A stretch of DNA of 39,804 bases from positions 1 through 39,804 of the IMG/VR virus record IMGVR_UViG_3300005095_000026, one strand, 5' to 3'. Positions 1 to 39,804 of the stretch are shown piece by piece. The notes beneath the pieces were generated by a model. That model did no database searches, had not been told where the DNA came from, and was given only the letters and a program-made list of their open reading frames with translations. The position numbers were made by a program, and so were the translations under genes. Within the stretch, counting starts at the first letter, position 1; the number at the start of each line of letters is the position of its first letter. Source of the DNA: a virus.

Positions 1-43
1 ATCTTTTTATCTTTTCTGGTAGTATTTTAGCAAGTTCTTTTGT
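1..43. repeat. Terminal identity, left copy (circular join)
   Basis: The first 43 bases are identical to the last 43 (39762-39804). A minus-strand reading frame continues without a break across the join, so the repeat marks a circular or circularly permuted molecule of about 39,761 bp. The short length suggests assembly overlap rather than a biological terminal repeat. Confidence 0.9.
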
Positions 44-628
44 TTGCAAGTTAGTTAACACTTTTTTTAACTCGTCAAGCCCTTCTGCTTCATATTTTTC
101 AAAATGTGTTCCAGCATCTTCCCAATAGCCCATATTTTTATTGTAATCTTTATTTATTGTGTAAAAACCTTTTTCATCATCCCATTTAAGAACAAGTTTA
201 CTATCCCAATCATTTCCCTCATCATAGTAATCTATACAGCCGATTTCTATTCGACTCCAATTCCCTTTTTCTTTTAACTCCTCACCTAATTTATTAAGCT
301 TCAAAAAGGTTAAAGCTTTAAGTTTGTTAGCTTCTTTTTTTCTTAAATCATTTAGCTTACCCCACTCACTTGGAAGTCTATTTACATCTAAAAAGTCATT
401 TTTAAAATCTTTCAATTTTTCTATTTCCTCATCATACCTATCAAACAAAACTTTTATCTTGTCAGCAAAGTCAGAGAGATCATTTATTTTTGTAGATGTT
501 TTAAGCTCGACATCTCCACAAAAGATCTTCCCTTTTTTGATTTTGTAACTATAGCTTGATACCTCCACAAAATCAACTAGCTCTCTACTTAGTATTGCTT
601 CTACAATTTCTGTTTTTAGATTTTTCAT
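1..628 (-). CDS. Hypothetical protein crossing the circular join (N-terminal 209 codons)
   Basis: This frame starts at ATG 628 and reads off the left end. On the circle it continues at 39804 and stops at 39697, giving 230 residues; the length in frame (693 nt) supports the join. The protein is charged and lysine-rich, with predicted helix or coiled-coil character in the middle and at the C terminus and no signal peptide or membrane segment. I do not recognise a family. It starts two bases after the stop of the 109-residue gene upstream, so the two are probably co-translated from the consensus promoter at 1067-1095. Position between terminase and head genes together with a private promoter suggests a moron. 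Confidence 0.75.
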   Translation of the reverse strand, partial: MKNLKTEIVEAILSRELVDFVEVSSYSYKIKKGKIFCGDVELKTSTKINDLSDFADKIKVLFDRYDEEIEKLKDFKNDFLDVNRLPSEWGKLNDLRKKEANKLKALTFLKLNKLGEELKEKGNWSRIEIGCIDYYDEGNDWDSKLVLKWDDEKGFYTINKDYNKNMGYWEDAGTHFEKYEAEGLDELKKVLTNLQTKELAKILPEKIKR

Positions 629-630
629 GT

Positions 631-960
631 TTATTTTCTCCTCTCTAGTATTTTATTTAATCTTTTAGCAAATCCTTTAATCTTTGTTAAATTTGTTTTT
701 TTACCATCTACATAAAACTCTTTTGTAAAATAGACATTACTGCAACTCATGCTTAATTCCAAAGTTACCTCTATGTTAGAACCTAAGATGTCCATATTGT
801 AAACATCTTTAAATTCTCTTGCTCTTCTCATTGAGGCAACTCGTGGTGGAGTCCAAAAGTAAGTATTTTTATGAGATTCTACAGTCTCTATAATTTTATT
901 TAATTCTCTAAGAGCCCCATTGATAGTTTTTGTTCTGCTGTTTTTTGTAATCCTTGCCAT
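631..960 (-). CDS. Hypothetical small protein, first gene of a moron-like pair
   Basis: The 109-residue basic protein starts at ATG 960 after an AAAAAGG ribosome site. It has a lysine/arginine-rich start and end and no membrane segment; I do not recognise the family. It is the first gene after a perfect consensus promoter and a structured leader (988-1042), and its stop lies two bases before the start of the next gene. That arrangement, between terminase and capsid genes, suggests an independently transcribed cargo unit. Function unknown. Confidence 0.65.
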   Translation of the reverse strand: MARITKNSRTKTINGALRELNKIIETVESHKNTYFWTPPRVASMRRAREFKDVYNMDILGSNIEVTLELSMSCSNVYFTKEFYVDGKKTNLTKIKGFAKRLNKILERRK

Positions 961-987
961 AACTTTTCCTTTTTATGTTATCATGGC

Positions 988-1042
988 GAGTCGCAAGACT
1001 CAAAGTCGGAGACCTTTGCTTTGGTCGGTCAAGGTCTCCGAC
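988..1042 (-). promoter_or_regulatory. Structured 5' leader with two perfect hairpins
   Basis: Between the promoter at 1067-1095 and the ATG at 960 lie a perfect 12-bp stem (1005-1016 with 1031-1042, 14-nt loop) and a 5-bp stem closed by a tetraloop (988-992 with 997-1001). There is no U tract, so these are not an intrinsic terminator. They could be an operator, an mRNA-stabilising leader or an RNA switch. Confidence 0.55.
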
Positions 1043-1066
1043 ACCTCATTTTCTTTTCATACCATA

Positions 1067-1095
1067 ATTATAACAAATTTTCGTGATTTTGTCAA
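1067..1095 (-). promoter_or_regulatory. Consensus sigma70-type promoter
   Basis: On the minus strand TTGACA (1090-1095) and TATAAT (1067-1072) are separated by exactly 17 bases, a perfect consensus. The start would be near 1060, reading leftward into the 631-960 gene and its partner. So strong a promoter in the late region suggests expression during lysogeny. Confidence 0.75.
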
Positions 1096-1159
1096 GGGTT
1101 TTCGTTGTTTTTTGATGAAAATCATAGTTTTTTAACGATTTTATATATAAAAAGTGAGA

Positions 1160-1852
1160 TTATTCCCAGATTTCTTCTCTTTTTAGTCTGTTTTGCAGAT
1201 ATGCTTCATCCATCCAGCTTTTATGAAAATCGTATAGATCTTGATTATTGTCTATGATATATTGTTCTATTTGTGCATTATCACTTAGATTTCCACTTCC
1301 TTCTATGCAGTAAAAATTATCTTTTGTTTTTACGAGGATGATTTTTGAGTGATTCCAATTTAGTTTTACTTTTATATCGTATTTGTCTTTATTTTGTGTG
1401 AAAAGGTCTTGGAGTTGTGCTATTCTCTTAGGCATACGAAATCTTACAGATTCGCTTATCATAAGTCTTAGAGTTTTTATTTGTCCTGCTTTTAGTAGAT
1501 CAAAAAGTGCTTCAATAATCGTCTCTTTTATGTTAAAAGTTGATAGATGCATGTGTTCTATCTCTTCTCTTTCTAGGATATATAGGATAAAAGTGTAAGC
1601 ATTAAAAGCTTCTTGGGTGATAATTCTATACTGTTCATTTTCTTTTGGAAGAGGTAGAAGCTCTTTTATGTTTGATAATTTTAAAAAATGTAGATTTTTG
1701 TATTTTATAAATCTTTCTCTGCTTTTTATCTTTGCAACTTCACCTTTTGCTGCAGCTTCAGCCACAAGATCGTCAGAGTCTCTTTTATCGATCTGTTGCT
1801 CATCATCTTCCTCGAACTCTACATCTCCCCATAGGTCAAAATCATCCAACAT
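1160..1852 (-). CDS. PLD-like nuclease domain protein
   Basis: The 230-residue protein starts at ATG 1852, overlapping the preceding gene by 11 bases. The N terminus is very acidic. The C-terminal part carries a single HKD-like motif, NHSKIILV, followed by an IEGSGNLSDNA segment, the signature of phospholipase-D-like nuclease domains found singly in small phage proteins that would dimerise to form an active site. It follows terminase and a small helical protein, so a role in DNA processing at packaging is possible. The motif is visible; the nuclease activity is inferred. Confidence 0.6.
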   Translation of the reverse strand: MLDDFDLWGDVEFEEDDEQQIDKRDSDDLVAEAAAKGEVAKIKSRERFIKYKNLHFLKLSNIKELLPLPKENEQYRIITQEAFNAYTFILYILEREEIEHMHLSTFNIKETIIEALFDLLKAGQIKTLRLMISESVRFRMPKRIAQLQDLFTQNKDKYDIKVKLNWNHSKIILVKTKDNFYCIEGSGNLSDNAQIEQYIIDNNQDLYDFHKSWMDEAYLQNRLKREEIWE

Positions 1853-2057
1853 ATTTGTCTCCTTTTATATCTGGATAATCTCTCTCAAGATTTGAAAGAG
1901 ATTCATGATATTTGGCAGATGAATTTACGACTTTTTCTATCGCTTCGCTTATTGAGATATCCTCTTTTTCTGCTATTTTTTCCAGCACAAAAAGAGTTCT
2001 GTTTTTAAAACTAAGATACCTTCTTAGTATATTTTTTTTATCCCAAAAGCTCTTCAT
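1842..2057 (-). CDS. Small helical protein, possible ribbon-helix-helix
   Basis: This 71-residue gene starts at ATG 2057, immediately after the terminase stop, and overlaps the start of the PLD-like gene. Residues about 16-45 form a strand-helix-helix pattern resembling ribbon-helix-helix DNA-binding proteins. It is not the gpW connector, which is recognisable elsewhere (38769-38981). Tight coupling to the nuclease-like gene suggests they act together. Family assignment is tentative. Confidence 0.5.
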   Translation of the reverse strand: MKSFWDKKNILRRYLSFKNRTLFVLEKIAEKEDISISEAIEKVVNSSAKYHESLSNLERDYPDIKGDKYVG

Positions 2058-3959
2058 CTATTCTACTCCTCTGCTTAATATTCGTCTTCTTCTTTTTGTT
2101 GTTTTTTTTATTGATGTGTGATACAGCGGTTCGCTCATCTTTTCAACATCTCTTGGACATAGCTCATAGGCTGCTTTTGCATAAACCCTTATGTCTGTTG
2201 CCTCATTTCTCTTTCTCGCAGGATTTAACCATCTTCCTGTCTCATCCTGTACCTCTACAGTAAGCTGCTCAAAATATGATCTATCATAGAGTCCTTTATT
2301 GTCACTTCCGTATAGCTCTTCATTTTCGTTCTCTTCTTTGTATGGAAAGTGGCAGTACCCTGGACCTTTTTCTGTAAGAGCCAGATTTGCATAAAACTCA
2401 TCCTTTATCATGTTTACTCCGACCTGATAAAATCTTGTGTCATATTTGTTTTTACTAGGCTGCTTGTTTACAACAGGTGCATCCACAGGTTTTGCTCCCT
2501 TTATGGCATACACTCTCTTTGCATACTTCTTTTTACAATACCTGCTAACTGCCAGTGTTCTATGCCCTCCTGTATCTATAGCAGCTGCATATATCTTCAT
2601 ACTGTTTCCACACTCATGAACAAATGTGCTGTTTAGATAACTATCAAGTAGATCTTCGGTATCTTTAAGATTTGGATCCGACCTGATGATATATGTCTCT
2701 ATACTCCAAGTCTCACCATGTTTGCCGATCCCTAAAACCTCGATCTCGTACCTGTCATCTTGTGTATCTACTCCAGCAACAAGCAGATATACACCTTCAG
2801 GCACCTGGGCTTTGTACTTTTCTCGTCTATCCATAAGATCATGATGTTTGATCTTGACAGATGTATAATCCTCCTCCCATGGCTGAGCATCAAGAGTATT
2901 TTTCCAAGTTCTCATCTCCGAACTGTTTCCAGCGTTCATAAGCTTCTTGGCCTCTAAAAAGTCTTGAAATATCTCTCTCCAACTAAGCCATCCGATCGGA
3001 CTATAATAACTTGGCACTCTTCTGCTAAACACACTAGGATGAACTGGTTTTGCCGTAGGAAAATATCTGGCTCCATTCTCTTCTGCCATCATCCAAGTTT
3101 TATACTTCTCCTCTATCATAGATCCGCAATGCGGACACACAAAAAACACTTCGCTCTCTAAAACATACTCTTTACTATACTCAAAGTGAAAATGCTCAAA
3201 CTCAAACCGCACCATATTCTCTTTTGTCTGTTTGCCCACATGTCTTGGCGTACAGTGCGGACATGGCATGTAATAATGTTCTTGATTTCCCCTGAGATAG
3301 TTTTTTAATATCTTTGATTTTCTTTTTGTAGTCGGTGTGGAGTTAGAATATATCTTTCTTTTTCGTCCAAAACTATTGGTTCTCTTTATAGCTAACTTTA
3401 TCGGATCACCTTCCTCCCCTACCTCTTCAGGAAACCTGTCACAGTCATCTAGCAATAAAATCCGAATAGAAGCATTTGCATAACTAGCTGTCGATTGAGC
3501 CCAGGCAATGTTTAAAAAACCGTTCATAAACTCTTTTAGAAAAGTACCGCCACCATCATCTTTCTGCTTTGCATCTTTAATAACTGCCAACACTTCAGGC
3601 ATCACCTGAATGGCTGGAGTTAATTTGTTTGCAGAATGATTTTTTGCAACCTCTTTGGTCATCATTAAAAGCAGTATAGGGCTTGGTACTTGCTTTATAT
3701 AAAACAGCGATATATTGTTTGCAACTTCAGAAAATCCAAGCTGGGTGCCTTTCATAACATGCTCTTCGTTTGCATATGAAAAAGGCGACATAAGTTCCAT
3801 CGATCTTTTGCAGTATGGCGTTCTGCTCACTCTATATCGCCCAGGTTCACTGGAGCCTTTTCCTGCTAAAATTCGCTCTTTTTCAGCCCATTCACAAACA
3901 TTTAGTTTTGGATCTGGTTTTATACCAGCCAAAAACCCAGTCACATAAGGACAGCTCAA
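2058..3959 (-). CDS. terL: Terminase large subunit (lambda gpA family)
   Basis: This is the packaging motor and nuclease that translocates DNA into the procapsid and cuts the concatemer. The 633 residues match the lambda gpA length. Visible elements are a Walker A-like KGTQLGFSE (about 70-78), Walker B ILLLDDCD (about 167-174), two zinc-ribbon CPHC pairs (about 233 and 275) and nuclease acidic segments AGVDTQDD (about 395) and AAIDTGGHRT. The TTG start overlaps the TGA of the small subunit and has GGGAG seven bases upstream. The gpA type, together with gpW, gpB-like portal and gpD/gpE-like head proteins, suggests cos packaging. Confidence 0.95.
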   Translation of the reverse strand: MSCPYVTGFLAGIKPDPKLNVCEWAEKERILAGKGSSEPGRYRVSRTPYCKRSMELMSPFSYANEEHVMKGTQLGFSEVANNISLFYIKQVPSPILLLMMTKEVAKNHSANKLTPAIQVMPEVLAVIKDAKQKDDGGGTFLKEFMNGFLNIAWAQSTASYANASIRILLLDDCDRFPEEVGEEGDPIKLAIKRTNSFGRKRKIYSNSTPTTKRKSKILKNYLRGNQEHYYMPCPHCTPRHVGKQTKENMVRFEFEHFHFEYSKEYVLESEVFFVCPHCGSMIEEKYKTWMMAEENGARYFPTAKPVHPSVFSRRVPSYYSPIGWLSWREIFQDFLEAKKLMNAGNSSEMRTWKNTLDAQPWEEDYTSVKIKHHDLMDRREKYKAQVPEGVYLLVAGVDTQDDRYEIEVLGIGKHGETWSIETYIIRSDPNLKDTEDLLDSYLNSTFVHECGNSMKIYAAAIDTGGHRTLAVSRYCKKKYAKRVYAIKGAKPVDAPVVNKQPSKNKYDTRFYQVGVNMIKDEFYANLALTEKGPGYCHFPYKEENENEELYGSDNKGLYDRSYFEQLTVEVQDETGRWLNPARKRNEATDIRVYAKAAYELCPRDVEKMSEPLYHTSIKKTTKRRRRILSRGVE

Positions 3960-4576
3960 CTCTGTACTCCCTCAAGAGCATATATAAGCTCTTCAACCAA
4001 CAACTCTCTTATCTGTATCTCGTCATCCATAGTGGCGATGATAGATGACATCCTTTCAGGAACATTCATAACAGCATCACGAACTTTACGACCGAGTTCG
4101 TAGGCATTTTTTTCTATCTCCTCATTTAAGCTATATTTCCCAGTCTTTATATTATAATCAAGCTGTGCCATCTTCCCAAGATAAAACTCTTTAAAAAGCT
4201 TCACCTGGTTTAGATTTTTTGGGATCTTCTCTTTTGTTGTGTCTATACCTTTTGCGGCTGCTTCAACTCTTATCTTTTCAGCTTCTTCCCGCTCTCTCTC
4301 AAGCTCTGCTTTCTCATCGTCAGTCATATCTGCTATAGTCTTATACTCTGCTTTACGATCAAAAGGAAGAGTATTTTTATCAACTCTCCTTTTTGCCTCA
4401 TTTGCTTCTCTCTGTGCATCGCGAGTTGGATCTTGATTGTCGAGGATAGCTTGTTTAGCTTCCTCAACTTTTACTTTTCCATCATAGAGAGTGATCGTGC
4501 CATCATTAACTTTTTCATTTACAAAAGTATGAGACCGACCGATAATCTTAGCAAACCGCCGCCGAGAAACTAACAA
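3956..4576 (-). CDS. terS: Terminase small subunit (Nu1-like)
   Basis: The 206-residue protein has an N-terminal helix-turn-helix (SRRRFAKIIGRSHTFVNEKV, about residues 4-23) like the DNA-recognition domain of lambda Nu1, followed by a long charged helical region and a C-terminal part expected to contact the large subunit. The TTG start at 4576 is preceded at eight bases by AGGAGG. Its TGA overlaps the TTG of the large subunit. Role: recognise the packaging site and load the motor. Confidence 0.8.
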   Translation of the reverse strand: MLVSRRRFAKIIGRSHTFVNEKVNDGTITLYDGKVKVEEAKQAILDNQDPTRDAQREANEAKRRVDKNTLPFDRKAEYKTIADMTDDEKAELEREREEAEKIRVEAAAKGIDTTKEKIPKNLNQVKLFKEFYLGKMAQLDYNIKTGKYSLNEEIEKNAYELGRKVRDAVMNVPERMSSIIATMDDEIQIRELLVEELIYALEGVQS

Positions 4577-4577
4577 A

Positions 4578-4802
4578 TCATAAACCTCCTAACTTATTGA
4601 AAAATCTTCTAACTAAATAACTTCTAATATAGCTAGATACAAAAAACATAATAGTCGAAACACTAGCTAACTCCGAACTGCTCAAAAAAACCAATCTTGG
4701 AAATATAAAATAAACAATACACCAGCCAATAATGATACCAATGATCTGATTTGTCAAAACCTCATAATGACTATGCTTTTTAAGTTGCATTTTTATACTC
4801 AC
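4578..4802 (-). CDS. Small two-helix membrane protein (DUF7220-like)
   Basis: The 74-residue protein has two hydrophobic segments (about 21-40 and 45-62) and a basic C terminus (RSYLVRRFFNKL), the pattern of small phage membrane proteins commonly next to terminase genes. It could start at GTG 4802 or at ATG 4790; both lie inside the end of the methyltransferase gene and follow a GGAG. The stop adjoins the terminase small subunit. Function unknown. Confidence 0.65.
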   Translation of the reverse strand: MSIKMQLKKHSHYEVLTNQIIGIIIGWCIVYFIFPRLVFLSSSELASVSTIMFFVSSYIRSYLVRRFFNKLGGL

Positions 4803-5478
4803 TCCAATTCACTTCATGTCCATTTATGATTATGCTATCAATCTCAGTATAATCACAATACCTCTGAACTATTGTTTGTGCATATTTTGGATCTAACTCT
4901 ATCATTCGGCATTGTCTGCCACTATTTTCACAAGCTATAAGAGTCGTGCCAGAGCCTCCAAAAAGATCAAGCACTACATCATCGCCTTTTGTATTGTTTA
5001 GTATCTGGTACTCTATCAACTCTACAGGCTTCATTGTTGGATGCAGGTCGCATACAGTATGTCTGTCAAAATTTATAACAGTAACTTGCTTCCTATCACT
5101 CGCCCAAAGATGACCAGCTCCTTCTTTCCACCCATATAAGCAAGGCTCGTGTTTCCAGTGATAATCTTGTCTGCCTATAACCATTGAGTTTTTATTCCAT
5201 ATTAAGCATTGTCTAACTTTCCATTCGCAATCTCTACAAGCTCCTCTAAAATTATAACCTTCAGAATCAGCATGCCAAATATAAAAAACAGCACCTTTTT
5301 TCATGACCGCATCAGCATTTGAAAAAGCATCTCTTAAGAATGATCTAAAAGCCACATCTTCCATACTGTCGTTTTGTATAGTCATAGCTTTATCGCTTTT
5401 GCCGACATAATCTACATTATAAGGCGGATCGGTGATAAGTTGGTCTGCCAATCCCCCCCCCCATAAGTTTTTCAACAT
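4780..5478 (-). CDS. DNA methyltransferase, catalytic half (out of frame with its ParB half)
   Basis: This part holds an amino-methyltransferase domain. The catalytic TDPPYNV comes first and the AdoMet-binding LDLFGGSGTT comes late, the beta-class order of N6-adenine or N4-cytosine methylases. In the sequence as given it is cut off from its ParB-like N-terminal half by a run of ten G residues (5453-5462). Nine Gs would join them into one 409-residue protein reading MGGGLADQ across the tract. The apparent ATG at 5478 lies upstream of the tract in the wrong frame and is unlikely to be a real start. Role: modification of phage or host DNA. State here: off unless the tract slips. Confidence 0.85.
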   Translation of the reverse strand: MLKNLWGGGLADQLITDPPYNVDYVGKSDKAMTIQNDSMEDVAFRSFLRDAFSNADAVMKKGAVFYIWHADSEGYNFRGACRDCEWKVRQCLIWNKNSMVIGRQDYHWKHEPCLYGWKEGAGHLWASDRKQVTVINFDRHTVCDLHPTMKPVELIEYQILNNTKGDDVVLDLFGGSGTTLIACENSGRQCRMIELDPKYAQTIVQRYCDYTEIDSIIINGHEVNWSEYKNAT

Positions 5479-6010
5479 CTTTTATATTTGTACTATCCCC
5501 ACATAAAAGCTTATGATTTCCAAGTTCTACGATATCGCCACTTTTTATAACTATATTTTTTTCATCAACTTCTGGAATTATATCCGCGGAGCCATCATCC
5601 TCGTCATCTTCAAACTCAATCCCAAAATCAGAAAGTTCATCCTGATTAAACCCTGTCAGTTCAAAATCAAATTCACTCTCTATTAAAAATTCAAACTCTT
5701 GTTTTAATAGTTTCTCATCAAAGCCTGTATTCATAGTGAGTTTATTATGTGCCAATATATAAGCTCTTCTCTTTGTCTCATCCAGATGTAAGAGTTTTAT
5801 AACTGGGATCTCATCCATTTCCATCTTCTTGGCAGCCAAATATCTACCATGTCCTTCAATAATTACATTATTCTCATCTAAGGCAATTGGATCATTGAAA
5901 CCAAACTCCTGTATAGATTTTACAATTTGGTCTATCTGCCAATCTGGGTGCAACTTTGCATTATTTTCAAAGCTTTTGATATTGTCTAGCTTTTCATTTT
6001 CTATCTTCAT
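5417..6010 (-). CDS. ParB-like N-terminal half of the methyltransferase (truncated by frameshift)
   Basis: Starts at ATG 6010 with AAGGAG upstream. Residues about 10-110 form a ParB/sulfiredoxin-type domain (GHGRYLAAKKM motif), common at the N terminus of phage DNA methyltransferases of about 400 residues. After MGGG the frame runs through an unrelated 11-residue tail and stops at 5417, with the true continuation in the next frame. ParB-like domains in such fusions are thought to aid DNA binding; whether this truncated form does anything is unknown. Confidence 0.85.
   Translation of the reverse strand: MKIENEKLDNIKSFENNAKLHPDWQIDQIVKSIQEFGFNDPIALDENNVIIEGHGRYLAAKKMEMDEIPVIKLLHLDETKRRAYILAHNKLTMNTGFDEKLLKQEFEFLIESEFDFELTGFNQDELSDFGIEFEDDEDDGSADIIPEVDEKNIVIKSGDIVELGNHKLLCGDSTNIKDVEKLMGGGIGRPTYHRSAL
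5453..5462 (-). repeat. Poly-G(10) tract, possible phase-variation switch
   Basis: Ten consecutive Cs on the plus strand are ten Gs in the coding strand, exactly at the junction of the ParB-like and methyltransferase domains. G9 restores one open frame; G10 truncates it. Such tracts are the classic slipped-strand switches of Campylobacter and relatives. Confidence 0.8.
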
Positions 6011-6173
6011 TGTTCTCCTTTATCTGCTCTTTTATAATTCTATCTTCATCTAAGATATCCTCCTGTTTTGGAAACTTCCACAATCAAAAGTGGAAAGCAA
6101 GTTTCACTGCCCAAAACTACAAAACACTCGCGTGTCGCCTTTACCCTCGTAGGTGAAAGTTCCCTAGAAGTAC

Positions 6174-6926
6174 CTAAACTTTTCTGTTAGCCATCGCTCG
6201 ATCGAACTGCTTGTAGAACTCTTTGTTAAAATCTCTTTCAAATCTTTTTCTTATTGTTCTTTCAAACTCTAATCGTGGCTTCTCTTTTACTTCTTCTTTT
6301 ACTATCCAAAGGGGGAAAGCTTTACGATTTAGTATCTTTTTTGGCTTTAATTTTCTGCCAGTTTTACCTACTCGTGATCTTTTTCCTTCTGTTTTTCCTT
6401 TTGGAACATAATATATCGCTGTATCGCCATGCTTGCTCCCTATTCTTCTATTTGAGCCTGAACCTACTCTGATCGGAGCCTCAAATACTCTGTATTTTTT
6501 TTTGTTTCCAAGCATTGTTTGGGCTTTTTTCTTTGCTGCTCTATTTTTCTTTCTGCCAAAAAGTTTTTCAAAATAATGTGTAGGGACTAATATCCCTCTT
6601 CCTCCATCGGCACGGCGAAGTTCTCCACTCTCATGATCCTCTATCCAATGCTCTTGACCGCTCCCTGGTCTATCCATATAGATTGTTACTCTTAGGTTAT
6701 GTTTGTTTGGTGTAGTTTTTTTTGGTCCATATCTTCTGCCTTCTTTGTACCAGCCGTTTGAAACATCAAAAGTTTGCTCTATGTGCTTAGATACATCGCT
6801 TTGAGCTGTTGCAGCAGTATATTTTAATGCCTGTGCTGTTGCGTATGGTATTTGTTTTTTCTTTGAGTTTTCGATGTCTGTTATCATTTTATCAAACGCC
6901 CTAAGCTCTGTAAATAGATCAGCCAT
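6174..6926 (-). CDS. Basic virion-associated protein, minor tail gpZ-like (tentative)
   Basis: The N-terminal region (about residues 15-55) resembles lambda gpZ and related tail-completion proteins: a helix with YATAQALKYTAATAQ, then the HIEQTFDVSN segment. The rest is very rich in lysine and arginine. The chosen ATG at 6926 has AGGA upstream; an in-frame ATG at 6944 is possible. It lies between replication and packaging genes rather than in the tail block, which is unusual. The 163 bases after its stop hold only a weak 6-bp hairpin (6076-6095). A DNA-binding virion protein is an alternative. Confidence 0.5.
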   Translation of the reverse strand: MADLFTELRAFDKMITDIENSKKKQIPYATAQALKYTAATAQSDVSKHIEQTFDVSNGWYKEGRRYGPKKTTPNKHNLRVTIYMDRPGSGQEHWIEDHESGELRRADGGRGILVPTHYFEKLFGRKKNRAAKKKAQTMLGNKKKYRVFEAPIRVGSGSNRRIGSKHGDTAIYYVPKGKTEGKRSRVGKTGRKLKPKKILNRKAFPLWIVKEEVKEKPRLEFERTIRKRFERDFNKEFYKQFDRAMANRKV

Positions 6927-7140
6927 GTGCATATTTCCTAACAATCTTTAATGCCGATTCCCATTTGAAGGCACACTTTGAGCCTTGATAGCGATGAGGC
7001 TTTAAATCTTTTCCTATCCACTCAAATATTCCTTTATTAAATACTCCTACAGCGTAGGTGTATTCGCTTGGTAAATTAAGAAAGTCTATAACTATATCTC
7101 CTTGTCGATGGTCTCTGCAGTAATTAGGATCTAATGTCAT
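6919..7140 (-). CDS. Hypothetical small protein
   Basis: The 73-residue protein overlaps the end of the helicase-loader gene by four bases (ATGA) and runs eight bases past the start of the next gene. It contains several aromatic residues (W, Y, F) and no membrane segment. I do not recognise the family. The coupling supports that it is real and part of the replication operon. Confidence 0.6.
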   Translation of the reverse strand: MTLDPNYCRDHRQGDIVIDFLNLPSEYTYAVGVFNKGIFEWIGKDLKPHRYQGSKCAFKWESALKIVRKYAHG

Positions 7141-7703
7141 GCTCTTGCTTTCTCCCTGCCTCGTAAACTTTCACCTCGCAGTGTAAACTTTTGGACATTA
7201 TTATCTCTAAGTCTATCGGCTGCACGATCTCCGATTGTTTTTTTAAACTCCTCTTGGGTTAAGTTGGTTATAAAGATTGTAGGCAGTTGATTGTCATATC
7301 GTGCAGATATTAGCTCTTCTAGTTGTATTTGTTGCCATTCAGCTAAATTTCTTTTTCCTATCTCGTCAATAACTAAAAGTTTTGCTCTGGCAAATTTATC
7401 AAATTCTTTGTATTCTTTTCTGTGGTATATCTCTAAGAGCTGAAATTCCGTGATATACTTACAGTGCAATCCTTTTTGAATAAGTCTATTTAGTAGTCCA
7501 ATAACAATGTGGGTCTTACCATTTCCGATCGAGCCAAAGATTATAAAATCATTCACTGAAGTCTCTCTTCCTTTATTCCAGTTAGCTCTAAGTTTATCGA
7601 CCAAGATGTCCTGTTCATCTGTAATGCCTTCAAATTTAGCTGATGCATATCGTGCAGGTATGTTTGATATCACTTTTAAGTCTAAAATATCTTGTTGTGT
7701 CAT
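7137..7703 (-). CDS. DnaC/IstB-like helicase loader ATPase
   Basis: An AAA+ ATPase of 188 residues with Walker A GSIGNGKT (about 57-64), Walker B LLVIDEIG (about 109-116), sensor-1 region IFITNLT and an arginine-rich RAADRLRD segment. This is the usual set for DnaC-like proteins that deliver the host DnaB helicase to a phage origin. It follows the O-like initiator by one base, as lambda P follows O, although P itself is unrelated in sequence. Starts at ATG 7703. Confidence 0.85.
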   Translation of the reverse strand: MTQQDILDLKVISNIPARYASAKFEGITDEQDILVDKLRANWNKGRETSVNDFIIFGSIGNGKTHIVIGLLNRLIQKGLHCKYITEFQLLEIYHRKEYKEFDKFARAKLLVIDEIGKRNLAEWQQIQLEELISARYDNQLPTIFITNLTQEEFKKTIGDRAADRLRDNNVQKFTLRGESLRGREKARA

Positions 7704-7704
7704 T

Positions 7705-8421
7705 TTAAAAAGCTTCCTCAGTGTCGGAGTAATCTTTTTGTGAAATATTCAATCTTGATGTTCCTGTGTTTCTAAGAGGATACAAATCTTTCCAGTTTGC
7801 ATCAATCGAGTTTTCTAAGACTTTTATATTTTGCCCATACTCAAAATACTTCTCCAGTAATCGATTATGTATTTGGATTGTTGTTTTTAATCTCATCTTT
7901 TTTCTTAGTGCGATATATTCTAAATAAGTCTCTTTTTCTTTAGGTGATAATCTCTTATATAAGTGATGGTTAAATAAAGTAAGTGATGGTTTAGGTGTAG
8001 CCTCTTCACTTTGGGTGTGGTTTTGTGGTGTAGCCTCTTCACTTTGGGGGTATGGTGTAGCCTCTTCACTTTGGGTGTGGTTTTTACTAAATTTTTCAGC
8101 ATATTTTTTACTAAATTTTTCCCTATATTCGTCATCGAGTTCTTTGAAAGTTTCTTTAGGAAAAACAAGATATAAAGTAGAATAACGACCGCCGCCTTTT
8201 CTAGATCTTTTATAGGTCAATAATAGACTATCCTCTTCTATTTCGTTAAGTATCTTTATGATAGTTTTCTTGGAGATGCCAGTTTTTTTAGAGAGATTTT
8301 CCTGCGAAGGATAGCAAATACCTTCATCATTTGCGTTATCACATAATGCTAAAAAAACTAACTTTTTATTGCTCTTTAGATCTTCTATACCCCAAGCTTT
8401 TGACATATATTTGATACTCAT
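7705..8421 (-). CDS. O-like replication initiator with winged-helix domain
   Basis: Residues about 1-90 form a winged helix-turn-helix (QENLSKKTGISKKTIIKIL) typical of phage replisome organisers. The middle contains repeated peptides (two FSKK/FSKN units, then three QSEEATP units) encoded by the DNA repeats at 7994-8121. The C-terminal half is helical. Position next to a DnaC-like loader and iterons inside the gene mirror the lambda O/ori arrangement, so it probably binds those repeats. Starts at ATG 8421, overlapping the previous stop. Confidence 0.75.
   Translation of the reverse strand: MSIKYMSKAWGIEDLKSNKKLVFLALCDNANDEGICYPSQENLSKKTGISKKTIIKILNEIEEDSLLLTYKRSRKGGGRYSTLYLVFPKETFKELDDEYREKFSKKYAEKFSKNHTQSEEATPYPQSEEATPQNHTQSEEATPKPSLTLFNHHLYKRLSPKEKETYLEYIALRKKMRLKTTIQIHNRLLEKYFEYGQNIKVLENSIDANWKDLYPLRNTGTSRLNISQKDYSDTEEAF
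7994..8121. repeat. Iterons and AT-rich repeats, putative replication origin
   Basis: Three copies of a 22-bp unit starting GGTGTAGCC and ending CACTTTGGG lie at 7994-8015, 8027-8048 and 8054-8075 (spacings 33 and 27). Beside them two copies of the AT-rich 17-mer tttttactaaatttttc lie at 8081-8097 and 8105-8121. Iterons plus an AT-rich repeat inside an initiator gene is the lambda-type origin layout; function is inferred. Confidence 0.6.
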
Positions 8422-8744
8422 GATAGCTCCTTATCTTGTAATAGTAGACTATTATCAAGCCTCTCGTTTGCACCTTTTATCCAGTATTCTTTGTATCTTT
8501 TTAACACACCATCTTTTACAACTCTCTTTGAGAGTATAGGGACTTCAAATTTAACGATAAGATCGCTTATTCTGCTTGTAAGGTCTTGAGTGAGATTAAA
8601 CTCGCTTGATCTCGCTTGAGATACTGTAAGACTGTTGCCATGTGCCAAGAACATATAAACTTTATAATTGTCGCTTCCCTCTTTGAGCTTTTTAATAACT
8701 TCTTCTTTCGCGAACTGAGGTATATTTTTTGGAATTTTAGCCAT
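8418..8744 (-). CDS. Winged-helix DNA-binding protein
   Basis: The 108-residue protein starts at ATG 8744 after AAGGAG. Residues about 25-90 match a winged helix: helix, SLTVSQARSSEFNLTQDLTS recognition region, then a strand wing ending KRYKEYWIKG. It leads the replication operon and overlaps the start of the initiator gene by four bases. It may be a transcription regulator or a replication accessory protein. Confidence 0.6.
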   Translation of the reverse strand: MAKIPKNIPQFAKEEVIKKLKEGSDNYKVYMFLAHGNSLTVSQARSSEFNLTQDLTSRISDLIVKFEVPILSKRVVKDGVLKRYKEYWIKGANERLDNSLLLQDKELS

Positions 8745-8777
8745 AAATTCTCCTTAATAAAGAGAGTAGTGGACTAT

Positions 8778-8817
8778 TGTTGCTAATGTGTAAAAAATGT
8801 GTAAAAAATGTTGCTAA
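8778..8817. repeat. Direct repeats near attP, possible integrase arm sites
   Basis: Two tandem copies of tgtgtaaaaaa (8787-8797, 8798-8808) are flanked by two copies of tgttgctaa (8778-8786, 8809-8817), about 120 bp from the attP core. Paired short repeats in such a place fit arm-type sites bound by a tyrosine integrase N-terminal domain. Function is inferred. Confidence 0.4.
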
Positions 8818-8843
8818 AAATCTTTTTTTGAATAACAAAATAG

Positions 8844-8863
8844 GTGTATAAAAGTGCTGTTTT
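8844..8863 (+). repeat. 20-bp inverted repeat, left copy
   Basis: gtgtataaaagtgctgtttt occurs here and, inverted and perfect, at 10184-10203 inside the end of the HTH gene. The two copies bracket attP and the integrase gene. They could be binding sites for the recombination proteins. Confidence 0.55.
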
Positions 8864-8907
8864 ATTGTTGATTGTGTTGAAATAATATTGCAGATATCAC
8901 ACATACT

Positions 8908-8928
8908 GCCCTGAAACAAGGGCTTTTT
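8908..8928 (+). terminator. Rho-independent terminator beside attP
   Basis: A GCCCT/AGGGC stem (8908-8912 with 8919-8923) is followed by five Ts on the plus strand. It is just outside the tRNA-like attP core and would stop rightward transcription toward the integrase. Confidence 0.5.
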
Positions 8929-8931
8929 GAG

Positions 8932-8976
8932 TGGTATCCTCGACAGGACTTGAACCTGTGACCTCTCGATTAGGAA
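8932..8976 (-). other. attP: attP core: 3' end of tRNA-Arg(CCU)
   Basis: On the minus strand these 45 bases read as the 3' part of a tRNA: anticodon loop TTCCTAA (anticodon CCU, arginine), 3' anticodon strand, variable loop, T arm ACAGG-TTCAAGT-CCTGT, acceptor strand CGAGGAT, discriminator A and CCA. The 5' half is missing and upstream bases do not pair, so this is not a working tRNA. It is the segment a phage carries to rebuild the tRNA after integration, and it lies just downstream of the integrase. Confidence 0.85.
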
Positions 8977-9059
8977 GGTGATGGTTTTTTTTATGCTTTG
9001 CAGGATCGCTGGGGGCTTGGCTTTGTCTCTGTATTTGTATGTGCGATTTTTGTGCATAA

Positions 9060-10166
9060 TTATTTCTCCTTGATTTTTGGTGTTTTTGTAAAAACTGACT
9101 TGATTATATTGTTTGCGACTGCTGTTTTTGACTGTTGTTCTAGGTCTCCGATGTAGAGTTTATAGAACTTGAGCGTGGTGTCTGTGTCCGCATGTCCCAT
9201 CATTCTGCTTACCCAAGTTATATCCATCCCTTTCGATATGAGGATCGAGGCGAACATGTGCCTTGTTACTTGTAGGCTTTTATACTTTATGTTAAGCTGC
9301 TCAAGTATGGGCTTAAAATGATACTTGTTTATGTTTTTGCTAGATGTAAAAGGTTTGTTTTGCCTGTTTGGAAAAACATAGATCTCGCTTGGACATAGTA
9401 GTTTCCACTCCAAAAGAGCAGCTTTTGCCAGGTCCAGCATTGGGATCGTTTTGTATTTTTTAGTTTTATTTTGGAAAATCTTAAATTTTCCATTTTTAAA
9501 GTCTATAGAGTCCCATGATAGTGCTCGGACTTCTCCTGTTCTAAGCCCTGTCATGAGGCTGACTATGAAGTAGACTTTGAACCAGCCTCTTGATGCTTCT
9601 AAAATAGTCTCGATCTCCTCTATTGAATAAGGTTCTTTTCTTTTTGGGGCTGGGGGTTTTATCTGCCTTAGTTTTTCAAAAGGATTATAGGTGATGATAT
9701 CATCATATACTGCTTCTTGCAGTATCCTTTTAAAGGTATTTGTTACACGCCTGACTTTGTCTCTTGAGTGACCTTTGTCCAAAAGTGTGGACTGCCAGTA
9801 TCTCAAGTCTGAGTGAGATATATCTTTTATATCGCTAAATTCAAAAAACGGAATGATAAATCTTTCCAAATAAGATAGTATCTCTTTTTTTGAACTTAAG
9901 TGGGAGGTCGTTTCTATCAAGATCGATCTTGCATAATCACCAAAAATAGTTTTTTTAACTTGCTTGTTGACAATAAGATGCAAAAGAACATCTATCGCAT
10001 GGTCTTCTATGTAAGCGATATTTTTATCGGTCGCTTCTAAATTTGTAGATCTGCGATAGTATGAGATATTGCTTTTTAGTTCTATCTGCCCTGCTCTCTC
10101 AAGCATCTTTTTTGATGCACAGACATAGATGTAGCCATCTCTTATGTAGTAGTGTTTTTTAGCCAT
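9060..10166 (-). CDS. int: Tyrosine-type site-specific integrase
   Basis: The 368-residue recombinase would insert the phage at a host tRNA-Arg gene through the adjacent attP. The C-terminal catalytic domain (about 175-345) shows the first arginine in GLRTGEV (R209), the second arginine in VTRHMFAS (R302), H325 in MMGHADT and the tyrosine nucleophile Y335 in TLKFYKLY. The usual box-II HxxR histidine is replaced by Q (QVTR). The N-terminal 175 residues carry arm-type and core-binding regions. Starts at ATG 10166, overlapping the HTH gene by eight bases. Confidence 0.93.
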   Translation of the reverse strand: MAKKHYYIRDGYIYVCASKKMLERAGQIELKSNISYYRRSTNLEATDKNIAYIEDHAIDVLLHLIVNKQVKKTIFGDYARSILIETTSHLSSKKEILSYLERFIIPFFEFSDIKDISHSDLRYWQSTLLDKGHSRDKVRRVTNTFKRILQEAVYDDIITYNPFEKLRQIKPPAPKRKEPYSIEEIETILEASRGWFKVYFIVSLMTGLRTGEVRALSWDSIDFKNGKFKIFQNKTKKYKTIPMLDLAKAALLEWKLLCPSEIYVFPNRQNKPFTSSKNINKYHFKPILEQLNIKYKSLQVTRHMFASILISKGMDITWVSRMMGHADTDTTLKFYKLYIGDLEQQSKTAVANNIIKSVFTKTPKIKEK

Positions 10167-10440
10167 AGATTCTCCTTAGCTTCAAAACAGCACTTTTATA
10201 CACAAATAGTGTACCACTTATAACTTCAAATTCACTGTCTTTAAAAGTCGTGCCGATCCCTAACTCTGATGAATGCCTTTTTATGTATCTACTTAGAGCC
10301 GCAGAAGAGACTTTAAGGTCTTTTGCGAGAGCTTTTAACGGAAGTTTGTCTGGCATCCATGATAAGAGCTCTTGTTGCTCTTGCTCAAGCTTTGCGACCC
10401 TGTTTTTTAGCTCTAAAAAGTCAGAAGTTGTAATATTCAT
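10159..10440 (-). CDS. HTH protein, candidate excisionase/recombination directionality factor
   Basis: The 93-residue protein has an N-terminal coiled coil (about 8-27) and a helix-turn-helix (LKALAKDLKVSSAALSRYIK, about 35-54). Its end overlaps the integrase start, so the two are translated together; small DNA-binding proteins in that position are often excisionases. Its 3' end contains the inverted repeat 10184-10203. A transcription regulator is the alternative. Confidence 0.6.
   Translation of the reverse strand: MNITTSDFLELKNRVAKLEQEQQELLSWMPDKLPLKALAKDLKVSSAALSRYIKRHSSELGIGTTFKDSEFEVISGTLFVYKSAVLKLRRIYG
10184..10203 (-). repeat. 20-bp inverted repeat, right copy
   Basis: Perfect inverted copy of 8844-8863, lying within the 3' end of the HTH gene just before the integrase start. 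Confidence 0.55.
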
Positions 10441-10565
10441 CTTTTTACCTTAAAACGAGTGGAGCCTCTGGACTCTCCACTCTTTATATTTACCAATTTT
10501 ATAAAAGGAGGACCTACATATGGATTTTTTACGCATAAATGCAACCAGAACTGCTCCTTCCTCAT
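10437..10565 (-). CDS. Possible 42-residue ORF downstream of VP2
   Basis: An ATG at 10565 opens a 42-residue basic frame whose TGA overlaps the ATG of the HTH gene (ATGA). The ribosome site is poor (GGAG about 14 bases upstream, inside the VR-flanking conserved block). It contains the hairpin at 10457-10482. It may be a translated linker or chance. Confidence 0.3.
   Translation of the reverse strand: MRKEQFWLHLCVKNPYVGPPFIKLVNIKSGESRGSTRFKVKR
10457..10482. terminator. Hairpin between VP2 and the HTH gene
   Basis: Perfect 8-bp inverted repeat GAGTGGAG (10457-10464) and CTCCACTC (10475-10482). On the minus strand it is followed by GTTTTAAGG, a weak U tract, so it may partly terminate the VP2 transcript before the integration genes. 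Confidence 0.45.
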
Positions 10566-10568
10566 ATG

Positions 10569-10601
10569 TCGCTATCGCTCCGCACTACAAAAACACAGAG
10601 G
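10569..10601 (-). repeat. VR-flanking block shared by both targets (VP2 copy)
   Basis: These 33 bases are identical to 23803-23835 beside VP1 and absent next to the TR. They encode the last residues and stop of both targets plus 17-18 bases beyond. This is where the initiation-of-mutagenic-homing signal of DGR targets is expected, together with the GC-rich end of the VR. No convincing hairpin is visible. Confidence 0.75.
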
Positions 10602-11373
10602 CACGACCGCCCACATTGTTGCTAGAGTTACTGCGGGCATAGTCCAGAGCAAGAGAGAACCCACCAGCGAGCGAACTGTAGTACCAAAAACCGCCGACTA
10701 GACAAGTGAGATATTTTCCCATAAATGAGCTACCATATATTTTCAAACTTGTAAGCTTCTCTAAGTTCGTATCTTTATAATTTGAAAAATCGTATGCTGA
10801 CTTGCTTGATAGCGTTGTCAGATCTATTTTCTTTTTTAGCTTTTTTATACTTTTCCCATCATGCGTGTATCCCAAAGCAACTTCCCAAAAATTTTTTTTA
10901 AAAAATACCCCATTTTTTTTGCCATTGTGAGAATTAATTTTTCTCTTTTTGTGTTTTTTGGATATAGCAGATAGCATACTATAAATCTTTACTGTTGTTA
11001 GGAAAAAGTCGCTTCCTATGCTTTTAGGGGCATCTATCATATCTGCGAAACGATTATCAATGCAACCATATATATTTGTAACTGGATTTGTGTCAGAGTC
11101 TGTTGTTGCAGGATCGAGATCTCTTTTTGAGACAAATACACCATTTTCATTTGCTCCTGGATATTTTGCTACAAATACAGCGTTTACTTCTTTTTTTGCA
11201 TTTAAAAAAACATTTTTGTATTTTTTAGTTTTAGGGAAACACACATATATACTCCCCAAATTATCTATATAATTTCCATAGTTGTCATGATCTTTTTCGT
11301 ATGTCCCCTCTTGTGTCTTTAAATAATCAGGAAGAAATTCCTCTTCAATAGTGCCTATTCCGTCTTTTGCCAT
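10585..11373 (-). CDS. Second DGR target, variable protein VP2 (C-type-lectin fold)
   Basis: The 262-residue protein is a compact paralogue of VP1: shared DHDNYGNYI (about 28-36), SIGSDFF (118-124), a FWEVA remnant of the FGE-type motif (162-166) and the same C-terminal variable repeat (about 223-258) ending NVGGRASVFL. Compared with VP1 it lacks the first 125 or so residues and a mid-domain cysteine-rich segment of about 45 residues, and that region is lysine-rich. DGR variable proteins use a C-type-lectin-like fold to display randomised residues. Starts at ATG 11373 with AAGGAGG. It lies in the early/integration block, 12.7 kb from the RT, so a virion role is not obvious. Confidence 0.88.
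   Translation of the reverse strand: MAKDGIGTIEEEFLPDYLKTQEGTYEKDHDNYGNYIDNLGSIYVCFPKTKKYKNVFLNAKKEVNAVFVAKYPGANENGVFVSKRDLDPATTDSDTNPVTNIYGCIDNRFADMIDAPKSIGSDFFLTTVKIYSMLSAISKKHKKRKINSHNGKKNGVFFKKNFWEVALGYTHDGKSIKKLKKKIDLTTLSSKSAYDFSNYKDTNLEKLTSLKIYGSSFMGKYLTCLVGGFWYYSSLAGGFSLALDYARSNSSNNVGGRASVFL
10602..10707 (-). repeat. Variable repeat VR2 (remote DGR target)
   Basis: 106 bp aligned without gaps to the TR at 23282-23387. There are 13 differences, every one at a T of the plus strand, that is an adenine of the coding-strand template. This is the signature of adenine-specific mutagenic retrohoming. VR2 and VR1 differ from each other as well, so they were diversified independently. Confidence 0.93.
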
Positions 11374-11383
11374 GTTAGCCTCC

Positions 11384-11638
11384 TTATATAGCCTCTTTTA
11401 GCTCTTTTAGTGTATTTACCTCTGTTAGATCGTATGTGTTTTCAAGTTTCTCAAGCAGCTCTTTTAATAGAGATTTTTTTATCAAAACTTTTTCTTCACC
11501 TTTTATAACTGTTTTCGGTTTTTCTTGACTTAGATCATGAATTGCTGAAAATGGTTTTGGGTTTTCTTTGAATTTCATCTTTTTTATGCCCAGCTCTTCA
11601 CACTTTTTGTCATATGCTTTTTGGTAGTTGTCGCTCAT
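11384..11638 (-). CDS. Hypothetical small charged protein
   Basis: The 84-residue protein starts at ATG 11638, overlapping the previous TGA, and ends 10 bases before VP2. The C-terminal half is a leucine/lysine-rich amphipathic helix. No family recognised. Co-translation with the HTH protein and closeness to VP2 leave open a role as partner of either. Confidence 0.6.
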   Translation of the reverse strand: MSDNYQKAYDKKCEELGIKKMKFKENPKPFSAIHDLSQEKPKTVIKGEEKVLIKKSLLKELLEKLENTYDLTEVNTLKELKEAI

Positions 11639-12840
11639 GCGGTCTCCTTTTGCTTTTGAAAATGTGAGTTTTCTGCTTTTTGATCTCTTGGTTTTCTTAT
11701 TTTGTACCTGCCTAAATATGTTGCAATAGTAGATGTCGTTTTGCCGGTTATCTCTGCGATCTCTTCTATAGATAGCCGCTGCCCTACTCTGTACTCTATA
11801 AGATCATCTTTTGTTAGAGGTTTTCCTCTTTTTTTGAGTTTGTACTGTTTTATGCGGTTATCTAGCAGACCTAATCCTATACCTAGCCTTTTTGCAGTCT
11901 CTTTTCTTGTTAGATCCATAGTGACATAGAGTCTTTTTATATCATCTTTTGAGATCTCTTTTTTATGTGTCATCTTTGCGGCTATGCTGTGTCTGCCTGT
12001 TTTTCTTTTAGCAACTCTTATAGTCGCTTCTTCGAGTCCCTCTAAAGCCCAGAGATATCCTTTGTGCATACCTGCTGTTTTGACTGCTCTTTTTACATTT
12101 TCTCTGTTAAAGCCGTCTTCTTCTGCGGCTGCCTGTGATCTGTATGTTTTTACTGTTTCAAAGGTTACAGGACATATACGGCTCACTCTTTTTGCATGAG
12201 GTTGCTTATGATGAGCTTCTCTCTCTTTTAGAGGCATGACATATCCTTGTCTACCTGCTTTTTGTATCATGTATTTATTTTTTGACAGGTCAAATTCTTT
12301 TATCTTTTCATATATATAATGTTCCGGGATATTCAGCTCTTCGGATATGACTCGCACTGATTTTCTTCTATGCCAATATCTTGAGACTAGATACTCTTTT
12401 GTGAGTATAGCTTCTCTCTCTTCTAATGGTACATAGATGCCGTTTGCCCGTCTGCCTACATCTAAGAGATACTCTTCTCTCAACTTATCGTTTATGGTGT
12501 AGAGATTGTCATGTATATATCTTGCAGATGAGTATGTTAACAATGAGTGCTTTTTTATCTCTTGGTTTATAGTAGCTCTTCTTGAATATGAGTTTATGCC
12601 TGCCAGTGCTTCATCTTCATACTTAAGAAGAAGATAATCAATAAAACTTGTCATGTCGTATCTTAGGTTTTGTTTGTCGAGGATAGCTTGTTGAAGGGCT
12701 TTTATGCTATTCATGGGGACTCTGTTGCCATCTTCTGTGCTAACAATATGTTCCCTGAAAGCTTGAGTATTGTAAAACATACTGGCGTTGCCTAACTCTA
12801 AAAGCTCTGTTGCTTGTGAAATAGTTACATATTGCATCAT
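11635..12840 (-). CDS. Multi-HTH DNA-binding protein with NUMOD-like segment
   Basis: The 401-residue basic protein looks like a string of small DNA-binding units: an N-terminal excisionase/MerR-like segment (about 5-50), an HTH around 155-185 (VISEELNIPEHYIYEKI), a NUMOD1-like segment around 225-265 (AAAEEDGFNRENVKRAV then MHKGYLWAL), and two further HTHs around 300-330 and 345-375. NUMOD and HTH modules are known from the DNA-recognition tails of homing endonucleases, but no HNH or GIY-YIG catalytic motif is visible. It is the first gene after cro in the leftward early transcript. A regulator or replication factor binding an extended site is likely. Starts at ATG 12840 with AAGGAGAG. Confidence 0.65.
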   Translation of the reverse strand: MMQYVTISQATELLELGNASMFYNTQAFREHIVSTEDGNRVPMNSIKALQQAILDKQNLRYDMTSFIDYLLLKYEDEALAGINSYSRRATINQEIKKHSLLTYSSARYIHDNLYTINDKLREEYLLDVGRRANGIYVPLEEREAILTKEYLVSRYWHRRKSVRVISEELNIPEHYIYEKIKEFDLSKNKYMIQKAGRQGYVMPLKEREAHHKQPHAKRVSRICPVTFETVKTYRSQAAAEEDGFNRENVKRAVKTAGMHKGYLWALEGLEEATIRVAKRKTGRHSIAAKMTHKKEISKDDIKRLYVTMDLTRKETAKRLGIGLGLLDNRIKQYKLKKRGKPLTKDDLIEYRVGQRLSIEEIAEITGKTTSTIATYLGRYKIRKPRDQKAENSHFQKQKETA

Positions 12841-12862
12841 TCTCTCCTTAAGTTTTTGTTTT

Positions 12863-12895
12863 AACTATCTGCCCTATTTTAGGGAAAAGATAGTT
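12863..12895. promoter_or_regulatory. Long hairpin in the leader of the multi-HTH gene
   Basis: AACTATCT (12863-12870) pairs with AGATAGTT (12888-12895), enclosing a second CCCTA/TAGGG stem. On the plus strand a run of Ts follows, the form of a terminator, but no rightward gene lies upstream. For the leftward mRNA it is a 5' leader hairpin or an operator. Confidence 0.5.
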
Positions 12896-12976
12896 TTTTT
12901 TAGTTTTTTTAACTTTTACGCTTAATAAAATAATTTACTTATCTAGCAAAAAAGTTAAAATAGTTTAATAAAACTC

Positions 12977-13005
12977 TTGACATGGAGATACTTTTGGAGT
13001 ATAAT
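12977..13005 (+). promoter_or_regulatory. Consensus promoter, rightward
   Basis: TTGACA (12977-12982) and TATAAT (13000-13005) with exactly 17 bases between, a perfect consensus. Start near 13012. It would produce the structured RNA at 13012-13206, antisense to cro if it reads on toward the repressor gene. Confidence 0.75.
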
Positions 13006-13011
13006 TGAAGC

Positions 13012-13206
13012 TGATCATAGCTTGGTTATACTCCAAAAGTATCTTCAAGTCAAGAGTTTCAGGTGTGCGTCAACACGCCTGGCTCTTTCCTTTTAAAATG
13101 CGATATCGGAAAACCTCGAACACGATATCTTTGACACTTCCCATACCTGTACGCTTCTAAACGATGACGGCGATCATCGCAAGAAAAAGTGTCGTCCTCT
13201 CTTTTT
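13012..13206 (+). ncRNA. Candidate structured small RNA
   Basis: Downstream of the perfect rightward promoter there is no ORF of size but several inverted repeats: AGGTGTG/CACGCCT (13061-13067 with 13074-13080), GATATCG/CGATATC (13102-13108 with 13123-13129), and GACACTT/AAGTGTC (13133-13139 with 13187-13193) enclosing the palindrome GCGATCATCGC (13170-13180). A T5 run follows at 13202-13206, as in an intrinsic terminator. It would end at the 3' edge of cro. A short minus-strand peptide is an alternative use of part of this stretch. Confidence 0.45.
13025..13053 (-). promoter_or_regulatory. Near-consensus promoter, leftward
   Basis: On the minus strand TTGACT (13048-13053) and TATAAC (13025-13030) are 17 bases apart. 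It would drive the multi-HTH gene and the following early genes from a start near 13018, inside the opposing promoter's repeat. Confidence 0.65.
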
Positions 13207-13423
13207 AAGCTGTTAGCACCTCTTTTTCGTCTTTTTTTAGATATTCACTTAAATTTTCTAAATCCTCATATGAAATAACTTTGTCGTTTTTTAGCTTTGC
13301 AGCTTGTGAAAAAGTCATCTCTGATGAGCCTCTGATATACTTATATGCCATATTTATAGACACTCCAAGTGTTTTACTTATGCCTTTTGCTAATATAGTT
13401 TTTTTTTCATTTCTAGTATTCAT
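13205..13423 (-). CDS. Cro-like HTH regulator
   Basis: The 72-residue protein contains a compact HTH (ISKTLGVSINMAYKYIRGSS, about 14-33) and lies divergent from the CI-like repressor with an operator between them, the cro position. The ATG at 13423 has no Shine-Dalgarno and would lie only about 10-15 bases from a start site set by the promoter overlapping the operator, so the mRNA may be nearly leaderless. Role: early switch toward lytic growth. Confidence 0.7.
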   Translation of the reverse strand: MNTRNEKKTILAKGISKTLGVSINMAYKYIRGSSEMTFSQAAKLKNDKVISYEDLENLSEYLKKDEKEVLTA

Positions 13424-13440
13424 GAGTGTAATGGTAATAG

Positions 13441-13474
13441 AATTCCCCTTAAAAGATACTTAATTGTGGGAATT
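13441..13474. promoter_or_regulatory. CI/Cro operator, right-hand type (between cro and cI)
   Basis: AATTCCCCTTAA (13441-13452) faces an imperfect copy TTAATTGTGGGAATT (13460-13474). About 50 bp around it, including an adjoining ATGGTAATA, recur inverted at 15173-15225 upstream of the rightward operon. Two matching operators controlling two early promoters fit a lambda-like immunity system. Confidence 0.6.
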
Positions 13475-13526
13475 TTATTCTCTTAATTTTAGATACCATG
13501 CTTTCTATCATGGAGGAGTTAGTGTC

Positions 13527-14237
13527 ATGGATTGCATAGATTATAAAAAACTTGATACTCTTATTGCCGACAAATACACTAGTAATAAGGATTTTATGGG
13601 CGTATTAAACAGTTTAGGCACACTAATAAAAGAAGATGCTATTAAAAAATGGAGGCAAGGGAATAGTGTTCCAAAATCAAACGATTTGCCAAATATTGCA
13701 AAAGCTTTAGATGTAAGTGTTTTAGACCTGTACTGTGACCCTACCTCGCAGAAGGAAAAAATAATCACAGAAGCCATCAAGAATCCATCTATAAAAATAA
13801 AAAACTACCTGATCGAAGCAGGTTATGGAAGCGACAGGATTAAAGAGGTGGATCTTCTTGACGGCTACGGATCAGAGCCGGAAGATGAGTTTGAGGATAG
13901 GATAAGAACTTTTTTTATAGACAAGTATATAGTTGACAAAAAGTACAGAGACAAAAAGATATCTGCACTTGTTATAACGAGCGACAGTATGACTCCTTAT
14001 GTTTATATTGGAGATATAGTTCTTTTTGCTACATTAGGAAGTGGTGCAAATCTAAGTGACGGAAAGTATATAATTGACACTATAGATGGCAAGAAGCTGC
14101 ACAATCTAAAGTTTCATCTTGACGGAAGCGTCACGGTTTCCAGTGAAAATGAAAAATACAGAGCAGAGAGAGTTTCAAGAGCAAGTGAGAACTTTTCCAT
14201 AATCGGTCGCGTGATCGGCAGGATACTCAAAAGCTAA
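13527..14237 (+). CDS. cI: CI-like phage repressor (HTH plus S24/LexA-type peptidase)
   Basis: I place the start at ATG 13527, which follows GGAGG, rather than the upstream frame; this gives 236 residues. Residues about 5-70 form an HTH domain. The C-terminal S24 domain has the nucleophile in TSDSMTPYVYIGD (S154) and the lysine in DGKKLHNLKF (about K190). An AG pair at 98-99 could be the autocleavage site used in RecA-dependent induction. It should hold lysogeny by binding the operators at 13441 and 15183. Confidence 0.9.
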   Translation: MDCIDYKKLDTLIADKYTSNKDFMGVLNSLGTLIKEDAIKKWRQGNSVPKSNDLPNIAKALDVSVLDLYCDPTSQKEKIITEAIKNPSIKIKNYLIEAGYGSDRIKEVDLLDGYGSEPEDEFEDRIRTFFIDKYIVDKKYRDKKISALVITSDSMTPYVYIGDIVLFATLGSGANLSDGKYIIDTIDGKKLHNLKFHLDGSVTVSSENEKYRAERVSRASENFSIIGRVIGRILKS

Positions 14238-14310
14238 AGATATTTTATAAACATTAAAACAAGTTTAAACAATTTTATTATTATTTAAGTTAAATAATCG
14301 CATAATACTC

Positions 14311-14384
14311 TTTAGAGTCCGCCAGTTGCAGGTAACTCTAAAAGTAAAGATTTAGCGTGAGTAGTTGGCTACAAACTTCTACTC
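14311..14384 (+). ncRNA. Structured 3' region or small RNA after cI
   Basis: In the gap after cI a stem TTTAGAGT/ACTCTAAA (14311-14318 with 14335-14342) is followed by GAGTAG/CTACTC (14359-14364 with 14379-14384), then a strong terminator. A CATAAT box at 14301 could start a separate RNA of about 120 bases; no matching -35 is clear. It may equally be the cI 3' untranslated region. Confidence 0.35.
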
Positions 14385-14393
14385 CTCCAAAAC

Positions 14394-14428
14394 AGCTCCA
14401 TGCCTTATAGGTGTGGGGCTTTTTTTTT
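14394..14428 (+). terminator. Strong intrinsic terminator after cI
   Basis: AGCTCCATGCC (14394-14404) pairs with GGTGTGGGGCT (14410-14420) over 11 bp with some G-U pairs, followed by nine Ts. Confidence 0.85.
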
Positions 14429-14478
14429 GCAGGGTTTAGCGGGTACTATCAGGGTGTCAGCAGAAAGGAGAAGCTAAT

Positions 14479-14571
14479 ATGTTAGCTTACGCTATATATA
14501 TCCTAACCAGCTTGGGATATTCTTTACTCGCAGCAGCACATCTTTTAAAGGCAATCGATATACTGCTGTAA
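14479..14571 (+). CDS. 30-residue hydrophobic peptide
   Basis: ATG 14479 follows AAAGGAG at a good distance and opens 30 codons for one hydrophobic helix (starts MLAYAIYILTS, ends KAIDILL). It is followed by an imperfect hairpin around 14585-14615. Short single-helix peptides next to structured RNA resemble type I toxins or small phage membrane regulators. It has no family match that I know. Confidence 0.45.
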   Translation: MLAYAIYILTSLGYSLLAAAHLLKAIDILL

Positions 14572-14650
14572 CTTTTTTACAAGCAAGAGAAGGAGTTGTA
14601 GCTCCTCTCTTGTCATTATATCGACTCTTTTCTGTATTTGTTTAGTGGAA

Positions 14651-15082
14651 TTAGTCCTGCTTATTGTAGCACATGATGCCATCATGTTCTATATTGTTGT
14701 ATTGCAGTACCATGCTGTAGCATTTTTCACTTGTTTTCTCTTTCAGGGCTATAACAGCATTTTTGTCGGCTACGCTATCATGCATGGTTAGAGTGTTGCC
14801 ATCCTCGGACACACCATAGATAGAGTTATCTGTTATTGCCATGTCGCTATCCATTGATACAAAATACCCATCAGAGCCAAAAATCACATAAACTATATTC
14901 CCACCATAAATAGTCATGGCCCAAATGGGATTAGTAACTTTTTTATCTCCTAAAAGTACATCACTACCATAATATCCAAGACTATTACTTTGTTTTTGTG
15001 CATTTACTCCTGGTGTCCCTCCTCCTGATGACCCACAGCCCAAAAAAAACAGAACTATTAAAAATAAAGCTATTTTTTTCAT
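14651..15082 (-). CDS. Small lipoprotein, probable lysogenic-conversion moron
   Basis: The 143-residue protein starts MKKIALFLIVLFFLGC, a signal peptide with lipobox FLGC (Cys16), then a glycine/serine linker and a beta-rich domain with two later cysteines. It is on the strand opposite to cI and the accessory operon, and a TATAAT box is present upstream near 15118-15123. Exported lipoproteins beside the repressor are often made in lysogens, for example for superinfection exclusion. That role is inferred only. Confidence 0.65.
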   Translation of the reverse strand: MKKIALFLIVLFFLGCGSSGGGTPGVNAQKQSNSLGYYGSDVLLGDKKVTNPIWAMTIYGGNIVYVIFGSDGYFVSMDSDMAITDNSIYGVSEDGNTLTMHDSVADKNAVIALKEKTSEKCYSMVLQYNNIEHDGIMCYNKQD

Positions 15083-15182
15083 AAATTATCCTTTGTTTTA
15101 AAAATACTTCTTACATTATATATAAAAAAACATATTAAAAAAAATGTGTAAGTTTTACTCAAAACGATAAAAAGGTAATAAT

Positions 15183-15215
15183 ATTCCCCTCATTAAGAAT
15201 ATATTAAGGGGAATT
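15183..15215. promoter_or_regulatory. CI/Cro operator, left-hand type, with rightward promoter
   Basis: ATTCCCCT (15183-15190) and AGGGGAAT (15207-15214) form an inverted pair. The block matches the 13441-13474 operator in inverted orientation, including flanking ATTACCATT. A TTAAGA and a TATATT about 16 bases apart overlap it, placing the accessory operon under repressor control. Confidence 0.6.
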
Positions 15216-15253
15216 ATATTACCATTCACTTATAAAACAAAAAAGGACAAAAT

Positions 15254-15400
15254 ATGAAACTAGCACTTTTGATCACCCTGCTTCTGGGAACTATACTTTT
15301 AGTCGCGGGAGCAACAAGCGAGATAAGAGCGTTTGAAGATATGAAAAAAGAGACGAGCAGCAAAAGTTTTGCATACACTATGTACGCATCAGTAAAGTAA
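15254..15400 (+). CDS. 48-residue membrane or secreted peptide
   Basis: ATG 15254 follows AAAAGGAC. The product begins MKLALLITLLLGTILLVAGA, one hydrophobic segment or signal anchor, followed by a charged tail. It is the first gene of the rightward operon, directly after the operator. Function unknown. Confidence 0.6.
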   Translation: MKLALLITLLLGTILLVAGATSEIRAFEDMKKETSSKSFAYTMYASVK

Positions 15401-15424
15401 AAAATCATTTAAAAAGGACAAGTT

Positions 15425-15772
15425 ATGATCGACACACACATGAGAGCTACAAGAAGTTTGACGGCTTCTGAACTAAAAAAGGTGCATTTTGACAATGCAG
15501 ACGCAGATGACAGAGCTATAGCAGAGAGCTACAAAGAACAAAACAACCCTGATATCATCATGACACATCAGGAGGCTATTGAAGCGGTGCATTCGCTAAA
15601 CTACATAGTAAAAAGCCTTGACAGGCAGGTAAAAGAGCTTGAGGCAGATAAGAGAGCACAGAGTGAGGTTATCTTATACCTCCAGGGTGAACTGGACAAG
15701 AAAACAAAAAAGATAAACGACAAAGCACTAAAAGCAGCTGCTACCCTACTCCTTAGAGAAAAGGCTGCATGA
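15425..15772 (+). CDS. Hypothetical coiled-coil protein
   Basis: The 115-residue protein starts at ATG 15425 with AAAAAGGAC upstream. Residues about 45-100 form a heptad-rich coiled coil. Its stop overlaps the next start (ATGATGG). No family recognised. Early-operon position suggests a host-takeover or regulatory role. Confidence 0.65.
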   Translation: MIDTHMRATRSLTASELKKVHFDNADADDRAIAESYKEQNNPDIIMTHQEAIEAVHSLNYIVKSLDRQVKELEADKRAQSEVILYLQGELDKKTKKINDKALKAAATLLLREKAA

Positions 15773-16173
15773 TGGGTGCGATAAGTTATACAGCAAAGCC
15801 AAAAAGAGTCAAAAAAGAGCTTCCTGAAGGCTACAAACGAAAAAATCCATGCAAATACAACAGAACAGCAGATGAGTCAAATGTACTCACCAGAAAAAGT
15901 GTCGAGTGGAGAGTAGTCAAAAAACATATCGAAGGCACTCCCCTCTCAGAGCTTGAAAAAGATGAAGATTTTAAACAGTATGTAGAAGAGATATATGAAT
16001 ATCTTGAGTACGGAAACGACAATCCAAACGAAAGTGATATCCACTTAAGAAAACAGATTTGCATCAAAAGAGCAAGAGACAATATAGTTAGAAAAAGTAA
16101 GCATGGCTTCTTCCAAGTTTCGACACATATCCCTGCTAAAAAGTTTGCAGATATAGACCAAAAAAGAAGCTAA
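15769..16173 (+). CDS. Hypothetical basic protein
   Basis: The 134-residue protein has a lysine-rich N terminus, an acidic stretch around 75-100 and a basic C terminus. No membrane segment or recognised domain. It overlaps the preceding gene and ends 55 bases before the TTGGAC repeat array, so it could be the protein that binds the array; that is a guess from position. Confidence 0.6.
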   Translation: MMGAISYTAKPKRVKKELPEGYKRKNPCKYNRTADESNVLTRKSVEWRVVKKHIEGTPLSELEKDEDFKQYVEEIYEYLEYGNDNPNESDIHLRKQICIKRARDNIVRKSKHGFFQVSTHIPAKKFADIDQKRS

Positions 16174-16228
16174 AAGATATAGCCATGGATATGATAAAAA
16201 AAGAGGCAAAAAAGAGTTAAAAAAGTTG

Positions 16229-16333
16229 TTGGACGGTTTTATTGGACAGTTGTTGGACACTCTATTGGACAGCTAGCTGTCCAATAAGCCGTCCAATAGA
16301 AAATCGTCCAATAGAAAACAGCTTATTGGACGG
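16229..16333. repeat. Eight-copy TTGGAC iteron-like array
   Basis: TTGGAC(A/G)-type sites occur at 16229, 16242, 16253 and 16265 (plus), then at 16277, 16289 and 16304 (inverted), then at 16326 (plus). Spacing is mostly 11-13 bp, about one helical turn. The centre is the perfect 20-bp palindrome TTGGACAGCTAGCTGTCCAA (16265-16284). The 192-base gap has no gene. Such arrays are bound cooperatively by replication initiators, partition proteins or repressors. Confidence 0.85.
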
Positions 16334-16365
16334 TATGAAAAAGAGGAAGAAAAACGAGGAAAAAA

Positions 16366-17616
16366 ATGGATAATAATTTTAAAAACTTTTTAAACAAAGT
16401 TGTTGCCAAAAGTGACCGTCTGGATATGGTCGTAAAAAGCTCCGGTTATGGCTTCAGTTTTTGGGCTGGGTTGGTGAGTATCATCGTCAGCTTTGTCATG
16501 GTCATAGCATCTTTAGTCGGTATATATCTAGCTTCAAATGTTGCGATAGGGGAGAGCGTAACAGTTGCGGGTATCACTTTTTCATCTTTTTTGATAAAAA
16601 GTGCGATCGTTGCTGTTTTTATAGCTATATATATAGCATTTGAGTTTCTAAAAACTTTTGCTTTTAGAGCTTTTATAAGTTCTCTTACTTTTAACGGTGC
16701 GTTTTTGATAGGTTCTATCATGATGCTAAGCATAGGATATGCGGCCCACAAAGGATATAACATCCTGGACCTGGAAGAGTTTACGATAAACACTCTCATC
16801 GGAGGAGGGCTGATACTATTTGTCATCTCAAATCTTATAGCTATAGCAACAAAAGAGAAGTCGATAGAGTGGTATGTCATAGCTGGTATAGTAGCGGTCA
16901 TAGCAGTCACAGGAGCGACTATCATGGCAAATATGCGAACTATAGACATAGTTGACAAATATGAGACGCAGAGGTTTAAAGAAAACCTTGAGAAAAACAG
17001 CTATGTAGTTGAGAGCAAAGAGGATAAAAGTGTAGCTTTGGGGCTTATAGACTCTGTAAAACAGGATATAAAAGACACTAAGCAGTACATAAAAGACAAA
17101 AAAACAGAGATCGCAGAGCTGAAAGCTGAAAACAAAAAGAGGATGAAGTATATAAAGACAAAAGTCTTTGTTGACAGAGAAAAAGCCCTAAAAGAGCAGT
17201 CCTGGAAGTTTAGAACGAGGCTAAAAGGTCTTCAAGGCGATCTGGCACGGCTGCAAAACGATCTTAGCTCACTATCTGCAAAGAGGCAGGAGAGCTACAA
17301 AGAGTTTGAAAAATCCAAACACGACCTGCTAAACACCAAAAAAGAGGTCGAAAGCAACTTTAACAACACTAGAGTCAAGACTATCCAAAAAGCCTCTGTT
17401 ATAGCCATCTGGGGAGAGGTTATATGTAGCTTTTTTATAGCTCTAAGCACGATAGTGCATGTTCTAAATCCAAACATAAAAGGAGCGGTCAAGATACAAA
17501 AAGGCATAGGCAAACACAGTGACAACGATATAGATATAAAAGATGTGAGAAAGCAACACCAAAAAAGCAAAACACAAAATCTTGAAAAACTGCTAAAGGA
17601 AGAGCAGGGAAAGTAA
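16366..17616 (+). CDS. Polytopic membrane/coiled-coil protein with -1 frameshift signal at its end
   Basis: The 416-residue protein starts at ATG 16366 after GAGG. It has four hydrophobic segments in the first 190 residues, a long coiled coil (about 220-330), another hydrophobic segment near 345-365 and a charged tail. No family recognised. The last codons read CAG GGA AAG TAA, so the heptamer GGGAAAG (17607-17613) sits in the correct frame directly before the stop and is followed after six bases by a GC stem-loop. A -1 slip would add the 17688-17915 frame, giving 516 residues. Possible roles include exclusion of other phages or envelope remodelling; none is shown. Confidence 0.8.
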   Translation: MDNNFKNFLNKVVAKSDRLDMVVKSSGYGFSFWAGLVSIIVSFVMVIASLVGIYLASNVAIGESVTVAGITFSSFLIKSAIVAVFIAIYIAFEFLKTFAFRAFISSLTFNGAFLIGSIMMLSIGYAAHKGYNILDLEEFTINTLIGGGLILFVISNLIAIATKEKSIEWYVIAGIVAVIAVTGATIMANMRTIDIVDKYETQRFKENLEKNSYVVESKEDKSVALGLIDSVKQDIKDTKQYIKDKKTEIAELKAENKKRMKYIKTKVFVDREKALKEQSWKFRTRLKGLQGDLARLQNDLSSLSAKRQESYKEFEKSKHDLLNTKKEVESNFNNTRVKTIQKASVIAIWGEVICSFFIALSTIVHVLNPNIKGAVKIQKGIGKHSDNDIDIKDVRKQHQKSKTQNLEKLLKEEQGK

Positions 17617-17640
17617 AACCCCCTGCAACGGCAACAGGGG
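17607..17640 (+). promoter_or_regulatory. Programmed -1 frameshift element
   Basis: Slippery heptamer G-GGA-AAG (17607-17613), stop codon TAA (17614-17616), six-base spacer, then stem CCCCTG/CAGGGG (17620-17625 with 17635-17640) with a 9-base loop. A second CAGGGG at 17641-17646 could pair instead. The heptamer is the one used by lambda G-T. Confidence 0.7.
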
Positions 17641-17687
17641 CAGGGGAGAAGCAAAGGTTAAAAAAAGATACCCCAAGCTTCGAGACG

Positions 17688-17915
17688 ATGAAAAACATCA
17701 TCCTCAAGATGAAGTACAGAGAGTATGAAAAAGACGGCAAAGTCTACAGGTTGCAGCCCAAAAGAGACGAGATCCTAAGAGAGCTGCAAAAAAACGGTTT
17801 GGATGTCGCCCCATGGTGGCTGACGAAGTACAACACTTCCAAGGTCGCCAACCTGGAGCTGATAGCTAAAAATATAGGTTATGCGTATAGAGAATTTACG
17901 AAGGAGAGAATATGA
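17688..17915 (+). CDS. Small basic protein, probably the frameshift extension of the membrane protein
   Basis: The 75-residue frame from ATG 17688 lacks a Shine-Dalgarno site. The same frame is open upstream back past the slippery site, encoding a Pro/Ala/Thr/Gly linker (KPPATATGAGEK) that would join it to the preceding protein. The domain is basic and helical with a tryptophan pair (APWWLTKYN). It may be made mainly or only as a fusion. Its stop overlaps the next ATG. Confidence 0.6.
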   Translation: MKNIILKMKYREYEKDGKVYRLQPKRDEILRELQKNGLDVAPWWLTKYNTSKVANLELIAKNIGYAYREFTKERI

Positions 17916-18070
17916 AGTATATATTTGGAACAGTTCTGTTTGCAGTGGCTCTGTTTACACTGGTATTTGCGGTGCATATATCGTTAAGTTATGGGAAGAT
18001 AGTAAATTATGAGACTTTAAAAAGCGGTGAGATGTATGATCATGAAGCTGTCAGGCAGTTGGGAGGGTAA
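17912..18070 (+). CDS. 52-residue single-helix membrane protein
   Basis: ATG 17912 overlaps the previous TGA and follows AAGGAGAG. One N-terminal hydrophobic helix (about 3-25) is followed by a short soluble tail. No family recognised. Confidence 0.6.
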   Translation: MKYIFGTVLFAVALFTLVFAVHISLSYGKIVNYETLKSGEMYDHEAVRQLGG

Positions 18071-18071
18071 C

Positions 18072-18305
18072 ATGAGCACAGCGATCACAATACTAGCCAT
18101 ACTGCTTTTTGTGCTGGTTGTCGCTTATTTTGCAGTTGATATCTATATTGGTCGCAAGATGTACAGACGAAAAAAGCCTGGCAGGCAGGCAAAAGCGAGA
18201 AAAAAAAGAGAAGAGGTGCTTAATTTTGAGGGTGACACCATCCTCGAAATGCCAAGCGGTTTTAAAGTTATGCCGGATGGGCAGATAGTTTTAATGGAGA
18301 TGTAA
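18072..18305 (+). CDS. 77-residue single-helix membrane protein
   Basis: I choose ATG 18072, which has GGGAGGG upstream and starts one base after the previous stop, over a longer frame starting at 18027. An N-terminal membrane helix (about 4-24) is followed by a strongly basic stretch (RKMYRRKKPGRQAKARKKRE) and an acidic end. The topology predicts the basic part in the cytoplasm. Function unknown. Confidence 0.65.
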   Translation: MSTAITILAILLFVLVVAYFAVDIYIGRKMYRRKKPGRQAKARKKREEVLNFEGDTILEMPSGFKVMPDGQIVLMEM

Positions 18306-18309
18306 AAAG

Positions 18310-18699
18310 ATGAAATTTGGACAAGAATTAATTGTAAAAAAAGAACTTAAATATAATGATATTGTCTCTTTTGAGAAGGGAGATATTTTAAAAGTAGTGG
18401 AGTATCAGGCTGGAAGCGGAATGCTATTAAAACATGAAGGATTATATGGCTTTATGGATTTTTTTTGGGGACACGGAGAAAGAGATAAAAAAATAAATGA
18501 ATTCTTTGAAATTGTGAATAATGTTTGTATTTGGACAGCAGAAGAAGAAGATTTGGTAGATTTTGGTGAAAATTCGTACTATACAAGTTGTGGTAATGAT
18601 TTTCTACTACTAGAAGGGACTCCAAGTGACAATAATATGAAGTACTGTTGCTATTGTGGAGATAAAATAGAGGAAAGCAGAGAGAACAACAGGAACTAA
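18310..18699 (+). CDS. Hypothetical protein with C-terminal zinc-ribbon-like motif
   Basis: The 129-residue protein starts at ATG 18310. The N-terminal part resembles a small beta-barrel; the C terminus carries YCCYCGDKIEE, a CxxCG knuckle seen at the end of many small phage proteins. It is the last gene of the rightward operon. Function unknown. Confidence 0.6.
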   Translation: MKFGQELIVKKELKYNDIVSFEKGDILKVVEYQAGSGMLLKHEGLYGFMDFFWGHGERDKKINEFFEIVNNVCIWTAEEEDLVDFGENSYYTSCGNDFLLLEGTPSDNNMKYCCYCGDKIEESRENNRN

Positions 18700-18786
18700 G
18701 CCTAAATCCTCGACCTATAAGGTGAGGTTCTCTCTTGCTTGGATTATATAGTTTTTTACCTTAAAATATTCTTGCAAATAAGGCAA

Positions 18787-18809
18787 AGATCACTTTTACC
18801 CCGTGATCT
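18787..18809. terminator. Hairpin between convergent operons
   Basis: AGATCAC (18787-18793) pairs with GTGATCT (18803-18809). It lies at the end of the leftward lysis operon, facing the end of the rightward operon, so it may stop both. T tracts are weak. Confidence 0.45.
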
Positions 18810-19011
18810 TCTCGAAAAAGCACTTTATCTCACTCTCTAAGGCGGTCAGCTTCTCTATACTGCCTTCACCTATGAGATTGTCCTGCTGTATCTTGTAGCT
18901 CATAGCTCCGTAAAAAAACGCTTCTTTCAGGATATGTTTAAAATACTTTTTTAAGACCTCTTCTTGAACACTCATGAACTCCTCAAAGCTCTCTTCCAGT
19001 ATCTTATCCAT
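18796..19011 (-). CDS. Small helical protein, last gene of lysis operon
   Basis: The 71-residue acidic, all-helical protein starts at ATG 19011, overlapping the endolysin stop. No signal peptide or membrane segment. Position suggests a lysis accessory or regulator; no family recognised. Confidence 0.55.
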   Translation of the reverse strand: MDKILEESFEEFMSVQEEVLKKYFKHILKEAFFYGAMSYKIQQDNLIGEGSIEKLTALESEIKCFFEKITG

Positions 19012-19522
19012 ACCAGATCACATCTTGAGGGTTTTCTACGCTTACATCTGCGTGTATGAAGGTTTTATATATACCTATGCGGTTAAAACCTGCATCGATC
19101 AGGGCTTTTAGTAGCAGATGCCTGTGTGTTGATCCGTAGACCTGTATGTCTGCCGCATCTCCTGCTAAGTGAGCCGATCTTGTATCGCCTCCGACTTCGT
19201 TGTTGTGAAATTTACAGCGAAAGCCTGAGAGTATGTTTATCGGACGGTTTATAAAAGTCCTAATCTCCTGCAGACGATCGAGTAGTTCAGGGTTCATATC
19301 TGCTTCGCCGCATCCGCAATGACACTCAAATTCAGACCTACTGAAATCTTTATAGAGCCTCCAGTCAATTGCACTTATTACCCCTGTCGCCATAATAACT
19401 TCTTTAGCTCCAAAAAGCTTGTCAGCTTCTTTTTTACCTAAGGCTGCTGCTGCTTGTCTGTAGAGCTGTTCTGTCTGCTCTTTGAAAAAGTTAAATTTAT
19501 TGTTATCTGTCGGTGCTGACAT
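19004..19522 (-). CDS. Endolysin, M15-type peptidase
   Basis: Cuts peptidoglycan peptides at the end of infection. The 172-residue protein has the M15 zinc-peptidase pattern: LSGFRCKFHN (about 98-107), SAHLAGDAADIQV with the zinc-binding H and D (about 120-132) and the second zinc histidine in FIHADV (about 158-163). An N-terminal helical region of about 60 residues precedes it. No signal peptide, so a holin is needed. It overlaps the lipoprotein gene by one base. Confidence 0.85.
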   Translation of the reverse strand: MSAPTDNNKFNFFKEQTEQLYRQAAAALGKKEADKLFGAKEVIMATGVISAIDWRLYKDFSRSEFECHCGCGEADMNPELLDRLQEIRTFINRPINILSGFRCKFHNNEVGGDTRSAHLAGDAADIQVYGSTHRHLLLKALIDAGFNRIGIYKTFIHADVSVENPQDVIWYG

Positions 19523-20238
19523 CAGTTACCTCCTCTGTGAAAAATTGTGTGTGTCCAATTTGTGCGGTTTTTGTATGCAGGATAGCTTTTTGCGACATCT
19601 ACGCTGATCTCCTCTTTGCTTAGCTTCTCATATCCATATTTGTCCGTGAAATACCAGGGTGTTCTTATATCTTCATCCATAGGCTTAAATCCTACATTGT
19701 AGTATCCGAGCGTCTCCTCTATCTCCCAAACTGGACGAGGTTTTGAGATATCTTCTAAGCTGTACGGAACATCACCTTCAACTTCTGCTATCAAAACTGC
19801 ATGACCTCCAAGCTGCTGGATAACGCCTGTCATGGTCGAAGGTGGGACCAGGTAGAAGTTCCAAGATAGTTGATCTGCTGGATAACCTTTTTTTAAGAGA
19901 GCTATATATAGGTGTATCATGGTGTCATCGCAGTCAACTTTTGCATTTGAAATATTTTCTATACCTGCTTCGATCTGTTTTTTAATCTTTTGTATCTCAT
20001 AGTAACTCGCAAAATTCCAGTGATCATATGCATTTACAGATTTTACTCGTCCTGTCTCAATCGCTTCGCTATCATATTGATAATCTGTATATTTATTATC
20101 TTTTATTACCTCCAAAATAGCGTTAAACTGCTGATTGTGAGTTTTTAGTGTTGGTATCTGTACACCTATTTGAGGCTTTACTGTATGATGTGAACATGCA
20201 GTAAAGATAAAAAGCACTACTAAAAATAGTTTTCTCAT
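19522..20238 (-). CDS. Lipoprotein with transglutaminase-like cysteine peptidase domain
   Basis: The 238-residue protein begins with a signal peptide and lipobox FTAC (Cys15). The body matches the bacterial transglutaminase-like cysteine peptidase pattern: VDCDDTMIHLYIALLKKGYP (nucleophile Cys about 102), GGHAVLIAEV (His about 145) and a following SLED acid. It lies between holin and endolysin, where a spanin might be expected. It may act on peptidoglycan cross-links or as an outer-membrane lysis factor. The domain is seen; the lysis role is inferred. Confidence 0.7.
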   Translation of the reverse strand: MRKLFLVVLFIFTACSHHTVKPQIGVQIPTLKTHNQQFNAILEVIKDNKYTDYQYDSEAIETGRVKSVNAYDHWNFASYYEIQKIKKQIEAGIENISNAKVDCDDTMIHLYIALLKKGYPADQLSWNFYLVPPSTMTGVIQQLGGHAVLIAEVEGDVPYSLEDISKPRPVWEIEETLGYYNVGFKPMDEDIRTPWYFTDKYGYEKLSKEEISVDVAKSYPAYKNRTNWTHTIFHRGGN

Positions 20239-20660
20239 TTTTCATCCTTTTTTCTATTTGCAATTTCTTCAAGCCGGTTAGCTATAATCATAAGTGCATT
20301 AAACTCACTAATCTCTTTTTTTGTATTTATCGCTATAACATTCCCTATAATGCTGTATACCTCTCCAAGAGCCAAAAGAGAGTAAACCCAAGCTATGAGC
20401 CCTGTTATGTCTTTTCCTGCTATTATAGCCCCTGCGGATGCGGCTATAGGGATAAGCAGGATCGTCAGTTTTTTGCCGATCCCGTATATCAGCATGTGAG
20501 ATGTTGCTTTTTTAAAGATTATCGCTTTTATATATCCTGTTATGGAATCGATAATCAAGAGAAAAAGCAAGATTCCCAACAGCTCTCCATCTAGTGCTAA
20601 AGTAGCAAACGCCCATGAAAAAGTGGCTACTACTATTCCTTTTATTTCAACAAATTCCAT
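20235..20660 (-). CDS. Holin (holin_4-like family)
   Basis: Forms membrane lesions that release the endolysin. The chosen ATG 20660 has AGGAAG nine bases upstream and gives 141 residues; a longer frame from 20702 adds an unlikely basic tail. Three hydrophobic segments are visible, the first two separated by LLIIDSITGYIKAIIFKK, a motif typical of this holin group. The C terminus is charged. It overlaps the lipoprotein gene by four bases (ATGA). Confidence 0.8.
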   Translation of the reverse strand: MEFVEIKGIVVATFSWAFATLALDGELLGILLFLLIIDSITGYIKAIIFKKATSHMLIYGIGKKLTILLIPIAASAGAIIAGKDITGLIAWVYSLLALGEVYSIIGNVIAINTKKEISEFNALMIIANRLEEIANRKKDEK

Positions 20661-20766
20661 TACTGCACACTTCCTATTTTTAAGTATCATCATCTTTTGC
20701 ACCTTTAAATGCTTTTTTTAGCAGTCCCTTGTTTGCTCATACTGCCACGCCCTGCCCAATAGGAAG

Positions 20767-21342
20767 TTATTTCAACTTCTGTTGAACTTCTGTAAAAATT
20801 TTATCTGTATATTTATCTACGCTATTTGCACCAGCAAAAAGTTTTATCAGACTTCTTAGTAGAAACTCATTGTCTTTTGCCCATTTAAACTTAGTAATTA
20901 CGAAGTTAACTATATCATCAACAAGAAGCTTTACTATTGTTTGCACAGGCTGCTTGTAAGCCTTGCCTATCTTTATAGCCGTTGTTATGGGCGGCTTGAC
21001 CTTTATATCGCCTGTGTCGATAATCAGCCCATTTTTCTCCATAAACTCCATGATAGGCTCATCTCCAAAAACAAGATCACCGCCATTAAAGGCGTGAACG
21101 CTGTCATCTGAATACTTTTCGATATCGCCACCGCCGTCAACACAACCGCTTGAAGCTATAACTGTCGCACCAGCAGCAACTGCTTCATGATCCATAAGTT
21201 CTATGATCTTACTTTTGCCAAGCTCTGTCGCATTGCCATCATCTGCCACAAGCTCCTCGCCGTCACTTACTACCGCTAAAAACCTGTCATTTTCGCCTAT
21301 ACCTCTGTCCAATATAAGACAGTCTGTTGTTACTTTGTACAT
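20767..21342 (-). CDS. Hypothetical protein of the tail/lysis interval
   Basis: The 191-residue protein starts at ATG 21342 with AGGAG upstream. The N-terminal half is beta-rich and acidic with several glycines; the C-terminal half is helical (about 115-190). No family recognised. It sits between the DGR cluster and holin, in a tail-fibre or lysis-associated position. Confidence 0.6.
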   Translation of the reverse strand: MYKVTTDCLILDRGIGENDRFLAVVSDGEELVADDGNATELGKSKIIELMDHEAVAAGATVIASSGCVDGGGDIEKYSDDSVHAFNGGDLVFGDEPIMEFMEKNGLIIDTGDIKVKPPITTAIKIGKAYKQPVQTIVKLLVDDIVNFVITKFKWAKDNEFLLRSLIKLFAGANSVDKYTDKIFTEVQQKLK

Positions 21343-21343
21343 T

Positions 21344-21655
21344 TTATTCTCCTATGTTTTTGATGCAATGATCTTTGTCGATCAGCTCTAAACCTCTACA
21401 GATAACTGTAAAAGGAAACCTTAACTCACCTGCCAACTTCCTGCGACCCATACCGGAGCTTATAGTCTCGTCCTCATCCCAGTCGAGAATCGCAGCTCCT
21501 AGTTGGTCTAGTCCAATCGCTACTTTTACCAGATATCTTAAGATCACCTCCTTTGTGCTGTATAGTAGATAGAACAAAAGCATAAAAACAAATACGGCAG
21601 GAGCAAGGGCATATACCAGGATCCAAGCGATCATGACGAGAAGTAGGTTTTTCAA
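21344..21655 (-). CDS. Hypothetical membrane protein
   Basis: The 103-residue protein has one or two N-terminal membrane helices (about 4-35) and a soluble C-terminal part. It overlaps the preceding gene by four bases. A second holin or antiholin is possible from position, but there is no family evidence. Confidence 0.55.
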   Translation of the reverse strand: MKNLLLVMIAWILVYALAPAVFVFMLLFYLLYSTKEVILRYLVKVAIGLDQLGAAILDWDEDETISSGMGRRKLAGELRFPFTVICRGLELIDKDHCIKNIGE

Positions 21656-22206
21656 AAAATTTCCTTTATCTCGTCAATGGTGCTGTTTTTGTCGATGTTT
21701 TTTGCTTTTTGCAAAAACTGTTCTATATCTATGCCTTTTTTTATCATATTCTCAAGTTTGCTTCGTATCTCGTTTAACAATATGACATAATCAGCTGCTA
21801 CAGATTTAGCCTGTTCGTTTGCGTTTATGATCGCTTCGTTTGTAGCTGTGTCATATTTCCCCTGTTTTGCAAATTGATACATATACTCATAGATCTCATT
21901 TTGCACATCTATGTACTTATCAGTCAAACTTTGCTTGTCCGCGAGCATCTCTTTTAGCCCTTCTGCTTTTTCTACAAAAAGAGTTTGAAGCTTTGACATT
22001 TCGTATTTAAACTGATCGCTCTCTTTTATAAGCTCTGTAAATTCATCTGCGGTTATCTCTTTACCATTTTTTTGCAGTGCTAAAAGTGCATAAAACTCCT
22101 CGTTTGAAGCATTGCAAACTACTGCTGCACCTGTGCTGTATTCTTTTGTAAAAGGCTCTTCAAACTGCTTGTTTAAAAACCCTGTAAAACTTATATAGCG
22201 ATACAT
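21652..22206 (-). CDS. Hypothetical helical protein coupled to the DGR reverse transcriptase
   Basis: The 184-residue protein starts at ATG 22206 inside the end of the RT gene (16-base overlap) with AAGGAAG upstream. The last two thirds form long helices (about 60-175). No family recognised. It could be a tail-fibre chaperone for the variable protein or an extra DGR component; only the coupling supports this. Confidence 0.6.
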   Translation of the reverse strand: MYRYISFTGFLNKQFEEPFTKEYSTGAAVVCNASNEEFYALLALQKNGKEITADEFTELIKESDQFKYEMSKLQTLFVEKAEGLKEMLADKQSLTDKYIDVQNEIYEYMYQFAKQGKYDTATNEAIINANEQAKSVAADYVILLNEIRSKLENMIKKGIDIEQFLQKAKNIDKNSTIDEIKEIF

Positions 22207-23420
22207 AAATCTTCCTTTTTTAATATATTTTGATAGTGTGGTATAGTTGCTGTATTTTTAGCATGTTCCAAAAGAGAAGTTATGGACTCTCTATTTTTTA
22301 ATTTAACTGCTTTTTTAAACTTATACATGGAGTGTTTTCTAACAAATTTTTTACTCTTCCATGTGCGATATCCGACAAAATTTATACCACGCTTGATCTT
22401 TGCTATAGTCCAATGTGAAAGTTCTAAATTTAATCTTTCTTTTATGAGCTTTTCTAAGGTGTCTTTGTGTTTTTTTGCTTCGTTTAGTGTTAAGCCGATA
22501 AGTATAAAATCATCGACATATCTCACATAGGAGTTCACTTTCAGCACTCTTTTAACAAAGTGGTCAGTTTCATTCATGTAGATAGAAGCGTAAATTTGGC
22601 TTAAAAGATTTCCTATCGGTATGCCTGTGTCTCCATCCATCTTAGCAAATTCACACATTAATTCTACAAACTTTTCATCTTTGATCTTTTTCTTAAAAAG
22701 TCCTCTTAAAATATCTCTATCTATGCTGTAAAAATACTTTTTTATGTCAAGTTTTAGATAGTAAAGCTCTCCGCTGTACTTTCTCATCTCTTTTTGAGTA
22801 TATCTACTGGCTTTATGTGTACCTTTGCCTTTTCTACAAGCATATGCATGATCAATGAAACTTTTGTCAAATATTTCATAAATTTCTTTATAGATAGCGT
22901 GTTGCACTACCAGGTCTCTAAAATGAGGAGCATTAATGACTCTTTTTTTAGGTTCATATACTTCAAATTGTCGATAAGGTTTAGGTTTGTAAGTACCATC
23001 TTTTAATTCGTCATGCAAGTCTGCTAAATTTTGCCCTAAATTTATCTCAAACTCGTAAGTGTGCGGCTTTTTTCTTTTGCCTTTTCGTGCTATCAGATAC
23101 GCTTTGTGAAGATTTTCTAATGTAAAAGTTTTATTATATAAATTTCCAACTCTTTTGGAGGTGCTTTGATTTTTGACATTGCTACTCAAAAAAGCACCTT
23201 GATTGATTTCGCTTATCGCAGGACAGCATATCCCTCTATTGCCAGTATTATCATTTGATATTTCAGGATTGGCTATACAGTCACGACCGCCCACATTGTT
23301 GTTAGAGTTACTGCGGTTATTGTTCAGATTAAGAGTGAACCCACCAGCGATCGAACTGTTGTTCCAATTACCGCCGACTAGACAAGTATGCATGTCAATA
23401 TACTGCCCTTGATTTCTCAC
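22191..23420 (-). CDS. DGR reverse transcriptase
   Basis: Copies TR RNA into adenine-mutagenised cDNA that replaces the VRs. RT motifs are clear: LKLDIKKYFYSID (catalytic Asp about 225), the DGR-typical IPIGNLLSQIYAS (about 267-279) and YVDDF (about 301-305). Start choice is unusual. GTG 23420 has AAAGGGG five bases upstream and overlaps the avd stop (GTGA), but translation from it runs in frame through the TR, giving 409 residues. TTG 23189 with AAGGTG seven bases upstream gives the 332 residues usual for the family. A TTG at 23447 has no ribosome site. The family's RTs normally start after the TR. Confidence 0.93.
   Translation of the reverse strand: MRNQGQYIDMHTCLVGGNWNNSSIAGGFTLNLNNNRSNSNNNVGGRDCIANPEISNDNTGNRGICCPAISEINQGAFLSSNVKNQSTSKRVGNLYNKTFTLENLHKAYLIARKGKRKKPHTYEFEINLGQNLADLHDELKDGTYKPKPYRQFEVYEPKKRVINAPHFRDLVVQHAIYKEIYEIFDKSFIDHAYACRKGKGTHKASRYTQKEMRKYSGELYYLKLDIKKYFYSIDRDILRGLFKKKIKDEKFVELMCEFAKMDGDTGIPIGNLLSQIYASIYMNETDHFVKRVLKVNSYVRYVDDFILIGLTLNEAKKHKDTLEKLIKERLNLELSHWTIAKIKRGINFVGYRTWKSKKFVRKHSMYKFKKAVKLKNRESITSLLEHAKNTATIPHYQNILKKEDLCIAI
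23282..23387 (-). repeat. DGR template repeat (TR)
   Basis: 106 bp between avd and the RT catalytic region, near-identical to the ends of VP1 and VP2. It holds 28 adenines on the coding strand, many in AAC and AAT codons; 20 of the 28 differ in at least one VR. It lacks the conserved block that follows each VR, diverging right after GGGCGGTCGTG. It is in the same reading phase as the RT frame. Confidence 0.95.
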
Positions 23421-23803
23421 ATTTTCCCCTTTATCTTTTGAATCCAAGAGCCAATCATTCGACCGATTTCATCAACGAGTTTAGAGATAGCGAGATATCT
23501 GTGTTTAGGCTTTACAGTTGCATCGGTCTTGCCGTTTTTGTATGCAAAATACCCAAGTTCATTTGCGAGATACAGCTGCATACGCAACTTCTCATGCGAA
23601 ATATCAAGATCGCTCAATGTTGTTTTTTTATAGTATTTTTTATGACATTCAGTTATTAAATCATAAACATGATACGCATTTTGTCGTATCTGCAACGCCA
23701 AAGCATACTTTTCGTGCTTTGGAAAATGGTTTAAATATATATTTAATAATTTTATCATTTCCATGTACTTCCTATTAAGAATCACTTCGTGCTTCTGTGC
23801 CAT
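23417..23803 (-). CDS. avd: DGR accessory variability determinant (Avd)
   Basis: The 128-residue basic, all-helical protein fits the Avd four-helix bundle that forms a pentamer, binds RT and TR RNA and is needed for mutagenic retrotransposition. It lies in the standard position between the VR-bearing gene and TR/RT. ATG 23803 follows the VP1 stop by 15 bases, and its GGAG ribosome site lies within the block shared with the remote VR2. Its stop overlaps the possible GTG start of the RT frame. Confidence 0.85.
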   Translation of the reverse strand: MAQKHEVILNRKYMEMIKLLNIYLNHFPKHEKYALALQIRQNAYHVYDLITECHKKYYKKTTLSDLDISHEKLRMQLYLANELGYFAYKNGKTDATVKPKHRYLAISKLVDEIGRMIGSWIQKIKGKM

Positions 23804-23835
23804 CGCTATCGCTCCGCACTACAAAAACACAGAGG
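23803..23835 (-). repeat. VR-flanking block shared by both targets (VP1 copy)
   Basis: 33 bases identical to 10569-10601: last codons and stop of VP1, then the avd ribosome-binding region. Absent beside the TR, as expected for a target-only homing signal. Confidence 0.75.
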
Positions 23836-25327
23836 CACGACCGCCCACAGTGTGGCCAGAGTTACCGCGGGAATTGTACAGATAAAGAGTGAACCCACCA
23901 GCGAGCGAACCGCTGCTCCAATTACCGCCGACTAGACAAGTCATATCTGTTCTTAAATATCTGTAAATACCATCATTCCCAAATTCTGTAGTACCGCCGC
24001 TGCTCACGCCAGTTGCTGCAGGAATAGATAAAGCAGTTCTTTTGTAGCTTATAGAGTTTTTATCGTTACTAAATTCAAAAACTTGATTTGCTCCATTCCC
24101 TAATCTTATCCAACCATTGTTGTCACTAACCAGGTCAGATATGTCGATATCATCATAGTTGTTGTAGTCGTAAGCACTATCTTCTGTTAAAGTTGCTATA
24201 TCTACAGACTCTTTTAATATTTTGAAATTTGAGCTGTCTCTGGTAAAGCCGCTTGCGACTTCCCACATGTTTCCATTCAGATCAGCGACTCCACAGTTTT
24301 GACCATTATGTGTTGTTTTTGCAAAGTTTGTGGCTGACCCTGTTTTTCCACAATTACTGTATCCCGAAGCTTCGTAAACAACAGAGTTATCGTTTGTGTC
24401 TTTTAGTGCGTTGTTATTGCAGCCTTTTGGTAAGTATGGTGCGACATCTTTAAAAGCACATGTTGCAATCGTTCCTGCGTCCGCATGTGCTTTCGCTAAC
24501 CGCATCAGCATCGAGTAAACAAAGATCGGAGTTAAGAAAAAATCATTTCCTAAACTTTTCGCAGCGGTATATAATTCATCGTATCTATTCTCACTACATC
24601 CATTAATATTTGCGACTGGATTATGATCGGCGTGGGTAGAAACTGGATCTCTGCTTTTTATACTTGCGAAGTAACCGTTATTATTAGATCCTTGATATTT
24701 TGAAACAAATATTCCTGCTTTTTCCACTCCTCCATTAAGAAAAGCTCTTTCTATCACATAGCCATCTTTTTTATGAGTACTAATATAGTATGTATTTCCT
24801 ATAATTTTAAAATAATATTTAGGGATAAAAACAAATACGGATCCGGACATTGGATGGATATAATTGCCGTAGTTATCATGATCGACCTGATAAGTTCCTG
24901 CCATCGACACTAAATAACTAGGGAGATCATGCTCTGGGCAAATGCCTACTCCAAAGCCGATCTTTCCAGTTATCCCGATATCATAGTATTTGACACCTTG
25001 GATTTTTTCATCTATCTCGTCCATAGAATATGTTGCTTCTTCAGGGATAACTACACTCTCCATCACCTCTATCTTGTCATTTATCTCTATTAAAGCGTTA
25101 TTTGCAGCATTGTTAACGATGTCCGCGGCTGAAGAGACTTCATCTATGAGTGTATTCGCCTCTTCTTTGAAAATATTCAGCTTCGCTATAAAATCTACGA
25201 TATCTTGCACAAAAGTCGGTATCCATAGCATAAAGCTGTTTCTTTGCTGTAGCCATTCTGGGGTATCGCTTTTTGCATCAACTGGCGGCGGCGGAGTTAA
25301 GTTTTGATCTATATCTGATATTGCCAT
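23819..25327 (-). CDS. DGR variable protein VP1, tail receptor-binding protein
   Basis: The 502-residue protein carries an N-terminal tail-attachment region with helices (about 25-110), then a C-type-lectin domain of the formylglycine-generating-enzyme type with the signature DLNGNMWEVASGF (about 349-361), and ends in the variable repeat (about 463-498) with NTVGGRASVFL-like conserved edge. This is the design of the Bordetella phage Mtd and related proteins, where diversified residues form the ligand surface. It directly follows the tail gene 25328-26176 and begins the DGR cluster. Many cysteines in the middle may form disulfides or bind metal. Confidence 0.9.
   Translation of the reverse strand: MAISDIDQNLTPPPPVDAKSDTPEWLQQRNSFMLWIPTFVQDIVDFIAKLNIFKEEANTLIDEVSSAADIVNNAANNALIEINDKIEVMESVVIPEEATYSMDEIDEKIQGVKYYDIGITGKIGFGVGICPEHDLPSYLVSMAGTYQVDHDNYGNYIHPMSGSVFVFIPKYYFKIIGNTYYISTHKKDGYVIERAFLNGGVEKAGIFVSKYQGSNNNGYFASIKSRDPVSTHADHNPVANINGCSENRYDELYTAAKSLGNDFFLTPIFVYSMLMRLAKAHADAGTIATCAFKDVAPYLPKGCNNNALKDTNDNSVVYEASGYSNCGKTGSATNFAKTTHNGQNCGVADLNGNMWEVASGFTRDSSNFKILKESVDIATLTEDSAYDYNNYDDIDISDLVSDNNGWIRLGNGANQVFEFSNDKNSISYKRTALSIPAATGVSSGGTTEFGNDGIYRYLRTDMTCLVGGNWSSGSLAGGFTLYLYNSRGNSGHTVGGRASVFL
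23836..23941 (-). repeat. Variable repeat VR1 (local DGR target)
   Basis: 106 bp aligned without gaps to the TR with 13 differences, all at template adenines. The variable codons replace Asn by Ser, Tyr, Gly, His or Thr and Ile by Leu, while the GGFTL and VGGR framework is kept. Confidence 0.95.
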
Positions 25328-26176
25328 TTATTTTATTCCTTCTAATTCTAAATTTAATGTGCTTGATGTAAAGTCTTCATGTATCGATTCTGGATTTGTA
25401 GCTTTTGCACAAACTATCTCTCCACTCTCATATCCGAAAAAGTAGAAAGTGAACTTGTCACCTATCCTTGCTATCTCGTCAACTTCTGCTATGCGAAGGT
25501 TGGAGTCTATATCTAAAGACATACTTACATCTTCAACTACTTTTTTTGTTCCGTATGGATCTTTTACTAAGCGAGAAGATACTTTTGTGCCATATTTCTC
25601 ACAACCTAGCGTTGTTCTCATTCCGATTCCTAAGTTCCCCACTTTTGCGATCGAGCCAGGATTTTTTATCTTTATCTTTATCTTGCTGCTGACTGCTATA
25701 GGGACATAAATAACTTCCTTTGTCGCATAAGACAAAGGATTGAACCAGTAATCGATCCAGTCATCGCCGTTTACAGTTACCAAGCCGCTTGTTTTAGTCT
25801 CGATAACGGCATCATTTTCATCTAACAACTCTACAACGATCTCTGTTGCTTCCAAGTTCGCAAAAGCGATCGTATCAACAGACGGAGCAGATATAGTGTA
25901 GGTTATTTCGTTGTTTGCATAACTTTGTGTAAAAAAGTGCGGATCAAAGGCAGCAAGTGTATTGACTGTTCCTTCCAGCTTCCAAAAGAGTGGATATGTA
26001 AGAGGTGTGTTTCCTGTATTTTCATTAACGCGAGAGATGTATATCTGAGTATCGCTTATAACTCTGTCGTTTTTTGCGTAAGTTGTGGATATATTAAATA
26101 TAGGGTAGGCTTCATCTGTTAGATTTGTTTCTGTTACTGTCGCAACTGTAGGTCTTAGGTACATTACTTCACTCAT
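25328..26176 (-). CDS. Distal tail/tail-tip protein
   Basis: The 282-residue protein lies between tape measure and VP1. Near the N terminus (about 25-70) is a small beta module with PIFNISTTYAKNDRVIS and a later FWKLEG, resembling carbohydrate-binding modules of the chitin-binding type common in tail proteins; the rest is beta-rich. It overlaps the tape measure stop by four bases. Likely links tail tip to VP1. No gpL, gpK, gpI or gpJ equivalent is visible. Confidence 0.65.
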   Translation of the reverse strand: MSEVMYLRPTVATVTETNLTDEAYPIFNISTTYAKNDRVISDTQIYISRVNENTGNTPLTYPLFWKLEGTVNTLAAFDPHFFTQSYANNEITYTISAPSVDTIAFANLEATEIVVELLDENDAVIETKTSGLVTVNGDDWIDYWFNPLSYATKEVIYVPIAVSSKIKIKIKNPGSIAKVGNLGIGMRTTLGCEKYGTKVSSRLVKDPYGTKKVVEDVSMSLDIDSNLRIAEVDEIARIGDKFTFYFFGYESGEIVCAKATNPESIHEDFTSSTLNLELEGIK

Positions 26177-29100
26177 GCTATATACTCCTCTTCGACTATC
26201 TCAACTTTTCTAGTCTTTGTTTGTAGTTGATTCGCTTTAAAAAGAAGAGACCTCATAATTTCTAGTTCTTTTTTTGTCTCTTTTAACACCTCTTTGATCT
26301 CTTTTAACTCCTTATTCTCGCCGGTTTTGTTTAGTACCAAAGCACCTTTATGGGGGACTACAAACTCTTGTTTATGAGTGATTCCTGCTATATCGTTTGG
26401 ATTTCCGTAGCCGGTAAAGCCTCCAGATTTAAATTGAGGAAGATCGTTTAGTTTTTGCTGTAAAATCGATTGAATATTAGTAAAATCAGCATGCCCGTCT
26501 AGGTATCTGTAATAATATCCATCGCCGTCATCTCTGTACCAAATATTTACACCAAGATAATCAGCAACTGCATCCAGTTGCTGATTATAATTAGAATTTT
26601 GTGTTCCTGTAAAAAATTCTAAGCCATTTCCAAAATCATACTCTCCCTCAACTGCCCTATTTACAGAATTTAAATGAGTCGATATCTCATTTTTTATCGA
26701 ATCGTTTATAGATTTTAAATTTCCATAAGCACTTGTAGCATCATTTGGTAAATATGGCTGTAACGCTTTTATAGCTGTCAACTCATCAATGTTTGAGACT
26801 GTCCCTGTCGCATCGTTATATCCTAGCAAGGTTTTAAGGTAGGAAAGATCGTCTGTTTGTGTAGCAAAACCTTTCATCTCGTCATACAGGTTTGCTCTTT
26901 GTGTCGCATCAAATGTCAGACCTGCGTTACCTAAAACTGTTTGAAAATCGATATCCTCTTGAGTTCCAAGTGTAGATGTTGCACCAAAAGATGCAGCAGA
27001 GAGATTTCTGGTATCTGCTTCTGCTTTTCTTGCAATATCTGCCAAAACCGCATCAAAATAAGTACTTGCTTTGTTGTAGTAAGTTTGTGCAGAACTCTCT
27101 TCGGCTGCTTTTGCTTCAAGCGCTGCTATTTTCTGTTTTTGCTCATCCGTAAGATTGAGTATGCCTGTTAAGCCGCTACTGCTACTTCCTAATAGATCAG
27201 ACAGCTTCACGCTTCCAAGTAGTGCAGGATTTGTTATCGCTATGTCTGCACCTTTATATAGACTGTTTACAGTATTGTCTTTTGCCATCCCTGCAAAATA
27301 AGGATTGTTTGCCGTTACAGTATCATAAGGTGCTACGAATGTTCCATCTTTCATCAAAGTAGAGACATCTGTTTGTGCCGCTGTTATATTTCCTACGCTT
27401 ACGGTTGTCGGAGCTGCTTCAAATGTGTTATCTTTCATGAGCCCTGTTTCGACAGATGGGATCATGTTTGATACGCCGACAGTGCTGTACGGTGCTACGA
27501 AGTTACTTTGATCTACAGATATAGCCTGTCCGGCGTATCTGGTCGTGAGCGTTGCTTCTTGTGCCAATCCCACGGTTTGGCTTGCTACAGTTATAAGTTG
27601 TGCTTTTTGTTCTTCTGATAGACCAACCAAAGTTGAAAACTCGTTTATGCTGAGCCCCCCTAAAACACCGTCAAGCGTTCCACCAGCGATCTGCACTTCC
27701 ATCACTTTAGCATTTGAATCCACGATTGCCTGATTTACTGAGAGCAAGTCATAAATATTTTCTTTAAGATAGTCAGATCTATCATAATCCTCTAGCGAAT
27801 TAGTCAGCGATGAACTTATCGAATTTATCTCTGCATAAACACTCTGCATCTCATCATATTTGTCTGGCAATAAAGCTCCGTTACTATCAAAAAAACTTGC
27901 AAATTCTTGCTCTTTTGAATTTAGCTGATCTAAATAATAATGTATCGACTCATCATCATCTAGCCCTGTCGTATATATGCTATCTTTTACACTATTAGAG
28001 CTTCTCGCTAGGTCTCTTAAAGTCTTAGCCGTATCTTCTAGTATGTCATTATATTCTTCCTGCATACTATTTTTAAGATCATCTAATTCCTTTTGTGCCT
28101 CCAGCAAATCTTCTTGCACTTCTATTTGCTTCATAATCTGTTCAACCACATCGGCTGAAGCATCTTCCATACTTTTAAATGCATCTTCAACATCACTACT
28201 CATAGAGATAAGTCTGCCGTATAATTCAGGGTCAGTAACACTCTCTAAAAGTTCTCTCCATTCATCTTTTGTTGCAGGGAGTATAAGTCCCATGGTGGAA
28301 AGTTCTTCGTTCATCTGTGCCTGTTTTATGCTATTTTGCTCTTGCAAAGTATAAAAATTCTCTAAAAGTGAGCTTTGACCGCTAATAAGGGCTTCGCGAC
28401 TACCTGCTCCTTCGATCATCTTTGCATCAAACTCTGCAAAAGAGCTTGTCTTTTGGAGAGCAGTTTGTAAGTTATGTAATTCTGTATATGCTGTAACTAC
28501 AGCATCAGTTGAAGCTTCTAGCGTTTCTATATATTTTCCTATGCCAGAATCATGTTCTTTCAAAACTATAGAACTCTTTGCGACTTCTCCTCCAAAATCT
28601 TTAGCAGATTTATTTGCAACTTCAGTATAGTTTACTGTTGCTATGCCCAATCTATCAAGAGAGTATTTCGCATCTTGATAGCCTGTTGAGATCCTTAAGA
28701 TAGTCTCAGTATAGTCCTCTCCGGTAGATTGGTATTCTTTAAGTTCACCTCCAAACATCGCAAGAGTTAGATCATCAAGCCTCGCAGTCATAGCCCCTGT
28801 TACAAGATCATTTATCTCATCCTGCGACTTATCCTTGAAGTCTAATTTTACTTCATCAAACTGCAAATCAGAGATGTCTCTTTCATTTACTCCAAGCGAC
28901 TCCATGCTGTCAGATACGACTTCGTAGCCAGTCCTTATTGCGTCAGCAAATTTTTGTTCTATATCGCTATCGAGATCTTCTTTGACAGTTTGATAGCCTG
29001 TTGACTTCACCAATCCAAAAACTGAACTTTTTTTAATTTTTATATCTTGGTATTGGTATCCATCTACGATCCCATTCATAAAGTCTTCAGCCGACTGTTT

Positions 29101-31665
29101 GCCGAACCCTATCCCACTCTTTTCTAATGTCTTTGTAGTCGTTCCAAATAAAGAGTCCAAAAAACCATCAACAAATCCACTTAAACCACCTTTTATACCA
29201 CCTGCGTCATAAGATATAAGTTCGCCATCTTTAAAGATATCATGCGAGGTTGATTGATTTAAGTCGAAGTTTGCTCCTGTATAGTCAAAACCGACAGATG
29301 TTGATATAGCAACTGCAACTGCACCAAACTGACTTTCCATGTTTTCTAAAGAGCGTGTCATCTTTTGAAAATACGGAAGCTCATTGTTTACAGTGCTGTC
29401 GAGCATAGATAAAGAGTCTGCTATACCAGTATTGTCTGCATCAATATTTACATCCATTTGTTGAAAATCATTTCTAGTCTCAGTGTTCATAGCTGAGTAG
29501 ATATCTGCCGCGAGAGAGAGCATAGGATATTCTGTTCTTATAGCCCCTCCAATGTTGTCATCAAACTGTTTGCGAGAAGCTTCGCGAAGTGTTATGTCGC
29601 CTTCACCGTTAATGTAGTCGCTTAAAGCCCCTCTGATAGCCTGTCCAAAAACATTGCCGAACTTAGACCCCATAGATTCGTAACTCTTTTCAGCTTCTTT
29701 CCCAACAATAGAGTCCTGAAAAGAACTTCCGAAGCTCTTACCAGCTTGTTCTGCATACTTTTGTGACTGCTGTGGGGTTATATACGCACCTTGTTTGCCA
29801 CAATTTCCACCGACACAGCCACCACCAGAGTTCCCTATGCCTCCGCTTAAAAAATCTGCTTTAGCTTTTGCATTTTTCTCTAATGATTTTCCGTAATTTT
29901 TCCAAACACTCTCTTGTGTCTTTTTCTCTTTTTCTGCATACTGCTCATTTATCTTTGCAAGTTCAGCGTTGTACCAGGTCGCCACCTGCAGTTTATCTTG
30001 GTTATGTGCTATATACTCGTCTCTTTGCTTGTCAAGAGACCTGATAGCATACTCTTGTTGTGTTAGAGTCGCTTGGTTGAAATCGTTTGTAAATCTTTCG
30101 TTCCATCTCTCTTGCTCGTTAAAAGTTTTTGTTGCAGCTTTTGCGGCTTTGTTGTGTTCTTTTGTTAAAGTTTTTAGAAGATCTATATCTTTTTTGAGCG
30201 GTGTACCCCAAATGCTTTCTTTATTTTTTGGTTTTTCAGGCATCTTGAGATCAAGGATCCCTTTTGCGGTCTTTTGAGCATAGTTTGTAGATATAGCGAC
30301 TGCTTTCATTTTTGCGTCTATTTCGTCAAGAGAGTGTATATTCTTGCCAAGGGATGAAAACTCTTTTGATAAATCTCCGACTTTGATTTTCGCTTGTAGC
30401 ATTGCGATAGAGGATTTATTTCCAAAAGAAGTAGCCTTTGCTGCCAACTCTTTATAGTTGCCTCCGATTTTACCAAAAGAGACAGTATTTGCCAACTCTG
30501 CCAAAGCAGCTGCTGCTTGATATGCTTTTTGTTGTAGAGCTGCGATAGCAGACAAGGCGTAGCCTGTTATGGTTGCAGAGAACATCTGAATACCTACACT
30601 CGCCATCTGCACCATCGTTGCAAAATTCTCCATCGCCATTGATACACCCTGCATCAGTCCTGTTAGATGTGCCGTAAGTGAGATGGAGTTATCACTCTCT
30701 TGATTAAAGCCCTGAAAAGGTGGTATAAGAGCAGAAACAACTGTTGATCCAAGAGTCCAAAGGCTCTCTCCTAGCGTGAAAGCGGCTGTACCGACACTTT
30801 TCATCACCTCCCAGACATTTGGAAAAACTGCATAAGCCGCCTCTAAGAAAGATTTTAGACTATGAACCCATGAGTTACTATCTTTTTGCAGCTCTTCGGT
30901 GTAGTTTATGACGAGATTGGCAGCATCATTATAAACCGCTGTCGAAAACTCAAGCCATCCTGATTCGGCAACTGCTACATTTGTGTAGCCTTGTTGAACC
31001 TGATCCAGTCTCGCCTGTGCATCATTGTAAGCTGCTGAAACCTGTGCAAAATGCTCATTTATCGCTATCCCTGCTCTTTGTGCTTCATCCCCGTAAGCCT
31101 GTAAGGCATCTGCTCCAAGATTTGCCATTCTTACCACATCAGAAGCTGATTTGCTAAATAGATCTTGAGCTATCGCTGTTTTTTGTATGCCGTCTGGCAT
31201 CTCGTCAAGTTTTTGCAACAACACATTCATCGCTTTTTCGGTCGTATCCATCTGTGTTCTTGCAAACTCTTGAGTTATACCTAGCTCTTCAAAAGCTTTT
31301 TTAGCAGCTCCAGATCCATCTCTTTGAAAGTTGTTTAGTCTTCTAGTAAGTGCTCCTAGCCCTGCATGAAGCTTAGAAGTAGAAACATCGGCAAAACCTG
31401 CCGCATATTCCCATTTTGAGAGAGCTTCGGTTGAGAGAGAGTATTTTTCGGCAGTTTTACCGATCTCGTCTGCTGCTTTGGCTGCTTCATCTGCCATTTC
31501 TGCGAGTTGCGATGCTCCTCTTATGGTGGCATACGCAGCTCCAACAGATGCGATCGCACCTTTTACGGAGAAAAGAGTGTTTTTCATGGTCTTGAGTTTT
31601 GATGTAAGATTATCGACATTTCTGTCGGTTGCATTTACATCTATGGTTACAGAAATCTTTTTCAA
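26173..31665 (-). CDS. Tail tape measure protein
   Basis: At 1830 residues this is the largest gene. Long helical stretches, hydrophobic segments (about 290-400) and low-complexity repeats are typical. Tape measure length sets tail length, at about 0.15 nm per residue in known siphophages, so a tail near 270 nm would be expected. A GGGCVGGNCGKQG cluster (about 615-628) is unusual. Starts at ATG 31665, overlapping the chaperone stop. Confidence 0.93.
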   Translation of the reverse strand: MKKISVTIDVNATDRNVDNLTSKLKTMKNTLFSVKGAIASVGAAYATIRGASQLAEMADEAAKAADEIGKTAEKYSLSTEALSKWEYAAGFADVSTSKLHAGLGALTRRLNNFQRDGSGAAKKAFEELGITQEFARTQMDTTEKAMNVLLQKLDEMPDGIQKTAIAQDLFSKSASDVVRMANLGADALQAYGDEAQRAGIAINEHFAQVSAAYNDAQARLDQVQQGYTNVAVAESGWLEFSTAVYNDAANLVINYTEELQKDSNSWVHSLKSFLEAAYAVFPNVWEVMKSVGTAAFTLGESLWTLGSTVVSALIPPFQGFNQESDNSISLTAHLTGLMQGVSMAMENFATMVQMASVGIQMFSATITGYALSAIAALQQKAYQAAAALAELANTVSFGKIGGNYKELAAKATSFGNKSSIAMLQAKIKVGDLSKEFSSLGKNIHSLDEIDAKMKAVAISTNYAQKTAKGILDLKMPEKPKNKESIWGTPLKKDIDLLKTLTKEHNKAAKAATKTFNEQERWNERFTNDFNQATLTQQEYAIRSLDKQRDEYIAHNQDKLQVATWYNAELAKINEQYAEKEKKTQESVWKNYGKSLEKNAKAKADFLSGGIGNSGGGCVGGNCGKQGAYITPQQSQKYAEQAGKSFGSSFQDSIVGKEAEKSYESMGSKFGNVFGQAIRGALSDYINGEGDITLREASRKQFDDNIGGAIRTEYPMLSLAADIYSAMNTETRNDFQQMDVNIDADNTGIADSLSMLDSTVNNELPYFQKMTRSLENMESQFGAVAVAISTSVGFDYTGANFDLNQSTSHDIFKDGELISYDAGGIKGGLSGFVDGFLDSLFGTTTKTLEKSGIGFGKQSAEDFMNGIVDGYQYQDIKIKKSSVFGLVKSTGYQTVKEDLDSDIEQKFADAIRTGYEVVSDSMESLGVNERDISDLQFDEVKLDFKDKSQDEINDLVTGAMTARLDDLTLAMFGGELKEYQSTGEDYTETILRISTGYQDAKYSLDRLGIATVNYTEVANKSAKDFGGEVAKSSIVLKEHDSGIGKYIETLEASTDAVVTAYTELHNLQTALQKTSSFAEFDAKMIEGAGSREALISGQSSLLENFYTLQEQNSIKQAQMNEELSTMGLILPATKDEWRELLESVTDPELYGRLISMSSDVEDAFKSMEDASADVVEQIMKQIEVQEDLLEAQKELDDLKNSMQEEYNDILEDTAKTLRDLARSSNSVKDSIYTTGLDDDESIHYYLDQLNSKEQEFASFFDSNGALLPDKYDEMQSVYAEINSISSSLTNSLEDYDRSDYLKENIYDLLSVNQAIVDSNAKVMEVQIAGGTLDGVLGGLSINEFSTLVGLSEEQKAQLITVASQTVGLAQEATLTTRYAGQAISVDQSNFVAPYSTVGVSNMIPSVETGLMKDNTFEAAPTTVSVGNITAAQTDVSTLMKDGTFVAPYDTVTANNPYFAGMAKDNTVNSLYKGADIAITNPALLGSVKLSDLLGSSSSGLTGILNLTDEQKQKIAALEAKAAEESSAQTYYNKASTYFDAVLADIARKAEADTRNLSAASFGATSTLGTQEDIDFQTVLGNAGLTFDATQRANLYDEMKGFATQTDDLSYLKTLLGYNDATGTVSNIDELTAIKALQPYLPNDATSAYGNLKSINDSIKNEISTHLNSVNRAVEGEYDFGNGLEFFTGTQNSNYNQQLDAVADYLGVNIWYRDDGDGYYYRYLDGHADFTNIQSILQQKLNDLPQFKSGGFTGYGNPNDIAGITHKQEFVVPHKGALVLNKTGENKELKEIKEVLKETKKELEIMRSLLFKANQLQTKTRKVEIVEEEYIA

Positions 31666-31964
31666 CTACTCTTCTCCTTTTTAATATTATTTGCCCACGC
31701 AGTCGCCAGATCTGCAACAAGTGGTACAAATATACTTTTTCTGTATCCATGCCATTTGCACAGATCTTTTGTTGCTTCCCAATTTTTACCTCTTACTTGA
31801 CCATTATCAAAAAAATCATTTGGGATAGATAGGAAAAATATCCCAAAAGTAAAAAGCTCTTGACTTATATCTTTTAAAAAAACCACTTCGCTGAAAGTTT
31901 CAGCTTTTAGTTTTTTTATCTCTTCTAAAAAAGCTTCGTTTGTTAGCTTTTTTTGCTTTTTCAA
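31662..31964 (-). CDS. Tail assembly chaperone, frameshifted part (gpT-like)
   Basis: The listed 100-residue frame begins at a weak TTG, but the same frame is open back to the slippery site at 32042-32048, encoding EGKLELLRRWVAQQAKNNGE and onward. It is therefore best seen as the T extension of the preceding G-like gene, giving a 305-residue G-T fusion by a -1 shift. Such fusions wrap the tape measure during assembly. Confidence 0.8.
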   Translation of the reverse strand: MKKQKKLTNEAFLEEIKKLKAETFSEVVFLKDISQELFTFGIFFLSIPNDFFDNGQVRGKNWEATKDLCKWHGYRKSIFVPLVADLATAWANNIKKEKSS

Positions 31965-31987
31965 CTGTTTAAACTGCCTGTAAGCTT

Positions 31988-32578
31988 CTAACTCTCCGTT
32001 GTTTTTTGCTTGTTGAGCGACCCATCTTCTGAGTAGCTCAAGTTTCCCTCATCTTCTTTTTGCCATATTTTTATGATATTGTCATGCACTCCTCTCCAGC
32101 CAATCTCATCTGCAAATGCTTCAGCATCTTTATAGCTCTCTTCTTTTAGATAGACTTTTGAGTAGATCTCAAATATTTTTTCACTGTTTTCTATATCTTT
32201 TTCGACATCTATTTTAGGAACTGTCTTTTTTATCTCCTCTTTTTGACTAATAAGATCATCAAGCTTTACGACCGCATCATCAAAATCTTCATATACTTTT
32301 ATGAGCTTTTCTTCATGCTTGTCTGGGCTTTTCTCTAAAAGTTTTAATCTTTTTTCTAGTTTTTCGATCCTTTGTGTAGTTAATAGTATCTCGTCTTCGA
32401 CAGCTGCTAACCGTTTTTTTTCGGCAGTTGGTTCTATTATGAACTTTTTAGCTGCTTTTTGTGCTTGTTTTCTGCTTTTTTTGTCTCCTCTTGTGAGTTT
32501 TAAGGTATAGGTTTTTTCACCGCTTTTAAACGGTACCTCCAACTCACTTGTTAAGTCTTGTATCTTTGCTTTTTTCAT
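31988..32578 (-). CDS. Tail assembly chaperone (gpG-like)
   Basis: The 196-residue charged protein has a central coiled coil (about 60-125) and lies between tail tube and tape measure, the G position. ATG 32578 has GGAG upstream, in an 18-bp unit that is tandemly duplicated (GGAGAAAA occurs twice). The zero-frame end after EDEG is short and unrelated to the conserved-looking -1 continuation. Confidence 0.8.
   Translation of the reverse strand: MKKAKIQDLTSELEVPFKSGEKTYTLKLTRGDKKSRKQAQKAAKKFIIEPTAEKKRLAAVEDEILLTTQRIEKLEKRLKLLEKSPDKHEEKLIKVYEDFDDAVVKLDDLISQKEEIKKTVPKIDVEKDIENSEKIFEIYSKVYLKEESYKDAEAFADEIGWRGVHDNIIKIWQKEDEGNLSYSEDGSLNKQKTTES
32042..32048 (-). promoter_or_regulatory. Programmed -1 frameshift heptamer GGGAAAC
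   Basis: The codons GAG GGA AAC contain the canonical slippery heptamer G-GGA-AAC in frame. The -1 frame opens just upstream of it (after a TGA) and stays open to 31662. Confidence 0.8.
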
Positions 32579-32645
32579 GTTTTCTCCATTTTTTTAGTTT
32601 TCTCCATTTTTTGGCGGTGGGAAATGGAGACTCAAAACCCACCTT

Positions 32646-33578
32646 TTATTTGTAAGTGATCGTATAAGGGACACCGTTTTCATCATTTTTTAGGTCATAC
32701 GGTCTTGTCTCTGTCAAATCTCCATCATTTTCACCCTCTTCAACTGGTTTTGGGATAGCATTTGTGGATTTTATCTCCAAAATCTCTCCAGCTCCATTTG
32801 AGCAGGTAATAGTTACACTTTTGGATGCTTGATTTAAAAAGTCAACAAATGCACCAGGATCATTTAGAGCTTTTAGTGCTGTAAGATTTAAAGATGGAGA
32901 CAGGTCAGTTCGTTTGATCTTCTTGCAACCTGCATAATAACCCTGTTTTATTTCGGCATTTTGTGACAATTCAAACGAACTTAGACATATCTCTGTGCCA
33001 GAAACCGTAACAGCTGTTACAAAATCTACTGTAAACTCAGCAAGGCTCTCTATTACGCTGTCTGCCAAGTTTTCTGTGCTTTTTTGCAGGTCTCCATATC
33101 CTTTTAACTCAAATTTCGCAACAAGAGCTTCTCCGACAGAGCCGCTTAAAGTCATGTTTGCTATAAGCCCTGTATAAGTCGATTTTTGAGAGCCACCTTT
33201 GTAAACTATCGCAGTCGATCCGTCAATCGGATCAAAATGAGGTGTATAAGTAACGCTGTTTCCAGCATCTATCGTCTCTGTATGTCCACTTGCCTTATAG
33301 AAATCAGCAATCTTGGGAGGAGTCCCTTTTGCACCAGTTCCCTCAACAGACATCTCTGCTGTATAATCAACTGTAATATTGTTCTTATCATAGCTTGTCT
33401 TTTTACTGTTCATCATACCAGAACCGACACGATCCTGCTCTCTTGATGCGACTGTCGTTTTTATGTCGATACTTGAGCCGTTCACTAAAAAGACATCTGT
33501 TGAAGCTGGTGTGCCGTTGTATTTAAAGAGTAGCTTGTCTTTAGAGGCTTGTCCTCCATTTATGCAGCAATCAGCCAT
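32646..33578 (-). CDS. Tail tube (major tail) protein
   Basis: The 310-residue beta-rich protein lies before the tail chaperones. Segments such as DIKTTVASREQDRVGSG and LSGSVGEALVAKFELKGYGD match the strand pattern of siphophage tube proteins. The C-terminal 60 residues may be an added Ig-like surface domain. Starts at ATG 33578. Confidence 0.8.
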   Translation of the reverse strand: MADCCINGGQASKDKLLFKYNGTPASTDVFLVNGSSIDIKTTVASREQDRVGSGMMNSKKTSYDKNNITVDYTAEMSVEGTGAKGTPPKIADFYKASGHTETIDAGNSVTYTPHFDPIDGSTAIVYKGGSQKSTYTGLIANMTLSGSVGEALVAKFELKGYGDLQKSTENLADSVIESLAEFTVDFVTAVTVSGTEICLSSFELSQNAEIKQGYYAGCKKIKRTDLSPSLNLTALKALNDPGAFVDFLNQASKSVTITCSNGAGEILEIKSTNAIPKPVEEGENDGDLTETRPYDLKNDENGVPYTITYK

Positions 33579-33756
33579 TTTTCTTATCCCCTTTCTGTTT
33601 TTTATCTTCTGTTTGCGTTAAAATCTCAACTCCATCCATATTTTTTAAAGTCTCGATCTCTTCTTTATCTTCTGTCTTGTAAAAGCCGTTATTGTCAAAT
33701 CTTTTCATATTTCCATTTATATGAAAAGAGAGATTCGGCTTAGATTTAAATTGCAT
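33571..33756 (-). CDS. Small tail-region protein
   Basis: The 61-residue protein overlaps both neighbours by a few bases, starting at ATG 33756 and ending within the tube start. The C terminus is lysine-rich. Small genes of this kind between terminator and tube are common in related phages. No family recognised. Confidence 0.55.
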   Translation of the reverse strand: MQFKSKPNLSFHINGNMKRFDNNGFYKTEDKEEIETLKNMDGVEILTQTEDKKQKGDKKNG

Positions 33757-34135
33757 TTTGACACCTTTTTATCTTGAATAGTAATGTAGTGCCAAGATAT
33801 GTAAACTCAGCACCCTCTCCAACACTCTTTCCGCCAATTAGTTCTATATTTGGGTTAAATCTTAAAACTTCTGATATCACTTTTTGGCGAATAGAGCGAT
33901 AACTCTTTACATCATCTTCATGAGATATTTTTTTCGTTGTAGCATGAAGCATCACAACAAAATGAAAATCACTTTTTATAGCAGATATGCTTATCTGTGT
34001 TGAGCTAAATTCTGTCTCTCTTATATTTACACTGGGCATATCCTCATCATCAAAAGCCCAATGCCTCTCGACTTCGACTCTTTTTAGCTCTGTGACATTC
34101 TCTCTTAACACTCTTGCTAACTCAAAATAATCCAT
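33746..34135 (-). CDS. Tail terminator protein (gpU-like position)
   Basis: The 129-residue alpha/beta protein lies between head-tail connector and tube, the gpU position. It starts with a helix, then strands with a long charged segment. It would cap the tail tube and bind the head. The assignment is from order and size more than motif. Confidence 0.6.
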   Translation of the reverse strand: MDYFELARVLRENVTELKRVEVERHWAFDDEDMPSVNIRETEFSSTQISISAIKSDFHFVVMLHATTKKISHEDDVKSYRSIRQKVISEVLRFNPNIELIGGKSVGEGAEFTYLGTTLLFKIKRCQNAI

Positions 34136-34136
34136 C

Positions 34137-34430
34137 TCATCTCTTTAGTAAAATAATCTCTATATCATTTTCAGGGATCTTGTCAGCTACATAGTATTTG
34201 TCGCTACCTATTAGCACTTCATCATCATCTTTGACATTTTTTGTCAACTCTTTTTTTGCGATAAGTGCTGGAGCGATCGCTACTATCTCATCTGCTTCGA
34301 TCACCTCATACTCTTCATCAAATATCATGATGACTGGTTCATTACCGTTGATAGTGACTTCTGTTGCAAATTCATCTTTGTTGAAAAAGACCTCGTTTAA
34401 ATCTTTTTGAATCTGCTCCTTAAAATCCAC
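34137..34430 (-). CDS. Head-tail joining protein (gpFII-like)
   Basis: The 97-residue protein has the gpFII layout: N-terminal helix, FDEEYE strand, then DDEVLIGSDKYYVADKIPEND, matching the barrel pattern of connector proteins that bind the head and tail. It overlaps the preceding gene by one base. Confidence 0.65.
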   Translation of the reverse strand: MDFKEQIQKDLNEVFFNKDEFATEVTINGNEPVIMIFDEEYEVIEADEIVAIAPALIAKKELTKNVKDDDEVLIGSDKYYVADKIPENDIEIILLKR

Positions 34431-34852
34431 TACCCCAAAACCTCGTCAATCATCTTGATATTTAGTTCTCTGTCTTCTCCAAGCTCAACTTCTGCATAAT
34501 TTGCAAGATATCCAAGCTCCTCATCTGATAAAGTTGTCAGATCTTCAGTCTCAAGAAGAGTTTCAAAGCCGACTATTGCCGACTTGATCTGTCCTTTGTT
34601 TCCTTTTGCAGGAATCTTATAATGACTGCAAATCTTTTTGAGTTCATCTAGTGTTAAAGTATCAATATCACTATCAAGTAGCTCTTCGATACTTCTTTCA
34701 CTCACTTCCATCTCTATCTCTTTTAGACTTCCTGACTTAAGAAGCTCATCAGCTGTTTTTTTAGGGAAGTAATCTTTTGTATCGATTATCGTCCCTTTTA
34801 CCAGGACCCCTTTTTTTGTCCCTTCTAAAGTTACAGTTGCTATAGCATTCAT
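34430..34852 (-). CDS. Head protein with SAP/HeH-like motif (gpFI position)
   Basis: The 140-residue protein lies just after the capsid gene, where lambda has FI. Residues about 66-95 (LDELKKICSHYKIPAKGNKG) form a SAP/HeH-like helix-extended-helix that binds DNA in other proteins. It might help DNA packaging or head completion. Starts at ATG 34852. Confidence 0.6.
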   Translation of the reverse strand: MNAIATVTLEGTKKGVLVKGTIIDTKDYFPKKTADELLKSGSLKEIEMEVSERSIEELLDSDIDTLTLDELKKICSHYKIPAKGNKGQIKSAIVGFETLLETEDLTTLSDEELGYLANYAEVELGEDRELNIKMIDEVLG

Positions 34853-34854
34853 GA

Positions 34855-35889
34855 TTAGACTACTTTCCAGTATCCTGAAGCATCAACATTTCCAAACATA
34901 GGAAGCGGTCGACCTTCAAAATAAAGAATTCTTCTACTTGGATTTTTCTTTCTCTCGCTGCTTACAAAAACTTGTCCCACAAACTCACCGCCGAGATTTT
35001 CAACTATGTCAAAGTCAGCTATAGAAGCCCACACAACTTTACCACCAGCCGCAGTAGATGCTAGACTTAGTCCATCGCTTGGAAATATCGCTTTTGTGTC
35101 GCCTGTTTCAGGATCGATATAGTTGTTGTTGTATTTGTATAGATCAACTCCAGCTTCATTTAGATAGCCAAGATAAGTCACTCCGTTTGGTAAGTTTTTA
35201 GGGTCTATCTCCCCAGCCAAAATTCTTCTGTTATCTAGCTTAGATGTGAAGTTTGGATTTGCTTTCATCGCTTTCCATGCATCTGTTCCTAGAGTCGCTT
35301 CTGTAGGTCTCAAGCCAGATTTTTCATAGATAAGATCGCATTTGTCTATAATCCAAGCTTCAGGATCAGAAGCATCATCGCTAAACAGTAAAGCTCCAGT
35401 AAGCTCACCTGTTAAAAGTGGATCTCTTCCAAAGTCTATCTCGTCATCAACACCATCACCTTTACAGATAATCTTGCCAGTTGTCATAAACTCTGCACAC
35501 ATAACTTCTACTCTTCGAGCTACTGCATCTTTACCTTTTTGAAGATCTTCTAGCAGTGCTTTTTCAGCTCTATCTTCAGGTGTCTCATCTTTTGCATAAA
35601 AAGCAGATGTTGACTTTTGCAAGATATCCTCAGCAAAGCTTTCATAGATCGGTTTAACTGGAACTGGCTCATAAGCTTGTAACTTTTTGCCATCTCTTCT
35701 CATCACCTTTCCACCCATTCTTGGAGATACAAAAGGTGCAACTTGCTGAGAACCTTTTGTAATAGTTATATCAACTATACTGCTGTCACTCTCCACATCT
35801 TCGCCAAAAAAAGTATCTCTAAAATACTGAGGCACTCCATGTAAAACCGCTATCGACATTACAAGTGCTCTAATTGCAAACAAACTCAT
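34855..35889 (-). CDS. Major capsid protein (lambda gpE-like)
   Basis: The 344-residue protein matches gpE length and context (after decoration protein, before connectors) and shows the family pattern: early FFGEDVESDSS, PFVSPRMGGKVM, and the C-terminal RRILYFEGRPLPMF. HK97-type fold expected. Confidence 0.88.
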   Translation of the reverse strand: MSLFAIRALVMSIAVLHGVPQYFRDTFFGEDVESDSSIVDITITKGSQQVAPFVSPRMGGKVMRRDGKKLQAYEPVPVKPIYESFAEDILQKSTSAFYAKDETPEDRAEKALLEDLQKGKDAVARRVEVMCAEFMTTGKIICKGDGVDDEIDFGRDPLLTGELTGALLFSDDASDPEAWIIDKCDLIYEKSGLRPTEATLGTDAWKAMKANPNFTSKLDNRRILAGEIDPKNLPNGVTYLGYLNEAGVDLYKYNNNYIDPETGDTKAIFPSDGLSLASTAAGGKVVWASIADFDIVENLGGEFVGQVFVSSERKKNPSRRILYFEGRPLPMFGNVDASGYWKVV

Positions 35890-35891
35890 CT

Positions 35892-36242
35892 TTACTTACC
35901 TCTCTTTTTCAAATATATGTTTTTATCTCTCAAGACTTCTCTCACATCATCCGCAGTTAAAGTAGCACCTGTATCAAAAGTTAGCATCTCTTCATCTACA
36001 GTTCCACCTATCAAGATAGGAGCTATTTTATCTTCAGCAGTTGCGTCAATATCAGCTAAAAGAATAGCATCCGCATCAGTTGCAACATCTGCAAGTTGAA
36101 CATATTTGTCACCATCTTTTTTAAGTACAGTTCCTGCAACAAGTTTTTCGCCTGTTTTTATAGTGCCACTTTTATCTTGTCTCGCGGAACTTAACTCTAA
36201 ATTGTTCTGATCCAAAGTCTCTTCACTTATTGGCTGTGCCAT
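35892..36242 (-). CDS. Head decoration protein (lambda gpD-like)
   Basis: The 116-residue protein has the gpD pattern: acidic N terminus, GEKLVAGTVLKKDGDKY, ADAILLADID and IGGTVDEEML. It binds the expanded capsid as trimers and stabilises it. ATG 36242 adjoins the scaffold stop. Confidence 0.85.
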   Translation of the reverse strand: MAQPISEETLDQNNLELSSARQDKSGTIKTGEKLVAGTVLKKDGDKYVQLADVATDADAILLADIDATAEDKIAPILIGGTVDEEMLTFDTGATLTADDVREVLRDKNIYLKKRGK

Positions 36243-36772
36243 TATCTTCTCTCCTTTGCAAATTGTTTTGCTTTTTCAACTCTTAAAGCTAGTTTTTCAT
36301 CATCGCTTGGTGCATCTGGTGCATCTTCGTCATTTATATCTTTAAGCTGTTTGCCTAGATCTTCACCATCTTTTTCAAGATTTTGTTTCATCTTGTCTCT
36401 GTTTTGTTCGCTATACTCAAAAAGTGCAGCTTTTACATCTACAGGAGTAGATTTTTGATCATATTTAAGATCTTGTATCGCCTCCACACCGCTATAAGCT
36501 TTAGGTATAGCCAACTCAATCGCTTTTATCCTCTCATTTTCTGCCTTTGCCCCATCACTTAAGACTTCATTGTAAAGCTCTGGATGTTGCTTTTGCAACT
36601 CTTCTTTTGTCATACTTTCTCCTTCGTTTAAGTTTTTTAACTCTTCTTGAGTTCCCTCTTCGCCTGTAAAATCTTCCAAATCAGCACCGTTTGGATCTAT
36701 CCCAAACAGCTCTTCACACTTTTTACAACCCTTGTTTTCATCGGATAAACCAACTTTTGCACTTGGAAGCAC
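36242..36772 (-). CDS. Scaffold domain, separated from the protease by a 10-bp duplication
   Basis: The frame is helical and charged, as expected of a scaffold. The GTG at 36772 lies within the tandem duplication and has no ribosome site. A strong internal start, ATG 36613 after GAAGGAGA, gives a 123-residue scaffold, just as Nu3 starts inside lambda C. Removing one copy of the 10-bp repeat fuses this frame to the protease (335 residues in all), with AIPSAKVGLSDEN across the join. The product probably shapes the procapsid. Confidence 0.75.
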   Translation of the reverse strand: MLPSAKVGLSDENKGCKKCEELFGIDPNGADLEDFTGEEGTQEELKNLNEGESMTKEELQKQHPELYNEVLSDGAKAENERIKAIELAIPKAYSGVEAIQDLKYDQKSTPVDVKAALFEYSEQNRDKMKQNLEKDGEDLGKQLKDINDEDAPDAPSDDEKLALRVEKAKQFAKERR

Positions 36773-37259
36773 TTGGAATCGCTGGAATATTTACTATGGA
36801 AGCTTCGTGGATAGACCACTTTGTAGCTGTAAATTCATCTTCTTTATTTTTATGCTCAACCATAAAACCATCGACGATATCAATACCTACCGAGACACTA
36901 TTTAAGAAACCTCTCTCGATTTTTCCAAAGATGGTCATGGCAAATTCATCTTCACTATCAAAGTGTGCATCTGCTTTTAGTTTTTTATCTTCTACTCTCA
37001 CATTTTCAAGTTTCCCAATAGGTGGAGTATCTCCATGTGTTTTATGTTGATAAAAAAGTTTTAAAATATCTTTTCTTGAGAGATCAACAGCGTTTTTTTC
37101 ATGAGACAGTTTTAGTTTGTACCTGCCATTTCTCCAACTGTATCTAATAAGTTGTGTCTCGTCACTAAGTATCAAAGATACAACTTTTTTTTCACTATCA
37201 ATGGCTTTTTTGTCAACTTTTACAGCATGTTTTAACTCTACTATATGGTCTTCAGGCAT
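36738..37259 (-). CDS. Prohead protease (HK97/U35-like)
   Basis: The 173-residue protein has the family pattern: histidine in FYQHKTHGDTPPIGKL (about 65-80), serine in FLNSVSVGIDI (about 118-128), and the conserved HEASIVNIPAIP at the end of the domain. It would cleave scaffold and itself during head maturation. The frame ends soon after the domain because of the 10-bp duplication. It overlaps the portal stop by eight bases. Confidence 0.85.
   Translation of the reverse strand: MPEDHIVELKHAVKVDKKAIDSEKKVVSLILSDETQLIRYSWRNGRYKLKLSHEKNAVDLSRKDILKLFYQHKTHGDTPPIGKLENVRVEDKKLKADAHFDSEDEFAMTIFGKIERGFLNSVSVGIDIVDGFMVEHKNKEDEFTATKWSIHEASIVNIPAIPSASKCKSWFIR
36759..36778. repeat. 10-bp tandem duplication at the protease-scaffold border
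   Basis: gcacttggaa is repeated exactly twice (36759-36768, 36769-36778). One copy would leave a single open frame; two copies shift the frame and split the gene. It may be a hypermutable contingency site, a recent mutation, or normal for this lineage. Confidence 0.8.
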
Positions 37260-38772
37260 TCTCTACTTCCTCCTCTAATAATTTGTTTTCTATCTTTTTT
37301 CTTCTCTCAACACCGCATCTCTCGACATTCATATCAAAATCGCTTCCGTTCATCTCCGCCGATTCTCTTCGACCAGTACTAAGATTGTTCTCTATCTTTA
37401 AGACTGCGGATTTTGTCTCTACAAGAGGATTTAATTGTCCTTGTCCTGCTCCTACCCAAACCGCACGAGTGTATGCATGGGCTATCAAGTCATCATCCAA
37501 AAAGCCATCTGCGACAATCCGACCAGATGCGATCTCAAAAGTCAACCACTCTTTGTAAATGATCTGACAAAAGTTATCTGCTAACCAGTTTCTTCTAACT
37601 CTAAAAAACTTCCAAGCCTCAAGCAAAGCCCCACGACTTGCAGAGTAAGAAGCTGTAAAATGTTTAATTACTACCTCATAAGGAAGCTGCAAAGCAGAGC
37701 AGATATAACGAGCAAGTGCAACTGTAAAAGGTTCAAAAGCTGTGTTTGGTCTTTTTGGATCAGCTATAGAGATGTCTTCTCCAGCATTTAAGTTCACAAC
37801 CGCACCATTTCCGAGCCCTGCACTCTCTTCAAAATCATTCTCGATCAAATTTCCGTCATCATCATAAACTGGTTCACTTTTTACAAAAACCGTGAACATC
37901 CCAGATACAACTGCTGCCATAAGTTCAGCTTCTGTATATCTGCTAAGTTGTTTTAAACTCTCTATGACTGGAGCAAGTACAGAGACTCCTCTTCTTTGTC
38001 CTGGTCTTTTTTTATCCATGAGAAGAATCACATTTTGACGATCTGTATCTTTTCCAAAAGCTGGAATCGCAGTCCATTTTTGCTTGTTTTTATTTAATCC
38101 ATAAGGATGATATTTTGTTATGTGGTACTTTATGGGTGTGCTGTTTTCATCAACTTCTACCCCACCAGCGATCTTTGCACTATCTTTTGTGCCGTTTGGA
38201 TTTGATAAATGTGCAGACTCTAAAAGTTTTATAGCTAAAGTTTTTTTACCTTTTCGCTCGATGATCGGCAAAAGTGCCAAAACATCACCAGCAATCAAGC
38301 ACGAATGATAAGCTATGTTTTGAATCTGTCCAAAAGTTGAAGTTCTTGTTATATCACACAGATGAGTATCTGCCCAGTAGCTAAACTTTCTCTCAACATC
38401 TCTCTGCCAATTTTCAGCTTCATCTTCACTAAGTCCTAAAAACTCTCGATCTATATGAGACTGGAGTCTCAAACCTGAACCGACAACATTTGTCTCCAAG
38501 GTTCCAGTTGCAGCAGTTGCAAGTGGTGCATTTCTGTACAGGTCTTGACTTCTCTCTTCTAAAATGTCACGATCACCAAGATCAGCCGTGTCGGCATTTG
38601 TTCTTCTAGTCCTCCACTTTCTGGCAAAAGAGTCACTTTTTGAAGCTCCTCTGTAAGCTCCACTATTTTGAGTTAAAAAAGATAGTTGGGTTCTGGCTTT
38701 TGCACGATTTAAAGCAGTCACAGGAGCGACAACACCTATAGCCTTGTCTATAAGATTCATTTTTATATTCAT
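37252..38772 (-). CDS. Portal protein (lambda gpB-like)
   Basis: The 506-residue protein matches the lambda portal family: early RARTQLSFLTQNSGAYRGAS, RDILEERSQDLYRNAP, NVVGSGLRLQ and the stem/clip region before GRRESAEMNGSDFD. Forms the dodecameric ring for DNA entry. ATG 38772 overlaps the gpW-like stop. Confidence 0.93.
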   Translation of the reverse strand: MNIKMNLIDKAIGVVAPVTALNRAKARTQLSFLTQNSGAYRGASKSDSFARKWRTRRTNADTADLGDRDILEERSQDLYRNAPLATAATGTLETNVVGSGLRLQSHIDREFLGLSEDEAENWQRDVERKFSYWADTHLCDITRTSTFGQIQNIAYHSCLIAGDVLALLPIIERKGKKTLAIKLLESAHLSNPNGTKDSAKIAGGVEVDENSTPIKYHITKYHPYGLNKNKQKWTAIPAFGKDTDRQNVILLMDKKRPGQRRGVSVLAPVIESLKQLSRYTEAELMAAVVSGMFTVFVKSEPVYDDDGNLIENDFEESAGLGNGAVVNLNAGEDISIADPKRPNTAFEPFTVALARYICSALQLPYEVVIKHFTASYSASRGALLEAWKFFRVRRNWLADNFCQIIYKEWLTFEIASGRIVADGFLDDDLIAHAYTRAVWVGAGQGQLNPLVETKSAVLKIENNLSTGRRESAEMNGSDFDMNVERCGVERRKKIENKLLEEEVENA

Positions 38773-38981
38773 AGCGGCGTGATCCTGCTAACTCTCATAC
38801 TGCCGCGACCAGAATTGACAGCTGCCAATCTATTCTCCCACTCTTTGCGACCATTTCTTATCTCTGCTAAATTTTCACGAGTGAGAACTCGCCCTTTTAT
38901 GGTGTAGCTTTTTGCAGAAAGCACAGTGATCTCTGCCTGTCTGTACGCTTCAATCATCTCTTTTATCTGCTCTTTAGTCAA
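38769..38981 (-). CDS. Head-tail connector (gpW-like)
   Basis: The 70-residue protein has the gpW signature: helix, AEITVLSAKSYTIKGR, then ENLAEIRNGRKEWENRLA. It begins at TTG 38981 with AAAAAGGTG upstream. In lambda, W lies between terminase and portal; here the moron pair and the 39162-39623 gene intervene. Confidence 0.88.
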   Translation of the reverse strand: MTKEQIKEMIEAYRQAEITVLSAKSYTIKGRVLTRENLAEIRNGRKEWENRLAAVNSGRGSMRVSRITPL

Positions 38982-39019
38982 AACTGCACCTTTTTAAAAA
39001 TTTTGATGGAAGTTTGACA

Positions 39020-39057
39020 GAAAAAAGAAAAAAAAGATATACAAGATTTTTGTCTTG
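39020..39057 (-). terminator. Possible terminator before the head operon
   Basis: CAAGA (39042-39046) pairs with TCTTG (39053-39057); on the minus strand a long T-rich run follows (39021-39036). It would end the moron transcript or attenuate entry into the head genes. Confidence 0.5.
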
Positions 39058-39161
39058 CTTTTTTTGAAAAAATATGGTATTTAAAGAGAAGAGTTAGAGG
39101 GTAACAGTACGACCAAAAGAGCTAAAAGCCCTTAAAATCGCTGTGGGAGCTTAGTTTTTGC

Positions 39162-39623
39162 TTAAGTATTTTGGAATAATTCTCCTTGAGACTCTTTTGA
39201 AGTTATATACTCTAAAAGTGCATATTTTTCAAATTCTGTTAGGCTGTTTAACTTTTCAGAGACAATTTTTGAGAATTTTTCCAAATCGTCTGTAAATTGT
39301 GAAGCTTCCATGCTCTCATAATTGCAATAATCCACAAATCCGTATCCAAGAGCTTCTTTCATAAAGATCAAATCACTTGTTATCATTGTTGATTTTAAAC
39401 AACCCCAGATCGCTTGAAGTTCTTTTTTGTTGAAAATCTGTTTTAGTTTTACAAGAGTTGCTTTCTCGATCTCTGTAAAAAGAGAAAGTTTATCAAAAAG
39501 CAATCCTCTCCAATCGCTGGAAACAGTTCGCTTTTTCTCCCAACCTGTTAAAGTTGTTGTTGGGATGAGATAGTTTTTGGCTATCTCGTCTTTTTTGGTT
39601 TGTGTGAAATATCTTGTTTTCAT
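39162..39623 (-). CDS. Hypothetical protein with N-terminal HTH-like region
   Basis: The 153-residue protein starts at ATG 39623 with AAGGAG upstream. Residues about 10-32 (KKDEIAKNYLIPTTTLTGWE) resemble a helix-turn-helix; the rest is helical. No family recognised. A TATAAT-like box lies upstream near 39655-39670. It belongs to the moron-rich interval between terminase and gpW. Confidence 0.6.
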   Translation of the reverse strand: MKTRYFTQTKKDEIAKNYLIPTTTLTGWEKKRTVSSDWRGLLFDKLSLFTEIEKATLVKLKQIFNKKELQAIWGCLKSTMITSDLIFMKEALGYGFVDYCNYESMEASQFTDDLEKFSKIVSEKLNSLTEFEKYALLEYITSKESQGELFQNT

Positions 39624-39696
39624 ATTTTTCTCCTTGTTTTTTTTATTTATTTAGTTATAATTATAGTTCTTGAACCGACACACGAGGTGTATTTTT

Positions 39697-39804
39697 TTAT
39701 ACTTCTAATTTTGCTATCAGCTTTTTTAGCTCACTAACATTTTCCTTGTATGATTTTGTTAATCTTTTTATCTTTTCTGGTAGTATTTTAGCAAGTTCTT
39801 TTGT
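39697..39804 (-). CDS. C-terminal end of the protein crossing the circular join
   Basis: Continuation of the gene that starts at 628. The unique part after the 43-base overlap adds about 21 codons, ending KLIAKLEV and TAA at 39697-39699. The total of 230 residues is in frame only if the ends are joined. Confidence 0.75.
   Translation of the reverse strand, partial: TKELAKILPEKIKRLTKSYKENVSELKKLIAKLEV
39762..39804. repeat. Terminal identity, right copy (circular join)
   Basis: 43 bases identical to positions 1-43; see the left copy. Confidence 0.9.

Follow-up and report, generated by a model that had tools for sequence, protein, structure and literature searches.

The window, a stretch of 39,804 nucleotides, is an entire IMG/VR virus record and comes without a host genome. 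On its minus strand, a methylase gene in two parts lies between genes for tail and terminase proteins:

6174–6944, minus strand: minor tail protein Z-like gene (flank)
5417–6010, minus strand: ParB-like N-terminal half, the 197-aa product of the G10 state; weak ParB_N match; phrog_498 positions 33–220
5453–5462, minus strand: G10 homopolymer, the proposed switch; encodes a glycine turn directly ahead of methylase motif IV; with nine Gs the two halves would share a frame
5419–5430, minus strand: codons of catalytic motif IV, DPPY, 22 nt past the tract
4780–5478, minus strand: methylase half of the N6_N4 (beta-class) type, out of frame with the ParB-like half; PF01555, E 2.5e-26; phrog_498 positions 215–442
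4578–4802, minus strand: DUF7220 gene, overlapping the methylase end
3956–4576, minus strand: small terminase subunit, phrog_57 (flank)
2058–3959, minus strand: large terminase subunit GpA (flank)

The tract and both halves are observed directly. The run of ten Gs is on the coding strand and the plus strand shows ten Cs. No other G or C run in the window exceeds six. Dinucleotide shuffles give an expectation of 0.19 G8 matches per window; three were observed, a count never reached in the shuffles. The ParB-like frame (197 aa) and the methylase frame (232 aa) overlap at the tract in different frames. Hence, when recomputed, coordinates and frames bear out the original prediction of two halves broken at ten Gs. 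The same prediction held that nine Gs would give an intact enzyme of 409 residues. The span 4780–6010 is 1231 nt and removing one base leaves 410 codons, which is 409 residues and a stop, so this figure is correct. A phase-variable gene should carry a homopolymer, within its coding frame, whose length sets the ON or OFF state. The G10 gene does so, with a tract length known from one assembly only.

The PHROG 498 profile covers the two halves contiguously, so they are parts of a gene from a single known family. Motif IV (DPPY) is ahead of motif I (FxGxG), the order required of a PHROG 498 ParB-like/beta-class methylase. By these sequence features, the window gene encodes a predicted phage enzyme in which a ParB-like half is fused to a beta-class DNA methylase. 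In a predicted model of one relative (L235, mean pLDDT 88) three glycines sit in a helix-strand turn and the strand leads into DPPY. The solved folds nearest to this model are CcrM and M1.HpyAVI.

By protein similarity, and ignoring the tract, we chose 80 viral loci and 59 genome loci. In 13 of these loci, runs of G7 to G15 occur ahead of DPPY at this site. The loci total 1.09 Mb and contain 45 G/C runs of at least seven. Of these 45 runs, 13 fall within the one 60-nt site, at a rate 55 times that of the remaining sequence. We also scanned IMG/VR for G8 positioned 6–36 nt ahead of DPPYN codons. The pattern was found in at least 120 contigs; controls gave 7 (G8 after DPPYN, the mirror), 22 (A8) and 1 (C8). 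Recurrence is thus a direct observation. Among the carriers are Streptococcus equinus, Pseudoramibacter porci and Sutterella wadsworthensis, all cultured, together with Methylobacillus and Rikenellaceae MAGs. In S. equinus Sb05, the host of Javan213, the tract is G8 (L085). A pattern search of genomes detected the tract in 1 of 398 Bacilli, 1 of 391 Clostridia and 0 of 298 Campylobacteria. Poly-G switches had been described in the original prediction as a hallmark of Campylobacter relatives. Given the carriers above, the methylase tract is not confined there.

We built a quick maximum-likelihood tree from 116 methylase halves. Its 11 sequences with a tract require eight changes, and at least four are forced by well-supported branches. 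Each change could be a gain or a loss, and the tree includes some long branches. The three sister sequences nearest to the window gene have no tract. Among the matches listed, 58 of 73 ON copies with a tract have a GD-to-DPPY linker of 20 residues, as do 93 of 110 copies without a tract. Linker length is therefore the same with and without a tract. Apparently, existing codons were turned to G by substitution and the protein was not lengthened. Tract-less relatives frequently have one or two glycines at the site. Elsewhere in a methylase gene, L088 has another G8 run (position 1306), ahead of VFYIWHAD codons. In L144 and L147 (Streptococcus phages Javan447 and Javan476; positions 1973–1992) the methylase is annotated as two adjoining genes. 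We considered Javan447, Javan476 and Javan492, Streptococcus prophages with the methylase annotated in two pieces, as broken switch copies and rejected them. Their S. dysgalactiae relative, Javan128, lacks a tract (LMNGELAD). In Javan447 and Javan476, the gene is split some 0.9 kb after its start, far beyond motif IV.

Among the matches listed, tract length ranges from G8 to G18 in 121 copies, the window included. Of these, 78 are in frame, 29 are out of frame and 14 could not be resolved, mostly because contig ends cut them. In-frame lengths are over-represented (78/107, p=7e-17 against one third, among the matches listed). Length also differs, as seen directly, between near-identical phages. 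L156 and L228 have G10 (ON) and G11 (OFF), respectively, with a single indel over 10,036 aligned bp. L178 and L224 have G10 and G8, with two indels over 8,747 bp. L214 and L248 have G10 (ON) and G9 (OFF), with a single indel over 2,853 bp. In all three pairs, whose contigs come from separate records, A/T homopolymers of six or more are identical. The pair L158/L204 was left out of the indel comparison as the tract failed to align. Length polymorphism among close relatives, with both frames represented, is a further property of phase-variable genes; it was found in the relatives and not in the window phage. A third property is OFF alleles free of decay. Among the matches listed, both halves are fully open in 28 of 29 OFF copies and the remaining copy is truncated by a contig end. 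Where changes suffice for the calculation, pN/pS for the methylase half is 0.02–0.12 in comparisons involving OFF copies. Decay is therefore absent from the OFF copies of relatives, which are recent or transient.

These data bear on an error of sequencing or assembly, whereby the real tract would be nine Gs and the gene plainly intact. Homopolymers this long are prone to errors, and in-frame lengths are commoner in relatives. However, an error leaves the recurrence of a slippery tract at a single site unexplained. Nor does it fit near-identical contigs, from separate records, that differ at the tract while their other homopolymers match. Nine Gs would itself be a slippery run. We consider an error unlikely.

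One phage (L047 and L050) with a G10 ParB-methylase tract also has an m5C methylase in which a run of G15, at position 1967, closely follows the PCQ motif. Hence, we scanned for the pattern in m5C methylases. At least 120 contigs have G8 at 6–24 nt past GGFPCQ; the mirror control gave 9. Judged by the downstream motif, and among the matches listed, 84 tract copies are in frame and 28 are out. Near-identical m5C pairs also differ in length, for example L391 and L414 (G10 ON versus G9 OFF). The pair L356/L411 was not counted as a case of slippage since the difference is a substitution. In the m5C methylases L316–L433, two frames are often open at once past the tract, over 150–200 codons. The same tract pattern is therefore present in two unrelated enzyme classes. 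Across beta-class ParB fusions and m5C methylases, in phages of several host phyla, poly-G switches have probably been acquired repeatedly at the turn by catalytic motif IV. Phase-variable DNA modification would then be a widespread phage strategy and no bacterial speciality.

The run could instead be neutral. A turn that tolerates glycine might drift to poly-G, become hypermutable by accident and switch without benefit. One or two glycines are indeed common at the site in tract-less relatives. Yet drift is hard to square with a 55-fold local enrichment that involves G, not C or A. It is also at odds with the tree, where the trait changed repeatedly, with the constant length of the linker and with the recurrence of the pattern in m5C methylases, an unrelated class. 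We consider a neutral run as unlikely as an error.

G runs are potentially slippery for polymerases or ribosomes. Slippage in transcription or translation would produce the short and full proteins together, at a set ratio, with no heritable switch. Purifying selection on both halves, regardless of frame, agrees with this. However, a programmed shift would hold one frame relation, and in relatives the halves are in frame or out in either direction. The excess of in-frame lengths also argues against slippage during expression, and we regard it as quite improbable. A decaying pseudogene would account for the frame broken in the assembly but is very improbable, as each half has an open frame and matches the family, and OFF relatives have no decay.

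Hence, the reading we favour for the window gene is that of a phage methylase subject to slipped-strand phase variation, with an OFF length in the assembly; its probability is about 0.82 on sequence evidence. Runs of changing length recur at one site, which suggests that the run serves phages as a heritable switch, turning the marking of their own DNA on or off. The original prediction of a phase-variable methylase stands at the level of the family, given the recurrent site, the length polymorphism in near-identical phages and intact OFF copies under purifying selection. For the window phage itself, switching is a proposal. Replication slippage would gain or lose a G in the tract. Nine Gs, or another count in that frame, would yield the full methylase; with other lengths the protein would end shortly past the ParB-like half. 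A phage or prophage population would then be a mix of methylating and non-methylating members. Such a mix could hedge between two kinds of restriction enzyme, one cutting DNA that is unmethylated and the other DNA that is methylated. As these two kinds favour opposite methylation states, this may be one reason why a switch could pay. For the window phage, we infer slippage, methylation and a benefit; escape from host restriction might follow.

In Sulfurimonas phage SNW-1, the genes for minor tail protein Z and the small and large terminase subunits are contiguous. By comparison, the window has the methylase and DUF7220 genes placed between the minor tail Z-like and small terminase genes. The best terminase match of the window is SNW-1, at 45.6%, and portal homologues at 46–52% occur in three Campylobacteria genomes. 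Sequence similarity thus points to Campylobacterota as the likely host. In a viral scan for near kin via the terminase, only relatives at 31–34% were found, and E. coli complete genomes contain no similar DNA. Next to the methylase we saw DUF7220, terminase and minor tail Z genes, and no nuclease gene among them. The window also encodes a diversity-generating retroelement. Its reverse transcriptase gene is at 22191–23447 (minus strand), with a template repeat and two variable repeats at 23279–23387, 23833–23941 and 10599–10707. Each 109-bp alignment of the repeats has 14 mismatches, all at template adenines. The retroelement is the second diversity system of the window phage, beside the G10 tract.

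If our interpretation is right, phage populations carry methylated and unmethylated genomes in a heritable mix ahead of any restriction barrier. This would be a bet-hedging route, discussed to date mainly for bacteria and one group of phage receptor-binding proteins. Moreover, methylome or restriction tests of such phages in a single state could then mislead, and annotations splitting these genes, or labelling them pseudogenes, could reflect one switch state. The tract would provide a defined site and allele pairs for testing.

The window gene shares its family and full-length architecture with the PHROG 498 phage methylases, which have an N-terminal ParB-like domain and N6_N4_Mtase (PF01555). 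The relatives sampled mostly lack a tract, whereas the window gene has one. A literature search, with subscription journals mostly outside its reach, found no report of a phase-variable phage methylase; novelty is thus provisional. Phase-variable methylases of bacterial restriction systems include the poly-G methylases of H. pylori (PMC12003011) and a Type IIG enzyme of C. jejuni (PMC4889913). As in these systems, poly-G slippage is proposed here, from sequence, as the on/off control of a DNA methylase. However, the bacterial enzymes are host genes of restriction systems, whereas ours is a phage gene with a ParB-like fusion and no nuclease gene seen adjoining. In Campylobacter Fletchervirus phages, receptor-binding proteins undergo poly-G phase variation and switching was shown experimentally (Sorensen et al. 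2021, Cell Rep 35:109214, as recounted in PMC11868660 and PMC8713573). Set against those accounts, our case concerns a DNA methylase rather than a receptor-binding protein, extends to phages of several host phyla and is known from sequence rather than from experiment. Like the receptor-binding protein genes they describe, our gene is carried by a phage and would diversify the phage population through a hypermutable poly-G tract.

Follow-up and report, generated by a model that had tools for sequence, protein, structure and literature searches.

Proven −1 frameshifting in phages is found, to our knowledge, mostly in tail genes and in a few head genes, with other cases belonging to transposable elements. 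Lambda's own G/GT site is the heptamer GGGAAAG. The phi29 protein p16.7 is a membrane organiser of phage DNA that combines a single membrane segment and a coiled coil with a distinct C-terminal domain, and we know of no frameshift in its gene. In the G/GT tail assembly chaperones, the longer form has a C-terminal extension and the short form is expected in excess (PMC5009743). Cassettes of the dnaX type combine an SD-like 5′ element, a V_VVA_AAG heptamer, and a 3′ stem-loop at short spacing, and in the reversed dnaX type frameshifting yields the long form and the 0-frame stop directly follows the site (PMC5009743). The bacterial frameshift of carboxysome CsoS2 (cso2) has a 3′ stem-loop and does not need a 5′ SD stimulator (PMC5009743).

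The window analysed here is a whole virus record of 39,804 bases, in which the minus strand carries nearly all genes of the phage. A small plus-strand operon includes a 416-codon ORF at whose 3′ end we consider real −1 programmed frameshifting probable; its products would be a membrane/coiled-coil protein of 416 residues and, in smaller amounts, a 516-residue form that gains a basic domain. This would add a credible, although unproven, case outside the phage tail genes, in a gene of a different kind. The features of the locus and of the regions compared with it are as follows.

13464–14237, plus strand: repressor gene cI, with an S24 peptidase domain and a PHROG repressor match
14394–14420: strong terminator-like hairpin with a T run, after cI
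14651–15082, minus strand: predicted small lipoprotein gene, just after the repressor gene and on the opposite strand
15425–18699, plus strand: small operon with the 416-codon ORF
16229–16331: eight TTGGAC motifs in both orientations over 103 bp, just upstream of the 416-codon ORF
16366–17616, plus strand: 0-frame ORF of 416 aa, an ORFan, with a moderate SD at its start (−5.9 kcal/mol)
17586–17915, plus strand: open stretch of the −1 frame, stop to stop, entered at 17607–17613
17595–17600, plus strand: SD-like AAAGGA, separated by 6 nt from the heptamer downstream, which may act as a 5′ stimulator as in dnaX
17607–17613, plus strand: slippery heptamer G_GGA_AAG in the 0-frame phase at the end of the 416-codon ORF
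17614–17616, plus strand: 0-frame stop TAA, directly 3′ of the heptamer
17620–17646, plus strand: 3′ stem-loop of 7 bp (CCCCTGC/GCAGGGG), separated from the heptamer by a 6-nt spacer
17688–17915, plus strand: 75-codon ORF whose ATG is the earliest in the −1 frame, without an SD
26173–31665, minus strand: tape-measure gene, from PHROGs
32578–31662, minus strand: G/GT-like gene pair directly upstream of the tape measure, with an in-frame GGGAAAC at 32048–32042

With the G/GT genes of lambda and many long-tailed phages, the locus shares a longer form carrying a C-terminal extension, but the 416-codon gene lies away from the tape measure, on the opposite strand, and is predicted to encode a multi-pass membrane protein. 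It also lies outside the G/GT location between the major tail protein and the tape measure, where the 32578–31662 pair is found instead, in agreement with the initial annotation, which had described the lambda G-T heptamer in a non-tail gene. In that pair, the GGGAAAC at 32048 is 58 nt before the stop of a 196-codon ORF that adjoins the tape-measure gene upstream, and past the site the −1 frame remains open for 107 codons beyond the stop, through the next ORF of 100 codons. Neither protein of the pair matched tail-chaperone profiles; judged by its layout, the pair is likely a classic G/GT frameshift. Because the 32048 site has the usual G/GT place and layout, the phage seems to employ GGGAAA-type sites twice.

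The likeness to the dnaX-type cassettes extends to the SD-like 5′ element, the V_VVA_AAG heptamer, the short-spaced stem-loop, and the adjacent stop of the reversed type, but the protein is unrelated, the heptamer is GGGAAAG and not AAAAAAG, and the 5′ SD-like element is not significant here. As in cso2, a 3′ stem-loop is present with no need for a 5′ SD stimulator, whereas the protein is unrelated and the genomic setting different. The combination of membrane anchor, coiled coil, and separate C-terminal domain recalls phi29 p16.7, but six membrane segments are predicted here, as opposed to one in p16.7, and a frameshift signal is present.

The 3′ end of the 416-codon ORF reads ...CAG GGA AAG TAA, a phase that suits a −1 shift with both tRNAs able to re-pair, confirming that GGGAAAG stands in frame right before the stop. 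This heptamer occurs twice on the plus strand of the window; among the listed genes, counting both strands, it is in frame only once. Based on the phage's own codon usage, the chance of the exact heptamer in a 9-codon stretch is 0.00065, and that of any XXXYYYZ (Y = A or T) is 0.049. In E. coli, G_GG.A_AA.G is among the top three motifs for efficiency when stimulators are present (PMC4066793; also PMC5009743). The slipperiness of GGGAAAG is knowledge from E. coli, whereas the presumed host belongs to the Campylobacterota, a point that counts against frameshifting. This host is probable from the terminase, since the large terminase (GpA family) has the Sulfurimonas phage SNW-1 terminase as its closest named relative, at 46% identity. 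The duplex formed by the upstream AAAGGA (−5.7 kcal/mol) is not significant on its own, because 9% of in-frame positions pair as well. Transcriptional slippage was ruled out, as the site has no long homopolymer.

The GC-rich stem-loop that the initial annotation placed six bases past the heptamer proved to be among the top 0.1% in strength. The hairpin at 17620–17646 has a minimum free energy of −16.9 kcal/mol, and a 67-nt stretch gave −20.3 kcal/mol (z = −2.35), which none of 200 shuffles equalled. An equally strong hairpin 4–9 nt downstream is found at 0.09% of positions (about 1 in 1000), and of 15,910 stretches of 28 nt sampled from both strands, only 1 was as strong. Its energy per nucleotide (16.9/27 = 0.63) exceeds the average of 0.452 ± 0.124 for IS3-family stimulators (PMC4066793), with methods that are not identical. 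The ends of 230 ORFs of at least 100 codons, drawn from 145 kb of phage and plasmid DNA that included this phage, were scanned for a slippery heptamer at most 60 nt from the stop together with a −1 frame open for at least 40 codons; eight showed this combination, and among those eight a hairpin below −7 kcal/mol was present only at the 17607–17613 site. An alternative, mutually exclusive hairpin can form at 17604–17626 (GCAGGG/CCCTGC, −10.6 kcal/mol). In the absence of a ribosome it would tie up the heptamer's GGG in base pairs, which counts against frameshifting.

As had been proposed, the −1 frame runs without a stop through a linker and into the 75-codon ORF, the open stretch spanning 17586–17915. 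The extension after the shift comprises 100 residues, beginning VKPPATATGAG... and passing via VKPPATATGAGEKQRLKKDTPSFET into the 75-codon ORF, and the junction of the predicted fused product is EEQGK/VKPPATATGAGEK; the fused length of 516 aa follows directly from the sequence of the open frame. No ATG, GTG, or TTG precedes 17688 in the −1 frame. The claim that the 75-residue gene lacks a ribosome site was right, because anti-SD pairing upstream of it is only −1.8 kcal/mol, the fourth weakest of 52 genes; the neighbouring genes at 17912 and 18072 have strong SDs. Codon log-odds favoured frame 0 until the 416-codon ORF ends and the −1 frame thereafter, with the changeover at 17598–17622, single 24-base windows of this measure being noisy. 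The linker itself (24 codons, 72 nt, from stop to ATG) scored 7.0 bits in the −1 frame; in this phage, real coding segments score 7.5 ± 4.3 and open segments read out of frame −3.3 ± 4.9. This score lies at the 45th percentile of real coding segments and is matched by 2.9% of open out-of-frame segments, so that the linker codons are coding-like. In a less sharp control, about 45% of composition-matched shuffles of the linker were open, and 13% of those, or about 6% overall, scored as high.

An AlphaFold single-sequence model of 109 aa gave a compact alpha/beta domain with a pLDDT of about 80 over much of its length, and its first helix begins three residues ahead of the Met at 17688; coming from a model of one sequence, this is weak evidence in support of fusion. 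A Foldseek search with this model against both libraries gave no convincing fold match (E ≥ 0.5), and VIA gave no convincing match either, the best (Z 4.8) being to EF-hand proteins and those to winged-helix entries, the arginine repressor among them, reaching a Z of about 2.5. The extension had been called a basic domain, and it is basic, with a pI of 9.7, but this is not distinctive, since the pI of the whole 416-residue protein is 9.5.

Every property of a frameshift signal that gave a clear answer (heptamer phase, 3′ structure, and an open, coding −1 frame) was present at the locus, and none was missing. Frameshifting is favoured because the heptamer is in phase with an adjacent stop, the hairpin is exceptional, the linker is coding-like, and the SD at 17688 is nearly absent, with additional support from the in-frame GGGAAAC at the G/GT position of the same phage. 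On the other side stand the negative homologue searches for both parts, described below, the non-significant SD-like element, and the share of linker shuffles that are open and score as high. It was weighed against a single continuous fused gene in which a one-base indel, whether an inactivating mutation or an assembly or sequencing error, has caused a frame change that is not programmed. The linker and the 75-codon ORF do resemble the natural continuation of the protein, the frame change is located among short G and A runs, and the source is a single virus record. An indel is nevertheless an unlikely explanation, leaving unaccounted for a top-class heptamer in exact phase and an exceptional hairpin at the right spacing.

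It is quite unlikely that these are two separate genes, the 75-codon ORF being translated from the ATG at 17688 by reinitiation or a weak start, with a coincidental heptamer and a hairpin serving some other role. An SD of −1.8 kcal/mol, a 71-nt gap that contains a strong hairpin and is coding-like in the same frame, and a predicted first helix that starts upstream of the Met at 17688 all speak against such an arrangement, even though the ATG-opened ORF overlaps the ATG of the next gene (17912) in normal operon style and a few other genes of the phage likewise have weak SDs. The hairpin could also be a transcription element, such as the terminator of the converging minus-strand late operon, placed beside a chance heptamer: read on the minus strand, the stem precedes GTTTTAC, and terminator-like sites of that strand are predicted here. 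Given that the end of the late operon, at 18796, is some 1.1 kb distant, that the T-run is short, and that the heptamer phase, the open −1 frame, and the coding-like linker codons would go unexplained, we regard this as highly improbable.

The 416-residue protein, described in the initial annotation as an unrecognised multi-pass membrane protein, has six membrane segments predicted by hydropathy (35–53, 74–92, 103–121, 143–161, 170–188, and 345–363), and a charged helical region of ~150 residues, at about 200–340, separates the fifth from the sixth. The short loops agree with the positive-inside rule and an N-in start. With six segments and this start, the long region would be external and the C-terminus internal, an orientation that would flip if the weak segment 103–121 had been miscounted. 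Structure prediction for the 416-aa protein gave a low-quality model (pLDDT 52.7), of which only the helical character was used. Profile searches of Pfam, NCBIfam, and PADLOC gave no convincing match for either part, and a weak match to PHROG 9415 (E 2e-4) was limited to the coiled-coil/TM part. No homologue of the protein or of its −1 extension was found in viral contigs, phages, or plasmids, nor of the 416-aa protein in genome contigs; the plasmid search gave one chance coiled-coil match (E 0.2), and distant relatives could be missed because the genome and viral scans need exact 8-residue matches. Since no family was recognised, the function can only be guessed: a role in an assembly that serves superinfection exclusion, or anchoring of phage DNA or replication.

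The suggestion that the gene is under CI-type control was not borne out, as the strong terminator-like site after cI is followed by a minus-strand gene and then by the TTGGAC array before the ORF. This array has a palindromic centre at 16274/16275 (ATTGGACAGCT/AGCTGTCCAAT) and is, from its sequence, a probable operator or iteron array; Rfam gave only chance microRNA matches, on the array. In two phages with related cI genes (L004 and L005), the plus strand after cI carries the recombination genes RecT, Sak, and SSB. Because these occupy the same side of cI, the plus-strand operon may, by analogy, be an early operon. A lambda-like Rex or superinfection exclusion function, considered from the position near cI, was set aside, an early operon being at least as likely given RecT, Sak, and SSB in these phages. 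Relatives of the neighbouring genes at 15425 and 15769 were searched for and none were found. L004, too, has a small predicted lipoprotein gene (8870–9496, minus strand) immediately past its repressor gene, on the other strand. Elsewhere in the window, the minus strand carries a diversity-generating retroelement with a reverse transcriptase ORF (22191–23447) whose 5′ part contains the template repeat; two target genes have a variable repeat, one at 23819–25327 and a distant one at 10585–11373 (minus strand), and mismatches in the core repeat fall mostly at template A positions.

In the proposed mechanism, ribosomes ending the 416-codon ORF would meet G_GGA_AAG before TAA, with the hairpin 6 nt ahead and AAAGGA 6 nt behind. 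A fraction would slip by −1, bypass the stop, and read the flexible linker and the 75-codon domain to give the 516-residue form, while the majority would terminate at TAA and release the 416-residue form. The protein would sit in the inner membrane and contain a long region resembling a coiled coil; from the six-segment, N-in count, the coiled coil would lie outside and both C-termini would be cytoplasmic, with the longer form exposing an additional compact, basic domain to the cytoplasm. Most probably, this would serve to build a membrane assembly with the added domain on just a minor share of its subunits, like G and GT in tails. We put at about even the chance that this temperate phage frameshifts twice at GGGAAA-type sites, in a tail chaperone and in an unrelated membrane/coiled-coil protein encoded in the operon after cI, the latter event setting the proportion of subunits with a cytoplasmic basic domain. 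If so, phages would apply the same ratio-setting device outside tails, in an early or accessory membrane protein, and annotation of such operons would overlook the longer protein.

Follow-up and report, generated by a model that had tools for sequence, protein, structure and literature searches.

A diversity-generating retroelement with a predicted tail target and a remote second target near the early and lysogeny genes of a Campylobacterota-type temperate phage

The window analyzed here is the whole 39,804-nucleotide stretch of the IMG/VR virus record IMGVR_UViG_3300005095_000026 (positions 1 to 39,804), and a 43-nt terminal repeat marks this phage contig as circular. Terminase, portal, tape measure, holin and endolysin genes are present. 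The phage is temperate, as it encodes a tyrosine integrase (9060..10166, minus strand; PF00589, 2.3e-23) and an S24 (CI-type) repressor (13464..14237, plus strand; PF00717, 5.7e-10; phrog_4). A Cro-like helix-turn-helix (HTH) protein, assigned from weak HTH matches and its position, is encoded divergently from CI at 13205..13423 (minus strand). A predicted repressor operator, GGTAATAGAATTCCCC, was located at 13433..13448 with further copies at 15174-15189 and 15208-15223, which amounts to three exact sites against 0.09 expected with up to two mismatches allowed. Close relatives of the phage were found in Helicobacteraceae and Sulfurovaceae metagenome-assembled genomes (MAGs; Campylobacterota). 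These host-MAG relatives, the integrase and the S24 repressor agree with the preliminary description of a two-target diversity-generating retroelement (DGR) in a Campylobacterota-type temperate phage. No DNA-level relatives of the window were found among GenBank phages, and an Rfam search returned no matches.

The DGR cassette lies on the minus strand in the order VP1-VR1-avd-TR-RT, as originally proposed. The span first assigned to the element, 22191-25327, does cover this complete cassette but misses a second target, VP2, at 10585-11373. The reverse transcriptase (RT) open reading frame (22191..23447, minus strand, 418 codons) contains the reported IGNLLSQ and YVDD motifs and matches RVT_1 (4.5e-18). 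Profile comparison placed it with phrog_1423 (1.7e-112), and its nearest solved relative is the RT of Bordetella phage BPP-1 (8UB7, 2.2e-57), with 198 bits against 80 for the next group II RT. Assignment as a retron or group II type was rejected on this lead of more than 100 bits. The Avd accessory protein is encoded at 23417..23803 (minus strand; bAvd PF22296, 3.3e-17; phrog_3206 'Avd protein of DGR', 1.3e-20). The RT domain occupies about 22191-23207, and the front of the RT open reading frame runs through TR. Because codon-position bias in the TR-RT spacer is weak (0.21/0.26/0.30), TR is probably template RNA and not the RT N-terminus; translation of TR as part of the RT is not claimed, even if the frame through TR is open in many relatives and one PHROG profile spans TR.

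The repeats were recomputed. Between TR at 23282-23387 and each of VR1 and VR2 there are 13 differences, all 26 of them at template-strand adenines, and 28 of the 106 nt of TR are adenines, both exactly as first counted by eye; the hypergeometric probability of this A-only pattern is 2.4e-9 per VR. The repeats could be lengthened to 109 nt, all on the minus strand: TR at 23279..23387, VR1 at 23833..23941 (the last ~35 codons of VP1) and VR2 at 10599..10707 (the last ~35 codons of VP2). Each VR then differs from TR at 14 positions, again all at adenines (28/28), the extra difference being the fixed one between IMH and IMH*. TR ends in IMH* (GGCGGTCGTGACTG) and VR1 in IMH (GGCGGTCGTGCCTC); across the window and the related locus L002, all four VRs have GCCTC and both TRs have GACTG. 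Nearly all TR adenines (27 of 28) occupy the first or second codon position when read in the target frame. A further motif, GAGCGATAGCGA, trails both VRs of the window, directly past the stop codon, as well as VRs of relatives, and is absent after TR; in the window its copies lie at 23803..23814, overlapping the start of avd, and at 10569..10580 (both minus strand). TR/VR differences are mostly at adenines in related loci too; the repeat pair of locus L013, with no clear A bias, was left out of the evidence. An RVT_1 match on its own is generic, and a retron or group II RT might in principle sit beside repeats produced by chance or gene conversion. Given A-only substitutions in the window and most related loci, the presence of Avd, and an RT nearest to that of BPP-1, the probability of this reading is negligible. 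Judged from its sequence, the window carries a complete, active BPP-1-type DGR.

Seven positions, none of them an A in either sequence, separate the TR of the window from that of L002. At each of the seven, VR2 agrees with the TR of its own locus, as VR1 does wherever it is covered, which indicates that both VRs are repeatedly rewritten from TR. L002 also overlaps contig 3300028042_000038 from the same metagenome by 136 nt with two mismatches, both within VR2 at TR adenines, while the rest of the flank is identical. As VR2 of these two contigs differs only at template adenines, it appears to be in the course of being rewritten, and these comparisons indicate that mutagenic retrohoming is ongoing.

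VP1, the first target (23819..25327, minus strand), is a predicted 502-aa tail variable protein, assigned from an AlphaFold model, a Foldseek search and its neighbors. It consists of an N-terminal helical adaptor (residues 1-110) and a C-lectin-type domain. The model had a pTM of 0.71 with the VR portion poorly predicted, and its best Foldseek match was the DGR variable protein TaqVP (5VF4, E 5.6e-12), which was also matched by a target profile search (4.2e-6). VP1 adjoins tail genes, the tape measure gene among them. Its DGR C-lectin fold and its place in the tail module make receptor retargeting the natural reading, and VP1 is a predicted tail-tip C-lectin protein whose diversification most likely changes receptor binding. 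The retargeting of host attachment put forward in the preliminary description thus suits VP1, but it does not extend simply to VP2.

VP2, the second target (10585..11373, minus strand), is a free-standing 262-aa paralogue of VP1, as indicated by alignment and fold. It is located 12.7 kb away, between the early regulators and the integrase. Its gene run (all minus strand) begins with a 401-aa HTH/sigma-region-4-like regulator (11635..12840; Sigma70_r4_2, 1.9e-6), followed by a small protein directly upstream of VP2 (11384..11638) with a homologue upstream of VP2 in L002. Directly after VP2, in an excisionase-like position, is a small HTH protein (10159..10440; weak HTH match) with a homologue at the same place in locus L129. 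Since the run has its own inverted-repeat promoter region upstream, the timing of VP2 expression in the window is a guess. No convincing promoter or terminator was detected around VP2, and the idea of VP2 as an autonomously transcribed moron, with promoter and terminator of its own, was dropped on this ground and on the overlap of VP2 with CII in the relative G004. A PADLOC search for defense genes among VP2 and its neighbors returned HTH matches only.

Relative to its L002 orthologue, VP2 has a pS of 0.75 and a pN of 0.34, and the third codon position is the one that varies most, a pattern by which VP2 is under purifying selection. Its charge differs, basic and lysine-rich in the window versus acidic in L002, so its biochemical character is not conserved. 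A shorter, fast-evolving and, in the window, lysine-rich protein is what might be expected of a functionless, decaying VP1 duplicate in which DGR overwriting persists only via the retained IMH. This is very improbable given the pS and pN values, a VR2 that still tracks TR, and an open reading frame that is intact in four phages and recurs in similar genomic places; outright pseudogene decay was ruled out by the codon-position bias and this recurrence.

The same kind of remote VP2 layout was observed in three relatives, L002/G414, G004 and G415. The gene order is CI, Cro-like, a small gene, VP2, HTH and integrase in L002/G414, and the SSB side, VP2, HTH and integrase in G415, where VP2 is on the strand opposite to RT and 15 of 16 VR2 differences are at A. 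In G004 the order is CI, Cro, CII (PF06892), VP2 overlapping the CII stop codon, and then replication genes; an unambiguous Cro-CII-VP2 run was seen in G004 only. A VP2-only query against viral contigs gave no matches, and queries with the VP2 alignment and G004 VP2 recovered mainly VP1s plus one further VP2, that of G415. On the tree, VP2 must have arisen twice from tail VPs, and the VP1 partners of the G004/G415 VP2 clade (support 100/100) are drawn from different clades. This two-origin pattern could be mimicked if VP1 and VP2 had exchanged sequence by gene conversion in the lineage of the window.

VP2 could still be packaged along with VP1, as a second virion lectin that binds receptors but is encoded outside the tail module. 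Both targets would then serve attachment, and VP2 may join VP1 in mixed trimers or occupy another part of the virion. VP2 does share the fold family of VP1 and TaqVP (model pTM 0.77, VR portion poorly predicted; best Foldseek match TaqVP, 1.3e-6), G004 VP2 weakly matches tail-protein PHROGs, and most targets of viral DGRs at large are tail proteins (PMC8144416). In alignment with VP1, however, VP2 lacks both the N-terminal adaptor of tail VPs and their ~45-aa insert, in four phages its neighbors are CI/Cro/CII, HTH or integrase genes, and in G004 it overlaps the CII stop codon. A role in the virion is accordingly the less probable reading, though a serious one.

The arrangement that we consider likely is a BPP-1-type DGR in which VP1 serves receptor binding and VP2 is an early, cytoplasmic variable binder. 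By analogy with BPP-1, TR RNA would be copied by RT and Avd into cDNA randomized at template adenines, and this cDNA would replace the homologous VR at the 3' end of either target gene. VP2 is a copy of the VP1 binding domain without the tail adaptor, relocated into the early/lysogeny-control gene run near CI/Cro and the integrase, and it would be made early in infection or when the prophage is established or induced. By hydropathy VP2 has neither a signal peptide nor a membrane segment, so the protein would remain cytoplasmic and bind a variable partner, for example a host defense or takeover target or a rival phage, instead of acting as a receptor-binding tail tip. For the early timing and intracellular role taken separately, the balance tips slightly in favor. 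The proximity of VP2 to the integrase and repressor, and a gene for a predicted lipoprotein within the immunity region of the window (14651-15082), would also fit a lysogenic-conversion gene expressed from the prophage and aiding the lysogen, for example as a variable adhesin, either surface-bound or secreted, or as a factor in superinfection exclusion. That role is improbable for a protein with neither of these export features, and G004 VP2 is part of a Cro-CII run that CI would silence in a lysogen.

The element resembles that of BPP-1 (mtd-avd-TR-brt) in gene order, Avd, A-specific TR-to-VR transfer, a VR at the C-terminal end of a (here predicted) C-lectin tail protein, and RT family. It differs in having a remote, adaptor-less second target in the early/lysogeny region and a VP fold nearer TaqVP than Mtd. 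The preliminary description took a two-target DGR in a Campylobacterota-type temperate phage to be much less familiar than DGRs at large. Two targets are not rare in themselves: several VRs occur in 28.6% of DGRs (PMC6642488), and two-target DGR phages have been described (PMC10743442, PMC8143477, PMC8008677). Quimbyvirus is a precedent for a non-structural second target, located there in a defense/counter-defense island on the other strand (PMC8008677); in the window and its relatives the second target instead has CI/Cro/CII, HTH and integrase genes as neighbors, and it is a shortened paralogue of the tail target. The Bacuni phages of Bacteroides uniformis likewise have a single TR with one adjacent and one distant VR, but both of their targets are described as fimbrial-tip-like adhesins (PMC8143477), unlike those of the window. 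The nd4/nd12 phages also have one TR and two C-lectin targets (tentaclins), but within one DGR cassette and with differing topologies, whereas VP2 is a remote paralogue of VP1; the purpose of mutating two different genes was called unclear by their authors (PMC10743442). A remote second VR was also found in the Faecalibacterium phages FP_Lagaffe and FP_Toutatis and in Dulem virus 37, likewise outside the structural module, among recombination/replication genes or in the region towards the repressor and integrase. The hosts and VP sequences of these three are unrelated to those of the window. For Lagaffe, the available part of the published account describes a single putative DGR target (PMC5883640).

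A 10-kb scan around RT, the DGRScan default (per PMC8008677), misses such remote targets. We tentatively suggest that recruitment of a second target into the early/lysogeny-control region may be a recurrent event among phage DGRs, with at least two origins from Campylobacterota-phage tail targets and independently in gut Firmicutes phages, yielding hypermutated intracellular proteins for anti-defense, takeover or inter-phage conflict that are distinct from receptor-binding proteins. If so, the role of the second DGR target (PMC10743442) would become testable via a small, sharply bounded gene.

Host-range switching is the role taught for phage DGRs. Were a second target in the early/lysogeny region routine, hypermutation would also serve intracellular conflict or the lysogeny decision.

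The window carries a genuine, active diversity-generating retroelement (DGR), as such of a known kind. Alignment of the template repeat (TR, 23282-23387) with the variable repeats VR1 (23836-23941, ending the first target gene, VP1, minus strand 23819-25327) and VR2 (10602-10707, ending its paralogue VP2) reproduced to the base the 13 + 13 differences reported in the preliminary description, all on template-strand adenines, and a recount again gave 28 adenines in the 106-nt TR. The adenine-only pattern has p = 2.4e-9 per VR. The TR-VR match reaches 109 nt, with 14 differences per VR, every one at an adenine; the additional difference is the fixed one between the end motifs of VR and TR (IMH and IMH*). 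Codon positions 1 or 2 of the target frame hold 27 of the 28 TR adenines, the placement expected of a template shaped for amino-acid variation. Where viral contigs hold a relative of the reverse transcriptase (RT) together with a TR/VR pair, most show the same adenine bias. The RT matches the RVT_1 domain and phrog_1423 ('Reverse transcriptase'), is 40% identical to BPP-1 brt (tblastn), and among solved structures is by far closest to 8UB7, the BPP-1 RT (2.2e-57, 198 bits; a group II RT scores 80 bits). Avd matches bAvd and the PHROG family 'Avd protein of DGR'. Gene callers fuse the TR to the RT because the RT frame is open through the TR and spacer (22191-23447); it is also open in many relatives, and one PHROG profile takes in this read-through region.

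The window is a single circular virus record with a 43-nt end repeat, encoding terminase, portal, capsid, tape measure, holin and endolysin. The earlier assignment to a Campylobacterota temperate phage is supported, because an integrase and an S24 repressor are also encoded and the nearest RTs among cellular genomes lie in Helicobacteraceae and Sulfurovaceae MAGs. Overlapping ORFs at 5417-6010 and 4780-5478, the latter matching the second half of phrog_498 only, look like one ParB-like/DNA methyltransferase gene broken by a frameshift or assembly error (4780-6010).

Comparison of the repeats shows that a single TR supplies two genes by adenine-specific transfer, which is ongoing in both. The TRs of the window and of a related phage fragment, L002 (RT 88% identical), differ at seven positions, non-adenine in both. 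At all seven, each phage's VR2 has the base of its own TR, as does VR1 at every covered position: both VRs are rewritten in concert from the TR. Two contigs of the L002 metagenome that overlap in VR2 differ at two sites, both template adenines, and are identical over the remainder of 136 nt. Of these two, the L002 contig begins within VR1 and 3300028042_000038 within VR2, places where VR diversity would be expected to interrupt an assembly. By analogy with BPP-1, an RNA template would be copied by RT-Avd, with the IMH directing homing. The motif GAGCGATAGCGA (or AAGCGATAGCGA) lies just past the stop codon at both VRs of the window and of L002, at the VP2 VR of the relative G415, and at VRs of the related loci L007, L009 and L148; it was not found after the TR. 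Occurrences of the GAGCGATAGCGA-type 12-mer directly after the VR stop lie at 23803-23814 and 10569-10580, and also in L002, L152, L007, L009 and L148. It is a candidate cis element for retrohoming, its position comparable to that of the known hairpin downstream of the BPP-1 VR.

The VP1 and VP2 family profile matches TaqVP (5VF4), a DGR variable protein of Thermus, which is also the top Foldseek match of the AlphaFold models (VP1, 5.6e-12; VP2, 1.3e-6); BPP-1 Mtd comes next and is not significant. Each model predicts its VR part with low confidence. The VP2-VP1 alignment begins at about VP1 residue 118, and VP2 is without the N-terminal helical adaptor of VP1 and an insert of about 45 residues. 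No signal peptide or membrane segment was evident in VP2 by hydropathy. Outside the VR, the window and L002 VP2 genes differ most at third positions (pS 0.75, pN 0.34).

VP2 (10585-11373, minus strand) lies 12.7 kb from the DGR, its start preceded by a strong AGGAGG ribosome site. It belongs to a leftward run of a 401-residue HTH regulator, an 84-residue protein, VP2, a small HTH protein, integrase and replication genes, directly upstream of which are the S24 repressor gene CI (13464-14237, plus strand) and a Cro-like gene (13205-13423, minus strand). Upstream of the run, a near-perfect inverted repeat (12973-13061; arms of about 40 nt, single-strand fold -55.5 kcal/mol) contains two predicted sigma70-like promoters facing each other and is possibly a switch or small RNA; a terminator-like hairpin lies at 13059-13082. 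Three exact copies of GGTAATANNATTCCCC (13433-13448, 15174-15189 and 15208-15223), located where CI and Cro diverge and ahead of the early genes that run rightward, are likely repressor operators. Also within the immunity region, a predicted lipoprotein (14651-15082; lipobox-like start MKKIALFLIVLFFLGCGSS) is a candidate superinfection-exclusion or lysogenic conversion protein.

There is good evidence that VP2 recurs. In L002 it adjoins the Cro-like and S24 CI genes, and 3300028042_000038, from the same metagenome, overlaps the L002 end in VR2 and continues into the same HTH and integrase genes. The relative G004 (IMG 2616644881) has CI and then Cro-CII-VP2 leading to replication genes, with VP2 overlapping the CII stop; 18 of its 19 VR2 differences are at adenines. 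VP2 of G415 (62% identical to that of G004; 15/16 VR2 differences at adenines) lies between SSB-side genes and HTH/integrase. VP2 is optional, since G002 (30 kb, early region covered) has none. In a tree computed without the VR, the window and L002 VP2 group beside window VP1 (100/99), and the G004 and G415 VP2 pair (100/100) falls inside another VP1 group; two VP2 changes are required because these strongly supported branches force them. The VP1s of G004 and G415 belong to different groups, and therefore that VP2 pair was inherited as its own gene. Gene conversion could mimic a separate VP2 origin in the window lineage.

DGRs with several VRs are common, making up 28.6% of 948 (PMC6642488), and two-target phage DGRs are already described (PMC10743442, PMC8143477). 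One phage group, whose second target is non-structural and encoded in a defence island, was termed without precedent in 2021 (PMC8008677). Among 13 DGR phage records scanned, several covered in part, three carry a distant VR that is not part of the structural module: Faecalibacterium phage Lagaffe, in an FGE-domain gene that overlaps one for an exonuclease (L136:32602-32706); Faecalibacterium phage Toutatis, among replication-side genes (L138:7207-7310, record 11932-12035); and, more weakly (16/20 differences at adenines), Dulem virus 37, between lysis genes and integrase (L144:35257-35368). No mention of the second Lagaffe VR was found in the passages of PMC5883640 consulted; with limited literature coverage, the lack of a published account is weak evidence. 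In general, viral DGR targets are classed mostly as tail proteins (PMC8144416). VP1 is most likely a tail-tip receptor binder, and that VP2 is likewise carried on the virion, as a lectin, seems rather improbable. For VP2 the functional argument is positional: we lean slightly towards a variable binder that is made early, stays in the cytoplasm and takes part in conflict with the host or with other phages during infection, establishment or induction. What is new in this DGR is the location and nature of its second target.
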